Source of the DNA: Chloroflexota bacterium
GTDB lineage: Bacteria; Chloroflexota; Dehalococcoidia; JACPQD01
Assembly (NCBI GenBank): GCA_016190665.1
Contig: JACPQD010000044.1
Location: 1 to 64,000 of the forward strand
Direction: 5' to 3'
Length of the DNA: 64,000 bases
Part shown: positions 1 through 64,000 of the stretch, piece by piece
How positions within the stretch are numbered: position 1 is the first letter of the stretch
How the letters are laid out: every line of letters starts with the position of its first letter
The notes under the pieces: model-generated
What the model saw: the letters and a program-made list of their open reading frames with translations, nothing else
What the model was told of the DNA's origin: nothing
Databases searched by the model: none
Position numbers and translations under genes: made by a program

Positions 1-202
1 CTATCGGGCCTCCCCGTCCCTTGCCGGGTTACCCCACCACGCCGGCCTTGTATCCGGTTTCTGTTCGTCGAGTCCGAGTTTCGCCTCCGGCTTCCTTCAG
101 ATTCCGCCTCGCGGCGGACACCCTTGCCTTCGGCTGGCGGTTCCGGTCATCTCGGCCCGCAAAGGTCTTTCACCTCCTGGTTACATGACATGCCTGGCGC
201 AC
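1..202 (-). mobile_element. 5' part of a group II intron (domain I), truncated by window edge
   Basis: Read on the minus strand, this stretch begins with GTGCGCC at 202, matching the GUGYG 5' boundary of group II introns. It continues with blocks I recognise from bacterial group II ribozymes: an AACCAGGAGGTGAAAG segment, GGAACCGCCAGCCGAAGGC, and AATCTGAAGGAAGCCGGAGG. No reverse-transcriptase reading frame falls inside the window; it would lie beyond position 1. The 5' exon (bases 203 upward) holds a perfect 9-bp hairpin followed by TACCGGTTTT directly before the intron. That matches the habit of class C introns of inserting just after terminator-like stem-loops. Identification as a group II intron is firm; the class is inferred. 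Confidence 0.85.
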
Positions 203-212
203 AAAACCGGTA

Positions 213-234
213 GGACAGACTTTCCAGTCTGTCC
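213..234. repeat. Perfect 9-bp inverted repeat beside the intron insertion site
   Basis: GGACAGACT and AGTCTGTCC flank a TTCC loop. On the minus strand the hairpin is followed by ten bases ending in TTTT and then the intron boundary, so it reads like an intrinsic terminator used as an intron target. Confidence 0.7.
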
Positions 235-307
235 ACCCCTGGGTGTCCAGGTGTTGCCGGCAAGCAGCCAGGCCCGCCTGAAGCGGGAGAAAAGGAGGCG
301 CAAACCC

Positions 308-751
308 ATGAGCAGGACCTACACGAAGGTGGCCGTGGTTTCCCTCGTTCTTATCGCTCTTTTCCTGGTCCGTGTGGCGCCCTCGCTGGCCGACCTGAGC
401 TTTGAACAGGGATTGACCGATTGGACGGTCCAACTGACACACGATCCATGGCCCAACACGCAACATGAGCATACGGCGCAAGTAGTTACTGATCGTTCCT
501 CGCAGAGCCTGGGAGCAACGGTAGACGCGTTTCTCGCCTCCGGGGCGATCAGCAACGCCGGGGTTGCCTCTTCCCTCGTCAGTAAGATAGACGCCGCCCG
601 GGCAGCCATGGAACGAGCGAACATCAATGCGGCGCGCGGCCAGCTACAGGCCTTCATCAATCAGGTGGAAGCTCAGCGAGGGAAGTCCATCACCGGCGCC
701 GCCGCCGACCAACTCATCGCTGACGCGCAGTGGATAATAGCGCACCTGTAA
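308..751 (+). CDS. Secreted FIMAH-domain protein
   Basis: The protein has 147 residues. ATG 308 is chosen because AAAGGAGG precedes it and a typical signal peptide follows (charged start, hydrophobic residues 7-22, cleavage probably after SLA). After it comes a short segment starting [10 protein letters not shown], which resembles the first strand of secreted jelly-roll domains. The last ~75 residues match the FIMAH domain: [17 protein letters not shown], then [11 protein letters not shown] and a closing helix ending in AHL. FIMAH domains usually sit at the C-terminus of much longer extracellular enzymes. Here nothing large precedes it, so this is either a small adaptor-like secreted protein or the remnant of a larger gene after internal loss. 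No catalytic motif is visible. Confidence 0.75.
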
Positions 752-845
752 GGGCTCATCGTTATCGGCCCGGTTAGGAGCGTCCTATCTGGCCGGGGCG
801 GCGAAGCCTCTTCAACGAGAGTCTTGGGACATCCAGGATAGCACT

Positions 846-880
846 GGGGGCCTGCGGCAGAGGCGCAGGCCCCCCTTTTT
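846..880 (+). terminator. Rho-independent terminator
   Basis: GGGGGCCTGCG pairs with CGCAGGCCCCC across a 6-nt loop and is followed by TTTTT. It lies about 95 bases after the FIMAH gene and isolates it from the selenoprotein gene. Confidence 0.85.
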
Positions 881-930
881 GCCTCCGTTGCACAATTCCC
901 CGGCCTGAGTTATCATGGGCGCAGTCCCTA

Positions 931-987
931 CAGCTATCAGCAATGAGCAGTCAGCCCCCGCCCCCCTGATAGCTGAAGGCTGAAAGG
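931..987. repeat. CAGCTATCAGC-type intergenic repeat cassette
   Basis: It contains CAGCTATCAGC and GAGCAGTCAGC, then CTGATAGCTGAAGGCTGAAAGG, forming an interrupted inverted repeat. The same words recur at 9735-9780 and 9981-10024. Confidence 0.55.
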
Positions 988-1010
988 TCAGATTGCTCAA
1001 GGAGGAAATC

Positions 1011-2729
1011 ATGTCGGAACCAGTGTATGAAGTCGCATGGCCGCTGGGGAAACTAGCCTATGAGACGGTATCATTGGCCAACCCGGCGGCGGATCTCAGC
1101 GGGAAGACGGTCTGCGAGCTCTGGGACCGGCTCTTCCGCGGCGACGAGATGTTCCAGGGGGTCCGCGAGGCGCTTTCCAGGAAGTATCCGGGTATCAAGT
1201 TCGTCGATTCCACCAATTTCGGCGATACCGTGGGGCTCAAGCGACAAGAGGTGATTGCCGCGCTCCCCGAGAAGCTGCGCGGCCTGGGGTGCAACGCGGT
1301 CATCTCCGCGGTGGGCGCCTGAGGCGCCTGCACGCCCGCCGTGGTGCGGGCGGCCGCCGCGGCCGAGAAGGCCGGCGTGCGCAGCGTGTCCATCGTCTCC
1401 GAAGGCTTCATCAGGCAGGCCCACGCCATTGCCCAGGCCCTCGGGCTGCAAGACCTGGCCATCGCCGAGTACCCCGGCGTTCCCATGGTCGACAGCAAAG
1501 AGGTCCTCCAGAAGAAGGTGTCGGAGACGCTCGTCAAGGAAGTCATCGCCGGGCTGACCAAGCAGGCTTCGATAGCAGTGAAACCGGACGAACCGGGGCG
1601 GAAGGATATCGTCTTCAGGGGCGCCCTGGATGAGGTCCACGAGTTCTTCTACAACAATATGTGGACGGAAGGGCTGCCCATTGTTCCGCCCACCGTCGAC
1701 CGGGTGGAGAAGTTCTTGCGCTTCACCGACCGTTCCCCGGATGAAATCATCGGCGTCCTGCTTCCCGAGAATCGCGAGGCCACCGTCTGGAACGTGGCGG
1801 TCAACGGCGTCATGGCCGGTTGCCGGCCGGAGTACATGCCGGTACTGCTGGCGATAGTCGACTGCATCTCCGCCCCGGAATGGCTGGTCGAGGATGCCGG
1901 CAGCACCCCCGGCTGGGAGCCGCTTATCATTCTGAACGGCCCCATCATGAAGCAACTGGACTTCAACTACGGCGCCTCGGTCATGCGCGTGGGCCGGCAA
2001 GCCAACACCTCCATCGGGCGCTTCCTGAGACTCTATCTGAGGAACGTGGCCGGGCTGCGCATACCGCCCGGCGCCACGGACAAGGGCAGCATCGCCTACA
2101 CCTTCAACGTCGTCCTCTGCGAGAACGAGGATGCCGTCGCCGAGATGGGCTGGCAGCCCTTTAGCGTCGACCGCGGCTTCAAGGCGGGCGACAACGTGGT
2201 CACCGTGCAAAGCTGCGTCAATATCAGCCCGCCGACCTACAGCGGCGGACACGCCGCGGAAGCCCACATGGAGACCCTCGCCGATCTCATCGGGCGGCGC
2301 TCCATGTCCTACTGGACCGCCGTCGCCGCGAACAACGGGCGGTCCTACCCCCTGTTCGTTCTCGGACCGAGCATCGCTGCCGTCATCGCCCGAGACGGCT
2401 GGTCGAAAGACAGGATTCGCCAGTACCTGTACGATAACGTGCGGGCTGAGGCGGGCTATCTGGAGAAGCTCTCCTGGCAGAGCGGCCAGACGGACTTCAG
2501 CTTCTGCAACTGCGTCGAAGACGGCAAAGTATCCCAGGACTTCTGCCAGTCCGACGACCCCAGGCGCATGATACCCGTCTTCCTGAAGCCCGAGTGGATC
2601 GAGATCGTCGTCAGCGGCGACCCCGGCCGGAACCAGAGCAAAGGGTACATGCAGAACCAGAAGCAGGGCGTGCCCGTCTCGCGCAAGATACAGTTGCCCG
2701 CGAACTGGGAACATACTGAACATGGATAA
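1011..2729 (+). CDS. UGSC-family selenoprotein (diverged paralogue, UGAC motif), TGA read as Sec104
   Basis: Reading through the TGA at 1320-1322 gives a 572-residue protein, started at ATG 1011 behind AAGGAGG. The N-terminal part (about 1-165) carries the family motif as U-G-A-C-T right after SAVGA. The C-terminal part (about 205-572) contains WTEGLPIVPPT and NGVMAGCRPEYMP. These align with the three paralogues at 18.3-23.8 kb, which have WTDGLPIVPPT and NAVMAGC at equivalent places. The frame is open on both sides of the TGA and conserved residues continue across it, so this is selenocysteine insertion and not a broken gene. The UGSC family is a known selenoprotein family of unknown biochemical role. 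The U-G-x-C arrangement resembles a redox selenenylsulfide motif, but function is inferred only. It stands alone between a terminator and the iron block. Confidence 0.85.
1320..1352 (+). promoter_or_regulatory. Selenocysteine codon with candidate bacterial SECIS hairpin
   Basis: UGA (1320-1322) is followed after 10 bases by a 7-bp GC stem (1333-1339 with 1346-1352) closing the loop CGTGGT. A G sits at the second loop position, 19 bases after the UGA. Bacterial SECIS elements are expected to have a G in the first two loop positions at about this distance. Confidence 0.6.
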
Positions 2730-2856
2730 ACAGGATGTACAGGACTGAAATAATAAAGATATCTTGTCTATCCGGTGCACCCATGTGAATAATCCCCTAA
2801 CCTATCCTCTACATCCATATGAATAATCTCCCTCCCGGATTACCGCATTTTACCTC

Positions 2857-2884
2857 TTGACAACCCTTCGACCAGTGTTATAAT
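2857..2884 (+). promoter_or_regulatory. Sigma-70-type promoter of the iron operon
   Basis: TTGACA (2857-2862), a 16-base spacer, and a perfect TATAAT (2879-2884). Transcription would start near 2891, just before the Fur-like box, and run into the feo genes. Confidence 0.8.
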
Positions 2885-2896
2885 GATATATGCACA

Positions 2897-2911
2897 TGAT
2901 AATCATTTGCA
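2897..2911 (+). promoter_or_regulatory. Fur-like operator overlapping the feo transcription start
   Basis: TGATAATCATTTGCA matches the 7-1-7 Fur consensus TGATAATNATTATCA at 12 of 14 defined positions, with the left half perfect. Its place just after the predicted +1 suits iron-dependent repression. The nearby DtxR-like regulator (10037-10702) could be the actual binder; the sequence does not decide. Confidence 0.55.
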
Positions 2912-3010
2912 ATAATATGGCTGGGGCAGGAACATAAGGAGAGCCAGGGCCTATCCCCTCTCTCCTCCTTTTGTGGGCAGTTTATTGCAAATGCGTCGCA
3001 TTAGCTTGAA

Positions 3011-3222
3011 TTGGGGCAGGTATTACATGTTTTCACGGGCGGGGGCCGCCGCGCCAGACGCCTCTCCGTCGGGGTCAGAGACGACCCCGATTATCGGGCC
3101 AAGAGGTGCAGGGCTGGCGCCAGGAAGGCGCCTCGGCGGCTCCTTCCGTCGAGGAAGCGGCCGCCACGAGGGGAGCCCCGCAGGCCCACACCGCTATCGG
3201 CACGGGCATGATACGGCGATGA
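3011..3222 (+). pseudogene. Possible frameshifted FeoA-like gene upstream of feoB
   Basis: The segment starts with MGQVLHVFTGGGRRARRLSV in one frame, which resembles the middle of FeoA. It ends in another frame with TAIGTGMIRR and a TGA overlapping the feoB start as ATGA, which resembles the usual FeoA C-terminus and a coupled junction. The stretch between has no convincing FeoA match in any frame, so it looks frameshifted or degraded. Alternatively it is an upstream extension of FeoB: that frame is open back to 2973, but the encoded residues are low-complexity. Low confidence. Confidence 0.3.
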
Positions 3223-5156
3223 CCCAAGAGGCAGCAACACGCCTTCTCCTGGTGGGCAACCCCAACGTGGGCAAGAGCGTCATATTTTCCTCCCTCAGCG
3301 GACAATACGTGACGGTATCCAACTACCCGGGGACCACCGTGGAGGTCACCAGAGGTTACGACGGCGGTGGCCGGGAGATCGTCGATACGCCCGGGGTCAA
3401 CAGCTTGATCCCCCGTTCCGAGGACGAGCGCGTGGCCCGCGATATCCTCCTCGAGGATGGAAAGCGCGTGATCGTCCAGGTGGCCGACGCCAAGAATCTC
3501 CGCCGCGCCCTCATGCTCAGCTCCCAACTGGCGGAAACAGGCCTTCCCTTCGTGCTCGATGTCAATATGCAGGACGAAGCCGGGCAGGCCGGCATCGCCG
3601 TGGACTCGGCCAGGCTTTCCGGCATCTTGGGCGTGCCTGTAGTGGAGACAGTCGCCGTGCAGCGCCAGGGGCTGCAGCAGCTCAGGGAAAGCCTCGACCG
3701 CGCGGCGCCCTCCCGCTTCGAGGTGAGGTATGACGCTCATATACGCCAGGCGGTCTCCAAGGTGGAAACCTTGCTCCCACCGCTTCCCGTCTCCCGCCGG
3801 GGCGCCGCTCTAATGCTCCTGGCCGGCGATGAAGACCTCAAGACCTGGCTGGAGCCGATAGCGGGCCCTGCTGTCCTCGCCGAAATCGAGGCGATCAAGC
3901 AGGACCTGCAAGCCAGGTACAGCGAGCCGGTAAGCTATATCATCAGCAAGCAGCGGGCTGAGGCCGTGGAGCGAGCGGTGAGAGAAGTGTCCCTCGCCAG
4001 GCGTGTCCGGGCCAGCTCCGTCAGCGAAAAGCTGGGCCGCTGGAGCATGCACCCGGTGTACGGTACACCGGTCCTTCTGTCCGTCCTGTTGTTCCTATAC
4101 TTCTTCGTCGGCAAGCTGGGGGCCGGCATATCGGTGGACTTCCTGGAGTCGGTGGTCTTCGAGGAATACCTCAGTCCCTGGGCCGCGCAATTCTTCGATC
4201 TGATCCCTATCCCCTTGCTGCAAGACCTCTTCGTGGGGAAATATGGGCTGATTACCGTGGGATTGACCTACGCGATCGCCATCGTGTTGCCCATCATGAC
4301 TTTCTTCTTCCTTGCCTTCGGCGTGCTGGAGGACACCGGCTACCTTCCCCGCCTGGCCGTGATGGCCAACAAGCTCTTCAAGGTGATGGGACTGAGCGGC
4401 AAGGCCGTGCTGCCCATGGTCCTGGGCCTGGGCTGCGCCACCATGGCCACCTTGACCACGCGCATCCTCGAATCGCGCCGGGAAAGGGTCATCGCCACGC
4501 TCCTGCTGGCGCTGGGCGTGCCTTGTTCGGCGCAACTGGCGGTCATCCTGGCCATGCTCAGCGCCCTCTCCGCCAAAGCAGCGGTTATCTTCGTCCTGGT
4601 GATCGCCTCCCAACTCCTGCTGGTGGGCTTCCTGGCCTCCCGGCTCATGCCGGGACAGCCCTCCGACTTCATAGTGGAGATACCGCCCTTCCGCATCCCT
4701 CATCTTTCGAATATCCTTATGAAGACCCGTTTTCGGGTAGAGTGGTTTCTGAAGGAGGCGGTGCCCCTCTTCCTGCTCGGGACTTTGATTCTCTTCACTA
4801 TCGACAAGATAGGCGTTTTGCTTGCGCTGCAGAGGTTGGCCAGCCCGGTGGTGGAAACCTGGCTCGGCCTGCCCGCGGACGCCACCGGCTCCTTCATCCT
4901 GGGCTTCCTGCGCCGCGACTACGGCGCTGCCGGCCTGTTCCGTCTGGCGGAGGAGGGGCTGATGGATGGTACCCAGACGCTCGTGAGCCTGGTGGTGATG
5001 ACTCTCTTCGTGCCCTGCATCGCCAACTTCTTCGTCATGATCAAGGAGCGCGGGCTGCGCGCCGCCATATACATCGTAGCTTTCATCTTCCCCTTCGCCG
5101 TTCTGGTGGGGGGAACTGTGAACCTTGTATTGAAGGGAGTAGGGTGGAGAGAGTAG
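3219..5156 (+). CDS. feoB: Ferrous iron transporter FeoB
   Basis: A 645-residue inner-membrane Fe(II) importer. The N-terminal GTPase shows G1 GNPNVGKS (13-20), G2 NYPGTT, G3 DTPG and G4 NMQD. The membrane part carries the two gate regions, including LGLGCATMATLTTR and GVPCSAQLA, plus FLRRDYGAAGL, all typical of FeoB. ATG 3219 is chosen because the preceding in-frame residues are low-complexity and because this ATG overlaps the stop of a possible FeoA remnant. It is the first clear gene of the iron block behind the 2857 promoter and Fur-like box. A high-affinity Fe(II) uptake role fits the FTR1 and ABC genes downstream. Confidence 0.93.
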   Translation: MTQEAATRLLLVGNPNVGKSVIFSSLSGQYVTVSNYPGTTVEVTRGYDGGGREIVDTPGVNSLIPRSEDERVARDILLEDGKRVIVQVADAKNLRRALMLSSQLAETGLPFVLDVNMQDEAGQAGIAVDSARLSGILGVPVVETVAVQRQGLQQLRESLDRAAPSRFEVRYDAHIRQAVSKVETLLPPLPVSRRGAALMLLAGDEDLKTWLEPIAGPAVLAEIEAIKQDLQARYSEPVSYIISKQRAEAVERAVREVSLARRVRASSVSEKLGRWSMHPVYGTPVLLSVLLFLYFFVGKLGAGISVDFLESVVFEEYLSPWAAQFFDLIPIPLLQDLFVGKYGLITVGLTYAIAIVLPIMTFFFLAFGVLEDTGYLPRLAVMANKLFKVMGLSGKAVLPMVLGLGCATMATLTTRILESRRERVIATLLLALGVPCSAQLAVILAMLSALSAKAAVIFVLVIASQLLLVGFLASRLMPGQPSDFIVEIPPFRIPHLSNILMKTRFRVEWFLKEAVPLFLLGTLILFTIDKIGVLLALQRLASPVVETWLGLPADATGSFILGFLRRDYGAAGLFRLAEEGLMDGTQTLVSLVVMTLFVPCIANFFVMIKERGLRAAIYIVAFIFPFAVLVGGTVNLVLKGVGWRE

Positions 5157-5172
5157 GGGGGAGGGCCCTTCT

Positions 5173-5199
5173 CCTTCCTCCCTACTCCCTACTCCCTTA
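5173..5199. repeat. CCCTACTCCCTACTCCC intergenic repeat
   Basis: A tandem ACTCCCT motif fills most of the short gap between feoB and the FTR1 gene. A related copy lies at about 48175-48210. Confidence 0.5.
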
Positions 5200-5223
5200 A
5201 CCCTAGTTCACGGAGGAGGAGAC

Positions 5224-6492
5224 ATGGTAGAGGCAATGGTGGTTACACTCAGGGAGGGTATCGAGGCGGCCCTTATTCTAGGCATAATCCTCGCCTACCT
5301 GGGGAAGGCGGGCCGCTCCCATCTCAAGCGATGGGTGTACGGGGGACTGGGGCTAGCTGTGCTGGGCAGCGTCGCCCTGGCGGCCGTCATTCAGGCGATC
5401 GCCTTCGATTCGGAGGTCCTGGAAGGACCCTTCATGCTGGTGGCCGCCCTCTTCGTGGGCAGCATGGTAGTGTGGATGTGGCGCACCTCGGGCAACGTGC
5501 GCGGCGAGATCGAGGGTAGGCTGGACACGGTGGTGAGCGCTCCAACCGCAGGCGGTGGATGGCCCTTGTTGGTGCTCACCTTCTTCCTGATCCTGCGGGA
5601 AGGCGCAGAGACAGTCATCTTCGTCGCCGCCCTCGCCGCCGGGCAGTCTCCCGTGCTGGCCCTGGCCGGCGCCCTCATGGGGCTCGGTCTGGCCGTCCTC
5701 TTTGGCTGGCTGCTCCTGCGGGGGAGTATGAGGGTGGACCTGAAGCGCTTCTTCACCGTCACCTCCGTCGTCCTTCTGGCCCTGGTGGTGAAGCTCATCG
5801 CTGGCGCCCTCCATGAGATGGCAGAGCAGGAATGGGTCCCCATGACGAGGGATGTGATGAATTTCCTGGGCTATTTCGTCCGGGACGACTCCTCCTTGCT
5901 GATACTGCTCGCCCTGCTGGTACTCCCGGTCCTGGTTATCCTGCTGGACTGGCGGCGAGCGGGTCCGGCGCAGGCTGAAGGAGAGAGCGCCGCAGAGCGC
6001 CGCAAGCGCCTGGCAGCGGCCCAACATGACCGCAACGCCCGCGTGGCGCTTCTGGCTGCCACCCTGGCCATCGTGCTTGGCATGAGCGCTGTCTCGCTGG
6101 CCAGCAGCAAACCGGTGGACCCTAGGCCGGAGCCGGTGCAGGTCTCCGGCGATACCGTGCGACTATCCCTGGCCGAGATGGAGGAGGATACCCTCCACAA
6201 GTTCGTCGTCACCATAAAGGGGACCGACGTCCGCTTCCTGGCGGTGAAGCTGAAGGATGGTTACGTGGCCGCTGCCCTGGATGCCTGCAATATCTGCGGG
6301 CCGGTGGGCTTCATGCAAGAGGGGGAGAACGCCATCTGCAAGAATTGCCAGGCGCCCATCGCCATGAACACCCTTCACCTTGGGGGCGGCTGCAACCCCA
6401 TCCCTTTGGCTTCCACGCGAGAGGGCGATAGTCTGGTCATCCCGTTGAAGGCCCTGGAGGCGGGGCAGCCTATCTTCGGCAAAGGGAATTAG
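5224..6492 (+). CDS. FTR1-family iron permease fused to a DUF2318 Fe-S domain
   Basis: A 422-residue membrane protein. Residues 10-14 are REGIE and about 124-128 REGAE, the paired iron-binding motifs of FTR1 permeases, set among seven or so membrane segments. From about residue 310 it becomes the soluble DUF2318 domain with CNICG, CKNCQ and GGGCNP. In the known Campylobacter Cj1658-Cj1665 type iron system, FTR1, a DUF2318 protein, two FtsX-like permeases and an ATPase are encoded together. Here the first two are fused and the next three genes follow in order, while no P19-like periplasmic copper protein is present. A GGAGGAGG site precedes ATG 5224. Role: iron uptake, probably of Fe(III)/Fe(II) outside the membrane. 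Confidence 0.9.
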   Translation: MVEAMVVTLREGIEAALILGIILAYLGKAGRSHLKRWVYGGLGLAVLGSVALAAVIQAIAFDSEVLEGPFMLVAALFVGSMVVWMWRTSGNVRGEIEGRLDTVVSAPTAGGGWPLLVLTFFLILREGAETVIFVAALAAGQSPVLALAGALMGLGLAVLFGWLLLRGSMRVDLKRFFTVTSVVLLALVVKLIAGALHEMAEQEWVPMTRDVMNFLGYFVRDDSSLLILLALLVLPVLVILLDWRRAGPAQAEGESAAERRKRLAAAQHDRNARVALLAATLAIVLGMSAVSLASSKPVDPRPEPVQVSGDTVRLSLAEMEEDTLHKFVVTIKGTDVRFLAVKLKDGYVAAALDACNICGPVGFMQEGENAICKNCQAPIAMNTLHLGGGCNPIPLASTREGDSLVIPLKALEAGQPIFGKGN

Positions 6493-6625
6493 ATTGAGCT
6501 AGAATACTGCAAATGTCAAATACTGCCAGTACTACCAATACTGCAAACAACCATGAAATGTTCGATTAGCGGTACGGGTTGTTTCAGCCGGGCAAACTAA
6601 CTTCAGCAACGGGAGCTAACGTAGA

Positions 6626-7930
6626 GTGTTCTGGCGAATCGTGGGGCAGACCTTCCGCCGGCGCCGGGGGAAAACGGCCATAGTCCTTCTGGCCGTAACG
6701 CTGGGCGCGGCGCTGACCACCGCCCTGCTCAGCATATCGGTGGATGTCACCGACAGGCTGAGCCGCGAGATGCGGGCCTATGGCGCCAACATCCTCGTCG
6801 CCCCCCGCGAAGGAAAGGAGGCCCTGGGGTACGCCCCCCAAGCCTATCTGGACGAAGATGACCTGAAGGCCATCAAGACCATCTTCTGGCGCAACAACAT
6901 CGTCGGCTTCGCCCCTTACCTGAGCACGGTGGCCACGATGGGGGACGGCGTCACCGCTGCCCTCACGGGCGTCTGGTTCGATAAGGAGATAGCCTTGCCG
7001 GCGGGGACCACGGTGACCACCGGTGTGGGGCAAGTTGAGAGGCTGACGGGCACATCCTTCAAAGTTGGAGTGAAAGGCATCGCCCCCTGGTGGCGGGTCA
7101 GAGGGGACTGGGCCGTCGATACCAACGAAGAGGGCGTGATGGTGGGAAACAGCCTGGCGCGGCGCCTCCGGGTCGCCCCGGGCGACCGGCTGCCCGTCCG
7201 CGTGGGCGAGGCCAGCCGGGAATTCGTGGTGAGGGGGATCGTGACTACGGGCGGCCTCGAGGAAGGGCAGGTTTTCGCTCCTCTGTCAGCCGTTCAACAA
7301 CTGCTGGGCGTGGAGAGGGCCGTGGACCGCGTGCTGGTGAGCGCCCTGGTGGAGCCCAGGGAGAAGCTGCCCGCTGACATCCGGAACAAACGCCCCGAGG
7401 AGATGACCCCTAAAGAGTATGAGAAGTGGTATTGCTCCCCCATCATAGAATCTGTCCTGGTCCAGTTGCAGGAGGCCCTTCCTGGCGCCGAGGCAAAGGC
7501 AATCCGCCAGGTGTCGGAGGCGGAGGGCGCCTTCGCCTCCAAGATTCAGCTCATGGTCCTCCTGGTGACCGGCGTGGCCCTGGGCGCTTCCTCCGTCGGG
7601 GTCATGACGACGCTGACGGCGGCGGTCATTGAGCGCCGCCCTGAGATCGGACTGATGAAGGCCCTGGGCGCGGACAACGGCCAGGTGGCCCTCATCTTTC
7701 TCACCGAGGCCGGCGTGCTGGGACTGGGCGGCGGGGCGGCGGGCTACCTCATCGGCTGGGCCCTGGCCCATGTGATATCCAGCGGCGTCTTTCGCTCGCC
7801 GGTCGCCCCCAGCAGCGCCATCCTGGCCCTGGCCTTGACGCTGGGCATGGGGGTAGCGTTAGCGGGGAGCATACTGCCAGTGCGGCGGGCGCTCGCCGTG
7901 CAGCCAGTGGAGCTATTGCGGGGTCGTTAA
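6626..7930 (+). CDS. FtsX/MacB-type ABC permease, first of a pair
   Basis: A 434-residue permease started at GTG 6626 with GGGAGC upstream. It has one N-terminal membrane helix (VILLAVTLGAALTTALL region), a large extracytoplasmic MacB-like periplasmic core domain (about 40-300), and three C-terminal helices containing ERRPEIGLMKALGA, the FtsX-domain signature. It ends with an RRALAVQPVELLRG tail like that of MacB. It lies 2 bases before the next permease and in one operon with FTR1. In the comparable Campylobacter system these permeases are needed for iron acquisition, but the transported species is not known. A general lipoprotein- or peptide-export role cannot be excluded from sequence alone. 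Confidence 0.85.
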   Translation: MFWRIVGQTFRRRRGKTAIVLLAVTLGAALTTALLSISVDVTDRLSREMRAYGANILVAPREGKEALGYAPQAYLDEDDLKAIKTIFWRNNIVGFAPYLSTVATMGDGVTAALTGVWFDKEIALPAGTTVTTGVGQVERLTGTSFKVGVKGIAPWWRVRGDWAVDTNEEGVMVGNSLARRLRVAPGDRLPVRVGEASREFVVRGIVTTGGLEEGQVFAPLSAVQQLLGVERAVDRVLVSALVEPREKLPADIRNKRPEEMTPKEYEKWYCSPIIESVLVQLQEALPGAEAKAIRQVSEAEGAFASKIQLMVLLVTGVALGASSVGVMTTLTAAVIERRPEIGLMKALGADNGQVALIFLTEAGVLGLGGGAAGYLIGWALAHVISSGVFRSPVAPSSAILALALTLGMGVALAGSILPVRRALAVQPVELLRGR

Positions 7931-7932
7931 GT

Positions 7933-9075
7933 ATGTTGCCACGAATCTTGAAGAAAGCTTTGCTCAACCGGCGGGCATCGCTGGCCGTGGGCTGCAGCGC
8001 CGTCTTCTTTGGCGCGGCGTTGGTCTCCGCCCTGGCGAGCCTGTATCTGGGGTTGTCGCCCCAGGCCGAGAAGGAGCTCCGCGCCTACGGGGCCAACCTA
8101 TTGGTTCTGCCAGAGGCCGCCTCCGTGGAGGTGGGCCTGGGCGCCCTGGGCTTCGGCGCCGCATCGCAAACGGCCTACCTCAGCCAGGGGGCCGTCCCAG
8201 CTATAGAACAATCCAAAGAGGTGGTGGCCTATGCCCCTTACCTCCACGGGACCCTGGACTCGGGCGGCGTGCGGGTGGCTCTCGCGGGCACCAAGTTCGA
8301 GGAAGCCCTGGCGGTGAGCCCCTGGTGGCAAGTGACAGGCCAGATGCCTGCAAACAGCGCCGAGGTCCTGCTGGGCAGCAACGCAGCGCGAAGGCTGGGG
8401 CTTGGGCCGGCGGACAGCCTGACGGTCACGCGTCCTCAACCAAGGTCCTGGCGCGTGGCGGGCATAGTGGAGACGGGGGGGCCCGAGGACGAACAGGTGC
8501 TTGTCAGACTCGACGCAGCCCAGGACCTCTTGGGCAAGAGCGGCCTGGTGGATACGGTCCAGGTGAGCGCCCTGGGCGACCGCACCGAGCTGGAGAACCT
8601 GCGCCAGCGGATCGAGTCCACCATTCCGGGCGCCCGGGTGCAGATTGTGGGGCAGGTGGCTGAGGCTCAAGCGGCGGTGATGGACAAGGTCCAGATGCTG
8701 ATGGGCCTGGTGGCGGCCCTCGTCCTCGTCGTCTCCGGCATGGCGGTGGCCAGCACCATGACCACCACCGTCGTTGAGCGGTCGAAGGAAATCGGGCTGA
8801 TGCGGGCTATTGGCGCGCCGGCGGGCCGGATCGCCCTGGTCTTCCTGGCTGAGGCGGCCATCATCGGCCTCATCGGCGGGACGCTGGGGTACGCGGGCGG
8901 CCTGCTGATAGCGGGGGCGGTGGCGGCCAGCGTCTTCGGCGCAACCCTGGCTTTTCAGGCCCTGGCCCTGCCCGTAACCCTGGGCATTGCCCTGACCATG
9001 ACCCTTCTCGCCAGCGCCCTGCCGGTGCGACGGGCGCTGGCCCTTGACCCCGCCATTACACTGAGAGGTGAATGA
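7933..9075 (+). CDS. FtsX/MacB-type ABC permease, second of a pair
   Basis: A 380-residue homologue of its upstream neighbour with the same plan: one N-terminal helix, an extracytoplasmic domain with AYGANLLVLP near its start, and a C-terminal FtsX block with ERSKEIGLMRAIGA. It ends RRALALDPAITLRG, paralogous to the first permease. The two probably form a heterodimer served by the ATPase that starts at 9077, since the stop codon abuts that start. The duplication followed by division of labour is the same as in Cj1661/Cj1662-type loci. Confidence 0.85.
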   Translation: MLPRILKKALLNRRASLAVGCSAVFFGAALVSALASLYLGLSPQAEKELRAYGANLLVLPEAASVEVGLGALGFGAASQTAYLSQGAVPAIEQSKEVVAYAPYLHGTLDSGGVRVALAGTKFEEALAVSPWWQVTGQMPANSAEVLLGSNAARRLGLGPADSLTVTRPQPRSWRVAGIVETGGPEDEQVLVRLDAAQDLLGKSGLVDTVQVSALGDRTELENLRQRIESTIPGARVQIVGQVAEAQAAVMDKVQMLMGLVAALVLVVSGMAVASTMTTTVVERSKEIGLMRAIGAPAGRIALVFLAEAAIIGLIGGTLGYAGGLLIAGAVAASVFGATLAFQALALPVTLGIALTMTLLASALPVRRALALDPAITLRGE

Positions 9076-9076
9076 T

Positions 9077-9775
9077 ATGACAGGAATAATAGAGGCTGAG
9101 GAGCTGACCAAATACTACGGCCGGCTGTGCGCTCTGGACGCCGTTGACTTGAAGGTGGCCCGCGGGGAATGGCTTTGTGTGATGGGACCTTCTGGCTCTG
9201 GCAAGACCACGCTCCTCAACCTCCTCAGTTGCCTGGACAGGCCAAGCTCCGGCGCATTGGTCATTGACGGCACGGACGTAACGCGTCTGGACGCCGCCGC
9301 TGTCACCCGCTTCCGGCGGGAGACAGTGGGCCTCATCTTCCAGCAGTTCCATCTCGTCCCTTATCTCAATGCCCTGGAAAATGTGATGCTGGCGCAATAC
9401 TTCCACAGTATGGCGGATGAGGAGGAGGCGCGACGCGCTTTGGAGGACGTCGGCCTCGGGGACCGCGCCCACCATTTGCCGTCGCAGCTCTCCGGCGGGG
9501 AGCAACAGCGCGTATGCATCGCTCGCGCCCTTATCAACGAGCCGAGGCTCATCCTGGCCGACGAGCCAACGGGAAACCTGGACTCGGCGAATGAGGAGAT
9601 AGTGATGGGCATCCTGCGCCGGCTCCACGCCGCCGGGCACACAATTGTGGTGGTCACTCACAACACGGAGGTGGCCGAAAGCGCTGACCGGATCATCAGA
9701 CTGGAGCATGGGCGCATCGTCAGCTCCACATGGTGTCAGCCGTCAGCAGTCAGCTATCAGCTCGCTGACCGCTGA
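9077..9775 (+). CDS. MacB/LolD-type ABC ATPase
   Basis: 232 residues from ATG 9077, preferred over GTG 9068 because GAGAGG is correctly spaced. Walker [10 protein letters not shown], signature LSGGEQQR, Walker [10 protein letters not shown] and the switch VVTHN are all present, as in LolD/MacB ATPases. It powers the preceding two FtsX permeases. The last ~15 residues (after GRIVSS) are encoded by a CAGCTATCAGC-type intergenic repeat that runs into the gene, so the C-terminus appears recently extended by repeat insertion. Confidence 0.9.
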
Positions 9776-9780
9776 AAGGG
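9735..9780. repeat. CAGCTATCAGC repeat invading the ATPase 3' end
   Basis: TCAGCCGTCAGCAGTCAGC is followed by TATCAGCTCGCTGACCGCTG. It shares the run AGCTATCAGCTCGCTGACCG, and the words around it, with the copy at 9981-10024, so the two copies bracket the intergenic gap. Confidence 0.6.
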
Positions 9781-9864
9781 CCCTAGCTCGTAAGATGGGT
9801 GAATGGTCATTCAACAAACAGAGTGACCCTGCTGAGCCGGAAACGTGGGTGGCTGAGCGTGCTT

Positions 9865-9937
9865 GGACCTCTCCCTCTCATCCCTCCTCCTTAGGCTTCG
9901 CTCAGGACAGGCTCTGAAGTGGGAGGGACGCCACGCT
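9865..9937. repeat. Dispersed repeat shared with 21930-21972 (opposite orientation)
   Basis: GGACCTCTCCCTCT is followed by ATCCC, then CTGAAGTGGGAGGGACGCCACGCT. The reverse complement of 21930-21972 gives the same words with CTGAAGAGGGAGGGACGCCACGC, lacking about 30 internal bases. The CCTCTCCC and GGGAGG arms can pair. Confidence 0.55.
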
Positions 9938-9980
9938 CGGCTGCCAAGGAGCGGGAGTCCACGCCAGGAACCCGAATAGC

Positions 9981-10024
9981 CTTCAGCTATCAGCTCGCTG
10001 ACCGCTGAAGGCTGACTGCTGAAA
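9981..10024. repeat. CAGCTATCAGC repeat before the DtxR-like gene
   Basis: A second copy of the 9735-9780 element, ending a few bases before the regulator's ribosome binding site. The 261-base gap between ATPase and regulator is otherwise filled by the repeat at 9865-9937. Confidence 0.6.
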
Positions 10025-10036
10025 GCTTGAGAAGAG

Positions 10037-10702
10037 ATGCGCCAGCGTCAAATCGACGAGATTCTTGAAGCGATCTGGTTAGGGGAGGAGGGGCTGCCCG
10101 CGCGGCCGAGCGGCCTGGCCTCGCCACGGGTCTCAGCCCGGCTGATGGAGGACCCTGAGATGCGAGAAGCCTTGAAGGAGGCGGAGAGTCTGGGGCTGAT
10201 CGCGGTGAGCGGCGACGCCCTGACCCTCACCGAGGAAGGGCGGATTCGCGCCGCCAATGTGGTGCGCCGCCACCGGCTGGCGGAGAGGCTTTTCAGCGAT
10301 GTCCTGGACCTGACCAGGGAGGAGGTGGAAGCGGGGGCCTGCGACCTGGAGCACGTCCTGAGCCGGGAGGCCACCAACAGCATCTGCATCCTGCTGGGCC
10401 ACCCGGCCACCTGCCCCCACGGCAAGCAGATCCCCCGGGGGGAGTGCTGCCAGCGCCGCCTGACGGAGATCAGGCCGCTGGTAGTGCCCGCCACGCAGCT
10501 ACATCCCGGCGAGGAGGGCGCTGTGGCCTACGTCACCAGTCGCGCGCAGGGAAGGCTGGAGCACCTGGCGAATCTGGGACTGCTGCCGGGGAACCGGATT
10601 GCCCTCCTGCAGCGCCGCCCCTCCTATGTCATCCGGGTCGATGGGACGGACCTGGGTCTGGATGACGAGATAGCGGCGGAGATATACGTGAGGAGAGGGT
10701 AA
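10037..10702 (+). CDS. DtxR/MntR-family metal-dependent regulator with C-terminal FeoA domain
   Basis: 221 residues. The N-terminal winged-helix region (about 1-75) ends in LTEEGRIRAANVVRRHRLAERL, the usual DtxR transition. The dimerisation/metal domain includes EAGACDLEHVLS and then GHPATCPHGKQIPRGECC, a pattern seen in iron-dependent DtxR proteins. Residues ~150-221 form an SH3-like FeoA domain (LANLGLLPGNRIALLQRRPSYVIRVDG). It probably senses Fe(II) and represses the iron genes upstream. Its own start lies after two repeat cassettes, so it may be transcribed separately. Confidence 0.85.
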   Translation: MRQRQIDEILEAIWLGEEGLPARPSGLASPRVSARLMEDPEMREALKEAESLGLIAVSGDALTLTEEGRIRAANVVRRHRLAERLFSDVLDLTREEVEAGACDLEHVLSREATNSICILLGHPATCPHGKQIPRGECCQRRLTEIRPLVVPATQLHPGEEGAVAYVTSRAQGRLEHLANLGLLPGNRIALLQRRPSYVIRVDGTDLGLDDEIAAEIYVRRG

Positions 10703-10717
10703 GAGCCTGCGCTACGC

Positions 10718-11437
10718 CTACTTCACGATGATTTGCAGCACCGCGACGGCGAAGGTAAGCAGGGAAAAGAATACAACAATTCCGGCAACGTACCAGAAGC
10801 CCCTAACCTGACCGCTCAAACCCTCGATATTCCTGGACAGAGTCATAAGCGCCTCGGTCAGTTCAGACACCGACATGGTTTCAATAGTCCGAAGGTAATC
10901 TCTATCCCCACGGGGGATACGGCCTTCTCTCTGCTCTTGCATGTAGGTCCCGTCGTAAACTTGGCCCGCTTCCTGCGCCAAGCGGTGAAGCTCTATGGTG
11001 CAGAGCGGGTCCTTGAAATCCAGGGTCATAGTTCTTGGCGAAACATTGGCGAGTCCAAAGACCAGGACGCCGTCCCATCCGGGATCGATCTGTAGACCTG
11101 AAAGCAGCAGGATACCCTTCCTGACATAATAGGTCTTCATCCCGATGTGGCCAGCGTAAGCCCGCGACAATCTTATGCTCTCCAGGCTTGTTACCAAAGC
11201 GAAGCCGCCGCCGGGTACACTTATGGACTTCTCTTTCTCAACATCAAGCTCCCGCAGTTCCTGACCTGCCACCTTCTGCTTCAGTTCACTGAGAGACAGA
11301 GCTTTGGTAATGATGGCCCTCTTGCCGAGTTTCAGGTCGTAGGACGCCGGCCCCAGGCAATCGGGGTCAAACGGGGAAATGTCGATTTCTCCACGCTCAA
11401 TCGCCTGCCTTATCTCGGTATCGGTGAGCATGCTCAT
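10718..11437 (-). CDS. dCTP deaminase/dUTPase-fold protein with C-terminal membrane anchor
   Basis: 239 residues. Residues 1-150 resemble dCTP deaminase: LTDTEIRQAIERGEI, then PASYDLKLG, a GFALVTSLESIRLS strand and GLQIDPGWDG, closely like the Dcd core. After about 165 the similarity stops. A charged, possibly helical stretch leads to a single hydrophobic segment (about 215-236, WYVAGIVVFFSLLTFAV). Ordinary Dcd enzymes are soluble and about 190 residues long, so the membrane tail is unusual. The protein may be a membrane-tethered nucleotide-binding relative rather than a housekeeping deaminase. GGGGGAC precedes the start. Confidence 0.7.
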   Translation of the reverse strand: MSMLTDTEIRQAIERGEIDISPFDPDCLGPASYDLKLGKRAIITKALSLSELKQKVAGQELRELDVEKEKSISVPGGGFALVTSLESIRLSRAYAGHIGMKTYYVRKGILLLSGLQIDPGWDGVLVFGLANVSPRTMTLDFKDPLCTIELHRLAQEAGQVYDGTYMQEQREGRIPRGDRDYLRTIETMSVSELTEALMTLSRNIEGLSGQVRGFWYVAGIVVFFSLLTFAVAVLQIIVK

Positions 11438-11509
11438 GACGTCCCCCTTTTCTGGCTCGCACCTTTCCCCAGCCTAGCACACTCGTTCGCCCATTGTCAA
11501 GGGGGTGGG

Positions 11510-12358
11510 CTACACCTCTTTGTAAACGATCTCCTCCCCCTCTTCCTCCTCATCAGATTCGGTTTCCACCATTTCAGCTACAGCAGGCGCCGCTTCCTTC
11601 TTCCACTGACCGTAGACGAGGGACAGCAGGAAAAGGCTAACGAAGAACACCAGGATGGCAATTACCTGCGCCTGCTGCAGGCCGGCGAAGCTTATGACGT
11701 TCTCCCGGTAGAAGTTGATGAAGAAGCGGCCCAGGCTATAGAGGGTAGCATAGGTGAGGAAGAGAGCGCCATCGGGGCGGGGCCAACGCCGGTAACGCCA
11801 GATGGCCGCCAGAACAACCAGGTCCCAGATAATCTCGTAAACGGGCGTCGGGTGCGTCGCCACGTTGAGCGGGGCGAAGGCGTCCGGGTGCGTGTAGACC
11901 AGGCCCCAGGGGCCGTTGGTGCGAATCCCCCAGGCATCCCCGTTGATGATGCAGCCAATGCGGCCAACTATCATGGCCACAATGAGGCCAAAGGCGGCCA
12001 CGTCAGCCACCCGCCCCACGTTCATTTTCCGCAAATACGCGTAACCGACTCCGGCCGCCGCGCCGCCGATGATGGCGCCGTAGATGGCTGTCCCCTGAAA
12101 ATTGAAGATGGCCATGGGATTCTGGACATAGGCATCCCAGTTATCGATGACATGGACCGCGCGCGCCCCGATGATGCCCCCAGGGACGGCCCACAAGGCC
12201 ACGGCGAAGATGCCGTCCTCAGTGAGTCCGAAGGACCGGGCAAGCCGCGCCGCTATCATTACGCCTACGATGACCGCGACCGCCGTCAAAAAGCCATGCC
12301 ACGTCAAGGTGAACGGCCCAATAGTGACCAGATTCGGGTCCATGCCAATGTAAATCAT
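11510..12358 (-). CDS. lgt: Prolipoprotein diacylglyceryl transferase Lgt
   Basis: 282 residues, an inner-membrane enzyme that transfers diacylglyceryl from phosphatidylglycerol to the lipobox cysteine of prolipoproteins. About seven membrane segments. The Lgt signature is present around AMIVGRIGCIINGDAWG, with HPTPVYE and LYSLGRFFINFYRE also typical. The last ~25 residues are very acidic (SDEEEEGEEI), an unusual cytoplasmic tail. At least five lipoprotein substrates with clear lipoboxes are encoded in this window. Confidence 0.92.
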   Translation of the reverse strand: MIYIGMDPNLVTIGPFTLTWHGFLTAVAVIVGVMIAARLARSFGLTEDGIFAVALWAVPGGIIGARAVHVIDNWDAYVQNPMAIFNFQGTAIYGAIIGGAAAGVGYAYLRKMNVGRVADVAAFGLIVAMIVGRIGCIINGDAWGIRTNGPWGLVYTHPDAFAPLNVATHPTPVYEIIWDLVVLAAIWRYRRWPRPDGALFLTYATLYSLGRFFINFYRENVISFAGLQQAQVIAILVFFVSLFLLSLVYGQWKKEAAPAVAEMVETESDEEEEGEEIVYKEV

Positions 12359-12434
12359 AGCCTCTCCTTCGCAGTAGTGGCTTGTCAGGCTTGTCCGACC
12401 GTTTCTTCACAGCCAGAAAGAGGAGCGCCCGCCT

Positions 12435-13238
12435 TCAGGCGATATCCTGAAGCACCTCGTTCATGGCGCCGGTGCGGTAGCCGGCCAGGTCGAGGGTGAT
12501 GTAGGTGTAGCCGAGGGCGCGCAGCCGGGCAGCGACCGCTTCCCGCTTCTCCATGAGGATGGCCATCCCCTCGGCATCCGCCTCGATGCGCGCTATGCTG
12601 TCATGGTGGCGCAGGCGGAGCTGCCTTATCCCCAGTCCCCGCAGATAGTCCTCGCCCTGGGCGATCCGGTCCAGGACGTCCTCGGTGATGGGTGTGCCGT
12701 AGGGGAAACGGGAGGCCAGACAGGCCAGGGACGGCTTCTGCCAGGTGGCAAGGCCCAATTTCCGGGAGAGGGCGCGGATATCCTCCTTGGTGAGGCCCGC
12801 CTCCAGGAGTGGGCTGCGCACGCCGAGCTCGGCGGCAGCGGCGCGGCCGGGGCGGTAGTCGCCCACGTCATCGGCGTTGGAGCCATCGAGCACCCAGGTC
12901 AATCCCTCCCTATCGGCGATGCGGCGCAGGATGCCGAAAAGCTCGTGCTTGCAGTAATAGCAACGCTTGGGGTCGTTGGAGACGAAACAGGGGTCCTCCA
13001 GTTCATGGGACTCGACGACCATATGCCGGATGCCAAGGCGCTCGGCGGTGACGCCCGCCTCGGCGACCTCCGCGGGCGGGTAGGTGGGTGACGCGGCGGT
13101 CACCGCCAGCGCCTTGTCGCCCAGCATTTGGTTCGCGATAGCGGCCAGTAAGGTGCTGTCCACGCCGCCGGAGAAGGCGACCAGGACGGAGCCCATCTCC
13201 TCCAAGTTCGATCTCAGTTTGGCCAGTTTATCTTCCAT
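12435..13238 (-). CDS. larE: LarE, ATP-dependent sacrificial sulfur transferase
   Basis: 267 residues. PP-loop ATPase motif SGGVDST (about 20-26), then [13 protein letters not shown] and [20 protein letters not shown] contains the cysteine known to be sacrificed as sulfur donor in LarE enzymes. LarE thiolates the carboxylated nicotinic acid precursor of the nickel-pincer (NPN) cofactor of lactate racemase-type enzymes. LarB is encoded 3.2 kb away, but no LarC or LarA is in the window. Only one base separates this start from the stop of the oxidoreductase gene at 13240, so the two are co-transcribed. Confidence 0.9.
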
Positions 13239-13239
13239 T

Positions 13240-15183
13240 TCAAATCAGCCTCCCCACCCTCGCGCCGTCGGCAATGGCCATCAGGGCATCTCGCGGCTCA
13301 GCGCAGTCACCGATGACATGCAGCTCAGGAGCCAGGCCTTTGAGTTCCTCCGCCAGCCGGTCCTCCGCCTTCGCGCCCATGGCTAGCACCACGGTGTCGG
13401 CGGGCAGATAGAGGAGCTCGCGATTGTGGGTGAAATACACACCTTTCTCTTTGATTTCATAAAGCGGGGCGTTCTCATAGATACGGACGCCCCTGCCGAT
13501 GAGCCGGTCGCGCAGCGTGAGATACAGGTTGCGCTCCACGTCGCGCCCCAGGCGCGTCCGCGTCGCCAACGAAACCTGCTTACCTTGCCCGGCGAGGAGG
13601 TCGGCCACCTCCATGCCGCGCTCCCGGCCGCCGACGACCACGACCCTTTCGCCCACGCTGACCTTCCCGGCGAAGACGTCGATGGCCTGGACCACGTTGC
13701 CGGAGCGGGCGCCAGGGACCGCGGGGACGATGGGCGAGGCGCCGGTGGCCACCACGACGGCATCGGGCCTTTGCTCCCGGATCAGGTCTTTCGTTACCTC
13801 GGCTTTAAGATTGATTTGGACGCTGGCGTCTTCCAGCGCGCGAAGGCGCTGTCTGAGGAACCGATCGAAGTTCACCTTCGAGGGCTGCCTGGCGGCGACG
13901 TTCCATTGCCCGCCCAGGCGATCGCTCTTTTCATATAGTGACACGTTATGGCCCCGCTGCGCCAGGGCCACGGCCGCCTCGACTCCCGCCAGCCCACCGC
14001 CGACAACCATGACCTTCCTGGGCCGCTCCGCCGGCTTGAGCGCGAACTCGCGCTCGCGCAACAAGGCCGGATTGACGGTGCAGGATACCACGCGCTCCAC
14101 CGAGCCGGGGCTGGCCACGCGGCCCACGCAGTTGTTGCAGTAAATACACCGGGTGATCTCGTCCAGACGCCCGTCGCGGGCCTTGTTCGGCAGGTCGGGG
14201 TCGGCGAGGAGGGCCCGGCCCATGGCCACGAAATCGGCCTCGCCCTCTTGAAGGACCTGTTCGGCGAGCAGTGGGTCGCCGATCTTGCCCACCGTGATAA
14301 CGGGAACCTTCACCACTTTCTTGACGGCCTCCGCCAGATGGGTGATGGCGCCGTCGGGAAAGAAGTGGCAGAGGAACTGCCAGGGCGTGGTCTCCTTGGC
14401 GCTGGCCGAGATATGGAGGGCATCGGCGCCGGCGTTGGCCAGTATGGACGCCTGGCGGAGGGCGTCCTCAATCGTGGTGCCGCCCTCCAGGTAGTCGCTG
14501 CCGTTCATGCGGAAGATGATGGGAAAGTCGCGGCCCACCTTCCGGCGGGTGCGTTCGATAATCTCGCAGGCGAACCGGGCCCTCTTCTCGGGCGTGCCGC
14601 CGTAGTCGTCGATGCGGCGGTTGGTGAAGGGGGAAAGGAACTCGCTGATGAGGTGGCCATGGGCCCCGTGGAACTCGACGCCATCGAAGCCGGCGTCCCT
14701 GACGCGGCGCGCCGCGTCGGAGAAAGCCTCGACGAGCCGCTGAATGTCCTCGAGGGTCGCCGCGCGGGGCGCGACGCCGTACATGGCGCTGGGGACGGCG
14801 GAAGGGCCAACCAGGTCTATCTCGTCTGCGCCATACGCGCTACGAGTGTGAGCATGGGTCATGCCGTGGTGGATGAGCTGTACGGCCATCTTGCCGCCGC
14901 GCTCGTGGACGGCGTCGGCGAGCTGGCGCAGGCGAGGAATGAACTTATCGTCATGGAGGAGCCAGCGGCCGGGCCGGCGTCCCTCCCAGAGGATGCAGAC
15001 AGCGCCGGAGATGATCAGGCCCACGCCTCCCTGCGCCCGCGCGACATAGTAATCGAAGGCGCTGTCGTTGGGGAAGCCCTCACTGTCGCCGGTGAAGGTG
15101 CCCATGGCCGCCATGACGAGGCGATTTTTCACCTCGAGGCTCCCTACCCGGCCGGGGGCGAAAAGGTGAGTGAATTGCGACAT
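13240..15183 (-). CDS. FAD/FMN/4Fe-4S NADH:flavin oxidoreductase (2,4-dienoyl-CoA reductase-like)
   Basis: 647 residues with the three-part plan of the family. An N-terminal old-yellow-enzyme TIM barrel (about 1-340) has [26 protein letters not shown] and [24 protein letters not shown] cluster site with a further Cys in VSCTVNP ligates 4Fe-4S. A C-terminal FAD/NAD module starts at [14 protein letters not shown] and has a second dinucleotide motif, [17 protein letters not shown]. Such enzymes reduce unsaturated acyl-CoAs, trimethylamine-like substrates or steroids; the substrate here is unknown. An AGGAGG site precedes ATG 15183, and larE follows immediately. Confidence 0.9.
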
Positions 15184-15316
15184 GACAGGCCTCCTGTAGT
15201 TAAGCTAGTCTAGCATAGGCAAAGCAGGCGGGCAAGCGGCGCATGGCATTTTTACAAAAAGGGGTGGCGTACGATAACAGTTTTATTACACCCGAGGCGC
15301 GGGGGGGCAAAACATC

Positions 15317-15345
15317 TTGACCGGCCGCAGGGCCGATGCTAGTTT
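15317..15345 (+). promoter_or_regulatory. Candidate promoter for the repetitive secreted protein
   Basis: TTGACC, 17 bases, TAGTTT in the 321-base divergent gap. The -10 box is weak. The remaining bases of the gap show no gene. Confidence 0.35.
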
Positions 15346-15504
15346 GGAATTAAGGTCAGGTGCCATCAGACTTGCTTGAGAGCAGAAAGGGGGCAACGAT
15401 CTGGAATAGGAGTACGTTTCGTCGCGGCGTTGGGGCCGCTGCGATGAAGGAAAGCCGATTATCGCGCCCGATCTATGTGGTAGCTACGCGGAAGGAGCCA
15501 GGAA

Positions 15505-16419
15505 ATGAGGTTTGGTAAGTACTTTGTGGTGGTGTTGGGCATACTTCTCTTCATCGCGCCCGGGCTGACCCTAATGCCGGGGCCGATCCTGGGCCTGGGA
15601 AGCGTCCGGGCGCAGCAGGGGGCTGACGACACGATGACGCCGGGGCGCACCCCCGAGGATAGGACCCCCGGGGTAACTCGCACGCGTACGCCCGGTTCAG
15701 ACGATGCTTTGACGCCGGTGGGCACCGGCACGCCCGAGGATAGAATCCCGGGGGTTACCCGTACGCCGGGGTCAGACGACGCCTTGACGCCCGTGGGCAC
15801 CGGCACCCCCGAGGACAGAATCCCCGGCACCCGCACACCTGGATCAGACGACGCCTTGACGCCCGTGGGCACCGGGACGCCAAGTACACCGATGGTTCCA
15901 GGAACGCCTGTATTGGAGGACAGAACGCCCGTACCCGGAGGCGTTGGAGTAGTCTTCAAGCGCGGCTGGAATCTAGTCGCCGGCCCTGAGGGCACTCAGT
16001 TCCGAGACGTCGGCGCCCCTCTTTTCACATTTCAGGGCGGAAGCTACACGGCGATACCCGGCGCCGCGGGGATAGCCAAGGGCAGCGCCTACTGGGCGTT
16101 CTTCCAGGACGATAAGACAGTGATCATGAATGGACCGGGAGAGGATGCGCACACGGTCACCCTGGCGCCCGGTGAAATGAGAATGGTCGGCAACCCCAGC
16201 GGAACGAAGCCCCTGAAGATCGAGGCCGAGGTCATCTGGACCTTCGACCCGGCCACTGGCTATGCCATGAGCCAGGGATCGACGATGTTGGCCGTGGGGA
16301 GAGGCGCCTGGGTATGGTCCGGTCAGGGCGGAGTCGCCGCCCTTCACGTGGAGAGGCCAGAGGGGCCTGAAAGGCCAGAAGGCCCCGAGAGACCGGAAGG
16401 TCCCGAAAGCCCAGGATAA
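15505..16419 (+). CDS. Secreted protein with Thr-Pro-rich tandem repeats
   Basis: 304 residues behind AAGGAGCC. A signal peptide (about 1-33) ends near RAQQG. Residues 40-145 are three near-identical repeats built on GTPEDRIPGVTRTPGSDDALTPVGT, a low-complexity, probably extended and cell-wall-spanning or glycosylated stalk. A globular domain follows (about 150-280) starting FKRGWNLVAGPEGT. This resembles the domain in many secreted proteins that begins with a GWNLV motif. The end is RPEGPERPEGPE repeats. No enzyme motif is recognisable; a structural or surface role is inferred. Confidence 0.75.
   Translation: MRFGKYFVVVLGILLFIAPGLTLMPGPILGLGSVRAQQGADDTMTPGRTPEDRTPGVTRTRTPGSDDALTPVGTGTPEDRIPGVTRTPGSDDALTPVGTGTPEDRIPGTRTPGSDDALTPVGTGTPSTPMVPGTPVLEDRTPVPGGVGVVFKRGWNLVAGPEGTQFRDVGAPLFTFQGGSYTAIPGAAGIAKGSAYWAFFQDDKTVIMNGPGEDAHTVTLAPGEMRMVGNPSGTKPLKIEAEVIWTFDPATGYAMSQGSTMLAVGRGAWVWSGQGGVAALHVERPEGPERPEGPERPEGPESPG
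15697..15890 (+). repeat. Tandem coding repeat, ~72-75 bp period
   Basis: TCAGACGA recurs at 15697, 15772 and 15844 with strongly conserved intervening DNA, including third codon positions. This suggests recent slippage or recombination and predicts length variation between strains. Confidence 0.75.
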
Positions 16420-16422
16420 GCG

Positions 16423-17211
16423 CTACTCATGACCGCCTTGATTCCGATTTATCAAGGCGGCTAGATACCCTGCCCCGAAGCCGTTGTCGATGTTGACTAC
16501 GGCGACGCCCGCGGCGCAAGAATTCAGCATGGCGAGAAGCGGCGCCAGCCCATTGAAGCTGGCGCCGTAGCCTATACTGGTGGGCACGGCGATCACGGGC
16601 ACGGATACCAGGCCGCTCACTACGCTGGGGAGGGCGCCCTCCATGCCCGCCACAGCCACGACGACGCGGGCCTGATGAAGCCGAGGTAGATGATCGAGGA
16701 GCCGGTGAATGCCGGCCACACCCACGTCGAAGGCGCGGTCCACCTCATTCCCCATTAGCTCGGCGGTGACGGCCGCCTCCTCCGCCACAGGGAGGTCGGC
16801 GGTGCCGCCGCTGACCACCATGACGCCGGGCCGTAGCTTGCCCTCGGACCGGTTGAGCACCAGCGCGCGAGCCAGTTCGTTGTAGGCAGCGTCAGGGAGG
16901 CGCTCCTTGACCAACTGGAAGGCGTCCGGAGAGCACCGCGTGACCAGGAGGCGGTCCGTGTGGGAGGCGAGACTGCAGGCAATGGCGCAGACCTGCTCCG
17001 CGCTCTTGCCGTGCCCCAGGACCACTTCGGGAAAGCCCTGCCGCAGCGAGCGATGGTGGTCCACCTTGGCGAAGCCCAGGTCCTCGTAGGGCAATACCCG
17101 CAGCTTAGCCAGGGCTTGCTCGATGGAAAGCTCTCCGCTCTTGACCTTCTCCAGCAGTTCCCGGATATTCTGGCTATCTATGGTTATCGCTCCCGTCCAA
17201 AAGTCATTCAT
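16423..17211 (-). CDS. larB: LarB, nickel-pincer cofactor biosynthesis carboxylase
   Basis: 262 residues. A PurE-like (AIR carboxylase) fold in the C-terminal half, with [19 protein letters not shown] and the glycine-rich [10 protein letters not shown] loop. The N-terminal half has [18 protein letters not shown] and [11 protein letters not shown], both typical of LarB. LarB carboxylates and hydrolyses nicotinic acid adenine dinucleotide in the first step of NPN cofactor synthesis. Together with larE at 12435 it indicates that the organism makes the cofactor. The partner LarC and any LarA-type racemase must lie elsewhere. It faces the repetitive secreted protein with a three-base gap. Confidence 0.9.
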
Positions 17212-17254
17212 AGCATAGCATCGGGCTGGGGAAGGCGCAAGCAGCGGCCAAGGA

Positions 17255-17300
17255 GAAGCGCGAAGCGGGGAGCGCGAAGCGAGAGGAGCGAAGGCGCCGA
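17255..17300. repeat. GAAGCGCGAAGC-type intergenic repeat
   Basis: GAGAAGCGCGAAGCGGGGAGCGCGAAGCGAGAGG lies in the 211-base gap between larB and the MBL-fold gene. Related copies lie at 59049-59085 and, in the opposite sense, 62205-62233. Confidence 0.5.
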
Positions 17301-17422
17301 GACGCCACTCGCCCGTAGTAGCGAACGTCTCTGTCCGCCAGGGCAGCGCCTTTGTGGGGAAACGGCGGCGTCAGCGGGTGGGCACCGGATAAACGGATAC
17401 TCGGCGTCAGCAGCGCTGTCTT

Positions 17423-18157
17423 CTACCTGAAATCCGCCGGACTCAGCCTCAGCTCATCCCCCGGCAGCATCACCTTCACCCGCGTCGCCGGCGACTCCTT
17501 CTCCACGAACTTGGCGAAGAAGTAGGGCTCTTTGGATTCCATGACGTAGTGCATGGGGATAGCCATCTTCAGCCCCAGCCAGCGGCAGGCGATGGCGCCC
17601 TCGTCCGGGGACATCTCGGCCTCGGCGCCCTTGAAGGCGCCCACGCATACCATGCCTATCTGCGGCTTGTATAGCTCGGCGATCATCTTCATGTCGCCGA
17701 AGATGGCTGTATCGCCCAGATGGTAGAGGCGCAGGTCGTCCTCGGTGTAGATGATAAAGCCCACCGGGTTGCCATAGAGCGGAGGCTCGACTGTCCTCAG
17801 GATGGACGCGTGCCAGGCCTGGACCGCCCGGACCGCAATGCCTTTGAAGCGGCGCACGTAGCCATAGGCCATGCCCTTCGCCCGCTCCGCGGAGATGCCG
17901 TTGCGTAGCAGATGCGTGATCACCGCGTTATCGCTCCACACCGGGCAATCGCACTTCCGGGCTATCTCCAGGGCATCTCCCATATGGTCGCGAGCAGCGT
18001 GGGTCACGATCATGAGATCCGGCGACTCCAGCTCCTCCAGGGTGATGGGGCACTGATCGCTCTCCGAGATGTAAGGGTCGATGAGGACCCTCGTGCCGCT
18101 CTCCGTGGTGAGCTGAAAAGCCGAGACGCCGAGGTACTTCAGTTTGACTTCCGACAT
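17423..18157 (-). CDS. UlaG-like metallo-beta-lactamase-fold hydrolase
   Basis: 244 residues. A metal-binding THAARDHMG replaces the classical HxHxDH: the first two metal histidines read T-H-A-A-R-D-H. Later motifs are YHLGDTAIFGDM and MHYVM, typical of UlaG/UPF0173-type hydrolases. Cytoplasmic; substrate unknown. It lies 188 bases downstream of the three-gene UGSC array on the same strand and could be part of the same unit. The loss of one canonical histidine (H-x-H to A-x-R-D-H context) should be noted when assigning activity. Confidence 0.75.
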   Translation of the reverse strand: MSEVKLKYLGVSAFQLTTESGTRVLIDPYISESDQCPITLEELESPDLMIVTHAARDHMGDALEIARKCDCPVWSDNAVITHLLRNGISAERAKGMAYGYVRRFKGIAVRAVQAWHASILRTVEPPLYGNPVGFIIYTEDDLRLYHLGDTAIFGDMKMIAELYKPQIGMVCVGAFKGAEAEMSPDEGAIACRWLGLKMAIPMHYVMESKEPYFFAKFVEKESPATRVKVMLPGDELRLSPADFR

Positions 18158-18293
18158 GGGTTATCGCTCCTTCTCTAGAAAGAATCCTCCTGAGCTGGCA
18201 GCGCGCCGGGACAGGCACGAACCGGGCCGCCTGGCTCGGGGCGAGGCAGGGCTCCGATCACGGTCCATCCCCCGGGTACGGCTCGGGCAAGCC

Positions 18294-18338
18294 AGCCGTC
18301 AGACTTGTCCGACAGGTCCGACCAGTCCGACTACCGCA
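18294..18338. repeat. GTCCGAC/GTCAGAC intergenic repeat
   Basis: GTCAGACTTGTCCGACAGG then TCCGACCAGTCCGAC. A related GTCTGAC element is at 49948-49985. It lies between the UGSC array and the hydrolase gene. Confidence 0.5.
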
Positions 18339-18344
18339 TCGCCC

Positions 18345-20036
18345 CTACCTGCGCGACCTTCTGAAGTCGTTCATCGACTTCACGGGCGTCCCATCCTTGA
18401 AGGCGATGGGCCGCGTAACGGCCCTCGTAGAGTCGAAGAAGCTGGCCACGAAGGACGCGTGGGACCCGCCGCCCCCCGCCACAAGAACCATGATTTCCTC
18501 CGGCGAGCTGGCCACCTTGTGTATGGGGTGTTCCTTCACCAGGGAATGCCCTTTCACCCGCTCGGAGATAATGTAGGGCGGATAGGGGGCGCGGGCATAC
18601 TTGAAGAGGTAATCACGGATAGACTTCTTGTCGAAGCCATCCCGCTTCAGCACCATCGCCTGCTCCGGTCCGAAAATGCACAGCGGCTGGCCACCGCCGG
18701 CTATGATGTTGTTAGAGCCGGAGGCGACCATGTTGCCCACCATGGTGCTCAGCAGCCCCTTGCCCGTGGTGCTCATCATGTCAATGATATTGTGCGGGGC
18801 CGCGCCCCCGAAGACGGTCACCGTGGAGACGTCCTCCGGGTAGCCCAGCTCCACATGCAGCGGCTCCCAGGGGTTCTCGTCCTCGTTCTCAGCGATGCAC
18901 AGCGAATACTTCCCCGCCTGGCCGAAGGTCGACCGGTCGTAGATGCCCGGCTCGCCCCCAGCGATGTTCAGCACCACCAGGCGCACTGCCCTGCCAATGG
19001 TGGCGTTGGCCCGCATCACGGAGCCAAAGAGCCCGTAGCCGTAGTTCACCTCCAGCTCCTTGACCACCGGCCCGTTAATTATCACGATAGGCGTCGCCGG
19101 GTTAGTCGTGGCGATGATGCCCGGCAGGTTGAACTCCGGCGCGGACATGGCCTCCACCGCCGCCAGCACCACAGGGAAGTACGCCGGCAGACAGCCCGCC
19201 ATCACCGCGTTGATGGCTATCTTCTCCACCGTCGCCTTGCCCCGGCGCGGCTTGAAGACGGCCACTACCTCCCGGGGATCGCGGTCGGTGTACTCCAGCA
19301 TCCGCGCCACTTCGGAACGGGTGGGCGGAACGATGGGCAGCCCGTCGGTCCAGCCCCTTCCGTAGAAGAGGCGATTGGCGGCCTCGATCTCAGCGCTTCC
19401 CTTGACCTCCACCCCCTCGGCGGCGAAGGCGGGCCGGCTGCGCACCGCGGCCTTAGGCTGCGGGTATCCCTTATCTCGGTATTCCTCATCCAGCTTGCCG
19501 GCTGGGGTGGTGAGCACGTGGACGATCTCCGGGAGGTTCCGCTCCGCGTGGACTTTGACCTGCTCGGGCGTGAAGCGCTTGGGCGGGTGCGGCTCGAGGA
19601 CCACCGGCAACTGAGGCAGGCCCAGGGCGGTCAGCTCCTCCCTGGCCAGTTGCCCAAACTCCTCGGAGGCCACATAGGCCGTGGGCACACCCCTCTTCTC
19701 CAGCTCGACCACATCGTGGACACTCCACGAAGTGCAGGAGCCTCAGTCGCCGTGGGCGTGGACCACGAAGGCGGCCTTCTTCGCCAGGTCGTCAAGCACT
19801 TCGGGAGGCGTCGGGCGCGCCGTGTCCGGCTTCTTATATCTCACCGCGCCGGCGAGGCCGTACTTGGCGCTGAGCACCTCCTCCACCCGCTCCAGATAGA
19901 CGTCGCTATTGATCTTGTTGTTATCAATAAAACAACCGATCTTGCCTTCGAGGGTGTCCAGGCGGGAAGCCAGGTTCAGCGCCACCGCATCGACCTCGCC
20001 TATCGGGTTGAGCAGGACATCTGTCTGTGTGGCCAT
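18345..20036 (-). CDS. UGSC-family selenoprotein (array gene 3), TGA read as Sec98
   Basis: 563 residues when TGA 19743-19745 is read as selenocysteine. The motif reads HAHGD-U-G-S-C-TSWSVHDVVELE, the family hallmark. The C-terminal part contains GWTDGLPIVPPT (about 229-240), NAVMAGC and a long conserved block with GGEPGIYDRSTFGQAG. A stop here would remove 83% of the protein, yet the downstream frame is open and closely matches two neighbouring paralogues. The start follows the previous gene's stop by two bases (AAGGAGG inside that gene), so translation is coupled. A redox role for the Sec/Cys pair is likely; the substrate is unknown. Confidence 0.92.
19714..19745 (-). promoter_or_regulatory. 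Sec codon and bacterial SECIS candidate
   Basis: TGA at 19745-19743, 12 bases, then the perfect 7-bp stem TCGTGGA/TCCACGA around the loop GTG. The loop G is 20 bases after the TGA. The same hairpin occurs in the two adjacent paralogues. Confidence 0.75.
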
Positions 20037-20038
20037 GG

Positions 20039-21730
20039 TTACTTCGCCCTCCTTCTCTTGAACTCCTCAACTGTCTTAACTAGGGCGCCATTCTTCAGGG
20101 CGAGGGGCCTCGAGGCGGCCCGCGTGGCGTCCAGGAAGCTGGCTACGAAGGACGAGTGGGAGCCTCCGCCGCCGGCCACCATAATCATGATCTCGTCTGG
20201 ACTCAGCGCCACCCGATGTATAGGGTGGTCCTGCCAGGTGAAGCACAGCTCCTCGTTCTCCGCGCTAATGGAATAGGCGGGATAAGGGGCGCGAGCGTAC
20301 TCGTAGATGTAGTCGCGGACCTTCTTCTTATCGAAGCCGTCGCGGGCCAGCACGGCCGCCTGCTCCGGACCGAGAATGACCAGCGGCTGGCCGCCGCCGG
20401 TGCAGATGTTGTTGCTGCCCGTGGCCACCAGGTTGCCGCAGATGGTGGAGAGGATACCCTCCGCTGTGGTGCTGGTCATGTCCAGGATGTTCTGCGGCGC
20501 CGCGCCGCCGAAGACGGTCACCACGGAGGCGTCCTTCGAGTATCCCAGCTCCACGTGCAGCGGCTCCCAGGGGTTCTCCGCTTCGTTCTCGGCGATACAC
20601 ATCGAGTACTTGCCCGCCTGGCCGAAAGTGGAGCGGTCGTAGATGCCCGGCTCCCCTCCCGCGATGTTCAGCACCACCAGGCGCACCGCACGACCTATCG
20701 TGGCGTTAGCCCGCATCACGGACCCGAAGAGCCCGTAGCCGCAGTTCACCTCGAGTTCCTTCACCACCGGCCCGTTCATGATGACCATGGGCGACGCGGG
20801 GTTCGTCGTGGCGATGATGCCCTGCAGGTTGAACCTGGGTTCACCCATGGCCTCCACGGCCGCCAGCACCACCGGGAAGTACTCCGGGACGCACCCCGCC
20901 ATCACGGCGTTGATGGCTATCTTCTCCACCGTCGCCTTGCCGCTCCGCGGCTTGAAAACGGCCACCTCCTCCTGGGGGTCGCGGTCGGTGTACGCCAGCA
21001 TTTTCTCCACCGCCGAGCGCGTCGGCGGGATGATAGGCAGGCCGTCGGTCCAACCCCGGCCGTAGAAGATGCGGTTTGCCGCCGTGGGGCTCCCCTTGAG
21101 CTCCAGCGACTCCGGTGCGAAGGCGGGCCGGCTGCGCACCGCCGCCTTGGGCTGAGGGTAGGCTTTCTTGCGATATTCCTCGACCAGCTCTTCGGCGGGC
21201 GTGGTCAGCACGTGCACCACCTCGGCCAGCGCCTTATCAGCGAAGGGGCGGAACTGGTCCGCCGTGAAGCGCTTGGGCGGGTGCGGCGACATGATGATAG
21301 GAAGCTGGGGCATGCCCAGCGCTTCCGAGTCGTCCCGGCCCAGTCGGGCGAACTCCTCGGAGGCGAAGTAGGCCGTGGGAATGCCCCTTTTCTCCAGCTC
21401 GACGACGTCGTGGACACTCCACGAGGTGCAGGAGCCTCAGTCGGCGTGGGCGTGGACGACAAAATCACACTTCGCCGCCATCTCATCGATAATCTCCTGA
21501 GGGGCAGGCACGCTAGAGAGAGGCTTCGTCCGCATGATGGCTTCCGCCATACCGTATTTCTCTTTGAGAAGCTCCAACAGGCGCGCCAGGAAGACATCGC
21601 TGTTCACCTTGTGGTTGTCGATGAAGCCACCCACCGTCCCCTCCAGGCTCTTCAGCCTAGGGGCCAGCTTCAGTTGCTGCACGTCGACTTCCCCGACGGG
21701 GTTGAGCAGAACGTCAGTTTCAGCTACCAT
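20039..21730 (-). CDS. UGSC-family selenoprotein (array gene 2), TGA read as Sec98
   Basis: 563 residues through TGA 21437-21439. GGAGG is five bases before ATG 21730. The N-terminal 97 residues begin MVAETDVLLNPVGEVD and end FVVHAHAD, then U-G-S-C. The rest is colinear with array gene 3 with no gaps in length, and similarity stays high after the TGA. The two genes arose by tandem duplication and are retained as full-length copies, which argues for separate substrates or dosage rather than decay. Between this gene and array gene 1 is a 386-base gap with three hairpins. Confidence 0.92.
21408..21439 (-). promoter_or_regulatory. Sec codon and bacterial SECIS candidate
   Basis: Same layout as at 19714-19745: TGA, 12 bases, TCGTGGA-GTG-TCCACGA. 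The base changes in this region relative to the other copies fall outside the stem. Confidence 0.75.
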
Positions 21731-21833
21731 AGTACCTCCGAGTGAAGTTGCGCCAATCAGGATGCATCTGATGCCCCCTTTGCCGGTCTTAACAAGAACA
21801 TGTGCCCTTCGGCGGACTCATCAACCCCCTAAA

Positions 21834-21909
21834 TCCCCCAATCTTGGGGGACTTTACTGGACCTGGGGGACACCCCCAGACCCCCGCCAGAGGCGCTGCG
21901 CCCTCTGGA
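21834..21909. repeat. Three consecutive hairpins between UGSC genes
   Basis: TCCCCCA-atct-TGGGGGA, CTGGGGG-aca-CCCCCAG and CCAGAGG...CCTCTGG follow one another in the 386-base gap. They could terminate transcription or stabilise mRNA ends; no T-tract of length follows on the minus strand. No gene was seen in the gap. Confidence 0.6.
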
Positions 21910-21929
21910 CTCCCGCTCCTCCGTCACTA

Positions 21930-21972
21930 GCGTGGCGTCCCTCCCTCTTCAGGGGATAAGAGGGAGAGGTCC
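21930..21972. repeat. Dispersed repeat, inverted copy of 9865-9937
   Basis: GCGTGGCGTCCCTCCCTCTTC then AGGGGATAAGAGGGAGAGGTCC. The AAGAGGG/CCCTCTT arms form a hairpin. Related to the element before the DtxR-like gene. Confidence 0.55.
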
Positions 21973-22116
21973 AACCCCACCCCACATCCCGCCTTTCTGT
22001 CGCAACAATATGAAGGCGTTTATCTGGGAACCATGAAAGGGCAATCAACAAGGAGAGGCTTGTTTTCGCCTTCGCCGAGCTGGGTCGCTATCCCCTTCTC
22101 GTCTTGAACCCTGAGC

Positions 22117-23796
22117 TTAACTCAGGGTGAACTCCTGCACCGATTTCACGGGCGTCCCGTCCTTCAGGGCGATGGGGCGCGTGACCGCCCGCGTGCCATC
22201 GAAGAAGCTGGCGACGAAGGAGGAATGGGAGCCCCCGCCGCCGGCCACCATGATCATGATCTCCTCCGGGCTGCTGGCCACTGTGTGAACTGGGTGGTCC
22301 TGCCAGGTGAAGCATAGGTCCTCGTGATCGGCGGCGATAGTGTACGGCGGATAGGGGGCTCGTGCGTACTCGTAAATGTATTCCCGTATCTTCTGCTTGT
22401 TGAAGCCATCCCGCGCCAGCACGGCGGCTTGCTCCGGCCCGAAGATAATGAGCGGCTGGCCGGCGCCGGCGGCGATATTGTTGCTGCCGGAGGCCACCAT
22501 GTTGCCGCACATGGTGGACAGGATGCCCTCCCCTGTGGTGCTGGTCATATCCAGCACGTTCTGGGGCGCCGCGCCGCCAAAGACGGTCACTGTGGATACC
22601 TCTTTGCGGTAGCCACGCTCCACGTTCAAAGGCTCCCAGGGGTTCTCCGCCTCGTTCTCGGCCATGCAGAGGGAGTATTTGCCCGCCTGGCCGAAGGTGG
22701 AGCGGTCATAGATGCCCGGCTCACCGCCAGCTATGTTCAGCACCACCAGGCGGACCGCGCGGCCGATGGCGGCGTTGGCCCGCATCACCGAGCCAAACAG
22801 GCCATAGCCGCAGTTAACCTCCAGCTCCTTCACCACGGGCCCATTGATGATGAGCAGCGGCGAAGCGGGGTTGGTGGTGGCGATGATGCCCGCCAGATTG
22901 AACTCCGGCGCCGCCATCGCCTCCACCGCGGCCAGGACTACGGGGAAGTACTCCGGAATGCACCCGGCCATCACCGCGTTGATGGCTATTTTCTCCACCG
23001 TAGCCTTGCCGCGACGCGGCTTGAAGATCGCCATCACCTCATCAGGGTCCCGGTCAGTGTACTGGAGCATCCGGGCCACCGCCGGGCGAGTGGGTGGGAT
23101 GATGGGCAGGCCGTCCGTCCAGCCGCGTCCGTAGAAGAGACGGTTGGCGGCCTCGATGCTGCCGCGCACCTCCGGGCCCTCGGCGGCGAAGACGGGCCGG
23201 CTCCTGACGACGGCCTTGGGCCTGGGGTATTCCTTGTTCCGGTACTCCTTCGCCAACTGGTCGGCCGGCGTCGTCAAGACGTGGACGATCTCGGGGACGG
23301 CGGCATCGGCGAAGGTGCGGAACTGGTCGGCGGTGTAGCGCTTGGGGGGGTGAGGGACGACAATGATGGGCAGTTGTGGCATACCCAGCGCCAACAACTC
23401 CTCCTTGGCCAGGAGCGCGAACTCCTCCGAAGCAATGTAGGCAGTGGGGACGCCCTTTTGCTCCAGCTCGACGACATCGTGGACACTCCACGAGGTGCAG
23501 GAGCCTCAATCAGCGTGGGCATGCACCACAAAGGCGCTCTTCTCGACCTCAGCCATCACCGTCGGCGGCACGGGCTTGGAGGAGCTGGGCTTCCTGGTGA
23601 TGAAGGAGCTGCTCATGCCGTGTTTTTCGACCAGCAACTCGGCGACGCGCGCGATGAGGACATCGCTGTTCACCTTGTTGTTATCGATGAAGCCGCCGGC
23701 TGTGCCCTGAAGCGTTTTCAGCCGGGGGGCCAGCTTGAGTTCCGCCGCATCCACCTCTCCCACGGGGTTAAGCAGGACATCCGTCTCGGCAACCAC
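22117..23796 (-). CDS. UGSC-family selenoprotein (array gene 1), TGA read as Sec97
   Basis: 559 residues through TGA 23506-23508, starting at GTG 23796 behind GGAGGAGG. It has the same plan as the other array members: MVAETDVLLNPVGEVDAAEL, then VVHAHAD-U-GSCTSWSVHD, then GWTDGLPIIPPT and NAVMAGCIPEYFP. It is the promoter-proximal copy. In all three array proteins the residues next to Sec are identical (U-GSCTSWSVHDVVELE), while the first ~95 residues and the region around 110-160 vary more. That pattern fits a common redox centre with different binding surfaces. Selenocysteine insertion genes (selA, selB, selC, selD) are not in the window. Confidence 0.92.
23477..23508 (-). promoter_or_regulatory. 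Sec codon and bacterial SECIS candidate
   Basis: Third copy of TGA, 12 bases, TCGTGGA-GTG-TCCACGA. Confidence 0.75.
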
Positions 23797-24046
23797 GCTC
23801 GCCTCCTCCCACGGGGGGTAGGGGCACGGTGTCCCGATTGCATCGGGATGCCCCTACTCAAGGATGGCCCTATCCTATATCCGATGTGAAGGTTTGTCAA
23901 GGGATTGGCGTCCGGAGCTTCTCCTCTGCAGGGGTTGGCGGCGGGAGACAAGCCCCCGCCCTAAAGGTCGCTTTGACACGGGCGGCATCGCAAGTGTACA
24001 CTTAAGTCGATACGTACGTAACGTCCTTTAATCCGGAAGATCGGAC

Positions 24047-24301
24047 ATGACCGATGTGCCCACCGTAGAAGCCAGACAACGGTTTTCGGAGATAGTCAGT
24101 CGAGCCGCCTACGGCAAGGAGCGCATAGTCTTGACGCGTCGAGGAAACAGGCTCGCCGCCATAGTCCCCATCGAAGATATCGAGCTGCTGGAAGCGTTGG
24201 AAAACCGACTGGACCTCGAAGATGCGCGCGCGGCGCTCTCGGACTCCACGGAGAAGGGGACGATCCCCTGGCAGAAGATCAAAGCCGACTTGGGCCTTTA
24301 G
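24047..24301 (+). CDS. Phd/YefM-family antitoxin
   Basis: 84 residues. VEARQRFSEIVSRAAYGKERIVLTRRGNRLAAIVPIED is the standard Phd/YefM DNA-binding fold, followed by an acidic C-terminal arm that should wrap the toxin. It lies six bases before a RelE-like toxin gene, the usual order for yefM-relE type modules, and should repress its own promoter. The partner toxin appears frameshifted. Confidence 0.85.
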   Translation: MTDVPTVEARQRFSEIVSRAAYGKERIVLTRRGNRLAAIVPIEDIELLEALENRLDLEDARAALSDSTEKGTIPWQKIKADLGL

Positions 24302-24307
24302 GCGAAC

Positions 24308-24576
24308 ATGGCTTACATCATAGAGTTCGCCGCCGGCGCGGAGCGCGCGTTCAGGAAACTTCCCGGGCGGCTCCAGGCTCGGTCGAGACCCCACATAGAC
24401 GCACTGGCGGGTGAGCCGCGGCCCGTGGCGCAGAGCCGCTCTCGGGGGAAAGAGGCCTCTATCGCCTCCGGGTGGGCGACCACCGAATAGTATACATTGT
24501 GGAAAGCGAGCGACTGATCGTGCTCGTGTTGAAGGCTGGGCATCGGAAGGACGTTTACCGCCGGATGAGAGGATAG
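24308..24576 (+). pseudogene. RelE/ParE-type toxin, frameshifted by one base
   Basis: The first 41 codons read MAYIIEFAAGAERAFRKLPG and on to GEPRPV, then shift out of frame at about 24427. One frame over, the RelE ending resumes at once: LSGERGLYRLRVGDHRIVYIV, then LVLVLKAGHRKDVYRRMRG and a stop at 24574. The whole span is 269 bases, exactly one short of a multiple of three, so a single base was lost near GTGGCG. Uncorrected, the product stops at 60 residues without the catalytic C-terminus. Either the toxin is truly inactivated while the antitoxin remains, or there is a sequencing indel. Confidence 0.85.
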
Positions 24577-24807
24577 CCACACATAGGCAGGGGGCCATAA
24601 CGCGGGCGTTCATAACCCACACCTGCAATCATGGCGGCCCAGTTGGTGCAGGCAGGCCAGCTTTGCGGCATGTCGCTGTCCGTACTATGCTGGACACGAG
24701 AGGCGTCGGACGCCGTTTTCTCAGCCCCCTCTAATGTTCAAACCCCAGCTTTGTGCTACGCTACCTTCTGACGGCGCGCCGTGAAGACCGCTCCGCTATC
24801 CCTTTGT

Positions 24808-24836
24808 TTGACTCACCATAATCGGCAAGCTATAAT
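24808..24836 (+). promoter_or_regulatory. Sigma-70-type promoter of the Gld-like ABC operon
   Basis: TTGACT, 17 bases, TATAAT, 62 bases before the first start codon. The rest of the 24577-24897 gap shows no gene. Confidence 0.75.
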
Positions 24837-24897
24837 ATCCATTTGAAGTCCGTCAGCCCCGACTCGTCGGGGCGAGAAAGGGAGGCCTCCACCATTC

Positions 24898-25836
24898 ATG
24901 ATTGAGGTCGAAAAGCTTACCAAGTTCTATGGCGATTTCCCCGCCATCGAGGACGTCAGCTTCTCGGTGAAGAAAGGGGAGATCCTGGGATTTCTGGGCC
25001 CCAACGCGGCGGGGAAGACCACGGCGATGCGCATCCTTACCTGCTTCATGCCGCCTTCCAGCGGCACGGCGCGCATAGCCGGCTACGACATCCTCGACCA
25101 GTCCCTGGAGGTGCGCAAGCACATCGGCTACCTGCCGGAGATGGTCCCCCTTTACACGGACATGACGGTGCGCGCCTATCTGGGTTTCATGGGCGCCATC
25201 CGCGGCATGAACGGCAGCAAGATCAAGAAACGCATCGACGACGTCGTGGACCTCTGCCGGCTGGAGGAATATGTCGACACCCCCACCGGCAGGCTCTCCA
25301 AGGGCTTCCGCCAGCGCGTCGGCATCGCTCAGGCGGTCCTGCACGAGCCGGATGTCCTGATTCTAGACGAGCCGACGGTGGGCATCGACCCCCGCCAGGT
25401 GGTGGAGACCAGAAAGCTGATCAAGGACCTGGGCAAGGACCACACGATCATCTTGAGCACGCACATCCTTCCCGAGGTCAGCATGGTCTGCGAGCGTGTC
25501 ATCATCATCAACGAGGGCCACGTGGTGGCTATGGACCGCCCGGAGAACCTGTCCGCCCGACTGTCAGGTGCGGAGCGCATGACTTTGGAGGTGCGGGGCC
25601 CGGTGAGGGACGTAGTGGCGCGCGTCCGCCAGATCAAGGGCGTCCGGGACGTGACCTGGGAGGGCATCGACGAGACGAAGAACCGCTATACGATCCTTTG
25701 TCGGCCGGGCAATGACATCCGCGAGGCGCTGGCGTCCACGGTCGTCCAGAGCGGCTGGGGCCTGCTGGGCCTTCAAGCGGGCGGCCTGAGCTTGGAAGAG
25801 ATATTCTTGAAGCTAACCACCAAAGAGGAGATTTAG
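24898..25836 (+). CDS. ABC-2 type transporter ATPase (GldA/CcmA-like)
   Basis: 312 residues. Walker A GPNAAGKTT, signature LSKGFRQRV, Walker B VLILDEPTVGID and switch ILSTH. The C-terminal ~90 residues form the accessory domain seen in GldA and other ABC-2 exporters. First gene of a four-gene unit with an ABC-2 permease, a GldG-like protein and a DUF4340 protein. Although named after gliding motility in Bacteroidota, such units are widespread in non-gliding bacteria, where the exported substrate is unknown. Confidence 0.88.
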   Translation: MIEVEKLTKFYGDFPAIEDVSFSVKKGEILGFLGPNAAGKTTAMRILTCFMPPSSGTARIAGYDILDQSLEVRKHIGYLPEMVPLYTDMTVRAYLGFMGAIRGMNGSKIKKRIDDVVDLCRLEEYVDTPTGRLSKGFRQRVGIAQAVLHEPDVLILDEPTVGIDPRQVVETRKLIKDLGKDHTIILSTHILPEVSMVCERVIIINEGHVVAMDRPENLSARLSGAERMTLEVRGPVRDVVARVRQIKGVRDVTWEGIDETKNRYTILCRPGNDIREALASTVVQSGWGLLGLQAGGLSLEEIFLKLTTKEEI

Positions 25837-25840
25837 TCCG

Positions 25841-26551
25841 GTGAGAAACACGACGTCTATCGCGGTCAAAGAGCTTCGCTCGTACTTCGCCTCCCCTATC
25901 GCCTATGTGGTGACCGCCGTCTTTCTGGTCATCACCGGCTATTTCTTCGCTTTCAACATCGTCAACGCGCAGGAAGCTACCATAAGGGGGTTCCTCTTCC
26001 CGGGTGGCTTCGTCATGCTGCTTCTGGCGCCCATCCTGACCATGCGCCTCCTGGCCGAGGAGCAAAAGATGGGCACGCTGGAGCTGTTATTGACGGCACC
26101 AGTCAGAGATGCTGAGGTGGTTCTCGGCAAGTACGTGGCCAGCATCCTGATCTACCTGGCCATGATCGCCTTGACCCTTTACTACCCCGTGCTTCTCTTC
26201 CTCTTCGGCGATCCGGACCCGGGGCCGATCGCCAGCGGCTATCTGGGTCTGTTCCTTCTTGGCGCCGCTTTTATCGCTGTGGGGATACTGGCCTCCTCGC
26301 TCTCCAGCAATCAGATCGTGGCCGCGGTCATCGGCTTCGGGATACTGATACTCCTATGGGTCATCAACGGCGCCGGGGGATTCCTTAGCGGCCCACCCAA
26401 GGCCGTCGTCGATTACCTGGCGCTGCCCGCCCATTTCGGTGACTTTGCGGCGGGCATAATCGACACCAAGAACTTGATTTACTACCTGAGCCTCACCGCG
26501 CTGTTCCTGTTCCTGGCGGTGAGGTCTCTGGAAACCAGGAGATGGAGATAA
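25841..26551 (+). CDS. ABC-2 type permease (GldF-like)
   Basis: 236 residues from GTG 25841, four bases after the ATPase stop. Six predicted membrane segments and the family-typical motifs ELRSYFASPIAYV at the start and LLAEEQKMGTLELLLTAPV in the middle. It pairs with the ATPase upstream. Its stop TAA overlaps the next ATG (TAATG), so the permease and GldG-like protein are translationally coupled. Confidence 0.88.
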   Translation: MRNTTSIAVKELRSYFASPIAYVVTAVFLVITGYFFAFNIVNAQEATIRGFLFPGGFVMLLLAPILTMRLLAEEQKMGTLELLLTAPVRDAEVVLGKYVASILIYLAMIALTLYYPVLLFLFGDPDPGPIASGYLGLFLLGAAFIAVGILASSLSSNQIVAAVIGFGILILLWVINGAGGFLSGPPKAVVDYLALPAHFGDFAAGIIDTKNLIYYLSLTALFLFLAVRSLETRRWR

Positions 26552-28200
26552 TGAGCAAGGTCCGTTCCGCGCTTGGGGCCCTCAGCCCTTCGATTTTGCT
26601 GGCCGCCATCCGCTCGATGTGGAGCGGCGCTTCTGCCGTGCTCGTGTTTCTGGGCGCTCTGGGCCTGGTGGCGGCGGTGGCCGCAGGGATAATGTACCTG
26701 CTGCTCCCCGAGCTTCGCGCCTATGTCGCCACGATGCTGGGCCTGGGCATCCTTTTCATGCTCATCTTCCTCGTGGGCGCCTTCAATCAGGTCAAGAGGG
26801 CCATGCTGGGACGGCGGGGCAGATACAGCACTAACACCATGGTGATGATAGCTGCCTTCATTGCTATTGCGGTGATGGTCAACTTCCTGGGAGCCCGCAA
26901 CTTCACCCGCTTCGACGTAACGGCCGCCGGCCAGTACTCTCTGGCCCCGCAGACAGTCAAGGTCCTCTCTGAGTTGACCGATCCAGTCCACGCTGTCGGG
27001 TTCTTCACGCCTGGCGACCCCAACGGCGAGAACGCCGCAACGCTGCTCAAGGAGTACACCTTCCGCACCGACAAGTTCACCTTTGAGCTGGTCGACCCCG
27101 AGGCGAACCCTTCGACGGCGCGCAACTACGCCATCAAGGACTACGGAGTGGTGGTTTTCGAGAGCGGCCAGCGCCGCCAGCAGGTCACGGCTGCTGGCGA
27201 GCAGGGGTTCACAGGCGCCCTCCTCAAGGTTACGGGCAAGCAGCAGAAGAGGGTCTACTTCCTTACCGGCCACGACGAGCGCAATTTCGCGGACGGGAGC
27301 CCCGACGGTTATTCCCTCGCCTTGAAGGGCCTGCAGGCCGACAACTACGAAGTTGCGCCGCTCAGCCTGGCCACCACGGCCGCCGTACCCGAGGACGCCG
27401 CCGCGCTGGTCATCGCCGGCCCCAAGAAGCCCCTGCTGGAGGCCGAAGTGAAGCCGCTGCAGGACTACTTGAATAACAAGGGAAAGGTCCTGATGCTCTT
27501 GGAGCCGAATCCGCCCGAGGATATGGTGAAGCTCCTCGCGCCCTGGGGAGTCGTCCTGGACAAGGGCTCAGTCATAGATCAGACGAGCTTCGTCTACCCG
27601 GACGCGGCCACGCCAGCGGCGCAGCGGCCGCAGTACCTGCCGTCCCAGATTACCAAGGACCTGGATACCACCTTCTTCCCCAGCGCCACGTCTGTCGGGA
27701 TCAGCCCTGACCTGGTCAAACAACAGGAAAACAAGAAGGTGGTCACGGTGACGGTGAGCCCGCTGGCCTTGACCACGCCTAATAGCTGGTTCGTTAAGAG
27801 CTATGACCCCAAGAAGGACCCTCCCTACGACGCGGCCACCGATAAGAAAGGCCCGCTCGCGCTGGCCGTCTCGGTCGAGGCCACCGCTGCGCTGCCCGAC
27901 CTGCCGGTGAAGCCGCCAGAGGGGGTGAAGGAGAGGAAGACGCGGGTGGTCGTCGTCGGCGACTCCGACTTCGCCTCGAACCAGTACTTTTACTCCCTGG
28001 GCAACAGCGACCTGTTCCTCAACTCCATCAACTGGCTGTCGGGGGAAGAGGAGCTCATCTCCATTCGCCCCAAGCCCCCGGCTTTCCGGCGGATGGTGGT
28101 GACCCAGGCAGGGTGGCGCTGGATCGTCTACTCGAGCATTGCCCTGCTGCCCCTGGCGGTGGCGGCGGCTGGCGCTCTGAACTGGTGGCGAAGAAGATAG
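26551..28200 (+). CDS. GldG-like ABC auxiliary protein
   Basis: 549 residues. Two or three N-terminal membrane helices (up to ~120), then an extracytoplasmic domain starting NFTRFDVTAAGQYSLAPQTVKVL, the usual GldG/ABC-auxiliary motif. YFLTGHDERNF and VVVVGDSDFASN are further family motifs, and one C-terminal helix ends in NWWRRR. ATG 26551 is chosen for its overlap with the permease stop and the AGGAG upstream. It probably supplies the periplasmic part of the transporter. Confidence 0.88.
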   Translation: MSKVRSALGALSPSILLAAIRSMWSGASAVLVFLGALGLVAAVAAGIMYLLLPELRAYVATMLGLGILFMLIFLVGAFNQVKRAMLGRRGRYSTNTMVMIAAFIAIAVMVNFLGARNFTRFDVTAAGQYSLAPQTVKVLSELTDPVHAVGFFTPGDPNGENAATLLKEYTFRTDKFTFELVDPEANPSTARNYAIKDYGVVVFESGQRRQQVTAAGEQGFTGALLKVTGKQQKRVYFLTGHDERNFADGSPDGYSLALKGLQADNYEVAPLSLATTAAVPEDAAALVIAGPKKPLLEAEVKPLQDYLNNKGKVLMLLEPNPPEDMVKLLAPWGVVLDKGSVIDQTSFVYPDAATPAAQRPQYLPSQITKDLDTTFFPSATSVGISPDLVKQQENKKVVTVTVSPLALTTPNSWFVKSYDPKKDPPYDAATDKKGPLALAVSVEATAALPDLPVKPPEGVKERKTRVVVVGDSDFASNQYFYSLGNSDLFLNSINWLSGEEELISIRPKPPAFRRMVVTQAGWRWIVYSSIALLPLAVAAAGALNWWRRR

Positions 28201-28212
28201 GGTACGATCTTT

Positions 28213-28258
28213 CATTGGGGATTCTTGATTGGCCCCCCCGCCCCAATCAGCAATCTAG
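28213..28258. repeat. CAATCAGCAATC-type intergenic repeat
   Basis: TTGGGGATTCTTGATTGG, a C-rich run, then CCCCAATCAGCAATC, an interrupted inverted repeat. A close copy lies at 56745-56787. Confidence 0.6.
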
Positions 28259-28268
28259 AGGTTAAGAT

Positions 28269-28823
28269 ATGAGCTTCCGTATTACTGCCCTCCTGTTGGT
28301 AGCGCTGGCGGCGCTGGGTTCCTACGTCTTCTTCTACGAGGTGCAGAAGCCCGACAAGCAGAACATCCAGGCGCCGTGGGTGTACAACATCGACCTGAAG
28401 GACATCAACGCCATCAAGGTGGTCTATCAGGGCAAGACGGTGGACATCTTGTGGGACGAGGAGAAGAGCTCCTGGTTTGCCCGGGAGCCCGTGATACCGA
28501 AGGTGGACAACGACCGGGTCAACGGCATCCGCGTGCTGCTTAGCGGTCCGCGCTCCAAGCGAGTGGTGGCGCGCAATCCGCAAAACCTGGCCGCCTATGG
28601 CCTCGACACGCCGCGAATACAGACGAGGGTTGGCCTGAATACCGGCGAGGTATGGAACATCAAGTTGGGGGAGAAGACGCCGGACGGCGGGGGCGTCTAC
28701 GTCATGTTCGAGGGCTACGATGTCCTCTACATCGTAGACTACACCTGGAGCGACGAGCTCTCCCGTTTCGTCACCGAGCCGCCCATCCCTAAGCCGGGGA
28801 CGCCGGCACCCGCGGAGGGCTAG
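28269..28823 (+). CDS. DUF4340-domain protein of the Gld-like transporter
   Basis: 184 residues. One N-terminal membrane helix (about 4-24) and then a DUF4340 domain: INAIKVVYQGKTVDI, SWFAREP and NLAAYGLDTPRIQTRV. DUF4340 proteins usually follow gldG-like genes, and this one ends the operon. It is anchored by the helix with the domain outside. It is shorter than many relatives, which carry two to three DUF4340 repeats. Role unknown, presumably part of the exporter. Confidence 0.82.
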   Translation: MSFRITALLLVALAALGSYVFFYEVQKPDKQNIQAPWVYNIDLKDINAIKVVYQGKTVDILWDEEKSSWFAREPVIPKVDNDRVNGIRVLLSGPRSKRVVARNPQNLAAYGLDTPRIQTRVGLNTGEVWNIKLGEKTPDGGGVYVMFEGYDVLYIVDYTWSDELSRFVTEPPIPKPGTPAPAEG

Positions 28824-28907
28824 CCATGAGCCCGCGCCGCCAACCTGCGGACGACCAAAACCCACCCCAGGGGATTGGCCGCAGGCTCATGATGTGTCAA
28901 GATTAAG

Positions 28908-29138
28908 ATGTTTCGCGGTTCTCTGCGCGATGGCAGGCTGCGGGCGCAGGCGCCCGTATCGGTTCGCTTCACCACGGAGAATGAGTACGTTATCGCCGAA
29001 GCGCCCGAGCTAAACGAATCCGGTTTCGGGAAGAACTGGTCTGCGGCCATGGCAGACCTGCAACGTCCAATAGCAGAGCGGTACCTCACCCTCGAGCAGG
29101 AGCGAGCGCGTCTGGGTCCCGATCTCCTGAGCGTCTGA
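28908..29138 (+). CDS. Small HicB-like protein of a two-gene pair
   Basis: 76 residues. The middle VRFTTENEYVIAEAPELNESGFGKNW resembles the small beta-rich HicB antitoxin fold, with AAMADLQRPIAE after it. It stands 32 bases before another small gene, and the pair looks like a toxin-antitoxin or regulator module. The ribosome binding site is weak. Assignment rests on general resemblance only. Confidence 0.55.
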   Translation: MFRGSLRDGRLRAQAPVSVRFTTENEYVIAEAPELNESGFGKNWSAAMADLQRPIAERYLTLEQERARLGPDLLSV

Positions 29139-29170
29139 GAGACTCTCCAGCAGAAGATTCATCGCCCGCG

Positions 29171-29437
29171 ATGACCACTAAGGCGCACGAGTTTGACCAT
29201 CTTATAGGCAAGTTCGAAACGAAGGTGCGCGAAAGCGGCGACCTGCTAGCCTGGTTCGAGGTGGAAGGAAAAATCGTCACTCGGACACGGCGCTCCAAAG
29301 GCCCCGGAGACCTGCCTAGGCAGCAGAGCATCAGGCAGCAACTCAAGCTGAGCGAGGCGGAACTGAAACAGGCTACTATGTGCTCCCTCGACCGCCAAGG
29401 CTACATTAACATTCTGAGAAGCAAAGGACTCCTCTAG
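29171..29437 (+). CDS. Small basic protein, partner of the HicB-like protein
   Basis: 88 residues with FDHLIGKFETKVRESGDLLAWFEVEGKIVTRTRRSKG at the start and a C-terminal QGYINILRSKGLL. I do not recognise a named family. Size, charge and pairing with the preceding HicB-like gene suggest the toxin half of a small module, but no catalytic motif such as the HicA histidine is visible. Confidence 0.55.
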   Translation: MTTKAHEFDHLIGKFETKVRESGDLLAWFEVEGKIVTRTRRSKGPGDLPRQQSIRQQLKLSEAELKQATMCSLDRQGYINILRSKGLL

Positions 29438-29626
29438 CTTTCCTCGCTGTCAGGATTTCCTTTCCTCGACGCCTCAAGACACCCGATACCAGTTCCCCAT
29501 GCCCTTGGCCCGGCGCCACCGAGCATCAAAATGCCGTAGGGCAGCGGGCTTGTCCCCTGCCGCCGTCGTCGGGGCGTTGGGAATCATTTTCATAGTAGGC
29601 TTCTCTGCTTTTCCACATGAACTGTT

Positions 29627-29945
29627 GTGCACATTACGTATTGATTCTTTCCTTAATTGTTTAGTGTTAATAAGCAAATAATATCAACAACACTAAGCAT
29701 TGTTAGCATGTTGACGGGAAGGTGGGAACTGTTAAGTCTAGCTTCGCGAGGGATGTTTAGGGGCCTGTGGATGGGTGCGGCCTGTTTGTGGAGGAGCCCG
29801 CCGATTGCACCGGCGAGCTCCCTGGAGGCCACATCTTTTGACATAATCTCAAGGCACTTATCCCCAAAGATAGAGAGTTATCCACAGATTTCAGGCATTT
29901 ATCCACAGATTTCACATTTTGTGAGGCATTTGGGGACACTTGGAT
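29627..29945. other. oriC: Chromosomal replication origin (oriC) candidate
   Basis: Adjacent to dnaA on its 3' side. Three DnaA boxes in one orientation at 29858-29866 (TTATCCCCA), 29878-29886 and 29899-29907 (both TTATCCACA) are spaced 20 and 21 bases, two helical turns. An inverted partial box (TGTGGATGG) is at 29766-29774. An AT-rich stretch at about 29627-29710, unlike the GC-rich surroundings, is a good duplex-unwinding candidate. The 29438-29626 part of the gap shows no gene. Confidence 0.8.
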
Positions 29946-29947
29946 CC

Positions 29948-31306
29948 CTAATCTGGCCGCAATGTCTCCCGCAGCTCCAGCACCTCGCGGCGGAAGTGAG
30001 TGTTGGCTTCCATTTCCTCCGCTATCTTTCTGCACGCATGGAGGACGGTAGTGTGGTCCCGGCGCCCCAGCTCCTTGCCGATGTCTGTCAGGGATAGAGG
30101 CGTTTCCTCGCGCATGAGGTACATGGCGATCTGCCGGGCGAGGACTATGGGCTGCTCACGCATCTTGCCGCTCAGGGAGACGGGATCCAGGCCGAAGTGG
30201 TCGGATACCGTAGCTATGATGAGGCCGGGAGATACGGCGCGGCGCCGCGTCCTCTCGGGGTCCATATCGGCGATGGCCTGGGCGGCCAACTCCGACGTAA
30301 TGGGCTTCTCCGTCAGCCTGGCGTAGGCAACCACGCGGTTCAGGCTGCCTTCCAGCTCGCGGATGTTGCGCTGCGCTTTGCGCGCTATCAATTCCAGAAC
30401 GTCGTTCGGCACATCCGCCTGTTGCTGGTCCGCCTTCGCTCGGAGGACGGCCAGCCGCGTCTCAAGGTCCGGGGGTTGAATGTCGGCGATGAGCCCCCAT
30501 TCGAAGCGCGAACGCAGCCTGTCCTCCAGCAGAGGCATCGACTTGGGGGGACGATCGCTGGTAATGACTATTTGACGGCTCGTGTTGTGCAGATCGTTGA
30601 AGGTATGGAAGAAGCCTTCCTGGGTCTGCTCCTTGTCCGCGATGAAGTGGATATCATCCACCATCAATATGTCAACGCTGCGGTATTTTGCTCGGAAGTC
30701 ATCGGTTTTCCGCTCACGGATGGCATTGATGAACTCATTGGTGAACTGCTCGGAGGTTACGTAAAGCATGTTGAGATGTTTCTGATAGACCTGGTGGCCT
30801 ATGGCATGCAACAGGTGTGTCTTGCCCAGTCCCGAGTCGGAGTAGATGAACAGGGGGTTGTAGCCGCGTCCCGGGTTCTCGGCGACCGCTTGGGCGGCGG
30901 CCTGCGCCAAACGGTTCGAGCTGCCTACAATGAAAGAGTTGAAGGTGTAGCGCGGGTTGAGGTTCGCAGGGCAGGCATTGGCGACGGTGTGAGTAGCAGA
31001 TGTATGATTGCTCGATGTGTGTGCTTCGCCGTTGCCGCCGTTCCCCCCTGAGGGTTGACATACCTCAAAGGAGACCTCCAGCTCCCTTCCCACGACGCTG
31101 GCGAGGGTCTTCACCACCAGCGAGCTCAACCGCTTGTCCAGACATTCGGTGACGAAGGAATTGGGCGCCCCGACGACGAACCTGTCATTTTCCAGGACAA
31201 GCCCCACTGTGTCTTTCAACCAGGTGCGGAAGTTAGCTTTGCTTACCTGGACCTCGAGCTGGCCAAGGGCCGTTTGCCAGGTCTCTCTGGCTGATCTCAC
31301 CTGCAT
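29948..31306 (-). CDS. dnaA: Chromosomal replication initiator DnaA
   Basis: 452 residues from ATG 31306, preceded by GAGGGGG. Domain I (1-85, WQTALGQLEVQVSKANFRTWL), a short linker rich in Gly, Ser, Thr and His, AAA+ domain III with Walker A SDSGLGKTH and Walker B LMVDDIHF, and domain IV with the DnaA signature LGRRDHTTVLHACRKI. The Walker A loop has SDSG where many DnaA proteins have GGVG. An upstream in-frame extension to 31390 is rejected because it lacks a ribosome binding site and known residues. oriC is directly downstream. Confidence 0.96.
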   Translation of the reverse strand: MQVRSARETWQTALGQLEVQVSKANFRTWLKDTVGLVLENDRFVVGAPNSFVTECLDKRLSSLVVKTLASVVGRELEVSFEVCQPSGGNGGNGEAHTSSNHTSATHTVANACPANLNPRYTFNSFIVGSSNRLAQAAAQAVAENPGRGYNPLFIYSDSGLGKTHLLHAIGHQVYQKHLNMLYVTSEQFTNEFINAIRERKTDDFRAKYRSVDILMVDDIHFIADKEQTQEGFFHTFNDLHNTSRQIVITSDRPPKSMPLLEDRLRSRFEWGLIADIQPPDLETRLAVLRAKADQQQADVPNDVLELIARKAQRNIRELEGSLNRVVAYARLTEKPITSELAAQAIADMDPERTRRRAVSPGLIIATVSDHFGLDPVSLSGKMREQPIVLARQIAMYLMREETPLSLTDIGKELGRRDHTTVLHACRKIAEEMEANTHFRREVLELRETLRPD

Positions 31307-31919
31307 GCTTTTCCCCCTCTGAGATAATGAGATAGTAGAGGACGACGAAAGAAACGCAAAGAAACGGCCCTCTCGCTGCAGGAAGACCACGATAGGGACT
31401 CAATTCCCGTAGCCGGGCGCGCGGTTCGGAAGCACAGCACAAGAAAAAGCCGGAACAACTGGCAAACCCGCCCGGAGCACGGAGATACCCTTGCTTGCCG
31501 CCGATGGCGCAGAGTCCGAGGCACTGAAGACGTATCTGTCCAGGGCCACTAGCACGAGGAGTGCCGGAAGAGGGCCAGGCATGAGCCCCGAGAAGGGCTC
31601 AAGAACGCTCACCATGATAGCAGACGGCTCTTCAGGCCGTCAAGGGGTTTTCGGCCCAGTTTTTGTGTGGTTTTTTGAGCGTGTGGGAGGGGTTTTTTAT
31701 GGCAAGTGGCCCGGAGATAGTGGCCGGTCATCGGCACTACTCACCCCTTTTGCGGCGTCCCCTGGGCCAGCCGGGTCAGCGTCCAGGCTTGACCGCAGGC
31801 GCCATCAGGGATATAATCCCAAGAGCGTTGGGCAGAGAGAATCCGCTTGTTGGCCGCTTGAAAACGCGGGATGTCGGCCCAGGAAAGAAGCTGGAGTCCT
31901 CATCGAAAGGAGTGGTGCA
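31307..31919 (+). promoter_or_regulatory. Intergenic region with promoter of the kelch gene
   Basis: 613 bases without a credible gene between the divergent dnaA and kelch genes. It holds TTGACC (31789-31794), 17 bases, TATAAT (31812-31817) pointing to the kelch gene, about 100 bases before its start. The open frame running from 31491 into the kelch gene has no known residues. Confidence 0.7.
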
Positions 31920-33749
31920 ATGCTAAGGCGCACGGTGCTTGCCCTCATCGCGGTCCTCCTGTTGAGCGGCCCTGTGGCCCCTTTGGGTCTGGCGCAGGAA
32001 GGGCCGCCGGACTGGGGAGAGATCGGTTTCTCCCAGGTGATGGTTTCCCGCACCCTTGATCCGGCCCGGCCTCATCGTGTGAGGACGGGACCCTACACAA
32101 TCGCCATTCCGGCCGGCGCGTTCCGAGGCCGCGTGGCCTTTGAAGTGCTGGCTGGCAACCCGGCAGCCTTCGCCGCCAGAGCGCCTGCGGGAGCGAAGCC
32201 CTTTCTGGCCTTCGCCCTCCGGGTCAGGGACATCGAGACCGGGAGGCTGATCGGCAGGTTCGCCAGGCCCATCGGCCTCGTCGTCGGTGATAACAGGATA
32301 AGCCGGGACAGCAAATACTATAATATCATGCCGGACGGGCAATTGAGGGCAAACTTCGCTGGTCTTCAGGTGAAGCCTGGGGAGCTGAGGCATCCCATCG
32401 CCGCTACAGGCCCAGGATGGCTGATTACCGTCCCCGCCCCCGGATTCGCCACCTGGCCCTTTGTGGAGCCGGTGATCAGAGTGCGCCGAGCGAGGAACGT
32501 GGCCACTTTCGTAGTGTGGGTACAGAATAACAGCCCTGAAGACCTGAGTAGCCTCGACGTGAAGATCAACATACCAACGGGGGCGAGGTTGATCAAGAGT
32601 TGGGCAGGGAGCCCTGGGAGCAACCCGGGCTCAAATGACGGCGCGGCGGTTGGCTGGCTGAGCACCGACGTCCCGGCGGGCAAACTCCAGGGGCCCTTCG
32701 CGATGCAGGTGGCCACGGGAGGGCAGCGGGTCGAAAGTCACGCCTGGTTGCGCTTCAAGGCGGAGACCTTTGGCGGCGAATCGGTTTCGGAGACTGCGCC
32801 CGGTCGTTTACCGCCACCGGGACGGCCCCTAGCGGCTCCGGTGTGGGAAACGCGGGCGCCCCTGCCGGAGCCCAATTCGGAGTTCACCGTGGCTCAATTG
32901 GGAAGCAAGCTCTACGTCCTCGGGGGTTACCCATCCACCCGAATCACGGTTCCAACCGTCCAGGCGTACGATGCGCGCGAGGACCGCTGGGAGCTCGCCG
33001 CGCCGCTGCCCCTGCCCCTCAACCATGGCATGGCAGCCTCCGTCGACGGCAAGATATACCATATCGGCGGGCAGATGACCGCCGCGGGGGGCGAGGAGGC
33101 CGGGTTCCTCGACGCGGTCTTCGAATATAATCCCGCGACAAACGCGTGGGCGTCGCGGGCGCCGATGCCAACGAAGCGCAGCTCTGGCGCCGCAGTGGTC
33201 GTCAACGGCAAGATCTATGTTGCCGGAGGTCGCCCGCCCCATGGAAACGAGTTCGCCGTGTACGATCCGCGTGAGGACACGTGGCAGACCCTGCCAGACC
33301 TGCCCACGCCCCGCAACCACATCGCAGCCGACGCCATACATGGCAAGGTCTACGTCGTTGGGGGACGCTTTGGGGGCGGCTTCCAGAGCGAGGTGACCGA
33401 TGTCCTTGAGGTCTTCGACCCTGCCACGAATACGTGGACCAGCCGGGCGCCCATGCCCACCAAGCGCGGGGGTGTGAACGGGATTGCGGCAAATGGCTGC
33501 CTGTACGTATGGGGCGGCGAAGGGCAGAACGAGGACCACCCGCTGGGCGTCTTCGCCGAGCACGAGGTGTACAACCCCGTCACCGATACGTGGCGGTCCC
33601 TGAGCCCGATGCCGGTCCCCGTCCATGGGGTGACCGGCGCCGCCTTCATCGATGGCTGGGTCCACGTCCCCGGCGGCGGGACCGCTTATGGCGGCAGCAG
33701 CGGCTCCACGATTAACCAGGTGTTTCGCCCCGAGCTGGCCTGCCGGTAG
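31920..33749 (+). CDS. Secreted kelch-repeat protein
   Basis: 609 residues from ATG 31920 behind AAAGGAG. A signal peptide (1-26) ends near GLAQ, then a region of about 270 residues including a DUF11-like Ig segment (VVWVQNNSPEDLSSLDVKINIPTG). Five kelch units follow, with YVLGG, YHIGG, YVAGG, YVVGG and YVWGG blades and repeated NPATNAWASRAPMPTKR-type turns: a beta-propeller. Extracellular; kelch propellers bind protein or glycan partners, but no enzyme motif is seen. The last ~20 residues look ordinary, without a sorting signal or lipobox. Confidence 0.88.
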   Translation: MLRRTVLALIAVLLLSGPVAPLGLAQEGPPDWGEIGFSQVMVSRTLDPARPHRVRTGPYTIAIPAGAFRGRVAFEVLAGNPAAFAARAPAGAKPFLAFALRVRDIETGRLIGRFARPIGLVVGDNRISRDSKYYNIMPDGQLRANFAGLQVKPGELRHPIAATGPGWLITVPAPGFATWPFVEPVIRVRRARNVATFVVWVQNNSPEDLSSLDVKINIPTGARLIKSWAGSPGSNPGSNDGAAVGWLSTDVPAGKLQGPFAMQVATGGQRVESHAWLRFKAETFGGESVSETAPGRLPPPGRPLAAPVWETRAPLPEPNSEFTVAQLGSKLYVLGGYPSTRITVPTVQAYDAREDRWELAAPLPLPLNHGMAASVDGKIYHIGGQMTAAGGEEAGFLDAVFEYNPATNAWASRAPMPTKRSSGAAVVVNGKIYVAGGRPPHGNEFAVYDPREDTWQTLPDLPTPRNHIAADAIHGKVYVVGGRFGGGFQSEVTDVLEVFDPATNTWTSRAPMPTKRGGVNGIAANGCLYVWGGEGQNEDHPLGVFAEHEVYNPVTDTWRSLSPMPVPVHGVTGAAFIDGWVHVPGGGTAYGGSSGSTINQVFRPELACR

Positions 33750-33850
33750 CTGGTAATTTGGCAGCCGATGCCCATAGAACGGTTGAAGGGGGCTAGCGCG
33801 CACCCCTGCGATATCTTACTTTGCAGACGCCTTGCTGAGGAAGAAAACCG

Positions 33851-34183
33851 TTGGTCAGAGACAGGAAGATAAGGCGAATCATCAAGGAGATCGTCGACCG
33901 GATCAGGGAAGGGTACGACCCGGAGAAAATAATCCTCTTCGGCTCTTATGCTTATGGAAGGCCCACCAAAGACAGCGACATCGATCTCTTTATTGTGAAG
34001 AAAACAGACAAGGTCTGGGTGGACCGCTTTGTCGAGGTTAAGCGGCTGATTTATGACCCCGCACGCCACATACCGGTTTCCCCCCTTATTTACACGCCCA
34101 AGGAACTGGAGGGCAGGCTGGAGTTGGGCGACGACTTCGTGGGGGAGATCTTGAGCAAGGGCGAAGTACTGTATGCCAGATAG
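33851..34183 (+). CDS. MNT-type nucleotidyltransferase antitoxin
   Basis: 110 residues from TTG 33851 (GAGGAAG upstream). GSYAYGRPTKDSDIDLFIV holds the GSxxxGxxxxxSDxD motif of minimal nucleotidyltransferases. MntA-type antitoxins can AMPylate the HEPN toxin encoded next. The gene overlaps the HEPN gene by 11 bases, the standard arrangement for the HEPN/MNT system. Confidence 0.88.
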   Translation: MVRDRKIRRIIKEIVDRIREGYDPEKIILFGSYAYGRPTKDSDIDLFIVKKTDKVWVDRFVEVKRLIYDPARHIPVSPLIYTPKELEGRLELGDDFVGEILSKGEVLYAR

Positions 34184-34574
34184 TCCGGACAGGAAGACGA
34201 TAGCCGCCGAATGGTTTGATCGCGGGGACCACGACATCGACAGCGCCAAGCTACTTTTCCAGCAGGGCGGACACACCGACACTATCGCCGTGCTGATCCA
34301 ACAAGCCGTTGAGAAGTATCTAAAGGGCTACCTGTTGGCCAGGAGCTGGAAACTGCGGCGTATCCACGACTTGGAGGCGCTTGTCACCGAGGCCGAAAAC
34401 CACGAGAATGGCTTTGCGTCTTTTCTGGACTTCGCCAGAGAGTTGTCCGCCTTCTATTTTCAGGCACGCTATCCGCCCGGGCCGCCGAGGCCGTATCCCC
34501 GGGAACAAGTAGCTGACGTGCTTATGAAGGCTGAAGCACTTATTAAGAAGATCAAAGAGGCAGCGGGGCCGTAG
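34173..34574 (+). CDS. HEPN-domain protein, toxin of MNT/HEPN pair
   Basis: 133 residues, helical. It begins AAEWFDRGDHDIDSAKLLFQQG, followed by QQAVEKYLKGYLLA, both hallmarks of HEPN proteins. The Rx4-6H RNase motif is not obvious: the closest is RRIHDLE, R-R-I-H. So RNase activity is uncertain and this copy may be a non-catalytic substrate-binding type. Confidence 0.85.
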   Translation: MPDSPDRKTIAAEWFDRGDHDIDSAKLLFQQGGHTDTIAVLIQQAVEKYLKGYLLARSWKLRRIHDLEALVTEAENHENGFASFLDFARELSAFYFQARYPPGPPRPYPREQVADVLMKAEALIKKIKEAAGP

Positions 34575-34755
34575 AGGCTTTGTGCCTGCTATGTCGGCGC
34601 AGGTCAGGCCGTCTCCCGAAGGCCAGTCGAACGATTTCGTCTGCTTGTTCTCTTGTCAACTCAATCGGCGCGCCCAGCGGCTGCGCCACCAGCTTCCGGA
34701 GTTTTGGAGTGTCCCACACTGTCCTGGTGTCCTTCACCTCTTTAACCAATTTCAT
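34552..34755 (-). CDS. Small hypothetical protein
   Basis: 67 residues, MKLVKEVKDTRTVWDTPKL then LTREQADEIVRLAFGRR. It has a GGAAGG site before the ATG and overlaps the 3' end of the HEPN gene by 23 bases in the opposite direction. No family recognised; it could be spurious. Confidence 0.35.
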   Translation of the reverse strand: MKLVKEVKDTRTVWDTPKLRKLVAQPLGAPIELTREQADEIVRLAFGRRPDLRRHSRHKASTAPLPL

Positions 34756-34892
34756 GGCAGGCCTTCCGAAATGATTTCACCGAACCTATCGCACATTATA
34801 TCAGATGAGCTCCCCTGTCGCAGCCGCTGGTGGAGAAAAGGGGAGGCGGGGGCTTAGAGCCGATCTCGCCTCAGGGGCGCAATTGCCGGACT

Positions 34893-35414
34893 TCAACGAA
34901 AGTCTAACACGTGTTCAGGTCTTGTCGGCCACGGGATCAATGCTCCGCTCCTCAATTGAGCTGGCCGGTTAAGGCCTGCCTGTTCGTCCACACGTGTATA
35001 GAAATCGGCACCGGTGGACGGGCTTGGAAGAAGTACAAGGTGAACCCCCATCTGAACCGCCAAACCGTCGCGCAGTTCAGCAGGCTCTTTGATCACAATA
35101 AGCCGCCGATCATCACATGGCGCCGAACGGATCAGCACATGGAAGTTCTCTAGCAGGTTGCAGTCGCTATTGGCGAGCTGTTCTCTTACCGGCTCCAACT
35201 CCGTACTGATGATGTACTTGTAGCCGAAAGCCGCGAATGATGCCAGATAGGCCGCACGCAGCCAGCCCAGGGCGGCCCGCCTTGCACTGTATTTGCGTTG
35301 AAACGTTATGCTAAACTCCTGTCCGTCCCAAGCGTTCTCTCTCACAAGTCGATCCATTTCCGCTCGCAGGCCGTCATGGGCGGCTGGCTGGTTTCTCTTG
35401 GGGATACCAAGCAT
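34893..35414 (-). pseudogene. C-terminal part of an HNH-like protein, frame-disrupted
   Basis: 173 residues starting MLGIPKRNQPAAHDGLRAEM, with SITFQRKYSARRAALGWLRAAYLASF. Its ATG lies two bases after the stop of the upstream HNH fragment. The frame read back across that stop gives RKIT directly before MLGIPK, making a continuous-looking protein. I interpret the two as one gene of about 300 residues split by a frameshift. A translationally coupled pair is the alternative. The 34756-34892 stretch downstream shows no gene. Confidence 0.5.
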
Positions 35415-35416
35415 TG

Positions 35417-35788
35417 TTATCTTTCGCCTGCGGCCACTACCTCAATGTTAAGGGTATGCTCACCCATCGTGAGTTGTGCCGACACGGCCCGCTTCATCCC
35501 TCCCCGCGCGAAGCCCAAGATGTCATCTAATGCCTGCATCTCACAGTCGAGTTCCCTCCCTGCGCGATTGTTACACTCGCAACAGGTCAGAAGTATCCTC
35601 TTCCCGCCGAGAGCCTGCGGCGGGACATGCTCCAGGGTCAGGACGTTCTCATCCAGCGCCGCGGGCAAAAACCCACGCATGCACAAAGGGCAAATGTAGC
35701 ATCGCGGAAGCGAAGGCCAGAGACGTGCTACCGCGTCAGCACCCCGTTCAAACCACGCTGTCGATCTCCTGGCCACGGATTCGACCAC
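35417..35788 (-). pseudogene. HNH-like nuclease N-terminal fragment
   Basis: 123 residues. CYICPLCMRGF, then LTLEHVPPQALGGKRILLTCCECNN, is an HNH-type zinc/nuclease core with two CxxC-like pairs and an EHVPP where HNH enzymes have their active histidine. The frame stops just after IEVVAAGER, and a matching second half follows in another frame. GAGGAGG lies very close to the GTG start, so the exact start is uncertain; GTG 35776 is possible. If intact, a DNA- or RNA-cleaving defence or mobile-element function would be plausible, but only from the fold. Confidence 0.5.
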
Positions 35789-35843
35789 CTCCTCAGTTGC
35801 TCACTCCGCGCGCCGGCTACCATGACGATGGCCTTCGTCCAGA

Positions 35844-36365
35844 CTATCTCCCGGTCCCCTCCACCCCATACCCCGCCGCCTGCCAGGCGTCGAACCCGCC
35901 CGCCATCACCTTGAGGTCAGTGAAGCCTCGCTCGTCGAGTATCTGGGCCGCCCGGGCCGCCGTATCGTGCTCCGGTCAGCCGCAGTCGTTGGCCTCGGCA
36001 TAGACGACGATGGGCTTCCCTCGCGGCAGCTCCCGGTATCTCTGCTCAATCTCCGCCAGAGGCATCGAGATGGCGCCGGGGACATGGGCCTGGTTGAAAT
36101 CGACGAGGAACCGGACATCCACGACAACCAGTCCTCCAAGGCGCGCTTTCACCTCCGGCGCATTCATCTCGGAAGGGGCAAAGGGCAGCGCCGGAGTGGA
36201 GGCGGCCGTAGAAGCGGCGGGCGCTGTGGCGGAAGAGGCCACGCTCGCCGCGCTCGCACAAGCGGCTACGGCCAAACCTGCCAGCGCCGCCATCGCGACC
36301 CAGCCCGGCAACGGCCTATTCAGCAGTCGCTGGTTTTGGGAAATGGGCGAGATCGGCGAGCACAT
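35844..36365 (-). CDS. Rhodanese-domain lipoprotein with selenocysteine at the active-site loop (Sec130)
   Basis: 173 residues through TGA 35976-35978. Signal peptide with lipobox AVAAC (about residue 36), a Ser/Ala/Thr linker, then a rhodanese domain: VVDVRFLVDFNQAHVPGAI, PIVVYAEANDCG-U-PEHDTAARAAQIL, and the closing GGFDAWQAAGYGVEG. The reading frame is complete after the TGA and matches the end of the rhodanese fold exactly. Sec thus occupies the loop where rhodaneses hold their sulfur-carrying Cys, in a C-x-U-P context like the C-x-C-P loop of some family members. Extracytoplasmic sulfur or selenium transfer, or a peroxidase-like reaction, is possible. If the TGA were a stop, the domain would lack its catalytic loop. 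Confidence 0.82.
35945..35978 (-). promoter_or_regulatory. Sec codon with weak SECIS candidate
   Basis: Seventeen bases after the TGA, GGCC-CGGGC-GGCC can fold with a G at the second loop position, 22-23 bases after the codon. The stem is only four GC pairs, so this is weaker than the UGSC hairpins. Confidence 0.35.
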
Positions 36366-36384
36366 CGGTGAACTTCACTTCCTT

Positions 36385-36455
36385 AACCACGAACCACACA
36401 AAATACACGAAAATTCCATAGCCTGTTTTCGTGTGGTTCGTGTATTTGGTGGTTC
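36385..36455. repeat. AACCAC...GTGGTT palindromic element
   Basis: AACCACGAACCACAC with AAATACACGAAAA faces TTTTCGTGTGGTTCGTG with TATTTGGTGGTT. An imperfect inverted repeat of ~70 bases, related to the one at 59543-59610. Confidence 0.6.
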
Positions 36456-36545
36456 ACAGGAAAATTCATCATTCCCTTGACTCCGCGCCAGCGCCAGTTT
36501 ACCATGACAGTATAGAGTGAGCGAGCTGCCCGAAAGGAGGCCGCC

Positions 36546-36800
36546 ATGGCAAAGAAGTACAGCTTCACCGTATCCGGAGCTGAGCTGGTGGAGAAGGTAA
36601 AAGAGATCATCCACCAGGGGAACGTGACCAGGGTGCGGCTGGTGCATGAGGGCAAACCCCTGATAGACATCCCGCTGACCCTCGGCGCGCCCGCGGTGGC
36701 GGCTACCGTCCTGACCGCGCCCCTGCTGGCCGCCATCGGGGCCTTCGCCGCCCTGGTCACCCGCTGCACCATCGAGGTCGAGAAAGAGGAGCAGGAGTAG
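36546..36800 (+). CDS. DUF4342-family small membrane-associated protein
   Basis: 84 residues. KYSFTVSGAELVEKVKEIIHQGNVTRVRLVHEGKPLIDIPLTLG matches the DUF4342 core, ending in a hydrophobic helix (about 50-70) and an acidic tail. AAAGGAGG precedes the ATG. Function unknown; members often accompany stress or envelope genes. Confidence 0.75.
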   Translation: MAKKYSFTVSGAELVEKVKEIIHQGNVTRVRLVHEGKPLIDIPLTLGAPAVAATVLTAPLLAAIGAFAALVTRCTIEVEKEEQE

Positions 36801-36819
36801 CTCGGGGGAGGCAGTCCTC

Positions 36820-37557
36820 TCACTTCAGCCTTTTTCTGCTGTCTCCGAAGGGACAAACGCTCAGGCACAGAGCGCAATGACGGCTGCCGACGCGCTTCAA
36901 CTGCTGATCACGGTAATCGGAGCACTTCCGGAAATCGATCCGGGCATCCCGCGGAACGTCAACCGCGAAGGGGACGCCGGAGAGCGCCCCAGCGGGGCAG
37001 ACGTCGACGCACGTCCGGCAGGCGCCGCAGCCGTCGTAAGCGAGCTCGATCTTCGGCTTCGTCACCGGCAGCGGCGCCGTGGTCAGCACCGTCATCAACC
37101 TCACCCGCGGCCCGCGCTCCGGCGTGACCAGCAGCGTATTCTTCCCGATCCAGCCCAGCCCGGCCAGGTGGGCGGCCAGCTTATGGGAAAAGACCCCCCG
37201 GCGATGGACCGGGTCTGAGACGTGTTCCGCGATGGGCAGCGCCTTGTACCCCGCGTCTTGCAACGCGATGGTCAGCGAATAGGCGATGTCAAGCCAGCGC
37301 CGGTCCACCGCCTCCAGAAGTTCGCCGTAGCTTCGCATCACCAGCGGGTCCTGCTGACGCGGAAGCAGGTCTACCCAGGCGTCTATCATCGGCACCGCTG
37401 CCGTCACGGCCACCGGGAACTGGGCCAGGTAGTCGTCCCCGTGGGAAAGTATGAAGTCCTGCGCCGGCGCCAGGTCCGCCACACCGAAACGCGAGGCGCC
37501 CGCCCCCCTGGCCAAGTCCTCAAGCCCACTCTTCAGTTGCCGGACATCTTCAGCCAT
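36820..37557 (-). CDS. QueG-like 4Fe-4S protein (epoxyqueuosine reductase family)
   Basis: 245 residues from ATG 37557 (AAAGGA upstream; an in-frame ATG 48 bases earlier is rejected). LAGLGWIGKNTLLVTPERGPRVRLMTVLT is the family core. Two ferredoxin-type cluster sites follow: CGACRTCVDVCPAGAL and CALCLSVCPFG. True QueG proteins are longer (>330 residues) with a C-terminal HEAT region, which is absent here. This short type is a corrinoid/Fe-S reductase relative of unknown substrate. It ends a unit with two binding proteins and an MmgE/PrpD enzyme, and a similar protein ends the second catabolic cluster at 43788. Confidence 0.8.
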   Translation of the reverse strand: MAEDVRQLKSGLEDLARGAGASRFGVADLAPAQDFILSHGDDYLAQFPVAVTAAVPMIDAWVDLLPRQQDPLVMRSYGELLEAVDRRWLDIAYSLTIALQDAGYKALPIAEHVSDPVHRRGVFSHKLAAHLAGLGWIGKNTLLVTPERGPRVRLMTVLTTAPLPVTKPKIELAYDGCGACRTCVDVCPAGALSGVPFAVDVPRDARIDFRKCSDYRDQQLKRVGSRHCALCLSVCPFGDSRKRLK

Positions 37558-37643
37558 GTGCGATAGGTCCTTTCTGGCTCTTCCCGGCCGATGCCAGGCA
37601 AACACTCACCACAGGGGCCCCAATACTTGCAAGTTGCTGAACT

Positions 37644-39353
37644 CTACTTGGCGAGCCACAAAGCCTGAAAAGTGTTGTTGTTGAAATTGCCCAGCCCCGG
37701 CTCCCAGTTTCTGACTCTTGCCGAGGCGCCTCTTATCCCGGACTCCCAGGCAATGGATATGAGCGGCATTTCATCGAGGAGTTTCAGTTCGACCTCCCGG
37801 ACGATCTTCTTGCGCTCGGCGATGTCCAGCGTGCGCCTTTGCCTCCTGAAGAGGTCATCGACCTTGGGGTCGCTGTACCAACCCCGATTGCTGGGGCTGC
37901 CCGAAACATAATACCGCGCGATGTCATCAGGGTCGGTCTCGTTCAGGGAGTTACCTTGGGTAAATACTTCGAAGTCCTTCTTCAGAAGCCGTGCTTCCCA
38001 AACCGACTGCTCGAGCCTCACCATTTCAGCCTCTATGCCAACTTTCCTCAACTCATGCTGGGCGAACTCGGACTGCACATCATCAACCCCAGCCCTGACT
38101 ATCATCTGCGTCTTGAAGCCGTTGGCGAATCCGGCCTCGGCCAGGAGTTTCCTGGCCTCAGCGATATCGGCATCCTTGGGCTGGCGGTAGCCCGGCCGCT
38201 TTACCAGCTCAGGCTCGGGGATGGCCCACTCCGTCCCCGGAACCAGCGCACCACCCACCTTCCCGTAGCCCTGGCCTACCACCTTGATAGCCGCCTGGCG
38301 GTCGATGGCCAGGTTTGCCGCCTGGCGTACACGGAAATCGCTCCACGGCGCCTTCTCAAAGAAAGGAACGAGGCCGAAGTTACTCAGGGCGGGATACTCG
38401 TAGGCGACGGCCCCAGGCATCTCCCTCTTGACCGCCTCCGCCTCGGACGCGCTGAGATAAGTGCCTCTGCCAACAGCCGTCAAGTCAATCTGCCCCGTCC
38501 TGAAGGCGGCAAACCGGGAAGAGGCATCCCTGATGATATAGAACTGTATCCCGTCAACATAGGGCAAGCCCCGGACAAAGTAATCGGGGTTCTTGACCAA
38601 CTCGTAGAGGACGCCAGGCACGAAACGTTTGAACCTGAAGGGGCCAGTGCCAACAGAGTCATCTTCCTTTCTCATGTCGAACTTCGCTTCCATGATATGC
38701 CTGGGCTGAACCACCATTCGCCCCATGGCGGCGGTGCCCAGGAATACGGCGCTTGGATCCGTCAGGGTAATCTTCAGCGTGTTCTCGTCGGGGGTCTCTA
38801 TCTTGTCTACCCCCTCCAGAAGCGACTGCCTTGAAGGAGGGATCAACTTCGGCGGGGGGTTCTTTATCCGGTCGTAGGTATACCTGGCATCCTCAGCGGT
38901 GAAGGGCTTGCCATCGTGCCACTTCACACCTTTGCGGAAGTAGAAGGTGTAGACTTTGCCATCGGGGCTTATCACCCACTTCTCGGCCAGGTCAGCAATG
39001 ATGTTCTCATTCTTCCCCGGTGTGGGGTCGTGCTGGAGTATGCCGCTGTAGATACCCCCGACTATCGCAAAGAGGGCTATCGTAGGGCTGAGCATGGGGT
39101 CGAAGTGGGGCGGGTCCCCGCGTTGGGCGACTTTCAGTGTGCCACCGTACCTTGGCTCCGCCGTTGCCGGTTTGGGGCTGGGTGACGGCGCCGCCGCTGG
39201 CGCCGGAGGCTTAGAAACTGGAGTTTCCACCTTTGGCGCGGGCACGGCTGGCTTGCTGGTGGGCGTCGGGGATGCGGCAGGCACGCAGCTTGCCCATAGC
39301 AATCCCAGCATGGTCAAAGCGGTCGTCGGTAACAACATTTTCTCGGACTGCAC
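37644..39353 (-). CDS. Family-5 extracellular solute-binding lipoprotein (cluster A, distal)
   Basis: 569 residues from GTG 39353 behind AAGGAGG. Lipobox WASC (about residue 22), then a Pro/Ala/Thr/Lys-rich linker to ~65 and the SBP_bac_5 domain: YGGTLKVAQRGDPPHFDP, FYFRKGVKWHDGKPFTAEDARYTYDR and VRQAANLAIDRQA. It binds peptides, opines, nickel complexes or other small organic ligands for an ABC importer; no permease or ATPase genes are nearby. Lies 30 bases after the MmgE/PrpD gene. Confidence 0.9.
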   Translation of the reverse strand: MQSEKMLLPTTALTMLGLLWASCVPAASPTPTSKPAVPAPKVETPVSKPPAPAAAPSPSPKPATAEPRYGGTLKVAQRGDPPHFDPMLSPTIALFAIVGGIYSGILQHDPTPGKNENIIADLAEKWVISPDGKVYTFYFRKGVKWHDGKPFTAEDARYTYDRIKNPPPKLIPPSRQSLLEGVDKIETPDENTLKITLTDPSAVFLGTAAMGRMVVQPRHIMEAKFDMRKEDDSVGTGPFRFKRFVPGVLYELVKNPDYFVRGLPYVDGIQFYIIRDASSRFAAFRTGQIDLTAVGRGTYLSASEAEAVKREMPGAVAYEYPALSNFGLVPFFEKAPWSDFRVRQAANLAIDRQAAIKVVGQGYGKVGGALVPGTEWAIPEPELVKRPGYRQPKDADIAEARKLLAEAGFANGFKTQMIVRAGVDDVQSEFAQHELRKVGIEAEMVRLEQSVWEARLLKKDFEVFTQGNSLNETDPDDIARYYVSGSPSNRGWYSDPKVDDLFRRQRRTLDIAERKKIVREVELKLLDEMPLISIAWESGIRGASARVRNWEPGLGNFNNNTFQALWLAK

Positions 39354-39383
39354 TAGAGACCTCCTTCATGGGCTGGACTGCTC

Positions 39384-40811
39384 CTAGACCACCAGTAACT
39401 CCATTAGCTGACCGATATCCTCTACCTCTTCCAGGCCATCCACTGCCCGGATCACCTGTCTGATCTGGGCCTCCGCCATGACCTTTGAGGCCAGGTTCCT
39501 GAACTTGGCCTCGACCTCCTCCTGGGTCATAGGATTCTTCGTATCGCCCTTCGGGTAATCCATGAGGCAACTATAGCTGTTGCCGCTCCTGGTCCTGATC
39601 TCCACGTTGACCGTCCGCGCCCGCCTTTCAGCCCAGAACTTGTCCAGCTCGGGATCGAACGTGCACTTGATTCTGGACATGAGGTCCAGAACTCTGGGAT
39701 CCAACCATTGCTGGCGGGCATACTGGTCCGGTCCCACATCTCCCTCAAGGATGGCTATGGCAACCGCATAGGGGGTGCTGTGGTCGGCGCTCTCTTTGCT
39801 GGTGGGTTTATATGCCTTCTCGCCTGCCAGGGCTACGGTCGCGCCCCTGATGCCGCTGATCTGAACCAGGTCTATGTCCTCCGCCTTGAGGTTGTTTTCC
39901 CTGACCAATTTCAGGGCGGAGGCAACGGGCGTATGCGTCCAGTAGCCGGCAGCGTAGGGCTTTAGCTGGCTGTCCAGGATCCTCAGCCTTTCTCGGCCCT
40001 GAGTTAGCGCTGTGGTGTCTATATCCCCCACCGATATCTTGAGGAAGCTCTCGATGATGGTGCTTGGACCGGTAAATCCCCTCCGGGCCAGTAGCGCCGC
40101 CATGACGCCGCTCTGAGCGGCGAAGGGATAGGCAGCGGCCTTTATCAAGTTTATCTGGCTCTCTTCTCCCGGGTTGCCCGTTGGCGCCCCGTTGTTGCCC
40201 ACCTCGTCCACCGCCTTGGCATACAAGCTCCAAGCTTCGCCGTAGATGCCTGCCAGCGTGACATTGTGGCTGCCGCCTATGCCTATGGCGTTGGTCATTT
40301 CCTCCTCATTGAGACCGAGGAGCTTCCCGGCGATCACGGGAACAGCAAAGCCGCCCATCGTGGCATGATGGTAGCCGGGAAAACGCGAGGTATCGACGAA
40401 TCTCCCCTGGACCTCATATCCAAGGACGACGGCGACGATTGCCTCCCTGCCCCCAACGTGCTCTCTCTCTGCAACCGCTAGCGCCGACGGTATGTTGTCG
40501 CTGGGGTGAGAACCGCCAATAGACATGTAGCTATCGTTGAAGTCCAGGTAGCGGACCATTATGCCGTTGGTCAGGGTAGCGTTGGGACAGGAGGTCATGA
40601 CGCCGCTTCCGATTACGGTGCACTCCCCTTTCCCACCCAACTCCCCGATCACACGGCGGGCTATCTGGCTAGGCTCGCTGAGGTAGCCTCCCAAGGCGCA
40701 GCCAAGGGTATCCAATACCAGTTGCTTCGTGTAGCGCACCGCTTCCTCGGGCAGATCTTCGAACCTGAGGTTGACAGCGAACCTGCTAAGCTGGCGAGCA
40801 ATAGAATCCAA
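39384..40811 (-). CDS. MmgE/PrpD-family dehydratase/isomerase
   Basis: 475 residues. TTG 40811 is chosen because AGGAGG lies seven bases before it; a longer start would place that site inside the gene. Family motifs: TKQLVLDTLGCALGG, VRYLDFNDSY, GGSHPSDNIPSALAVAE and GYEVQGRF. MmgE/PrpD enzymes act on 2-methylcitrate, cis-aconitate or related tricarboxylates. The genes on both sides encode binding lipoproteins, suggesting import and catabolism of an organic acid. Confidence 0.9.
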   Translation of the reverse strand: MDSIARQLSRFAVNLRFEDLPEEAVRYTKQLVLDTLGCALGGYLSEPSQIARRVIGELGGKGECTVIGSGVMTSCPNATLTNGIMVRYLDFNDSYMSIGGSHPSDNIPSALAVAEREHVGGREAIVAVVLGYEVQGRFVDTSRFPGYHHATMGGFAVPVIAGKLLGLNEEEMTNAIGIGGSHNVTLAGIYGEAWSLYAKAVDEVGNNGAPTGNPGEESQINLIKAAAYPFAAQSGVMAALLARRGFTGPSTIIESFLKISVGDIDTTALTQGRERLRILDSQLKPYAAGYWTHTPVASALKLVRENNLKAEDIDLVQISGIRGATVALAGEKAYKPTSKESADHSTPYAVAIAILEGDVGPDQYARQQWLDPRVLDLMSRIKCTFDPELDKFWAERRARTVNVEIRTRSGNSYSCLMDYPKGDTKNPMTQEEVEAKFRNLASKVMAEAQIRQVIRAVDGLEEVEDIGQLMELLVV

Positions 40812-40893
40812 TGCGAGACCTCCTCGAGACAAGGGGGGAAAGATGGCGGTTTCTCCTCATGCTCGTGCAAGAGTTGCTGCCGGCCGCCCATTA

Positions 40894-42537
40894 TCAGCAA
40901 CCCTCATCCAACCACACATCCTGCCTTTTCTGGTTATTGTGATACCCAACCTGCTTTTCGGGGTAATAGCCCTTGATGCACTTCCAATAGGGAACGTCAA
41001 TGAGGCCGGTAAAGAGTATGGGCGGCGCGAGATCGAGTATCCTCCGTTGGATATTCAGGAGTATCTCCTTGCGCCTCGTCTCGTTCATCGTCTGGGACTG
41101 CTCCCGATACCAGTCGTCCACCTGCTTATCGCTGAAGCTGCTATAGTTGCGCCCCCCACCGGTTACGTACAGAGCCAGGAAAAGGTCGGGCTCATCGACA
41201 GCTTGCGCCGTAGTGTACGGGCTGATGGCGAAATCTCGGGCGAAATAGCGCTTCTCCATCGTTGCGGTGTCTACGGCCTTGATGGTGACGTTAATCCCAA
41301 TAGCCTTAAGCTGGTCCTGAACAAAGAGGGCCTGTTTTCTCCAGGTATCGCCTCCGATCATCGCCTCTGCCTCGAAGCCCTTCGGGTAGCCTGCCTCGGC
41401 CAACAGTGCCTTGGCCTTGTCGATGTCGGCGGCCGTGACCCCGCGGTAGCCCGGCCTCTTCATCAGTTCATCCTCAGGCAGCGCCCAGCGCCCCTTGGGC
41501 AAAGGTCCTACGATTTCCGCCTTCTTGTCCATCACATCGATTACTTTCTTGCGGTCCAGGCTCATGTTTATTGCCTGTCGGACACGCAAGTCGTTGAAAG
41601 GCGGGGCATTGAGATTAAGGTGGAGGACGTTCATGCTCAAAGCCGAGATACGAGCGACGGTGACCTTGTCTGCCAGCTCCTTATTCAACATCTCAGCCTG
41701 GGAGGCCGTTAGGTTGCTGGAGGAGACGAACATGCTCCGCACCTGGCCGGTGCGGAAGGCAGCCAGGCGGGCGGCCCCTTCCGGCATTATATAGTGAACT
41801 ATGCCGTCCAGGTACGGGCGGCCCGGGATGAAATAGTCGGGATTCTTGACGTGCTCGACGCTGACCCCCCGCTTGTACTCCTTCAGTTTGAAGGGGCCCG
41901 TGCCGAGGATGGTGTACCCCATCAGCTTCTTGTCCTTGAGGTGCTGCGGCGGGAGCATGGCAGCGTATACGAGCGCTATCCCGGCAATGAAGGAGGGCCG
42001 GGGGCCCTTGAGGTAGACCTCCACCGTGCTGGCGTCCGGCGCCTCGACGCGCTCTACCCCTTCCACGATCTCTTTCCGGATGATGACTACCCCCTGGGGC
42101 GGCTTCAGCCAGCGGTCGAAGTTGAACTTCACATCTTCCGCGGTGAAGGCCTTGCCGTCATGCCATTTGACGTTCTTGCGGAGAGTGAAGGTCACCTTCT
42201 TCCCATCGGCGCTGAACTGGTAGCGTTCCGCCAGGTCCGGGCTGATGCGCGTGCCGTCCGAAGGGTCGTACTGGACGAGGCTGCTATAGGCGGGCCCCGC
42301 CTGCTCGGCGGCTAGGTTGCGCGCCGTATTGTGAAGGTCAAAGGTATTCTCGTCCTGGAGGGCGGCGTGCTTGAGGATTCCGCCCTGTTTTGGCTGCTGA
42401 CCGGCCTTGGGCGTGCCTGCTGGCGCCGGCGATGCCTTCGGCGCCTGCTGGCCGCCCGCTGGCGCGCAGGCCGCAAGAAGAAGCGCCAGGGTTGCCAACA
42501 TCGCGACGACTCTGATACCTTTGCCTACTGATATCAT
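40894..42537 (-). CDS. Family-5 extracellular solute-binding lipoprotein (cluster A, proximal)
   Basis: 547 residues. Lipobox LAAC (about 24), an Ala/Pro/Gly/Lys linker, then GGILKHAALQDENTFDLH, FTLRKNVKWHDGKAFTAEDVKFNFDR and LRVRQAINMSLDRKKV. It closely resembles the binding protein at 48206-49870 in the second cluster, including the ending QDVWLDEGC, so the two clusters share a common ancestor. It is 82 bases before the MmgE/PrpD gene and probably opens the transcript. GGAGG lies just upstream of the start. Confidence 0.9.
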   Translation of the reverse strand: MISVGKGIRVVAMLATLALLLAACAPAGGQQAPKASPAPAGTPKAGQQPKQGGILKHAALQDENTFDLHNTARNLAAEQAGPAYSSLVQYDPSDGTRISPDLAERYQFSADGKKVTFTLRKNVKWHDGKAFTAEDVKFNFDRWLKPPQGVVIIRKEIVEGVERVEAPDASTVEVYLKGPRPSFIAGIALVYAAMLPPQHLKDKKLMGYTILGTGPFKLKEYKRGVSVEHVKNPDYFIPGRPYLDGIVHYIMPEGAARLAAFRTGQVRSMFVSSSNLTASQAEMLNKELADKVTVARISALSMNVLHLNLNAPPFNDLRVRQAINMSLDRKKVIDVMDKKAEIVGPLPKGRWALPEDELMKRPGYRGVTAADIDKAKALLAEAGYPKGFEAEAMIGGDTWRKQALFVQDQLKAIGINVTIKAVDTATMEKRYFARDFAISPYTTAQAVDEPDLFLALYVTGGGRNYSSFSDKQVDDWYREQSQTMNETRRKEILLNIQRRILDLAPPILFTGLIDVPYWKCIKGYYPEKQVGYHNNQKRQDVWLDEGC

Positions 42538-42629
42538 GGTTAACCTCCTGTCGGTCTCTCAATTGGGGCTCCAACGCTCCGCGCCGAAAGGATCATGCTT
42601 CGCTGCTACGTGGTGACGGGCGTCAGGGC

Positions 42630-42860
42630 CTATATCCTGCCGTACTGAGAAGCCGCTTTTACATCGCCCCGGCGAAGAGCCTCTCTCACATCATCGAGCT
42701 TGTACGCATCCTCGAGAGAGAGGTAGGGAGCCCAACCGTCTTCAGCCTCCAGCAACTCTACGTCGACTTCGGCGACATATCGACCTTCATGGACTAGTTT
42801 CGTTCGACTTCGCTTTCTCATCTGCGCCTTCCGATCCCGTTCGGCCTGGTTGGGCTCCAT
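42630..42860 (-). CDS. Small hypothetical protein in toxin-antitoxin island
   Basis: 76 residues. Basic N-terminus MEPNQAERDRKAQMRKRSRTK, then VAEVDVELLEAEDGWAPYLSLEDAYKLDDVREALRRGDVK. Similar short proteins with a GWAPYLSLEDAxKLDDVR core occur beside RelE/BrnT-like genes, so an antitoxin role is plausible but unproven. CAGGAG precedes the start. Confidence 0.6.
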   Translation of the reverse strand: MEPNQAERDRKAQMRKRSRTKLVHEGRYVAEVDVELLEAEDGWAPYLSLEDAYKLDDVREALRRGDVKAASQYGRI

Positions 42861-42884
42861 GGGTCTCCTGGATGACCGCGCTGG

Positions 42885-43230
42885 CTAGGATTTCTCAATC
42901 CACTCCACCAAGTGTTGCTTGATGCGTTGCAGTCTGTCAGGGGATAGCTGGCCAGTTGCCCCAAGAAGAAGCATGCCTTCCACGACAGCCAGACGACCCA
43001 CCCTGATCACGCTTGCAACCTTCAGGCCGCTTGGCGCAAAGTCACCATCTTGCTCCCGGACAAGCTCATCGAAATGGGGGACATAATGGCGGGTCTGCGA
43101 AGAGATCATGCAAATCAACCAATCGTCGAAGTCTCCAGGCAGCTTTCCCAGCAGGAGGGCGGGGCAGATTGCCTTCCTTCAAGTTGGCTTGAGGAAACCG
43201 ATAAAGGACGACCTGTCCTGCTTGCTTCAC
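42885..43230 (-). pseudogene. MazF/PemK-family toxin with internal frameshift
   Basis: Starts at GTG 43230, overlapping the antitoxin stop as GTGA. VKQAGQVVLYRFPQANLKEGN is the MazF beginning, then the frame breaks at CTGCCCC (about 43161-43164). One frame over, PALLLGKLPGDFDDWLICMI and SVIRVGRLAVVEGMLLLGATGQLS complete a normal MazF with the usual C-terminal helix. The pattern fits loss of two bases where an Arg codon is expected before PALLL. Unrepaired, the product is a C-terminal fragment from an internal ATG, without the RNase active site. Confidence 0.8.
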
Positions 43231-43454
43231 AGAAACGTTACCTTAAGATCGGCTTCGGAATAATGGGGCTCATTTTCGTCCTCCATGCCGCGCATGGCCG
43301 AGGATAAAGACATCTCATTCCAGATGCGGTGGTCATCTTCCTCATGACCTCGTTCAGCTTTCGTGAGAAGACGCTGGACGAAATCAAGGACCTCTGCCTG
43401 CATAGCTTTCGGCAACTGTTGAACGCCCTGCTGAATTCTGTCAGTGATCGTCAT
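43227..43454 (-). CDS. DUF2281-like antitoxin
   Basis: 75 residues from ATG 43454. TITDRIQQGVQQLPKAMQAEVLDFVQRLL resembles short antitoxins of the DUF2281 type placed before MazF/PIN toxins, with an acidic tail. It overlaps both neighbours: 14 bases with the ParD-like gene upstream, and GTGA with the toxin downstream. That is a compact module with coupled translation. Confidence 0.7.
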   Translation of the reverse strand: MTITDRIQQGVQQLPKAMQAEVLDFVQRLLTKAERGHEEDDHRIWNEMSLSSAMRGMEDENEPHYSEADLKVTFL

Positions 43455-43689
43455 GGCTACTATCCCCCAGCCAAACGAACGCGTACTCGGTTTTCTCGCC
43501 CCGCTCCAGTTCCTCCGGCCCAATCAAGATATCCTTAATGAGTGAATAGGTTAAATCGGGGTTCTCCTCGGCGCGCTTGCCCACCCGGGCCCAGTGTTCG
43601 ATTTGGCCAGCCAGAGACCTGTGGTCTATTCGGCTCGATTTCCTTGCCTCATTCACCAGTTCTTCCGATATCCTCACTGCTGCCGCCAT
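43441..43689 (-). CDS. ParD-like antitoxin
   Basis: 82 residues from ATG 43689, which has GGAGG six bases upstream (GTG 43713 is rejected). MAAAVRISEELVNEARKSS then SLAGQIEHWARVGKRAEENPDLTYSLIKDILIG is typical of ParD-like proteins. No ParE partner is next to it; it precedes the DUF2281-like/MazF genes, so it may be an orphan or a second antitoxin. Confidence 0.75.
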   Translation of the reverse strand: MAAAVRISEELVNEARKSSRIDHRSLAGQIEHWARVGKRAEENPDLTYSLIKDILIGPEELERGEKTEYAFVWLGDSSHDDH

Positions 43690-43787
43690 AGCATCCTCCA
43701 GTCGAGTTGACACTCCTTATATCATTACGCAGCGTTATATCGCATAACGCAACCAGAATCATGCCTATCAGAGGGTCGCCGGCCCGC

Positions 43788-44648
43788 TTACGAGCTACCT
43801 TTGAGCAGCCCCGTCGGTATCGCTGATTCGCAGGGGACGGCGGTGAGGCAGAAGCCGCACGTCACTCTCTCAATCTCGTACGGTTTGGCCAGGTGGGTGA
43901 ACTGGGCCCTGAAATCGAAGCACTTTATCTTGTCATGGCCCTTCTCGGTGATAGCGCCGGAGGGGCAGCGCTCGATGCACCGGCCGCAGGAGCCGTTCAG
44001 CACATATGGGCAATATGCGGTGTGGGACGTGTACTCGCGCGGGGACGCGGGCAGCGCCAGGTCAGTCACGACGCTGCCGCAAAACATGGCCATCCCTTTC
44101 GGCGTTATCAGGCCATCGTTGTGGCTGAAGGTGCCCAGCCCGGCGGCGTAGGCAACGTGTCGCTCCGACCAGTTGGAGGACTGGTCTGTCGGTGTGACGA
44201 TCCTCCGCCAGAAGGCGGCGGTGTAGGGCGCCACGGCGGCGTAGCCCTGTCGTTGCAGGTAATCGACCATTTGCGCCCGCAACACATCGTTGAAGCGGGG
44301 GGCGTAATGCATGCCGTGGGCCCAGATCTTGGTGGGAGTGGTCTTCTCACGCCTCATCGACGCCTTGATCTTCGTGGCGAGGGGCAGGACCCAGGAGATC
44401 ACGCTGACGCTCTCCGCTTCTTTTCCCGTCGCTTTCTGAAGCGCCTCGGCCGGCGTCATATGATAGTCGCCGATGATAGTCTTGTACTCGGCGAAGAGAG
44501 GGTCGTCGCCACTGGCGAACCCAACCAGCGGCTCCTCGAAGATCGGCGAGTTGTCAATGAAGCGCATGCGGTTGCCCTCGCTCTCCTTCGTGATCCTCTT
44601 GACGAGAGCATCGATGCCTTCCTGTGTTAATGTGATGTCGGTGGACAT
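43788..44648 (-). CDS. QueG-like 4Fe-4S protein ending cluster B
   Basis: 286 residues. GLGTFSHNDGLITPKGMAMFCGSVV is the core. CGRCIERCPSGAITEKG is a ferredoxin-type cluster site, and a second, shorter site is seen as CGFCLTAVPCESAIP, where the usual CxxCxxC spacing is stretched (C-G-F-C-L-T-A-V-P-C). It has the same length class as the protein at 36820, with divergent sequence. It follows the aminopeptidase gene by 52 bases and is the last gene of the second catabolic cluster. Probably a reductase or electron-transfer partner. Confidence 0.75.
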   Translation of the reverse strand: MSTDITLTQEGIDALVKRITKESEGNRMRFIDNSPIFEEPLVGFASGDDPLFAEYKTIIGDYHMTPAEALQKATGKEAESVSVISWVLPLATKIKASMRREKTTPTKIWAHGMHYAPRFNDVLRAQMVDYLQRQGYAAVAPYTAAFWRRIVTPTDQSSNWSERHVAYAAGLGTFSHNDGLITPKGMAMFCGSVVTDLALPASPREYTSHTAYCPYVLNGSCGRCIERCPSGAITEKGHDKIKCFDFRAQFTHLAKPYEIERVTCGFCLTAVPCESAIPTGLLKGSS

Positions 44649-44700
44649 GTTCCCCCCTTGTCGGGTCGATCGACTAATCCGACGCTTGACTGTTTCGCCG

Positions 44701-45669
44701 CTACCGGATCAACACCTCGCCGTCTCGTACAATGGCTTTCCCGTCCAACTCCACAGTGGGCCTGGTGACTATGGCATCGATGTGGCTCCTGCTCGCGCTC
44801 TTGCCTCCGAGCAATACATTTCTGCCGATGCCGATATGCGCGGTGCCGAGGATGGCGCAGTCGTATCTAACGCCGGTGGGTCTCCTGGGGACGGTGTGGC
44901 TCGCCCCGATGGCGAACTCGCCTATGTTTCCGGCATCGGCGTCGGTGGCGACTATGCGGCTCAGCCTCGCGACGTCCTCCGGGTTCCCCGAGATGTCCGC
45001 CACTCGGCCCCTGGCCACTCTGACTACGAGCGGCGTCGAGAGCAGGTGGCCCGAGCCATTCACTTCGACATCGTACACGAGAGTGCCACTGGCGGTGCCT
45101 TCAACGGGGGCCACCGGAGATTCGGCGTAGTCAGGGAGGAAGACGCCGTTAATGGGGTGCATTACCGTGCCGCTTCTGCCTTTAACGCTCATAGTCAGGT
45201 CTGTACCTTGCGGCGTGGTCACTTTTATCACGTCTGCCTGGGTGAAAAGCTGAGCTAACCTCTCGGCGCGCTCCTTCATTTCAAAGATATCCCGCTCCGA
45301 GAAAGGCTTGCGCAGGTAATCCTCCGACAGGCCAAGGGTGGCGTACAGCCTGCCTCCCCTTGCCCGCAGCGTCTCATGGACGGCCGTGTGCCCGGAAATT
45401 GGAGTCACCTTTTCGCCGGCGCCGAAGACGGCATCGGCCGCCAGCATGGCCGCGACTGTGGTCTTGCGAGGCTCCTCGGCGTTGTTTTGCTTTGGCGGGG
45501 CGACCAGGTAGACCACCTTGGCGCCGCGGGCCCGAGCGGCTGCCGCCACGGCGTCCGCGATCGCCCTGGGACGTGCATAGTCATCGGCGACAATCAGCAG
45601 GTCCTCTTCCGGCTTTATTCGGATACAAGTATCCACGATTAGCCTGATCGCCTCAGTCTGCTCCAGCAT
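44701..45669 (-). CDS. M29-like aminopeptidase / NicX-like hydrolase
   Basis: 322 residues. The C-terminal metal-binding set is visible: IGEFAIGASH, GTAHIGIGRN and SRSHIDAIV, where His and Asp occur as in M29 aminopeptidases and the related 2,5-dihydroxypyridine 5,6-dioxygenase NicX. The N-terminal half (LIVDTCIRIKPEEDLLIVAD) also fits. Its family members act on peptides or on ring-cleavage substrates. The surrounding CoA transferase and dehydratase genes fit a ring- or acid-degradation pathway, so the NicX-like alternative deserves weight. Confidence 0.75.
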   Translation of the reverse strand: MLEQTEAIRLIVDTCIRIKPEEDLLIVADDYARPRAIADAVAAAARARGAKVVYLVAPPKQNNAEEPRKTTVAAMLAADAVFGAGEKVTPISGHTAVHETLRARGGRLYATLGLSEDYLRKPFSERDIFEMKERAERLAQLFTQADVIKVTTPQGTDLTMSVKGRSGTVMHPINGVFLPDYAESPVAPVEGTASGTLVYDVEVNGSGHLLSTPLVVRVARGRVADISGNPEDVARLSRIVATDADAGNIGEFAIGASHTVPRRPTGVRYDCAILGTAHIGIGRNVLLGGKSASRSHIDAIVTRPTVELDGKAIVRDGEVLIR

Positions 45670-45717
45670 TGGCTGCCCTTTCCGAGTGCTCCTCGTCGGA
45701 TATTGCTTGCGGTGGAC

Positions 45718-46878
45718 TTAGATGACCTTGTCCTGCGCCAGCTTCGAAATCTCGTCGGCGCTCAGACCCAGCACCCCACCGTAAATCTCCTGGTTATGCT
45801 CGCCGGGCGTCGCCACCCGCCCGACCTTCCAGGGGATATCGGACATCTTTATCGTCTCCCCGGGCACCAGCATCTTGGACTCCGAGCCGGGAGCCACCTC
45901 GACCTCGACCATCATCCGCCTTTCCCACAGATGGGGGTCCTTGACAACCTGCTGGATGGTCTGGACAGGCCCCGACGGGACATCTGCTTCTTCCATAACG
46001 CGCAAGACTTCGGCGACCGGCTTGTCCTTGGCCCATTCGCGCAACAGCTTCTGCCGTTCCCGGGCCACGTCCCTGGCCGGCGTGAGGCCGCCGAACTTGG
46101 GATCGTGCAGCACATCCTCACGGCCCATGGCTTTGTAGGCCTGTTCCCACTGATGGGCGCGGCTGGGGTTGACGGCGACGCTCCCGTCCTTGCACTGAAT
46201 AGTGATCTGGGTGCGCCCCGAAACCTTGCCGGAGTGATAGCAGTCGGCGATCTCCAGGTCGACCAGCGTCAAGGCGGAGTCCAGCAGTCCCATCTCCACC
46301 CACTGCCCTCGTCCGCTGAACTGCCGGTGAAAGAGGGCCGCCAGCGCGCCGATGGTGAGGTGGAGGGCAGTGCTGCGGTCGACGATGGGCGCGGCAGCCA
46401 GAATGGGGGTGCCGTATTCCTCGCCAGTGAGGTAGGCGATGCCGCTCATGGCCTGGCCGATGACATCGTAGGCGGGCCGCTCGCGGTATGGTCCGTACTG
46501 CCCGAACCCGGAGCCGGATACCAGAATGATGCGCGGGTTGATCTCGCTCAGGGTCTTGTAGCCGAAGCCCATCTTGTCCATGATGCCCGGGCGGAAGTTC
46601 TCCAGCACGATGTCGGAGCGCTTCACCAGTTCCCGAAAGATCTCCTTGGCCCGCTCGTCGCGCATATTGAGGGTGATGCTCTTCTTGCCACGGTTGTACT
46701 GGGCGAAACCGATGCCGTGCCCGTCAACGTAAGGGGCGCGGGCGCGGCCCTCGTCGCCGCCCACTTTCTCTATCTTGATGACTTCGGCCCCCAGATCGCG
46801 CAACAGCAAACCGCAGCGGGGTCCAGCCTGCGCGCGCGCCAGTTCCAGCACGCGAATACCTTCGAGACAAACGGGCAT
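45718..46878 (-). CDS. Family III (CaiB/BaiF) CoA transferase
   Basis: 386 residues from ATG 46878 (AAGGAG upstream; an earlier ATG is rejected). EGIRVLELARAQAGPRCGLLLRDLGAEVIKIE is the classic beginning, and PAYDVIGQAMSG carries the catalytic aspartate. NPSRAHQWEQAYKAMGRED and DVPSGPVQTIQQV follow as expected. It transfers CoA from a donor (often succinyl- or acetyl-CoA) to an organic acid. It lies between a MaoC-like dehydratase and an M29-like gene on the same strand, which suggests activation of the acid imported by the cluster's binding proteins. Confidence 0.9.
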   Translation of the reverse strand: MPVCLEGIRVLELARAQAGPRCGLLLRDLGAEVIKIEKVGGDEGRARAPYVDGHGIGFAQYNRGKKSITLNMRDERAKEIFRELVKRSDIVLENFRPGIMDKMGFGYKTLSEINPRIILVSGSGFGQYGPYRERPAYDVIGQAMSGIAYLTGEEYGTPILAAAPIVDRSTALHLTIGALAALFHRQFSGRGQWVEMGLLDSALTLVDLEIADCYHSGKVSGRTQITIQCKDGSVAVNPSRAHQWEQAYKAMGREDVLHDPKFGGLTPARDVARERQKLLREWAKDKPVAEVLRVMEEADVPSGPVQTIQQVVKDPHLWERRMMVEVEVAPGSESKMLVPGETIKMSDIPWKVGRVATPGEHNQEIYGGVLGLSADEISKLAQDKVI

Positions 46879-46987
46879 TTCGAACTCCTTTTCTAAGTTT
46901 CCTGTTTCTGGCAATCCTAGCAGACGGCGCCGCGCCTGTCAATCCGAGAGCCGCTTGCGAGAGCGGAGCCGTGGAGAGGACTTGCTC

Positions 46988-48124
46988 CTAGCCTCTGCTG
47001 GGGAGGGCCGCCGTCGCCACGCCCTGGGAGTTTCGCTCCCCTCGCTGGTTGTCGCCGGTGAGCTCGCATTCCACCAGATTCTCGCCGTTTTCAAGGTACT
47101 TCCGCGTGATCTTGCCGCGGATCCATGTGGTATCCCCTAGGAAGTTGGGGCGACGCAGCTCCACCGATAGCGACTTCAGCCAGCCGTCGTCGCCCATCCA
47201 GTTGGTCATCAGGTGGCCGTACCAGGAGATGCGCTGCCCGCCGACGTCGTAGCCCGTAGGGAAACCCAGGTCCGCGGCGAAATCCGGGTCCCAGTGGCCG
47301 CGAGGAGGCACGTCGGGGACGTTGGACTGGTCTCGGATGCCCGCCGCCGGGTGCGCCCGCAGATACAGTTGCACGATACGGTCCGTCATGCAGAAATGGC
47401 CGCCCCATCCCTGGAAGAAGGTTATCAGGCTGGTCACCGTTAGCGGCCCCTTCACGACGTGGCCGATGCTGTCCCCCTCAGCCACGTCCTCCCAGTACCT
47501 CGGGGTAGCGCCGCGCAACTCCTCTCTGTCGTAGTCGGCCTCAATGGCCTGAAGCTCTTCCTCCGTATAGCGATACCTCTTTATGTCGGAGTACTTGCCC
47601 TTCTCCCTGGGCTTGCCCCTCTCGTAGGACATATTGTGCATGATGTATCGGGAGACGCGCTCGCCCTTCTGGTTGGTGAAGCTGACCTCCTGCAACTGCT
47701 GGAACATGCGCCCCACGTAGGCGCTGCCCTTCTCGATGACGTCGATGAGCTTCGATACTGCCTTGACCCTGTCGTCGATGAAAACGGGCTTGTGGAAGTT
47801 CCAGGCGTCGCCGCTCCAGAGGGAGTGGATGCCCGGCAGGCGCGCGCCGCGGCTTCCCTTGTCCTCGGGGTACCAGAGCGGCCCGCAGTTGCAGCTATAG
47901 GGGAAGGTGGGGGGGGCAATTATGCCGCCGTATCTGGTCGTCCGTGCGTATTCCTCGCGCCACCACAACGGGTTGGGGTCGCCGATGCCCCAGGCCCAGT
48001 GCCTTATGGCGTCTCTGGTGGCCTCCTCGTGCCACTGGTTTCGATAAGGGCGCTCTACCCCGATGGTGCTCCGCAAGCGAGCCAGCATCTCGTCCGTGAT
48101 TTTCGCGTATTTTTTTTCGGGCAT
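46988..48124 (-). CDS. MaoC-like double-hotdog dehydratase
   Basis: 378 residues. The N-terminal half resembles the FAS1-type dehydratase N-domain (AWGIGDPNPLWWREEYARTTRYGGIIAPPTF). The C-terminal half has GPLTVTSLITFFQGWG and a later hotdog strand set with GYDVGGQRISWYGHLMTNWMG. It should hydrate or dehydrate a CoA- or ACP-linked acid in the same pathway as the CoA transferase gene 110 bases downstream. Gene order within the unit (transporter protein, dehydratase, CoA transferase) supports this; the substrate is unknown. Confidence 0.85.
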   Translation of the reverse strand: MPEKKYAKITDEMLARLRSTIGVERPYRNQWHEEATRDAIRHWAWGIGDPNPLWWREEYARTTRYGGIIAPPTFPYSCNCGPLWYPEDKGSRGARLPGIHSLWSGDAWNFHKPVFIDDRVKAVSKLIDVIEKGSAYVGRMFQQLQEVSFTNQKGERVSRYIMHNMSYERGKPREKGKYSDIKRYRYTEEELQAIEADYDREELRGATPRYWEDVAEGDSIGHVVKGPLTVTSLITFFQGWGGHFCMTDRIVQLYLRAHPAAGIRDQSNVPDVPPRGHWDPDFAADLGFPTGYDVGGQRISWYGHLMTNWMGDDGWLKSLSVELRRPNFLGDTTWIRGKITRKYLENGENLVECELTGDNQRGERNSQGVATAALPSRG

Positions 48125-48134
48125 GGTTTCTCCC

Positions 48135-48215
48135 GTGACCTTTGGACAGAGTGGACGAGGTGGACGGAGCGGACCCCCTACTCCCTGCTCCCTTCTCCTT
48201 TCTCCCTACCGACAC
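48135..48215. repeat. GGACGAGGTGGACG and CTCCCT intergenic repeats
   Basis: GTGGACGAGGTGGACGGAGCGGACC is followed by CCCTACTCCCTGCTCCCTTC, two simple-repeat families side by side in the short gap before the binding protein. Confidence 0.45.
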
Positions 48216-49870
48216 CCCTCGTCCAGCCAGACGTTCTGCCACTTGAGGTTGTTGTGCCCGCCTATCTGCTTCTCAGGGTAGTAGCCTTTGACGCATTTCC
48301 AGTAGGGCAGCTCGTAAATCTGATGATAGAGCACGGGTGTGGGCGCCTGGTCCAAGACCCTCCTCTGGATGTTGAGAACGATATCCTTGCGCTTCGCCGG
48401 ATCGAGGGTGAGCGACTGCTCCTGGTACCAGTCGTTCACCTGCTTGTCATTGAAGCCGCTGTAGTTCCGGCCGCCGCCGGCGATGTAGAAGGCCAGGAAG
48501 AGGTCCGGCTCGTCGATCGGCTGGGTGGGCAGATAGACGCTCATGGCGAAGTCGCCGGTGACGAAGCGCTTCTCCAGCGTGGCCACATCCACCACCTTGA
48601 TCGAGACGTCGATTCCGATGGCCCTGAGCTGGTCCTGGACGTAGACGGTCTGTTTCGTGTACTGGGTGGCTATCGCTGCCTCCACCGGGAGCCCCCTGGG
48701 GTGGCCGGCCTCGGCGAGCAAGGCTTTGGCCCGGTCGATATCGGCGGCGCTCACGCCGCGGTAGCCCGGGCGCTTCAAGAGCTCATCCTCGGGTACCGCC
48801 CAGGGCCCGCGGATCATCGGCCCGGCAAGCTCGCCTCGTCCTTCCACCACCTCCAGCATCTTCTTCCGGTCGATGGCCAGGTCCACCGCTTGCCTGACGC
48901 GCAGATCGCTAAAGGGCGGGCGGGTGACGTTCAGGTAGACGACGCCCAGCGCCAGTCCCGGGAAGCGGGCGACGTTCACTTTGTCCGCCACCTCCCTCTT
49001 GAGAAGGTCAGCGTGGGAAGGTGTCAGGTTGGCGGAGGAGATATGGTACGTCCGCACCTGCCCGGTGCGGAAGGCGGCGAACCGGGCCGCCTCGTCGGGG
49101 ATGAGATACTGGGTGATGCCCGCCAGATAGGGCCGGCCGGGGATGAAGTAGTCCTCATTCTTCACCAACTCGACGCTGCCGCCGCGGTTGTACCGCTTCA
49201 GCTTGAAGGGCCCGGTGCCCAGCACCGTATACTCCATGGTCTTGTGGTCCTTGAGGTACTGCGGCGGCATCATGACGGCAGCCGAGCCGATAGCCATGCC
49301 GGCGATGAAAAACGGGCTGGGATATTTGAGATAGACCTCCACCGTGCTGGCGTCCGGCGCCTCCGCCTTCTCGACGGGGACCACTATCTCCTTGCGGCTG
49401 ATGGCCACCCCCTCCGGCGGCTTCAGCCAGCGGTCGAAATTGAACTTCACGTCCGCCGCCGTCAGCGGCTTGCCGTCGTGCCAGCGCACGTTCTTGCGAA
49501 GGGTGAAGGTCACCTTCTTGGCATCGGGGCTCAACCGGTAGCTCTCGGCGAGGTCGGGGATGATCTTCCGGCCGTCCTCGGGGTCGTACTGGAGCAGCCC
49601 GCTATAGGCGGAAGCAATCTGGTCCGCCGGCAAACTGCGTCCTGTAACGTGGAGGTCGAAGGTGCCCTCGTCCCTGGCCCCGGCGTGTTTCAAGACCCCG
49701 CCGGACTTGGGCAGCTCGGCCGCGGCCTTGGGGGTGGCGGCTGGGGCGGCGGGTTTGGCGGTGGCCGGCCCGGCCGGCTGGGCCGTCGGGGCTGGGGCGG
49801 CCGCTGGGGCGCAGCTCGCCAACAGCGCCAGCACGGTTAGACCACCCAAGGGGATTAGAAGCGTTTTCAT
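48206..49870 (-). CDS. Family-5 solute-binding lipoprotein (cluster B, distal)
   Basis: 554 residues from ATG 49870 behind AGGAGG. Lipobox LASC (about 19-20), a long Ala/Pro linker, then GGVLKHAGARDEGTFDLH, FTLRKNVRWHDGKPLTAADVKFNFDR and LRVRQAVDLAIDRKKM. Very similar to the cluster A protein at 40894, including YGVLG/YTVLGTGPFKLK and the ending WQNVWLDEGCR. The 16-codon upstream extension is rejected because it lacks a ribosome binding site. Its partner transporter is not in the window. Confidence 0.9.
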   Translation of the reverse strand: MKTLLIPLGGLTVLALLASCAPAAAPAPTAQPAGPATAKPAAPAATPKAAAELPKSGGVLKHAGARDEGTFDLHVTGRSLPADQIASAYSGLLQYDPEDGRKIIPDLAESYRLSPDAKKVTFTLRKNVRWHDGKPLTAADVKFNFDRWLKPPEGVAISRKEIVVPVEKAEAPDASTVEVYLKYPSPFFIAGMAIGSAAVMMPPQYLKDHKTMEYTVLGTGPFKLKRYNRGGSVELVKNEDYFIPGRPYLAGITQYLIPDEAARFAAFRTGQVRTYHISSANLTPSHADLLKREVADKVNVARFPGLALGVVYLNVTRPPFSDLRVRQAVDLAIDRKKMLEVVEGRGELAGPMIRGPWAVPEDELLKRPGYRGVSAADIDRAKALLAEAGHPRGLPVEAAIATQYTKQTVYVQDQLRAIGIDVSIKVVDVATLEKRFVTGDFAMSVYLPTQPIDEPDLFLAFYIAGGGRNYSGFNDKQVNDWYQEQSLTLDPAKRKDIVLNIQRRVLDQAPTPVLYHQIYELPYWKCVKGYYPEKQIGGHNNLKWQNVWLDEGCR

Positions 49871-49947
49871 TTCAGACCTCCTGTGGGCCGATCCCACTGC
49901 TGTGAAAGTGTCCATTCCTCTGCCTGAGCTGGGGGTTAGGTGGTAGG

Positions 49948-49985
49948 GTCAGACCCGTCTGACCTGTCAGACTCGTCTGACTGGC
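49948..49985. repeat. GTCTGACCTGTCAGACTCG repeat
   Basis: GTCAGACCCGTCTGACC then TGTCAGACTCGTCTGAC between the two binding-protein genes, related to 18294-18338. Confidence 0.5.
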
Positions 49986-50002
49986 CCTCCGTCCCCTGCC
50001 CC

Positions 50003-51676
50003 CTACTTCGCCAGCCACACGTGGGCGTATTTGTTATTGTTATAGACGCTGATGCCTGGCTTGAAGTCCTCCATCTCCGGCCAGCTAGCCATGATGCCAC
50101 GGGACCAGAAGAGGGGGGCGTTGGGGGCCAGCTCAAAGAGCCTCTCGCCCAACTCCAGAAGGATCTTCTTCCGCTCTGCCGGGTCCATGGCGCTAGCCTG
50201 CCTGGCGAACAAGTCATCGACGGTCTTATCTTCCAGACCCATCCATCGGGTGGACCCCTGGCTGTGATAATACCTCGTCATGTGGTCCGGGTCGTCGGTC
50301 CGCAGCCCGATGGGCTGCGCCACCGACTCGAAAACCAATTGGTCCAACAAAGGAAGGAATACCGAGCTCTCCCTGACAACTATCTCGAGCTCGATCCCTA
50401 TCTTGGCCAACTGGTCCTTGGAGAAGACGGCGATATCTTCGGTATAGTTGGCGCGGGCCAGTATCCTCGTCTTGAAGCCGTTGGGGAAGCCTGCTTCCGC
50501 CAGGAGCTTTTTCGCCTCGGCGATATCGGCGTCCTTCGGCTGCCGGTAGCCGGGCCGTTTGGCTAACTCCTCCCCGGGGATGGACCACCGGCTCGGGGCG
50601 AACTGGGCGCCAATCTCCCCCTCTCCATCGAGCAGGACCTTGATGGCGGCCTGCCGGTCAAGGGCCAGGTTCACCGCGCGGCGGAGGCGCACATCATTAA
50701 AGGGTGGCTTGTTGGTCACCATCTCGAACCAGCGGCTGGCCAGGGGATTGAAACGGTATACCTTGGCTGTGGGCATCTCCTTCTCGATAATGCGGGCCTG
50801 CGACGCCTTTATCCCCGCTGTGCTCACCAGCGGCCCCATGAACTTGATCTGCCCGGTGCGGAAGGTGGCCAGCCTGGTGCTATCGTCCTTTACGACATAG
50901 TATTTCACGCCGTCGAGATAGGGTCGGCCCGGGACGAAATAGTCGCGGTTCTTGACAACCTCGTAAGCGACCCCGGTGGCGTAGTCCTTGAATTTGAAGG
51001 GCCCGGTGCCCACGACATCGCTTTTCATGTGACCTTTGGCCTCGACGACATGCTTGGGGAAGACTACTATCTGGCCGCCCGCCAGGCCGTCAAGAAAAGC
51101 GGCATGCTGAAACTTGAGGGTCACCCTTACCGTATCCCGGTCCGGGGCAGCCACGCTCCCGATGGCGCGCAAGGTGTCTTTCATCGGGCTTCGGACCCCA
51201 GCCGGAGGATTGTACAATCTCTCCAGGCTGAATTTCACGTCCTCCGCGGTAAGCTCCCTCCCGTCGTGAAACTTCACCCCTTTGCGCAAGGAGAAGACGT
51301 AGGTCAAACCATCGGCGCTGACATCCCACTTCTGCGCCAGGTCCCCGACGATCTTCTCCGGGTCGTTGGGGTCGTAGTAGACGAGATTGTTGTAGCTCGA
51401 CTGCACCATATTCATCAGGAAGGTGTTCTCCTGGTGAACGTCGAGGCTCGGCACATCAGCGTACATGGAAGTCGTCAGGATACCGCCATATCGCGGTTGT
51501 CTGGGGGCAGCCTTAGGCGTTGGGCTTGGGGCAGCCGGCTTCGCTGCCGGAACCGCGGCGGGCGCCTCCGCCGGCCTGACCGTTGGCGCCGGGGCCGCCG
51601 CCGGGCCGCAGCTTGTTAACGGCAGCCCCAGGAAGGTCAGACAACTCGCGAACACGATAGATTTCCTATGAATCAC
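50003..51676 (-). CDS. Family-5 solute-binding lipoprotein (cluster B, proximal)
   Basis: 557 residues from GTG 51676, with GAGGAGG five to six bases upstream. Lipobox LTSC (about 23), an Ala/Pro linker, then YGGILTTSMYADVPSLDVHQ, FSLRKGVKFHDGRELTAEDVKFSLER and LRRAVNLALDRQAA. It groups with the cluster A distal protein at 37644: both end in an N-N-N-x-x-x-H/L-x-W-L-A-K motif. The four lipoproteins thus form two orthologous pairs, one of each type per cluster. It is the first gene of cluster B. Confidence 0.9.
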   Translation of the reverse strand: MIHRKSIVFASCLTFLGLPLTSCGPAAAPAPTVRPAEAPAAVPAAKPAAPSPTPKAAPRQPRYGGILTTSMYADVPSLDVHQENTFLMNMVQSSYNNLVYYDPNDPEKIVGDLAQKWDVSADGLTYVFSLRKGVKFHDGRELTAEDVKFSLERLYNPPAGVRSPMKDTLRAIGSVAAPDRDTVRVTLKFQHAAFLDGLAGGQIVVFPKHVVEAKGHMKSDVVGTGPFKFKDYATGVAYEVVKNRDYFVPGRPYLDGVKYYVVKDDSTRLATFRTGQIKFMGPLVSTAGIKASQARIIEKEMPTAKVYRFNPLASRWFEMVTNKPPFNDVRLRRAVNLALDRQAAIKVLLDGEGEIGAQFAPSRWSIPGEELAKRPGYRQPKDADIAEAKKLLAEAGFPNGFKTRILARANYTEDIAVFSKDQLAKIGIELEIVVRESSVFLPLLDQLVFESVAQPIGLRTDDPDHMTRYYHSQGSTRWMGLEDKTVDDLFARQASAMDPAERKKILLELGERLFELAPNAPLFWSRGIMASWPEMEDFKPGISVYNNNKYAHVWLAK

Positions 51677-52337
51677 CGTGGACCTCCTCGTGGTGTACCA
51701 GCTAGCCGTTTTCGTCGTCGGGCAAGCCGGATGAATGCGGGCCCGAAGTCTTTCATTTCGGCGCCCTCAAAATACTGCATTGCCTGGCGCCTGTCAAGGG
51801 GGGCCGAACGCGGGCGCGTCTACGACGACCGTCACCAGTATCGGCGAGTGGCCCGGGCCTGAAGTCCACTCATGCCACGTCACAGTTACTGTTAATTGGG
51901 AGCGGCGCCGGCGAGCCGAGGACGTCAAGGGTTCCAGCCGGACATCTTTGTTGCAGCGAGAGCGCCATATTCGCCCGTGCGTAGGAGACTGATTCCGCGA
52001 GGGTAGCGCCTCCGGTTTCAATCCGCTCATCAGCCCTTTCCCATACTGCGGCGAGCTATATAGGCACAGCATAATCACACCATAAATCCTCCGCGGCACA
52101 CTAGAATGAGCACTTGTATTGCTGTGAGCTTTATGCTCCACGCTAAAGAAACACTAGAAATCGTTGGAGATACGTTATGATGCGCACTCTCGTAGTGTAA
52201 ACTAGGGATAGAGTCATGTTGGTGCCAGCAACCTCCAACTGTTTATGTCTTAGGGCAATACTTGCAGCTTATCCTTGCGGCTCTCTTCGCTTTCGAAGGG
52301 GCATACGAACGGTCACACGTTTCCGGAAGAGGTTAAC
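51677..52337. other. Gene-free region upstream of the RiPP locus
   Basis: About 660 bases without a credible gene. Base composition drops noticeably from ~52000 onwards (AT-rich runs such as GAGCTATATAGGCACAGCATAATC), unlike the GC-rich flanks. Transferred DNA or a regulatory region is possible; I see no transposase or direct repeats. Confidence 0.5.
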
Positions 52338-52347
52338 GATAATCATT
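52338..52347. promoter_or_regulatory. Fur-box-like core GATAATCATT before the RiPP precursor
   Basis: Identical 10-base core to the Fur-like site at 2898-2907. Against the 7-1-7 consensus it matches 10 of 14 positions (cGATAAT C ATTcaaA), so weaker than the feo site. It lies ~113 bases before the precursor start. Confidence 0.35.
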
Positions 52348-52459
52348 CAAATTCCCCTGTTGGACTGAGAAACTGACGCCAACGCGGCAATCCGAAGGCG
52401 CGGGAGGAAGCTGCGCCAGAATGCCAGGACGTATCATAAAACAAGCAGAAAGGAGCAGG

Positions 52460-52672
52460 ATGAACGAGAAGGCCAAAGCCCGCATGGAACCACTAAGCAT
52501 CGATCCTCTGATTCGGTCTAAGGGAGCAAAGTTAACGACCGATCCTGCGTTCCGAGAAATCACCGCGGGACTTCAGGCGAAGATCACGGAAATGTTGAAG
52601 AACCCGGAGGCGTTGGGCGCCTGTTGCATTCAGGGCTGTTGCGTGAGTTGGTGCTGCGTGCAGCTCCACTAA
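52460..52672 (+). CDS. RiPP precursor peptide with CCxxxCCxxxCC core
   Basis: 70 residues from ATG 52460, with AAAGGAG five bases upstream (an in-frame ATG at 52421 lacks one). A charged leader of about 52 residues is predicted to be mainly helical (LTTDPAFREITAGLQAKITEML). It ends with a small-residue stretch (EALGA) that would suit leader cleavage. The C-terminus holds six cysteines as three pairs: C55C56-IQG-C60C61-VSW-C65C66-VQLH. A radical SAM/SPASM gene follows 63 bases later, separated by a strong hairpin. I recognise no family for this precursor. Thioether crosslinks (sactipeptide- or ranthipeptide-like) or disulfide/metal chemistry are the natural candidates. It is among the most promising novel features. 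Confidence 0.78.
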   Translation: MNEKAKARMEPLSIDPLIRSKGAKLTTDPAFREITAGLQAKITEMLKNPEALGACCIQGCCVSWCCVQLH

Positions 52673-52679
52673 GTTAGGT

Positions 52680-52712
52680 GCTCCTTCCGCTGCTTCCTCC
52701 AGCGGAAGGAGC
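52680..52712 (+). terminator. Attenuator-like hairpin between precursor and maturase
   Basis: Perfect 13-bp stem GCTCCTTCCGCTG/CAGCGGAAGGAGC with a 7-base loop, followed by TTCTCT. This is a weak T-tract, so partial read-through is likely. It would let the precursor be made in excess over the maturase. Confidence 0.7.
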
Positions 52713-52735
52713 TTCTCTGGTTAGGAGGCAAACTC

Positions 52736-60469: not shown

Positions 60470-61291
60470 CTACCCGAGCAGGCACCTTTCTACCGCCTCA
60501 GCGAAGCCGTCCTCCTCGACGGCGGTTGTGACGTGAGTCGCCGCTTCCTTGGTGGCCGGCGCGGCATTCCCCATGGCGATGCCGAGGCCCGCCGTGGCCA
60601 GCATGGGAGTGTCATTGGCCCCGTCGCCGATAGCGGCCACTTCGCTCAGGGGGATGGAGAGGTGCTCCGCCAGTATCTCCAGAGACCTGCCCTTTGAGAC
60701 GCCATGATCAACAATATTGATGAATTCCACGCCGGGGTAGGTGGGAGAAGCCGCCCATTCGAAGCTCAGCCTGCCCCGGAACTGCTCCACAAAGGCCCTC
60801 GATCTCCTCTTCTCCTCCTCGCTTATCGCCAGCAGGCCCATCTTGACGATCTGTTCTCGCCGGGCGAGGGCGGAGAAGTCCGCCATCGTCAGCGGGATCT
60901 TGAGGAGGCTGGCGTGCATCGTGGTGGCCTGGGTCCACGCCTCTATGAAGCACTGTTTTGTCGAATAGGCCTCCAGGCTGAGGCCGTTGGATCGGGCGAA
61001 CCGGGTGGCTTCGAGTATCAGCCCAGTGCTGAGAAGCCTGCTGAACACCGCCTCGCCATTCAGGGGGTTGGCCACCACGGCGCCGTTGTAGAAAATGTGC
61101 GGCGCATCCAGGGATAACTCTCGAATCATCGGGAGAGAGGTCATTATTGAGCGGCCGGTGCAGAGACAGACCCGGATGCCTGTCGACTGCGCCCTGGCGA
61201 TGGCCTCCCGGTTGCGAGCCGATATTGCGCCGTTCCTCCCCACCAGGGTCCCGTCGATGTCCGCCGCCAGCAGCTTGTAGCTCAGCGCCAA
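60470..61291 (-). CDS. Cof-type HAD-IIB phosphatase
   Basis: 273 residues. Motif I DIDGT (about 11-15), motif II CTGRS, a Cof-type cap domain, and motif IV GDGANDTPMLATAGLGIAMGNA. Such enzymes dephosphorylate sugar phosphates and cofactors; substrates are broad and cannot be told from sequence. Overlaps the start region of the nitrilase-like gene by ten bases, so the two are co-transcribed with the nitrilase first. Confidence 0.9.
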   Translation of the reverse strand: MALSYKLLAADIDGTLVGRNGAISARNREAIARAQSTGIRVCLCTGRSIMTSLPMIRELSLDAPHIFYNGAVVANPLNGEAVFSRLLSTGLILEATRFARSNGLSLEAYSTKQCFIEAWTQATTMHASLLKIPLTMADFSALARREQIVKMGLLAISEEEKRRSRAFVEQFRGRLSFEWAASPTYPGVEFINIVDHGVSKGRSLEILAEHLSIPLSEVAAIGDGANDTPMLATAGLGIAMGNAAPATKEAATHVTTAVEEDGFAEAVERCLLG

Positions 61292-62154
61292 CTTCTGGTC
61301 CCCCTGATCTTGGCGCTGTTACACGGCTCGGTGACGGCGCCATAAAGCTCCGGACGGCGATCCGCAAAGATGTGGTTCTCGAACTCGTCGGGGATGAAGA
61401 TTGAGCGCTTCTGGCTGGCCGCAGCCGGATAAACGTTGGCGTAAATTATCTCCTCCTCGGTCGGTCCCGCCTCAGCCAGCGTGTTGCCCAGCAGGTCGAC
61501 GATCTTGCTGCGCCCGATGAATCTGCCGCCCCTTTCCTGTCCCACCCTGTCCACGGCGATGTAGTTGACGCGGTTCTCCAGGGCGCGGGCGTTGATCAGG
61601 TATTTGGCGGCGTTCTCTCGGCCCTCCGGCCAGTTGGTGGAGAGGGCGACGATCTCTGCCCCCTGCAAGGCCATCACCCGCGCCGTCTCAGGAAAGGTTA
61701 CGTCGTAGCAGATGTTGATGCCTATCCTGCCGATGCCGGTCTGGAAGACCTCGGGGGGCTGGTCGCCCCAGTCCAGGAAGCGGTCGATCCCCAGGTAGGG
61801 CAGGTGAATCTTGCGGTATTTGCCGACGAATCCCTCCGGCCCCAGGAGAGCGACAGCGTTGTAGTACCGGTCGCCGTCCTTCTCCAGCAAGCCGAAGACG
61901 GCGTAGACGCCGAGCTCACCGCAGGCTGCCGCTAAGCGTTGCGTGCCGGGCCCAGGCACGGTTTCGGTGAGAGGAACGGCCTCCTCCAGGCTGGTGAAGC
62001 AGTAGCCTGTCAGGGCAGCCTCCGGGAAGACGATAAGCTGCGCCCCCTGACCGGCCGCCGTGCGCAAGGCAGCGAGCATCTTGGCGACGTTGCCCTCTTT
62101 CTCGAAAATGATGGGCTCCATCTGGACGCCGGCTATGTTGACCTTGTCACGCAT
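61282..62154 (-). CDS. Nitrilase-superfamily amidohydrolase
   Basis: 290 residues from ATG 62154 behind GGAGG (an earlier ATG is rejected). Catalytic triad as Glu in FPEAALTGY, Lys in KYRKIHLP and Cys in GINICYDVTFPE. It cleaves carbon-nitrogen bonds of amides, carbamoyl compounds or nitriles in the cytoplasm. The HAD gene follows with overlap. Substrate unknown. Confidence 0.9.
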   Translation of the reverse strand: MRDKVNIAGVQMEPIIFEKEGNVAKMLAALRTAAGQGAQLIVFPEAALTGYCFTSLEEAVPLTETVPGPGTQRLAAACGELGVYAVFGLLEKDGDRYYNAVALLGPEGFVGKYRKIHLPYLGIDRFLDWGDQPPEVFQTGIGRIGINICYDVTFPETARVMALQGAEIVALSTNWPEGRENAAKYLINARALENRVNYIAVDRVGQERGGRFIGRSKIVDLLGNTLAEAGPTEEEIIYANVYPAAASQKRSIFIPDEFENHIFADRRPELYGAVTEPCNSAKIRGTRSWR

Positions 62155-62560
62155 ATGGTCCTCCGCGGAGGTTATCACCGCATCTGGCGGGGAGGGCGGC
62201 TTCGCGCTTCACGCTTCGTGCTTCACGCTACCAAGATATGATAGCGGCTGCGGTGGGAAAGTCAAATTCGCGCCGTTACGCCGTTAACTGTCCTCTCTGG
62301 CGTCTTCGATTGTCCGGTGGGTTGCGACCATTTCGACCTCTTCCAGCAGCCTGGCGCAGCCAAGTCAATTTCGTTTCTGTCCATTCATCTCTATCTTCGC
62401 GCGCAATCAGGCCGGAATAGGTGCCTGAATCGCGTTTGTCGTTTATGATTTGCCGATTCTCGTTATGAATTCCCGTCACTGATATCTTGACAAAGTTGAC
62501 CCACTATGTTACACTCGCCGCAATTAGCCCCCACGTGATGGGGAGAAAGCTGGTGTCGCC
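62155..62560. other. Gene-free gap with GCTTC repeats
   Basis: 406 bases without a credible gene. A GCTTCGCGCTTCACGCTTC run at about 62208-62233 belongs to the same simple-repeat family as 17255-17300. No clear promoter was found for the NHL gene. Confidence 0.5.
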
Positions 62561-64000
62561 ATGAAGAGTTGGAGAACACTGGCAAGAATCCCTGGCCTCG
62601 TGGTCCTGCTGGCCCTTCTGTTCACGCTGCCGGCCTTGTGGCTCCCCCGTGGCGAGGCGACACCCGGCGGGGCGTCCCTGCAACAGGCCTGCACTGAACC
62701 CTACGTCTTCCTGACCAAGTGGGGGACTTTCGGCACCGGCGATGGACAATTCAATTACCCGGCGTCGGTTGCCCTGGACGGAGCGGGGAACGTATATGTA
62801 ACGGACCAGAACCACAGAGTCTCGAAGTTCACCTCCAGCGGCCAGTTCCTGACCAAGTGGGGTGGCCAGGGTGCTGGAGATGGGCAAATGCTTGGCCCAC
62901 GCCAGGTGGCTGTGGACGGTGAGAACAACGTCTACGTTGCCGATACGGGCAATCACCGTGTCCAGAAGTTCACGTCGTCGGGCGTTTTCCTGGCCAAGTG
63001 GGGCAGCGCGGGCTTCGGCGCCGGCGAGTTCGACGGCCCCGGGGGAGTGGCGGTCGATGGGGCAGGAAATGTCTACGTATCGGATACTGCCAACCATCGT
63101 ATCCAGAAGTTCACTTCGGCGGGCGTCTTCCTCACGCAGTGGGGAGGGTTTGGGACGGGTGATGGCCAGTTCTACCTCCCCGGGCATCTGGCGGTGGATG
63201 GGGGGAATATCTATGTGGCGGACATGTACAACCACCGCATCCAGAAGTTTACTTTGGCAGGGCTCTTCCTCGCCAAGTGGGGCAGTTTTGGAACCGCAGA
63301 CGGCAACCTTTTCTACCCCATGGGCGTCGCTGCGGACTCGACAGGCAACGTCTTCGTGGGTGACACTAACAACCACCGTATCCAGAAGTTCACGTCGGCG
63401 GGCGCCTTTGCGACCAAATGGGGCAGCTTTGGAGCCGCTGACGGGCAGTTCTTCGCCCCCCGTGGCGTCGCGGCGGATGGGGCGGGGAAAGTCTATGTGG
63501 CCGACACAGCCAACCATCGCGTCCAGGTGTTTGGCCCGTGCGCCGACATCGTAACGCCAACGCCAACCCCCACTCCTACCTCCACCCCAACGCCTACGCC
63601 CACCAAGAGTCCCACCCCTACCCCTACCCCCCCGAAAATCGATGTGCCCGTCCAGAGCGAGCTCTTCATCTACTCCGTCAAGTTCGTCTGCGGCAACGTC
63701 CGGCCGGCGGTGCCCAAACCTTCCTTACCCGGGATCACGGAGCCTTTCGCCGTGGTGCCGGGCGCATACCGCACCTCGGTTAACATCCACAACTTCTGGG
63801 AGAAGTGGGTCGCCTTCGAGAAGAAGGCGGCGGAGGCCAACCCCCAGAACAAGGACCCTGGCCGCGTCTCGGCCCGCGTGGTGGAGAAGCTGGCCCCCAA
63901 CGAGGCTGTGGCCGTAACGTGCGCCAACGTCACCCAGCTTCTGGGACCGCCTATCCCCGAGTTTCTGGAGGGGTTCGTGGTGATTGAGAGCCCGGTGGAG
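62561..64000 (+). CDS. Secreted NHL-repeat protein (3' end beyond window)
   Basis: 480 residues are visible without a stop. A signal peptide (1-32) ends near GEATP. Then six NHL units of ~47 residues (about 50-325), each with FLTKWG, DGQF, VAVDGAGNVYVADTxNHRVQKF, forming a six-bladed propeller. A Thr-Pro linker (63550-63630) follows, and then an extracellular domain with YRTSVNIHNFWEKWVAFEKK and FLEGFVVIESPVE at the edge, seen at the C-terminus of secreted Chloroflexota proteins. It is likely surface- or matrix-associated; ligand unknown. The C-terminal end lies outside the window. Confidence 0.88.
   Translation, partial: MKSWRTLARIPGLVVLLALLFTLPALWLPRGEATPGGASLQQACTEPYVFLTKWGTFGTGDGQFNYPASVALDGAGNVYVTDQNHRVSKFTSSGQFLTKWGGQGAGDGQMLGPRQVAVDGENNVYVADTGNHRVQKFTSSGVFLAKWGSAGFGAGEFDGPGGVAVDGAGNVYVSDTANHRIQKFTSAGVFLTQWGGFGTGDGQFYLPGHLAVDGGNIYVADMYNHRIQKFTLAGLFLAKWGSFGTADGNLFYPMGVAADSTGNVFVGDTNNHRIQKFTSAGAFATKWGSFGAADGQFFAPRGVAADGAGKVYVADTANHRVQVFGPCADIVTPTPTPTPTSTPTPTPTKSPTPTPTPPKIDVPVQSELFIYSVKFVCGNVRPAVPKPSLPGITEPFAVVPGAYRTSVNIHNFWEKWVAFEKKAAEANPQNKDPGRVSARVVEKLAPNEAVAVTCANVTQLLGPPIPEFLEGFVVIESPVE

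Follow-up and report, generated by a model that had tools for sequence, protein, structure and literature searches.

Near the start of the 64,000-nucleotide stretch of Chloroflexota DNA analysed here (the window), a long reading frame on the forward strand contains a single TGA codon. The locus raises the question of whether this codon is read as selenocysteine (Sec) and of whether the U-G-A-C motif that it would create sets the encoded protein apart from its relatives, as an earlier note made from the sequence had proposed.

The in-frame TGA of the window gene

With TGA read as Sec, positions 1011–2729 of the forward strand form one frame of 572 residues, running from an ATG at 1011 to a TAA at 2729, and a Shine–Dalgarno-like GGAGG (1001–1005, same strand) lies 5 nt 5' of the ATG. 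The sole in-frame TGA is codon 104 (1320–1322), in the context SAVGA-U-GAC, and its partner at +3 is Cys107 (1329–1331). Residues 8–183 (1032–1559) match the UGSC family PF24696 with 92.6 bits against a cut-off of 25, while the score against the narrower UGSC (seleno)protein equivalog NF041046 is 58.4 bits, which is below its cut-off of 125. The remainder of the frame is largely occupied by a second domain (domain 2; 1617–2711), recognized by alignment. An antisense ORF at 1071–2780 was considered and rejected as a real gene, since the family match sits on the sense strand, where the GC contents at codon positions 1, 2 and 3 are 0.62, 0.44 and 0.85.

We examined homologues at 80 loci from named genome records, which were the top 80 among 567 confirmed stretches. 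The codon aligned with codon 104 is TGA in 58 of these, TGC or TGT in 21 and GGC in one, so that the motif of Sec or Cys followed by Gly-x-Cys is present, with TGA or Cys, in 79 of the 80, as it is (as UGAC) in the window protein. Every locus with TGA or Cys at this position also has the +3 Cys, which the sole Gly locus lacks. Comparison with six close paralogues gives dN/dS values of 0.13–0.31 before the TGA and 0.10–0.25 after it, indicating that purifying selection acts on both sides. No homologue lacking the region downstream of the TGA was seen among these six paralogues, all of which keep 458–467 aligned codons there.

The genome encodes SelB (353 bits), SelA (568 bits) and SelD (386 bits). 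The selD gene (locus L121, C56:50475–51407) has one in-frame TGA of its own and SelD itself is therefore likely to be a selenoprotein. Searches of the 96.55%-complete assembly with the Rfam model, with a model built from the tRNA-Sec genes of ten class-mates and by pattern found no tRNA-Sec (up to 150 candidates scored per search). The best Rfam match, at 43.1 bits against a cut-off of 47, is a tRNA-Ser according to ARAGORN; the class-mate model returned only this same place, the pattern search gave nothing plausible, and none was found near selA and selB on contig C84 (12–72 kb). The assembly thus has no detected tRNA-Sec despite at least 159 Sec genes. A tRNA-Sec scores above the cut-off in ten of 12 UGSC-bearing class-mates, with the tca anticodon confirmed by ARAGORN, and the simplest reading is that a putative assembly gap accounts for the missing gene.

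We searched for SECIS-like hairpins, defined as having G at loop positions 1 and 2, a loop start 13–34 nt past the TGA and a folding energy of −6 kcal/mol or lower, and compared the counts with synonymous recodings, which for every group drew on the codon usage of this genome. Such hairpins follow the TGA in 107 of the 159 TGA genes of the genome (mean 30.3 and maximum 37 in 20 recodings) and in 54 of the 58 TGA homologues (recoded maximum 25), but in only one of the 21 Cys homologues (recoded mean 1.65). The plain folding z-score does not differ between the genome's TGA genes and the 21 Cys homologues (p = 0.21). In the window gene the candidate hairpin (1334–1351; stem GCCCGC/GCGGGC, loop CGTGGT) faces a stronger competing hairpin at 1338–1363 and is not significant by itself, as 10.7% of synonymous recodings are equally strong. 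The SECIS signal is therefore strong for the family, but not for the window copy alone.

Were the TGA a true stop, the locus would be a pseudogene or would comprise a pair of ORFs, with the GTG at 1341 as the start of the second. An ORF at 1341–2729 does exist under translation table 11, and the missing tRNA-Sec could be taken the same way, but the same TGA recurs across 159 copies, homologues have Cys in its place, dN/dS does not exceed 0.31 on either side, and SelA, SelB and a probable Sec-containing SelD are present. The TGA/Cys exchange and the two-sided dN/dS lead us to reject both forms of this explanation, to which we attach almost no weight. In our view, the gene very probably encodes a selenoprotein of the UGSC family: on the sequence evidence, codon 104 specifies Sec in a UGSC domain that is fused to an uncharacterised second domain. 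The earlier note had read the TGA in SAVGA-U-GAC in the same way, and the PF24696 match, the TGA/Cys exchange and the dN/dS values bear it out.

Size of the UGSC family and variation of its motif

At least 164 UGSC domains are present in the genome of 4,998,043 bases (5.0 Mb), and 159 of them carry UGx[C/U]. The total is a lower bound because it is made up of the 150 candidates scored, out of 208, in the genome search with PF24696 (150 of 150 matched) and 14 more from the flanking stretches that were fetched. The 159 include one weak 78-residue fragment and one ORF of 137 residues, both left out of the tree described below. Their motifs are UGSC (65), UGAC (33), UGGC (32), UGTC (22), UGNC (4), UGTU (1), UGDC (1) and UGLC (1). 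The UGTU paralogue (on locus L107; C101:30937–31443) has two in-frame TGA codons at its redox motif.

A mixture of strains or species in the bin could inflate this count, and the contamination estimate of 6.13% and the division of the assembly into 107 contigs would allow it. However, the 99 full-length fused copies have a median pairwise identity of 33% and a highest value of 90%, contigs of 350 and 359 kb hold 23 and 19 Sec copies, respectively, and the GC content of the 76 UGSC-bearing stretches is 0.603 with a standard deviation of 0.018. Given the low pairwise identity and the many copies per contig, we consider a strain mixture to be a very unlikely cause of the count.

A UGSC domain was found in 15 of 41 genomes sampled from the class, the next highest number being 46 copies in 2.7 Mb. 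It was found in 42 of 400 genomes sampled from the phylum, where up to eight candidates were scored per genome and the other genomes listed had at most 23 first-look candidates. The closest named Chloroflexota homologue among the best 80 of 567 loci (L141, labelled Dehalococcoidia) matches the window protein at 59% over residues 102–569. In the 12 genomes behind the named loci the top UGSC count is 58, in a genome labelled Betaproteobacteria, and smaller expansions of the family are seen in genomes with this label. Novosphingobium flavum has five members (three with TGA and two without a stop), Vineibacter terrae has four (all with TGA) and Nocardioides sediminis has one, without TGA; with family members in cultured strains, the reaction is open to test.

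The window itself holds exactly four of the 150 PF24696 matches listed. The other three are UGSC-motif selenoprotein genes arrayed on the reverse strand at 18345–20036, 20039–21730 and 22117–23796. The description of the window gene as a fourth UGSC protein is thus literally right for the window, in a genome with at least 164. The alignment with an array protein that the earlier note had described is seen in our alignment of these sequences (A1), as are the shared second-domain motifs. The divergence that it had noted is also real: in a domain tree calculated with FastTree from 162 domains after masking of the motif columns, the three array proteins lie in the other deep clade, across the midpoint-root split from the window protein.

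The same tree bears on the residue between Sec and Cys. The residue at +2 changes among S, A, G and T at least 41 times, and while FastTree is less reliable on long branches than slower methods, many of these changes fall between close relatives. Changes between A and not-A number at least 22; the U-G-A-C proteins are not monophyletic and so form no clade. A full-length tree of 100 proteins from this genome together with 77 named ones places the window protein within a clade of 31 proteins, all from this genome, with a support of 99 and a mixture of residues at +2 (22 S, five A and four G); betaproteobacterial UGAC homologues lie outside this clade. The top paralogue of the window protein by BLAST score (73%) carries UGSC. 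Among the best 80 of 567 loci, the closest UGAC homologues elsewhere (L137–L139 and L173) lie near selA, and two of them (L138 and L139) additionally near selB and a thioredoxin-reductase-like gene, whereas the window gene has a small FIMAH-domain ORF upstream (185–751, forward strand) and a feoB-type ferrous iron transporter gene directly downstream (2973–5156, forward strand; 388.8 bits).

Two proposals of the earlier note are not supported by these results. A gene nested in a young clade of 31 members from its own genome is not an older paralogue, and a residue that changes at least 41 times, and varies between S, A and G within that clade, does not mark the S-to-A difference as a distinguishing trait that could tune the redox centre. 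Nor does the window gene share the neighbours of its four closest UGAC homologues elsewhere, and both trees lead us to reject the U-G-A-C proteins as a special subfamily. The S/A position between Sec and Cys is very probably not special; the S, A, G or T found there is a tolerated, often-changing residue and no lineage marker. The motif oddity of the window gene is thus ordinary and it is the size of the family that is remarkable. Selenocysteine is costly and is usually reserved for a few enzymes. That at least 159 Sec codons are committed to a single uncharacterised family points to a major role for selenium in anaerobic catabolism, for which there is no known reaction.

Sec and Cys vary as a unit. 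Both Sec and the +3 Cys or Sec are present in 159 of the 164 domains and both are absent from the other five, and Cys never replaces Sec. Because the UGx[C/U] pattern served to pick the 159, what is informative is the lack of both in the remaining five. Three of these five (on loci L057, L079, L107, L078 and L044; C20_14091, C62_25427, C101_25294, C58_15015 and C11_30172, respectively) group in one clade of the domain tree and four are fused to domain 2. Judged by their sequences, the five are possible pseudo-enzymes.

Domain structure, neighbours and proposed function

An AlphaFold2 (AF2) model of the window protein (pLDDT 85.9, pTM 0.88) has an alpha/beta domain of alternating strands and helices at residues 33–183, in which Sec104 opens the helix that follows the strand at 96–102. 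The modelled UGSC domain matches Rossmann-like folds in general (best Z 9.8) and no specific family. In their accessible parts, the GOS selenoproteome paper describes UGSC as likely thioredoxin-like (PMC2398784) and a 2026 review groups it with thioredoxin-like folds (PMC13188914); our model, judged by its strand–helix alternation and its fold matches, does not look so.

Domain 2 was modelled with a pLDDT of 80.3 and a pTM of 0.86. It has no Pfam or NCBIfam family match in any of 33 sequences, and a PDB sequence search gave nothing significant (a helicase at E 0.037), as was the case for a profile of the whole protein (FtsZ at E 0.021). Foldseek returned no match at E 0.001 for the domain 2 model. 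A class I fumarase fold (7xky_A, E 0.076; Z 4.1–5.3 over 177–204 residues with an r.m.s.d. of 4.9–6.0) and an encapsulin fold (Z 6.0 over 79 residues) were both considered and set aside as not significant. Cys271, in the MAGCxPEY motif (1821–1823), is invariant in the 33 sequences (alignment A2), and a few A1 sequences have Gly or Ser at this position. Of the 64 single-domain UGSC genes, 37 have a separate domain-2 gene no more than 300 bp away on the same strand, compared with three of the 100 fused genes; some of the single genes are fused genes truncated by the ends of contigs or stretches. From this arrangement, the fused and split genes appear as two forms of one two-part protein. As paralogues lacking Sec and Cys still contain domain 2, the domain has some role independent of both. 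Standalone ORFs opening with the domain-2 motif also occur in other genomes, at L141 (3902–4933, DGLPVIPPT), with no Pfam or NCBIfam match, and at L142 (12256–13173, DGFPVVPPT).

Of the 164 UGSC genes, 77 have an SBP_bac_5-like gene on the same strand at a distance of at most 300 bp. Such a neighbour is absent from the window gene; SBP_bac_5 receptor genes occur further along the window at 37890–39002, 41149–42246, 48473–49567 and 50258–51355 (reverse strand), and its edge (1–118, reverse strand) matches domains D1–D4 of a group II intron (RF02001, 90.3 bits). In a pool of 87 neighbours, comprising 25 of the 77 SBP ORFs and 62 others, the 25 families listed of 61 include SBP_bac_5 (24), MmgE/PrpD (5), PFL-like (4) and CoA_transf_3 (3). 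Two of the four PFL-like neighbours have a glycine-radical domain, and this group points to anaerobic chemistry. At least 133 SBP_bac_5 matches were scored among 368 first-look candidates in the genome, and with such genes so common part of their adjacency to UGSC genes is expected.

In the best 80 of 567 named loci, selA-like ORFs occur at five (L137, L138, L139, L163 and L173; family confirmed on two) and selB-like ORFs at four (L138, L139, L163 and L172; family confirmed on one). Thioredoxin-reductase-like ORFs are found at 11 of the 80, with CxxC in all 11 translations and the family confirmed for three, below the equivalog cut-off; none appears in the UGSC stretches fetched from this genome. 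A cluster of 54 receptor ORFs from 20 named loci is presumably TctC/Bug-like.

The explanation that best covers these observations as a whole, and which we hold to be slightly better than an even proposition, is that the family comprises Sec/Cys redox enzymes that act on imported organic compounds and have radiated by duplication. Sec104 and Cys107 would form a redox pair (a selenenylsulfide when oxidized) in the Rossmann-like domain, and the substrate would be bound by domain 2 or, for split genes, by the separate subunit. The pair would pass two electrons to the imported compound, and a flavoprotein of the thioredoxin-reductase type, or some other thiol system, would then restore the reduced pair. 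Substrates would differ between paralogues, their class being set by the paired receptor; such differences would explain why the family radiated next to so many distinct SBP_bac_5 uptake receptors. The central element, a redox enzyme working on imported compounds, is drawn from sequence and is offered tentatively.

Among several readings of the Sec/Cys pair this is the likeliest, at a little under an even chance, and two others need to be weighed against it. The pair might instead bind a metal or metalloid, or serve as a redox sensor that regulates domain 2, and would then not be the catalytic electron donor. The retention of domain 2 in four fused paralogues without Sec and Cys and the feoB gene adjoining the window gene would suit such a role, and the accessible part of the 2026 review discusses Sec proteins of the SAO system, encoded beside ABC transport genes, as metal-binding (PMC13188914). 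The sampled neighbours are, however, mostly enzymes of organic compounds and SBP_bac_5 receptors (25 listed families), and thioredoxin-reductase-like genes recur in other lineages, so that we regard a metal-binding or sensing role as unlikely. A mechanism like that of glycine or proline reductase, in which Sec attacks a substrate carbon, cleaves a C–N or C–X bond and leaves the product bound to Se, would fit the anaerobic context, the glycyl-radical-type neighbours and the UxxC motif shared with PrdB (PMC2398784, accessible part). It appears less likely still, as the window protein has no Pfam match to GRDB (PF07355) at E 1 and no Grd or Prd partners appear among the pooled neighbours, for which 25 of 61 families were listed.

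Comparison with known systems

The window protein shares its domain, its UxxC motif and the exchange of TGA with Cys with the UGSC family as described (PF24696; NF041046; PMC2398784, accessible part). It differs from the NF041046 equivalog in scoring below the cut-off of 125, in its fused second domain and in belonging to a genome-scale set of paralogues. The UGSC/Unknown_1 fusion (PMC2398784, Figure S1A, accessible part) likewise joins UGSC to an uncharacterised conserved domain, and by this description domain 2 is likely to be Unknown_1. In the accessible part of the paper, the account of that fusion includes neither the partner genes of split forms nor the radiation seen here. PrdB, a UxxC selenoprotein (PMC2398784, accessible part), and GrdB offer a possible functional analogy in reductive metabolism, from which the window protein is set apart by the missing PF07355 match.

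Our search of the literature on selenoproteomes and selenoproteins in Chloroflexota, SAR202 and Dehalococcoidia found no such expansion by title or abstract start, which does not establish its absence from print; the relevant papers that use 'UGSC' concern selenoproteomes, and several others are unrelated uses of the letters. It is possible, if somewhat short of probable, that the selenoproteome of this genome, dominated by a single family, is larger than any known from another organism, and that a two-component Sec/Cys reductase, in which a UGSC domain and an undescribed substrate domain are fused or split, with more than 150 paralogues, many of them paired with an uptake receptor of their own, provides a modular system for the uptake and reduction of organic compounds. 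The largest bacterial selenoproteomes given in the accessible part of the 2026 review are those of the Olavius algarvensis Delta 1 symbiont, with 57, and a Methylomirabilota MAG, with 63 (PMC13188914). The present genome likewise contains many TGA-coded genes, but here one family alone supplies at least 159 candidates, above the 63 of the larger of the two.

Follow-up and report, generated by a model that had tools for sequence, protein, structure and literature searches.

The window, by which we mean the whole stretch of 64,000 nucleotides analysed here, carries a tandem array of three genes on the minus strand, named A (18345-20036), B (20039-21730) and C (22117-23796). With TGA read as selenocysteine (Sec), their open reading frames encode UGSC-fusion selenoproteins of 563, 563 and 559 amino acids; gene A ends with TAG, gene C starts with GTG, and gene B lies upstream of gene A with a gap of 2 bp. 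Each gene has exactly one in-frame TGA (19743-19745 in A, 21437-21439 in B and 23506-23508 in C, corresponding to U98, U98 and U97), which is embedded in the motif D-U-G-S-C-T-S-W-S-V-H-D-V in all three, and the proteins are 71-77% identical along their full length on both sides of this codon. A preliminary description of this DNA, made from the sequence alone, had read the array as three intact UGSC-family paralogues with an in-frame TGA at the same codon and conserved protein on either side of it, and all of this is borne out. A degenerate nucleotide pattern for the site, TGAGGNWSNTGY, matches six times in the window against 1.26 matches expected, the three array sites included.

Family searches place the N-terminal part of each protein (about residues 8-176) in the UGSC family PF24696, with 147.5, 159.5 and 144.8 bits for A, B and C against a curated cut-off of 25. 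The family name given in the preliminary description is thus correct, though it covers only this N-terminal domain, which is fused to a C-terminal domain of about 370 residues for which hmmscan of the window genes matched no Pfam family. The corresponding NCBIfam model NF041046 gives 124.0, 124.7 and 116.4 bits, all under its equivalog cut-off of 125 and only narrowly so, and by NCBI's threshold the fused form is a divergent variant of the UGSC family lying outside that equivalog. A fourth copy had also been reported at a distance from the array. It exists as gene D (1011-2726, plus strand; PF24696 89.7 bits, NF041046 58.4 bits), a divergent UGSC fusion about 30% identical to the array genes with its TGA (1320-1322, plus strand) at the aligned codon, but its motif is A-U-G-A-C-T (AUGACTPAVVRA), that is, UGAC instead of UGSC.

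Directly 3′ of each array TGA, at a distance of 14-33 nt, lies a SECIS-like hairpin. Counted together with the TGA, these elements occupy 19698-19745 in gene A (stem TCGTGGA/TCCACGA, loop GTG), 21392-21439 in gene B and 23461-23508 in gene C, all on the minus strand, with folding energies of -21.4 kcal/mol for the 48-nt fold in A and -17.7 kcal/mol in both B and C. To separate RNA constraint from peptide constraint, the folding energy was compared with that of synonymous recodings of the same peptide. Across the family the mean z was -1.73, and 40 of the 89 sequences ranked among the lowest 5% of recodings; for 124 paralogues of this genome the mean z was -0.98, with 28 in the lowest 5%, whereas four control stretches in the same paralogues gave z values of -0.07 to +0.55 and 0-8 such cases. 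In 86 of the 89 TGA copies the stem is 6 bp or longer, and paralogues with unlike peptides after the motif (SWSVHD and PAVVRAS) build the stem at the same place from different bases.

Relatives outside the genome were sought in one genome per species (84,980 genomes), and the best 80 of at least 558 relatives were kept. These 80 loci come from Chloroflexota, Rokubacteria, Entotheonella, Proteobacteria, Binatia, Poribacteria, a haloarchaeon and others. At the aligned codon they have TGA in 86 places and TGC or TGT in six, one of the six, together with a single GCC, being an alignment artefact. Cys truly takes the place of Sec in five of the outside loci (L023, L058, L067, L077 and L080), which belong to Natrialba asiatica, two sphingomonad MAGs and one MAG each from Binatia and the archaea; this is the exchange expected of a selenoprotein family.

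Three of the four sel genes to be expected on the Sec reading are found in the same genome above their curated cut-offs: selA (469 bits), selB (353 bits) and selD (386 bits), the last with an in-frame TGA Sec codon of its own in the motif AAGUAAK. The fourth, selC, encoding tRNA-Sec, was not found in the draft assembly by RF01852, by ARAGORN on the selA, selB and selD regions, by a pattern search or by a class-specific covariance model. The best selC match, at C39:46357, was rejected after ARAGORN called it as tRNA-Ser(GCT). Since the genome is a draft MAG (5.0 Mb) in 107 contigs with an estimated completeness of 96.6%, we read the missing selC as an assembly gap. Among genomes of the same class, 33 of 60 have a tRNA-Sec, at 63-79 bits.

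The array belongs to a far larger set of genes. When the genome was searched with PF24696, the best 150 of 208 candidates were all strong (E ≤ 9e-23) and 146 of them contained TGA; another profile, made from the paralogues that diverge more, contributed 33 further TGA copies, which brings the total to at least 179 UGSC genes carrying TGA in frame. The C-terminal domain has at least 150 matches in the same genome. For closer study 722 kb were fetched around matches, making 786 kb together with the window; these contain 130 UGSC domains, of which 125 have TGA at the site, 81 of the latter being fused to the C-terminal domain. Among the genes are five triplets, one of them the window array, and 24 pairs, and the motif varies among UGSC, UGGC, UGAC, UGTC, UGNC, UGLC and UGDC. 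Other genomes of the class have up to 50 UGSC candidates (at most 11 scored, among the matches listed) against 207 here. The preliminary description had spoken of real investment in this chemistry, judging from the copies in the window; the direction was right and the size far too modest. The largest bacterial selenoproteomes in a 2026 review (PMC13188914) are those of the Olavius algarvensis Delta1 symbiont, with 57 genes, and of a Methylomirabilota MAG, with 63 genes. The figure of at least 179 genes comes close to three times the biggest bacterial selenoprotein set in the papers searched (open-access PMC), among which we found none on such an expansion.

The sequence evidence for Sec decoding at these codons is strong, and we regard it as nearly certain. 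That the TGAs are true stops, marking broken genes or gene pairs, or that TGA is generally reassigned in this organism, is so improbable as to need little discussion: only the selC gene missing from the draft speaks for genuine stops, and against them stand the Cys substitutes in outside homologues, a hairpin beyond what the peptide imposes, and the presence of selA, selB and a Sec-containing selD. Moreover, the 125 genes have one TGA each, at one aligned codon, followed by Gly in 125 of 125 and within UGxC in 124. General reassignment is contradicted by the use of TGA as an ordinary terminator, which closes 107 of 370 ordinary genes as well as 28 UGSC genes of the same genome. A different concern is that the copy number is inflated by a MAG mixing related strains or species. 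The assembly is fragmented and its estimated contamination is 6.13%, and the same caveat is raised for the 63-gene record by the review that reports it (PMC13188914). However, best identity among the 125 checked paralogues has a median of 70% and a maximum of 89.7%, with none above 90%, and they are therefore not strain duplicates; selA is single, and selB and selD each have one copy over the cut-off. In a tree of the C-terminal domain the paralogues of this genome fall into 23 clades of their own, and the three largest have 22, 22 and 15 members. This indicates that the genes multiplied within the lineage, as lineage-specific expansion predicts. We consider inflation by mixing very unlikely.

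Gene A is followed downstream, on its own strand, by a gene for a metal-dependent hydrolase of the beta-lactamase fold (NF001911; 17423-18157, minus strand), a relative of which (40% identical) stands next to another of the genome's UGSC genes (L208). Genes larB and larE near the array raised the possibility of a link to Lar and nickel-pincer chemistry; no close relatives of either occur in the 80 outside loci or in 40 other stretches of the genome, and the two are accordingly taken as local neighbours. Further along the window, at 37644-51676 on the minus strand, is a catabolic block of a type that recurs near UGSC paralogues. It contains four SBP_bac_5 receptor genes (at 37644, 40894, 48206 and 50003), a MmgE/PrpD gene (39384), a CoA-transferase family III gene (45718) and a MaoC-like gene (46988).

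No receptor gene directly adjoins the window array. Within the 786 kb, there are 122 SBP_bac_5 (PF00496) receptor genes, and a receptor adjoins 76 of the 125 UGSC genes, in 75 cases on the same strand. Shuffling within loci gave 61.4 ± 4.2 adjacencies, with a maximum of 77 in 300 shuffles; the excess is only moderate because the stretches were picked for their UGSC content and receptors are very abundant there. Strand agreement is the stronger part of the receptor link. Other recurrent neighbours are CoA-transferase III, MmgE/PrpD, D-2-hydroxyacid dehydrogenase, glycyl-radical enzymes and MaoC-like dehydratases. Outside the genome, the commonest non-UGSC neighbour is a TctC-type receptor, identified from sequence and not by family search, in 34 of the best 80 loci, followed by LLM-type flavin enzymes and CoA-transferases; it is in proteobacteria that UGSC genes have TctC receptors nearby. 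The receptor family varies by lineage while the association persists, which suggests that uptake is coupled to catabolism.

A structural model of full-length gene B, computed with AF2 from an alignment with 34 relatives (pLDDT 89.8, pTM 0.91), predicts an alternating alpha-beta UGSC domain with strands at residues 33-38, 63-68, 90-96, 119-124 and 145-148 and helices between them, in which Sec98 sits at the N-terminus of helix 99-114. Rossmann-, flavodoxin-, CheY- and lumazine-synthase-like folds dominate its list of structural matches, and the model supports a Rossmann/flavodoxin-like domain that is not evidently thioredoxin-like. A thioredoxin fold is not excluded by its absence from such matches, though the way strands and helices alternate in the model speaks against one. 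Searches of PDB sequences with the full protein, the C-terminal domain or GrdB gave no significant relative. GrdB-type proteins (PF07355) of class relatives carry the segment VVLTGTUGTGTRCGATLTKEMERAGIP. Profile-profile comparison of the UGSC and GrdB families gives 95-96% probability (E 2e-8 to 1e-9, single comparison) with Sec aligned on Sec, against at most 4.6% for 11 unrelated control families. As hmmscan of the window proteins lists UGSC alone, with no direct PF07355 match, the relation is carried by this profile-profile alignment of about 95 columns, which supports a remote homology between the UGSC domain and the selenocysteine half of GrdB from glycine, sarcosine and betaine reductase.

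For the C-terminal domain, modelled alone with a pLDDT of 92.2, near-invariant residues are the cysteine of VMAGC, which is the sole near-invariant Cys, together with an Arg, a Glu, a Trp and an Asn. A Foldseek search returned a weak match to 7xky_A, of the class I fumarate hydratase type (E 8.4e-4, TM ≤ 0.28), and the comparison with the fumarase-like fold by VIA gave a Z of 4.8, below 5, with an rmsd of 5.5 over 178 residues. In many outside loci UGSC and the C-terminal domain are encoded by separate neighbouring genes, which supports a joint function of the two parts; in Poribacteria there are loci with the C-terminal domain only, where no UGSC part was detected.

These observations bear on what the Sec residue does. 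In the 2008 paper (PMC2398784) a thioredoxin-like fold was suggested for the UGSC family. On the view put forward with the description of the family, its members are thioredoxin-like oxidoreductases in which Sec and Cys of UGxC make up a redox couple for disulfides or peroxides. The UxxC motif favours such oxidoreductases, as does the Cys of UGxC, kept in all but one of the 125 copies. The Rossmannoid model and the homology to the Sec domain of GrdB weigh against it, and the fusion to a large domain, the adjacency of receptors and the diversification of more than 100 paralogues are easier to reconcile with substrate-specific catabolism than with general redox buffering; we think the redox reading unlikely. 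A little less probable still is a division of labour in which the Sec reading holds but catalysis lies with the C-terminal domain, perhaps as a hydro-lyase, and the Sec domain only senses or repairs. The fumarate hydratases as weak top structural matches and the Poribacteria loci would suit this arrangement, but a fold match with Z below 5 is inconclusive and Sec is retained in nearly all copies of the genome. A [4Fe-4S] hydro-lyase, furthermore, is expected to need three Cys, and the domain offers the single one of VMAGC.

What we favour, as a reading with somewhat better than even prospects, is that the array encodes three Sec-containing catabolic enzymes of an exceptionally expanded family, which would work in receptor-plus-selenoenzyme modules through attack of the selenolate on carbon in small imported acids. 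The enzyme group of GrdB makes and breaks selenium-carbon bonds (review, PMC10298544), and we infer GrdB-like carbon chemistry for the UGSC proteins with moderate strength. In the proposed route, the receptor delivers a small organic acid or amide, which the C-terminal domain would bind and activate with its VMAGC Cys, Arg, Glu, Trp and Asn. The Sec selenolate may then attack the activated carbon and displace a leaving group to form a selenoether, which the Cys of UGxC would resolve as a selenenylsulfide, and an external thiol would reset the enzyme. The product could be processed by the nearby CoA-transferases, MaoC/enoyl-CoA hydratases and MmgE/PrpD enzymes. The substrate presumably differs between paralogues, and this would explain why there are so many. 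A bolder form of the proposal, possible although we hold it with more doubt than confidence, is that the organism has well over 100 such receptor-plus-selenoenzyme modules, in which a GrdB-like Sec domain, joined by a new substrate domain as fusion or as partner, breaks carbon-heteroatom bonds in many different imported small acids. If so, no larger selenoproteome would be known, and GrdB-type selenium-carbon chemistry would be recognised for the first time beyond the Stickland-type reductases.

In natural waters the UGSC family is abundant, and to our knowledge no function has been assigned to it. The present proteins share the Sec at UGxC and the N-terminal domain with the family described by Zhang and Gladyshev (PF24696/NF041046); they differ in number, since a single genome has at least 179 where the complete GOS set of 2008 yielded 255, in their many motif variants and in their adjacency to expanded solute-binding receptors. 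A fusion of UGSC with 'Unknown_1' was reported from marine metagenomes in 2008 (PMC2398784), and the window fusion probably has this architecture, the two being matched by description alone; a 2016 survey table gives 33 and 26 for the family, as sequences and organisms in either order (PMC5029168). The family and the fusion are already known, while the family's scale in this genome, the link to receptors and the kinship with GrdB appear new, none of them having been found in the literature searched. With GrdB and with PrdB, the selenocysteine subunit of D-proline reductase (both PF07355), the likeness is a remote profile homology in which Sec aligns with Sec and is succeeded by two segments, one of the form E.aGIPt and one PHP-like, whereas the present genes have another partner domain and a solute-receptor neighbourhood and lack a direct match to that family. 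The receptor-rich catabolic loci of Betaproteobacteria, with their expanded periplasmic TctC ('Bug') receptors, resemble the present ones in having such receptors close to UGSC genes, but the receptor family here is SBP_bac_5. The Delta1 symbiont and the Methylomirabilota MAG are likewise uncultured, selenoprotein-rich bacteria, but their 57 and 63 genes are whole selenoproteomes, and here one family alone accounts for at least 179.

Selenocysteine is costly and usually used sparingly. So many Sec genes of one family raise questions of selenium supply, of the UGA decoding load and of why Sec is retained over Cys, and the links to GrdB and to solute receptors offer the UGSC family a specific chemistry that can be tested. 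An annotation that ends at TGA would split each such gene in two.

The Sec codon has disappeared from a few UGSC paralogues of the own genome (L219, L220 and L228), in which the site reads GFGCSGV in L219 and L220 and GFGWSGV in L228. These are natural Sec-to-Cys and Sec-to-Trp forms within a single genome. Among the best 80 of at least 558 relatives from other genomes, two betaproteobacterial loci (L042 and L051) carry a variant motif, DUGTSCSVSVS, in which the second Cys is displaced by one position; the hairpin after their TGA also has a different sequence. Four poribacterial loci of the same set (L073, L079, L081 and L082) possess genes for the C-terminal fusion partner with no UGSC domain detected. 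In three of them, CBS-domain genes and genes resembling those of 2-oxoacid:ferredoxin oxidoreductases come next; the fourth stops at that point.

At least two PrdB/GrdB-C-like proteins are present in the own genome; in the protein encoded on C9, the Sec motif reads UPVC. Class relatives possess a full GrdB with the motif UGTGT or UGTST, in which the second Cys is substituted.

A glycyl-radical (PFL-like) enzyme is encoded on the minus strand of an own-genome stretch (L206, 3944-6439), and five more occur across such stretches. Their presence as immediate neighbours of some UGSC genes points to an anaerobic lifestyle.

A short distance downstream of the UGSC array lie genes for LarB (16423-17211, minus strand; NF033503, 292 bits), an old-yellow-enzyme-type reductase (13240-15183) and, beyond it, a LarE-like PP-loop protein (12435-13238, minus strand). 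A group II intron D1-D4-3 fragment (1-118, minus strand; RF02001, 90 bits) is truncated by the window edge.

Follow-up and report, generated by a model that had tools for sequence, protein, structure and literature searches.

In a 64,000-nucleotide stretch of Chloroflexota DNA (the window), four UGSC-family genes carry a hairpin directly downstream of an in-frame UGA, and we conclude that these hairpins are very likely bacterial SECIS (bSECIS) elements by which the UGA would be read as selenocysteine (Sec). The position of the hairpins, their stems, the constraint on the codons that encode them, the loss of the pattern in homologues with cysteine (Cys) at the site, and the presence of SelA, SelB and SelD in the same genome are all shown.

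Three of the genes form an array on the minus strand. In each of them a TGA, 12 nucleotides and the sequence TCGTGGA-GTG-TCCACGA recur with no mismatch (23477-23508, 21408-21439 and 19714-19745, all minus strand), with the hairpin starting 13 bases past the TGA and the loop G being the 20th base after it; the same pattern occurred in none of 100 dinucleotide shuffles. Both the exact shared hairpin and the loop distance had been proposed in a sequence-only reading, and both hold. Its further claim, that the hairpin coincides with the codons for S-W-S-V-H-D and that even the wobble positions are identical in all three copies, holds within the hairpin, where 17 of 17 bases are common to the trio; the flanking wobbles alone vary (nt 12 is C, C, T and nt 30 is T, C, T, counting from the first base after the UGA). 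For gene 4, the described GC stem (CGCCCGC/GCGGGCG) and CGTGGT loop (1340-1345) were confirmed, but the claim that they lie at the same distance was off by one base, as the loop G is the 19th base after the UGA. The trio stem pairs nt 13-19 with nt 23-29 (i + j = 42, that is, register 42) and the stem of gene 4 is in register 41. In register 42, third codon positions pair with third codon positions (12-30, 15-27 and 18-24), so that selection on the RNA can be separated from selection on the protein.

Table 1. Coordinates of the UGSC genes, their UGA codons and hairpins in the window
Feature	Positions	Strand	Basis and details
UGSC selenoprotein gene 1	22117..23796	-	560 codons including stop, GTG start; translation with TGA as U; PF24696 144.8 bits (cut-off 25)
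UGA read as Sec, gene 1	23506..23508	-	In-frame TGA, translation; residue 97 (U-G-S-C)
bSECIS hairpin, gene 1	23477..23493	-	5' arm 23493-23487, loop GUG 23486-23484, 3' arm 23483-23477; MFE -9.2 kcal/mol; synonymous null p 0.021
UGSC selenoprotein gene 2	20039..21730	-	Translation; PF24696 159.5 bits
UGA read as Sec, gene 2	21437..21439	-	In-frame TGA, translation; residue 98
bSECIS hairpin, gene 2	21408..21424	-	MFE -9.1; synonymous null p 0.028
UGSC selenoprotein gene 3	18345..20036	-	Translation; PF24696 147.5 bits
UGA read as Sec, gene 3	19743..19745	-	In-frame TGA, translation; residue 98
bSECIS hairpin, gene 3	19714..19730	-	MFE -9.2; synonymous null p 0.020
UGSC selenoprotein gene 4 (U-G-A-C-T type)	1011..2729	+	Frame; PF24696 92.6 bits for 1023-2729
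UGA read as Sec, gene 4	1320..1322	+	In-frame TGA
bSECIS hairpin, gene 4	1333..1352	+	Arms 1333-1339 and 1346-1352, loop CGUGGU 1340-1345; MFE -14.1; p 0.005

All four genes match the Pfam family PF24696 (92.6-159.5 bits, gathering score 25). They miss the 125-bit equivalog cut-off of NF041046 (116.4, 124.7, 124.0 and 58.4 bits) and are therefore filed under the Pfam family only. The UGSC domain of gene 1 is fused to a C-terminal domain without assignment, and the ATG start of gene 4 at 1011 is our choice.

The window hairpins agree with the bSECIS model of bSECISearch (as given in PMC13188914), which specifies an upper stem of 4-16 bp, a loop of 3-9 nt with a G in its first two positions, 16-37 nt from UGA to loop and an MFE of at most -7.5 kcal/mol. 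The trio has a coding-region hairpin just past the UGA, with a 7 bp stem and a 3 nt loop with G at position 1. A G occupies one of the first two loop positions in all four genes, the spacing is 19 nt for the trio and 17 nt for gene 4, inside the range of 16-37 nt, and the MFE calculated on 21 nt (-9.1 to -9.2 in the trio, -14.1 in gene 4) meets the limit. The chance of such a hairpin must be judged with the protein sequence fixed; under this synonymous-codon null, p is 0.02-0.03 for each trio hairpin and 0.005 for gene 4. These single-hairpin values are modest, and the strong case rests on the family-wide data.

Such data are available within the source genome itself (G000), a metagenome-assembled genome (MAG) of 4,998,043 bases in 107 contigs, 96.55% complete and 6.13% contaminated. 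In a PF24696 search, 150 of 208 candidates were scored and all 150 matched; reading these UGSC domains placed a TGA exactly at the U-G-x-C site in 146 of them, with four lacking it. A further 28 places with one TGA came from a second query, which brings the total to at least 174 UGA-type UGSC places; 146 of these were read, and the added 28 were not read base by base. Sites in this genome were picked as an in-frame TGA followed by GG, and glycine as the next codon is thus partly by construction. Strain mixing as the source of the high count was rejected: the best nucleotide identity between copies is 89.5%, 74 of the 150 have no blastn neighbor, and it does not explain the 174, since a single 350 kb contig carries 25 of them (two contigs together hold 47).

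Named records with related UGSC genes include Dehalococcoidia, from which we infer that the source genome is Dehalococcoidia-like; closed chromosomes of this class hold 6-8 such genes, and another genome (G027) holds 46. A scan of the class, in which at most eight candidates were scored per genome, detected a UGSC gene in 132 of 393 genomes, and the 207 first-look candidates of the source genome were far above the 50 of the next. The largest bacterial selenoproteomes we found in print comprise 63 genes (a Methylomirabilota MAG) and, before that, 57 (an Olavius symbiont) (PMC13188914), with earlier and smaller records in PMC12013277 and PMC1794560. These are, like ours, counts of predicted selenoprotein genes, and the 63 likewise come from a MAG, whereas here at least 174 come from one family alone. 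We found no selenoproteome larger than 63 in the open-licence literature searched, coverage of which is incomplete, and regard the scale of the expansion in one genome as new. The genes share with the known UGSC family (PF24696; NF041046; GOS metagenomes, PMC2398784) the U-G-x-C motif, a predominance of Sec over Cys (255 versus 21 in GOS Table 2) and fusion to a second domain; what sets them apart from the GOS family is their number in a single genome.

A first rival explanation is that a conserved S-W-x-x-H-D motif gives rise to the hairpin as a by-product, its codons being complementary by chance. In its favor, TCN TGG .. CAY GAY sets four stem pairs, Natronomonas and similar Cys homologues keep S-W-T-M-H-D, and all five pairs form in 2 of the 11 Cys homologues when U at nt 21 (U21) is not required. 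This explanation is very unlikely and is already contradicted by the folding and codon data. When seven-codon windows of the 146 genes were recoded synonymously, the sole over-structured window was codons U+4 to U+10 (-8.84 versus -3.51 kcal/mol for the null, mean z -2.46, p ≤ 0.05 in 63% of genes); the mean z of six control windows ranged from -0.16 to 0.23. Synonymous codons are constrained far past codon usage and precisely at the stem and loop wobbles, the constraint being strongest at U+7 (2.04 bits, z 63), followed by U+5 (1.42 bits, z 50). The same amino acid is encoded differently by position: pooled Cys codons are TGC 242/TGT 28 at U+3 and TGT in 59 of 59 cases at U+7 (p 5e-44), a split seen both in the source genome (TGC 126/TGT 19; TGT 33/33) and outside it (TGC 116/TGT 9; TGT 26/26). 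Serine codons are mixed at U+2, mostly TCG at U+5, and AGT at U+7 (37/37 in the source genome, 70/73 outside), while leucine at U+7 is CTT in 29 of 34 cases, CTT being 11% of the leucine codons in these genes.

The wobble at U+7 is particularly informative against the by-product explanation, as U21 is unrelated to pairing yet near-fixed in Sec genes and missing in Cys homologues. A U is present there in 208 of 227 Sec codons and in 0 of the 10 Cys homologues with a comparable codon (p 1.6e-10); this count omits Val and some other codons, leaving 227 of 271 Sec sites and 10 of 11 Cys homologues. Moreover, Sec copies swap W/H for L/N, G/L, S/L, R/R or A/R, and most still pair. Given the synonymous nulls, the position-specific codons and the Cys homologues, it is very likely that coding alone does not account for the hairpin.

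Covariation points the same way, within limits. An earlier register-42 set had been chosen by its own stems, which is circular, and the count was repeated with classes set by amino acids. In class X (213 of the 271 Sec sites), the pair 18-24, which joins two wobble positions, is G-C in 130 and C-G in 32 of 178 distinct Sec hairpins and is canonical in 164 of the 178, against 64% when shuffled; mean pairing is 0.80 in register and at most 0.49 when slid by 1-3. A five-pair stem together with U21 is found in 178 of 213 class X Sec sites and in 0 of 11 Cys homologues. In class Y, all five pairs 13-17 form in register 41 in 37 of 58 sites, and since shuffled sites pair as well as the observed ones at most positions, this class adds little covariation. 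The SECIS-like interpretation in the sequence-only reading would have been refuted if stem conservation had been lost in related UGSC genes once coding constraint was removed; this comparison was run, and the interpretation is not refuted but supported, with read-through remaining an inference. Permuting codons within amino-acid pairs in the source genome gave nearly the observed pairing (84.1 versus 85; 83.3 versus 84), so synonymous covariation beyond a fixed consensus is not shown for that genome alone, and tree-based independent contrasts were not significant, being underpowered with too few events. A stem of at least 4 bp in register 41 or 42 is present in 136 of 146 genes and absent from 10 (k39, 41, 58, 68, 70, 71, 74, 81, 123 and 135). 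One clade with the motif U-G-A-C-T-S-W-L-L-Y-A-A (L086, L088, L092 and L100; k68, k70, k74 and k82) keeps the UGA with no clear in-register hairpin, and could conceivably use another signal.

A second rival holds that the trio hairpins are identical through recent duplication or a gene-converted segment. The genes are indeed adjacent, and gene 2 shares 76% protein identity with gene 1 and 71% with gene 3. However, same-amino-acid codons outside the hairpin are identical in just 44/72, 31/59 and 27/56 cases (48-61%), from which it follows that the copies are not fresh duplicates, and hairpins of identical or compensated sequence are found in Betaproteobacteria, Binatota, Rokubacteria and Deltaproteobacteria. 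This rival is therefore also contradicted, and very unlikely. The external set comprises 125 Sec sites after removal of identical stretches (42 on contigs of named genomes, 22 at loci from the search that covered the closed chromosomes, 2 from plasmids and 59 from four further genomes), and these have the same pattern with compensated stems, for example TCATGCA-GTA-TGCATGA (L279), TCCTGG-CTTGT-CCAGGA (L303) and CCCTC..GAGGG (L329). The Cys homologues derive from 24 plasmid records, from which 14 regions were read; two with Met at the site (Vibrio L269 and Sporomusa L272) were left out and two have UGA, and with L177 this gives 11, from haloarchaea, Embleya, Roseovarius, Variovorax, Arthrobacter and Neorhizobium. 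The two UGA-type plasmid genes, both with the hairpin, are on the conjugative plasmids p2-T1 of Acidovorax sp. T1 (L262) and pBEN of Paracoccus versutus (L261). Both are unannotated or cut short in annotation tables; on p2-T1 the annotation ends at 1719 as a short 'hypothetical protein'. A search of phages gave no UGSC match.

The apical loops of the source genome fall into three types, which is where they depart from the bSECIS model: GU (58 genes), P[AS]..R (50) and CUUG (29), with 9 others. The three types are similarly over-structured (mean z -2.61, -2.58 and -2.54, respectively; -0.57 for the others). Of the 213 class X sites, 160 have G at nt 20 and 195 have U at nt 21; the CUUG type retains U21 without G20. 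The loop-G rule is met in the best-scoring fold by 111 of the 146 genes, 106 of which also satisfy stem and loop size, and the CUUG type fails it. A GU contact fits the SelB proteins of E. coli and Moorella. Which loop bases matter is inferred here from conservation, and SelB binding itself is also an inference. We regard as new the coexistence of one SelB with three kinds of apical loop, among them CUUG, whose best fold does not satisfy the published loop-G rule.

The machinery for Sec insertion is encoded in the source genome. SelA, SelB and SelD score 568, 353 and 386 bits, each above its cut-off; SelA is full length, SelB (619 aa) is full length with a GTPase and winged helices, and SelD has its own UGA in the context AAGUAAK. 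Only one SelB lies above the cut-off, the next matches falling below it. Neither the window nor the selA/selB region gave a SECIS or tRNA-Sec match in Rfam scans, and no tRNA-Sec was found in the 96.55% complete, 107-contig assembly by RF01852, by pattern or by a lineage covariance model; six RF01852 matches were rejected as serine or other tRNAs by ARAGORN. RF01852 did find tRNA-Sec in all seven other UGSC-bearing genomes searched. An assembly gap is the simplest reading of its absence, although this is unproven. UGA has not been reassigned, as 32 of the 146 UGSC genes end in TGA.

The missing tRNA-Sec lends some support to a third rival, namely that the genes are decayed, or that UGA is read by near-cognate suppression and the hairpin serves another role such as pausing; three copies in the source genome have also lost both the U and the C. 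We consider this very unlikely. The UGA is at one and the same site in 146 of 150 domains with the frame open past it, SelA, SelB and SelD are intact, and the hairpin pattern is missing from the three Ser-type copies (MFE -2.8 to -5.9).

In the Sec-insertion reading that we prefer, the hairpin lies inside the reading frame. While the UGA occupies the A site of the ribosome, SelB loaded with Sec-tRNA would bind the apical loop, some 20 nt downstream, and deliver selenocysteine, so that read-through would yield the full-length U-G-x-C protein. The RNA would be selected through synonymous codons, the loop wobble U21 and paired amino-acid swaps at U+6 and U+9. A bolder reading, which we consider somewhat more likely than not, is that a single family supplies this bacterium with at least 174 selenoproteins, nearly three times as many as in the largest selenoproteome we found in print; that its single SelB reads three apical-loop classes, with CUUG outside the published loop-G rule; and that upkeep of the hairpin drove paired amino-acid swaps near the active site (W/H, L/N, G/L, S/L, R/R, A/R), RNA recoding thus shaping the protein. 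More than 100 divergent copies in one genome hold codon bias constant, allowing the rules of SECIS function to be read from sequence: the stem positions at which pairing is required, the loop bases on which SelB depends and the extent to which the protein bends to the RNA. The use of Sec is on a scale not reported in the literature searched, and, as the two plasmid copies illustrate, annotation misses such UGA-containing genes.

The chemistry of the U-G-x-C site is likewise inferred. A thioredoxin-like fold was suggested for UGSC from the GOS data (PMC2398784), whereas our predicted model of the domain resembles a generic Rossmann or flavodoxin-like domain, with generic Rossmann-like matches of Z up to 10.9 in a structure search. 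This is weak evidence and does not exclude a thioredoxin fold. For the C-terminal domain no structure match reached Z ≥ 8, and its assignment as a fumarate hydratase subunit was rejected since the best Foldseek match was too weak (E 5e-4, TM 0.27). A PDB profile search gave nothing below E 0.6. In the model, Sec98 is predicted to open a helix that follows a strand, and the neighbors of the plasmid UGSC genes include thioredoxin reductase and thioredoxin; the placement and these neighbors would fit a possible redox site but prove nothing.

Some further copies and neighbors are worth recording. In L071 of the source genome (C101:30937-31443) the motif reads U-G-T-U, a second in-frame TGA replacing the partner Cys codon, which could be a diselenide pair or a mutation. 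L117, L135 and L149 (contigs C62, C101 and C58) have S-G-V-W/Y in place of U-G-x-C, with Sec and partner Cys both gone, and may have taken on a new function without redox chemistry. In the window, LarE and LarB (nickel-pincer cofactor) and an old-yellow-enzyme-like flavoprotein adjoin the UGSC trio (12435-17211, minus strand), and a group II intron D1-D4 match (RF02001, 90.3 bits) lies at 1-118 on the minus strand, truncated by the window edge.

Follow-up and report, generated by a model that had tools for sequence, protein, structure and literature searches.

The window, a 64,000-nucleotide stretch of Chloroflexota DNA (contig JACPQD010000044.1), very probably contains a gene that makes a selenocysteine (Sec)-containing rhodanese, as judged from sequence comparison. 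The gene lies on the minus strand at 36365..35844 and runs from an ATG (36365-36363) to a TAG (35846-35844), giving 172 residues plus a predicted Sec at an in-frame TGA (35978-35976), which is the sole interruption between these two codons. Translated with readthrough, the frame gives MCSPISPISQNQRLLNRPLPGWVAMAALAGLAVAAC...IVVYAEANDCG-U-PEHDTAARAAQILDERGFTDLKVMAGGFDAWQAAGYGVEGTGR, in which the TGA takes the place of the catalytic nucleophile in the rhodanese loop (C-G-U-P motif), the same column in which the Sec homologues described below have their TGA. The Pfam Rhodanese domain (PF00581) spans the TGA when this is read through (residues 73-167 of the translated stretch, 4.7e-16), with a score of 59.5 bits, above the gathering score of 22.2. 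Using a family profile from which the window gene had been left out, we found that the 43 residues after the TGA were matched on their own at 47.6 bits, and the part before the TGA was matched separately at 45.1 bits. An AlphaFold2 model made from a 22-row alignment adopted the rhodanese alpha/beta fold (mean pLDDT 89.8), the active-site loop being the less certain region, and Foldseek matched this model to the solved rhodanese-domain proteins 3tp9, 3nhv and 3ilm (prob 1.00). The window gene codes for a rhodanese, and the halves on either side of the TGA are both coding. The original prediction was correct in its coordinates and exact in its text of the active-site loop around the TGA (ANDCG-U-PEHDTAARAA), and its claim that the rhodanese frame continues past this codon agrees with the domain match across the TGA and with the score of the 43-residue tail against an independent profile.

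Homologues were sought among relatives, in 393 genomes of the class and in 400 genomes of the phylum. Among the loci read, 37 distinct homologous rhodanese genes besides the window gene have a TGA at the same catalytic column; homologues ending at this codon had been named as evidence against the Sec reading, and the homologues do not stop there. Most of the Sec homologues have a C-x-U motif and several have U-x-U, the second position being Sec in all. Three of the 37 sit in the window gene's own genome, namely the paralogues C18 (G000:C18; Y-U-T-U-P, lipoprotein-like), C67 (V-C-T-U-T) and C20 (V-U-T-U-P). In a maximum-likelihood tree of 83 rows, the window gene was placed within a set of 39 rows, 37 of them Sec-encoding, with a support of 99/92; the deep forks of this tree are uncertain because it was built from only 113 columns. 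Inside the Sec clade, one homologue, L097, has Cys at both positions (Y-C-S-C-P), and another member, L116, lacks both residues. These two are candidate losses of Sec. In named genomes, a scan with the family profile brought up rhodaneses, proteobacterial ones for example, none of which had an in-frame TGA, and a viral scan for the family found none.

In the alignments, the window gene is set apart by a five-residue insert: the loop reads Y-AEAND-C-G-U, compared to Y-C-T-U in the rest. This extended stretch, A-E-A-N-D then C-G, lies directly 5' of the Sec codon (35979..35999, minus strand), and the Tyr-Cys that precedes the loop in the family is Tyr-Ala in the window protein. Despite the insert, C and U remain the same distance apart (C-x-U), and so do U and the helix that follows. 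The longer loop and the replacement of Tyr-Cys by Tyr-Ala suggest that substrate use by the window protein may differ.

Other arrangements of the motif were observed among the homologues. The C18 and C20 paralogues (L024, G000:C18:11479-11853, and L110, G000:C20:38656-38973) each have two in-frame TGAs, giving U-x-U as Y-U-T-U-P and V-U-T-U-P, respectively, and the same two-TGA form was seen in the relatives L034, L046, L050, L095, L111 and L153. A more distant rhodanese (L144, in G465) has its TGA in another long-loop form, Y-C-T-G-A-T-U-G, with the same spacing from U to the helix.

We examined the DNA downstream of the TGA for a SECIS element and found, by comparison across family members, a hairpin at a fixed distance, G-C-G-C-C [CGUGC] G-G-C-G-C, whose loop G, in almost all members, lies 23 nt from the UGA. 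In the window gene, the bacterial SECIS-like hairpin is CGGCC[CGGGC]GGCCC (35945..35959, minus strand); its outermost position is a C-C mismatch, so that four G-C pairs remain (35958-35955 with 35949-35946) around a 5-nt loop, CGGGC (35954-35950), the second base of which is the G that lies 23 nt downstream of the TGA. RNAalifold, unprompted, returned the same five family pairs. Within the family stem, 98.1% of cells are paired compared to 93.6% in shuffles, and changes on both sides of a pair were counted in 8 cells compared to 1.8 in shuffles, with none of 500 shuffles as high; sliding the partner strand along destroyed the pairing. The pair 21-33 occurs as CG (22 members), UA (6), UG (2) and GC (1), the sole GC being the window gene, in which the family sequence AGC GCC CGT GCG GCG has become GCG GCC CGG GCG GCC with this pair kept, a compensatory change. 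More weight falls on the compensatory changes, since conservation of the encoded residues S-A-R-A-A could account for part of the hairpin's conservation. The Cys/Cys homologue L097 lacks this stem, its hairpin being degraded. As to chance, a comparable hairpin of 4 bp and a 5-nt loop with a loop G at the same offset followed 37 of 19,431 unrelated TGAs, and the same geometry together with the family loop sequence followed only one of them.

The published geometry of bacterial SECIS elements is a stem of at least 4 bp, a loop of 3-9 nt and a G as the first or second loop base, at a distance of 16-37 nt from the UGA (PMC13188914), and the window hairpin, with its 4-bp stem, 5-nt loop and loop G at 23 nt, lies within these bounds. 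It does not clearly reach the published energy criterion of -7.5 kcal/mol or lower (PMC13188914). Taken alone, the window hairpin is weak at -6.5 kcal/mol and does not outperform shuffled versions of itself (p about 0.34); in the 49 nt after the UGA, enforcing the hairpin gave -9.5 kcal/mol, whereas unconstrained folding gave a different fold at -11.5 kcal/mol, 2 kcal/mol more stable. Folding the post-UGA stretch alone gave no signal (z 0.66 and 1.01), and the hairpin emerged only from the comparison. The weight of the window hairpin comes from the family and not from the window hairpin by itself.

Searches of the window's genome for the Sec machinery identified SelA (568 bits), SelB (353 bits) and SelD (386 bits). 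SelD has its own in-frame TGA (AAG-U-AAKLG), which points independently to decoding of UGA as Sec. This Sec-containing SelD adjoins a gene resembling cysteine synthase (L019:1474-2538). Searches of the draft assembly with Rfam, a covariance model from nine relatives, a pattern and BLAST turned up no tRNA-Sec; the best covariance match was tRNA-Ser(GCT), and an Rfam scan of the selA/selB region gave no selC. The tRNA-Sec was present in nine of nine class relatives tested (68-78 bits). Because this is a draft genome (107 contigs, 96.55% complete, 6.13% contamination), the missing tRNA-Sec may reflect an assembly gap, and its lack from a draft is weak evidence of absence, yet it is the weakest point of the Sec case. 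The assignment of Sec to the rhodanese catalytic position, made in the original prediction, finds good support in the homologues, the hairpin covariation and the Sec machinery in the genome, and its motif can now be given more precisely as CxU (C-G-U).

A lipobox had been claimed as well. The translation, read directly, has a hydrophobic segment, MAALAGLAVAAC, that ends in a lipobox-like VAA-C (36258..36293, minus strand), the putatively lipidated Cys being encoded at 36260-36258; translation could alternatively begin at an internal ATG at 36293. The LAVAA-C motif, seen by eye, is a plausible lipobox, and lipobox-like N-termini also occur in the paralogue C18 and the relatives L036 and L044. 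Such a lipoprotein anchor would place the window protein, and its chemistry, outside the cytoplasm.

These data suggest a working model for the window protein. A single-domain rhodanese would be exported as a lipoprotein, its UGA (35978-35976) being decoded as Sec by SelB and Sec-tRNA(Sec) with the hairpin 18-30 nt downstream as a guide. The Sec would occupy the place of the catalytic cysteine of ordinary rhodaneses, and a Cys would stand two positions N-terminal to it (C-G-U). Outside the cytoplasm, the selenolate would attack a sulfane-sulfur or oxidised substrate, for which polysulfide, persulfide, thiosulfate or selenite are candidates, to form an Se-S bond; the neighbouring Cys would resolve this bond as a selenenylsulfide, a step made plausible by its position, and a membrane or thioredoxin-like thiol partner would then reduce the selenenylsulfide. 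The catalytic cycle, substrate and location are thus put forward as a proposal. A comparison of neighbouring genes revealed no conserved gene neighbourhood pointing to a substrate. The role of the window protein is likely to lie in extracytoplasmic sulfane-sulfur or redox chemistry, and we put the chances that sulfane-sulfur transfer is its main activity at about even.

It is also quite possible, if a little short of an even call, that the protein is a selenoprotein that is not mainly a sulfurtransferase, in which C-G-U would form a redox-active selenenylsulfide on a rhodanese scaffold, acting as a reductase, as a peroxidase-like enzyme or in selenite or metal binding. Both readings agree on Sec and differ in the chemistry. 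The CxU and UxU motifs are more like redox motifs than like the lone Cys found in classical rhodaneses, and the C-x-U spacing is kept although the loop of the window gene is longer; on the other hand, the spacing from Sec to the helix that follows the rhodanese loop is also kept, and the family is related to the sulfurtransferases GlpE and PspE. These two thiosulfate sulfurtransferases share with the window protein the rhodanese fold and the position of the catalytic loop, but they use a Cys nucleophile and have neither a CxU motif nor a SECIS element.

The next alternative does away with Sec: the TGA could be a genuine stop codon or the result of a recent nonsense mutation, leaving a truncated 129-residue product or a pseudogene. 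Both the missing tRNA-Sec and the atypical loop, with its insert and lost Tyr-Cys, would fit such a stop, but it would take away the active site, and the part beyond it is intact and family-like (47.6 bits). In addition, 37 other genes share the TGA position, and the window gene has kept the hairpin loop and spacing while making a compensatory pair change, which renders a true stop very improbable. That the TGA arose from a Cys (TGC/TGT) or Gly codon through a sequencing or assembly error has only a negligible chance of being correct: the window sequence does come from a single assembly, but other species, assembled independently, also have TGA at this codon, which makes a base-calling error very unlikely. 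The hairpin is present there too; nothing would be expected to maintain it downstream of a Cys codon, and in the Cys homologue L097 it is degraded.

Read as a Sec-containing rhodanese, the window protein belongs to a kind that existing catalogues already include among the predicted selenoproteins. Sargasso Sea data (PMC1088965) and Global Ocean Sampling data (PMC2398784) both yielded predictions of rhodanese selenoproteins, and current reviews, in which seleno-rhodaneses are given only as predicted selenoproteins, name several forms of rhodanese, one of which, with the motif CxU, is placed in NF041203 (PMC13188914, PMC9312934). We found CxU, UxxS, UxxG and UxxxxU rhodaneses in these reviews but no U-x-U rhodanese, and we found no bench study of the predicted seleno-rhodanese kind in the literature. 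NF041203 (NCBIfam rhodanese_LYCAU, "rhodanese-related (seleno)protein") is rhodanese-like form 3, with the motif CxU (PMC13188914). It is the best NCBIfam match of the window protein, which shares with it a single rhodanese domain and a Sec two residues after a Cys, and it is also matched by 22 of 22 aligned family members. The window protein differs from it by the five-residue insert before C-G-U, the Tyr-Ala in place of Tyr-Cys and the lipoprotein-like N-terminus; its score of 58.8 bits is below the cut-off of 115 bits, so we filed it under the seleno-rhodanese kind and not as a member of the NF041203 equivalog. TsoB (NF045694), a rhodanese/DsbD fusion-like selenoprotein, has in common with the window protein a rhodanese-like domain and selenoprotein status (PMC13188914), but it is far longer (profile of 572 positions), has the motif UxxxxU and is matched by the window protein at only 15.7 bits compared to 805. 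Closest to hand are the three paralogues C18, C67 and C20, which have a rhodanese domain, Sec at the same position and the family hairpin at the same distance; unlike the window gene, they have the standard short loop, two of the three have a second Sec in place of Cys, and C67 has no signal peptide.

On this sequence evidence, the window gene adds a further putative member to the catalogued predicted seleno-rhodaneses, its own features being the loop insert and the lipoprotein-like form. Standard annotation would truncate it. What is added to the seleno-rhodaneses as a whole is SECIS covariation in the family, a predicted lipoprotein form, a loop variant with C-x-U spacing and a genome with multiple paralogues, and with these additions the reason for a rhodanese to need selenium becomes directly testable. 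A more ambitious picture, which we regard as unlikely to hold as it stands, would have the window protein anchored at the cell surface, its active-site loop remodelled (Y-AEAND-C-G-U), as one of four or more paralogous seleno-rhodaneses of a single genome and as part of a division of labour in extracytoplasmic sulfur or selenium chemistry of a sort not carried out by classical Cys rhodaneses.

Three further features were observed in the window. Directly upstream of the seleno-rhodanese gene, at 36385-36454, there is a long imperfect inverted repeat with 29-nt arms that are 79% complementary. At 33851-34574 (plus strand), adjacent nucleotidyltransferase and HEPN genes, assigned by Pfam, form a possible HEPN-MNT toxin-antitoxin pair. 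Finally, positions 1-118 (minus strand), at the window edge, match the Group II intron model D1-D4-3 (RF02001) at 90 bits.
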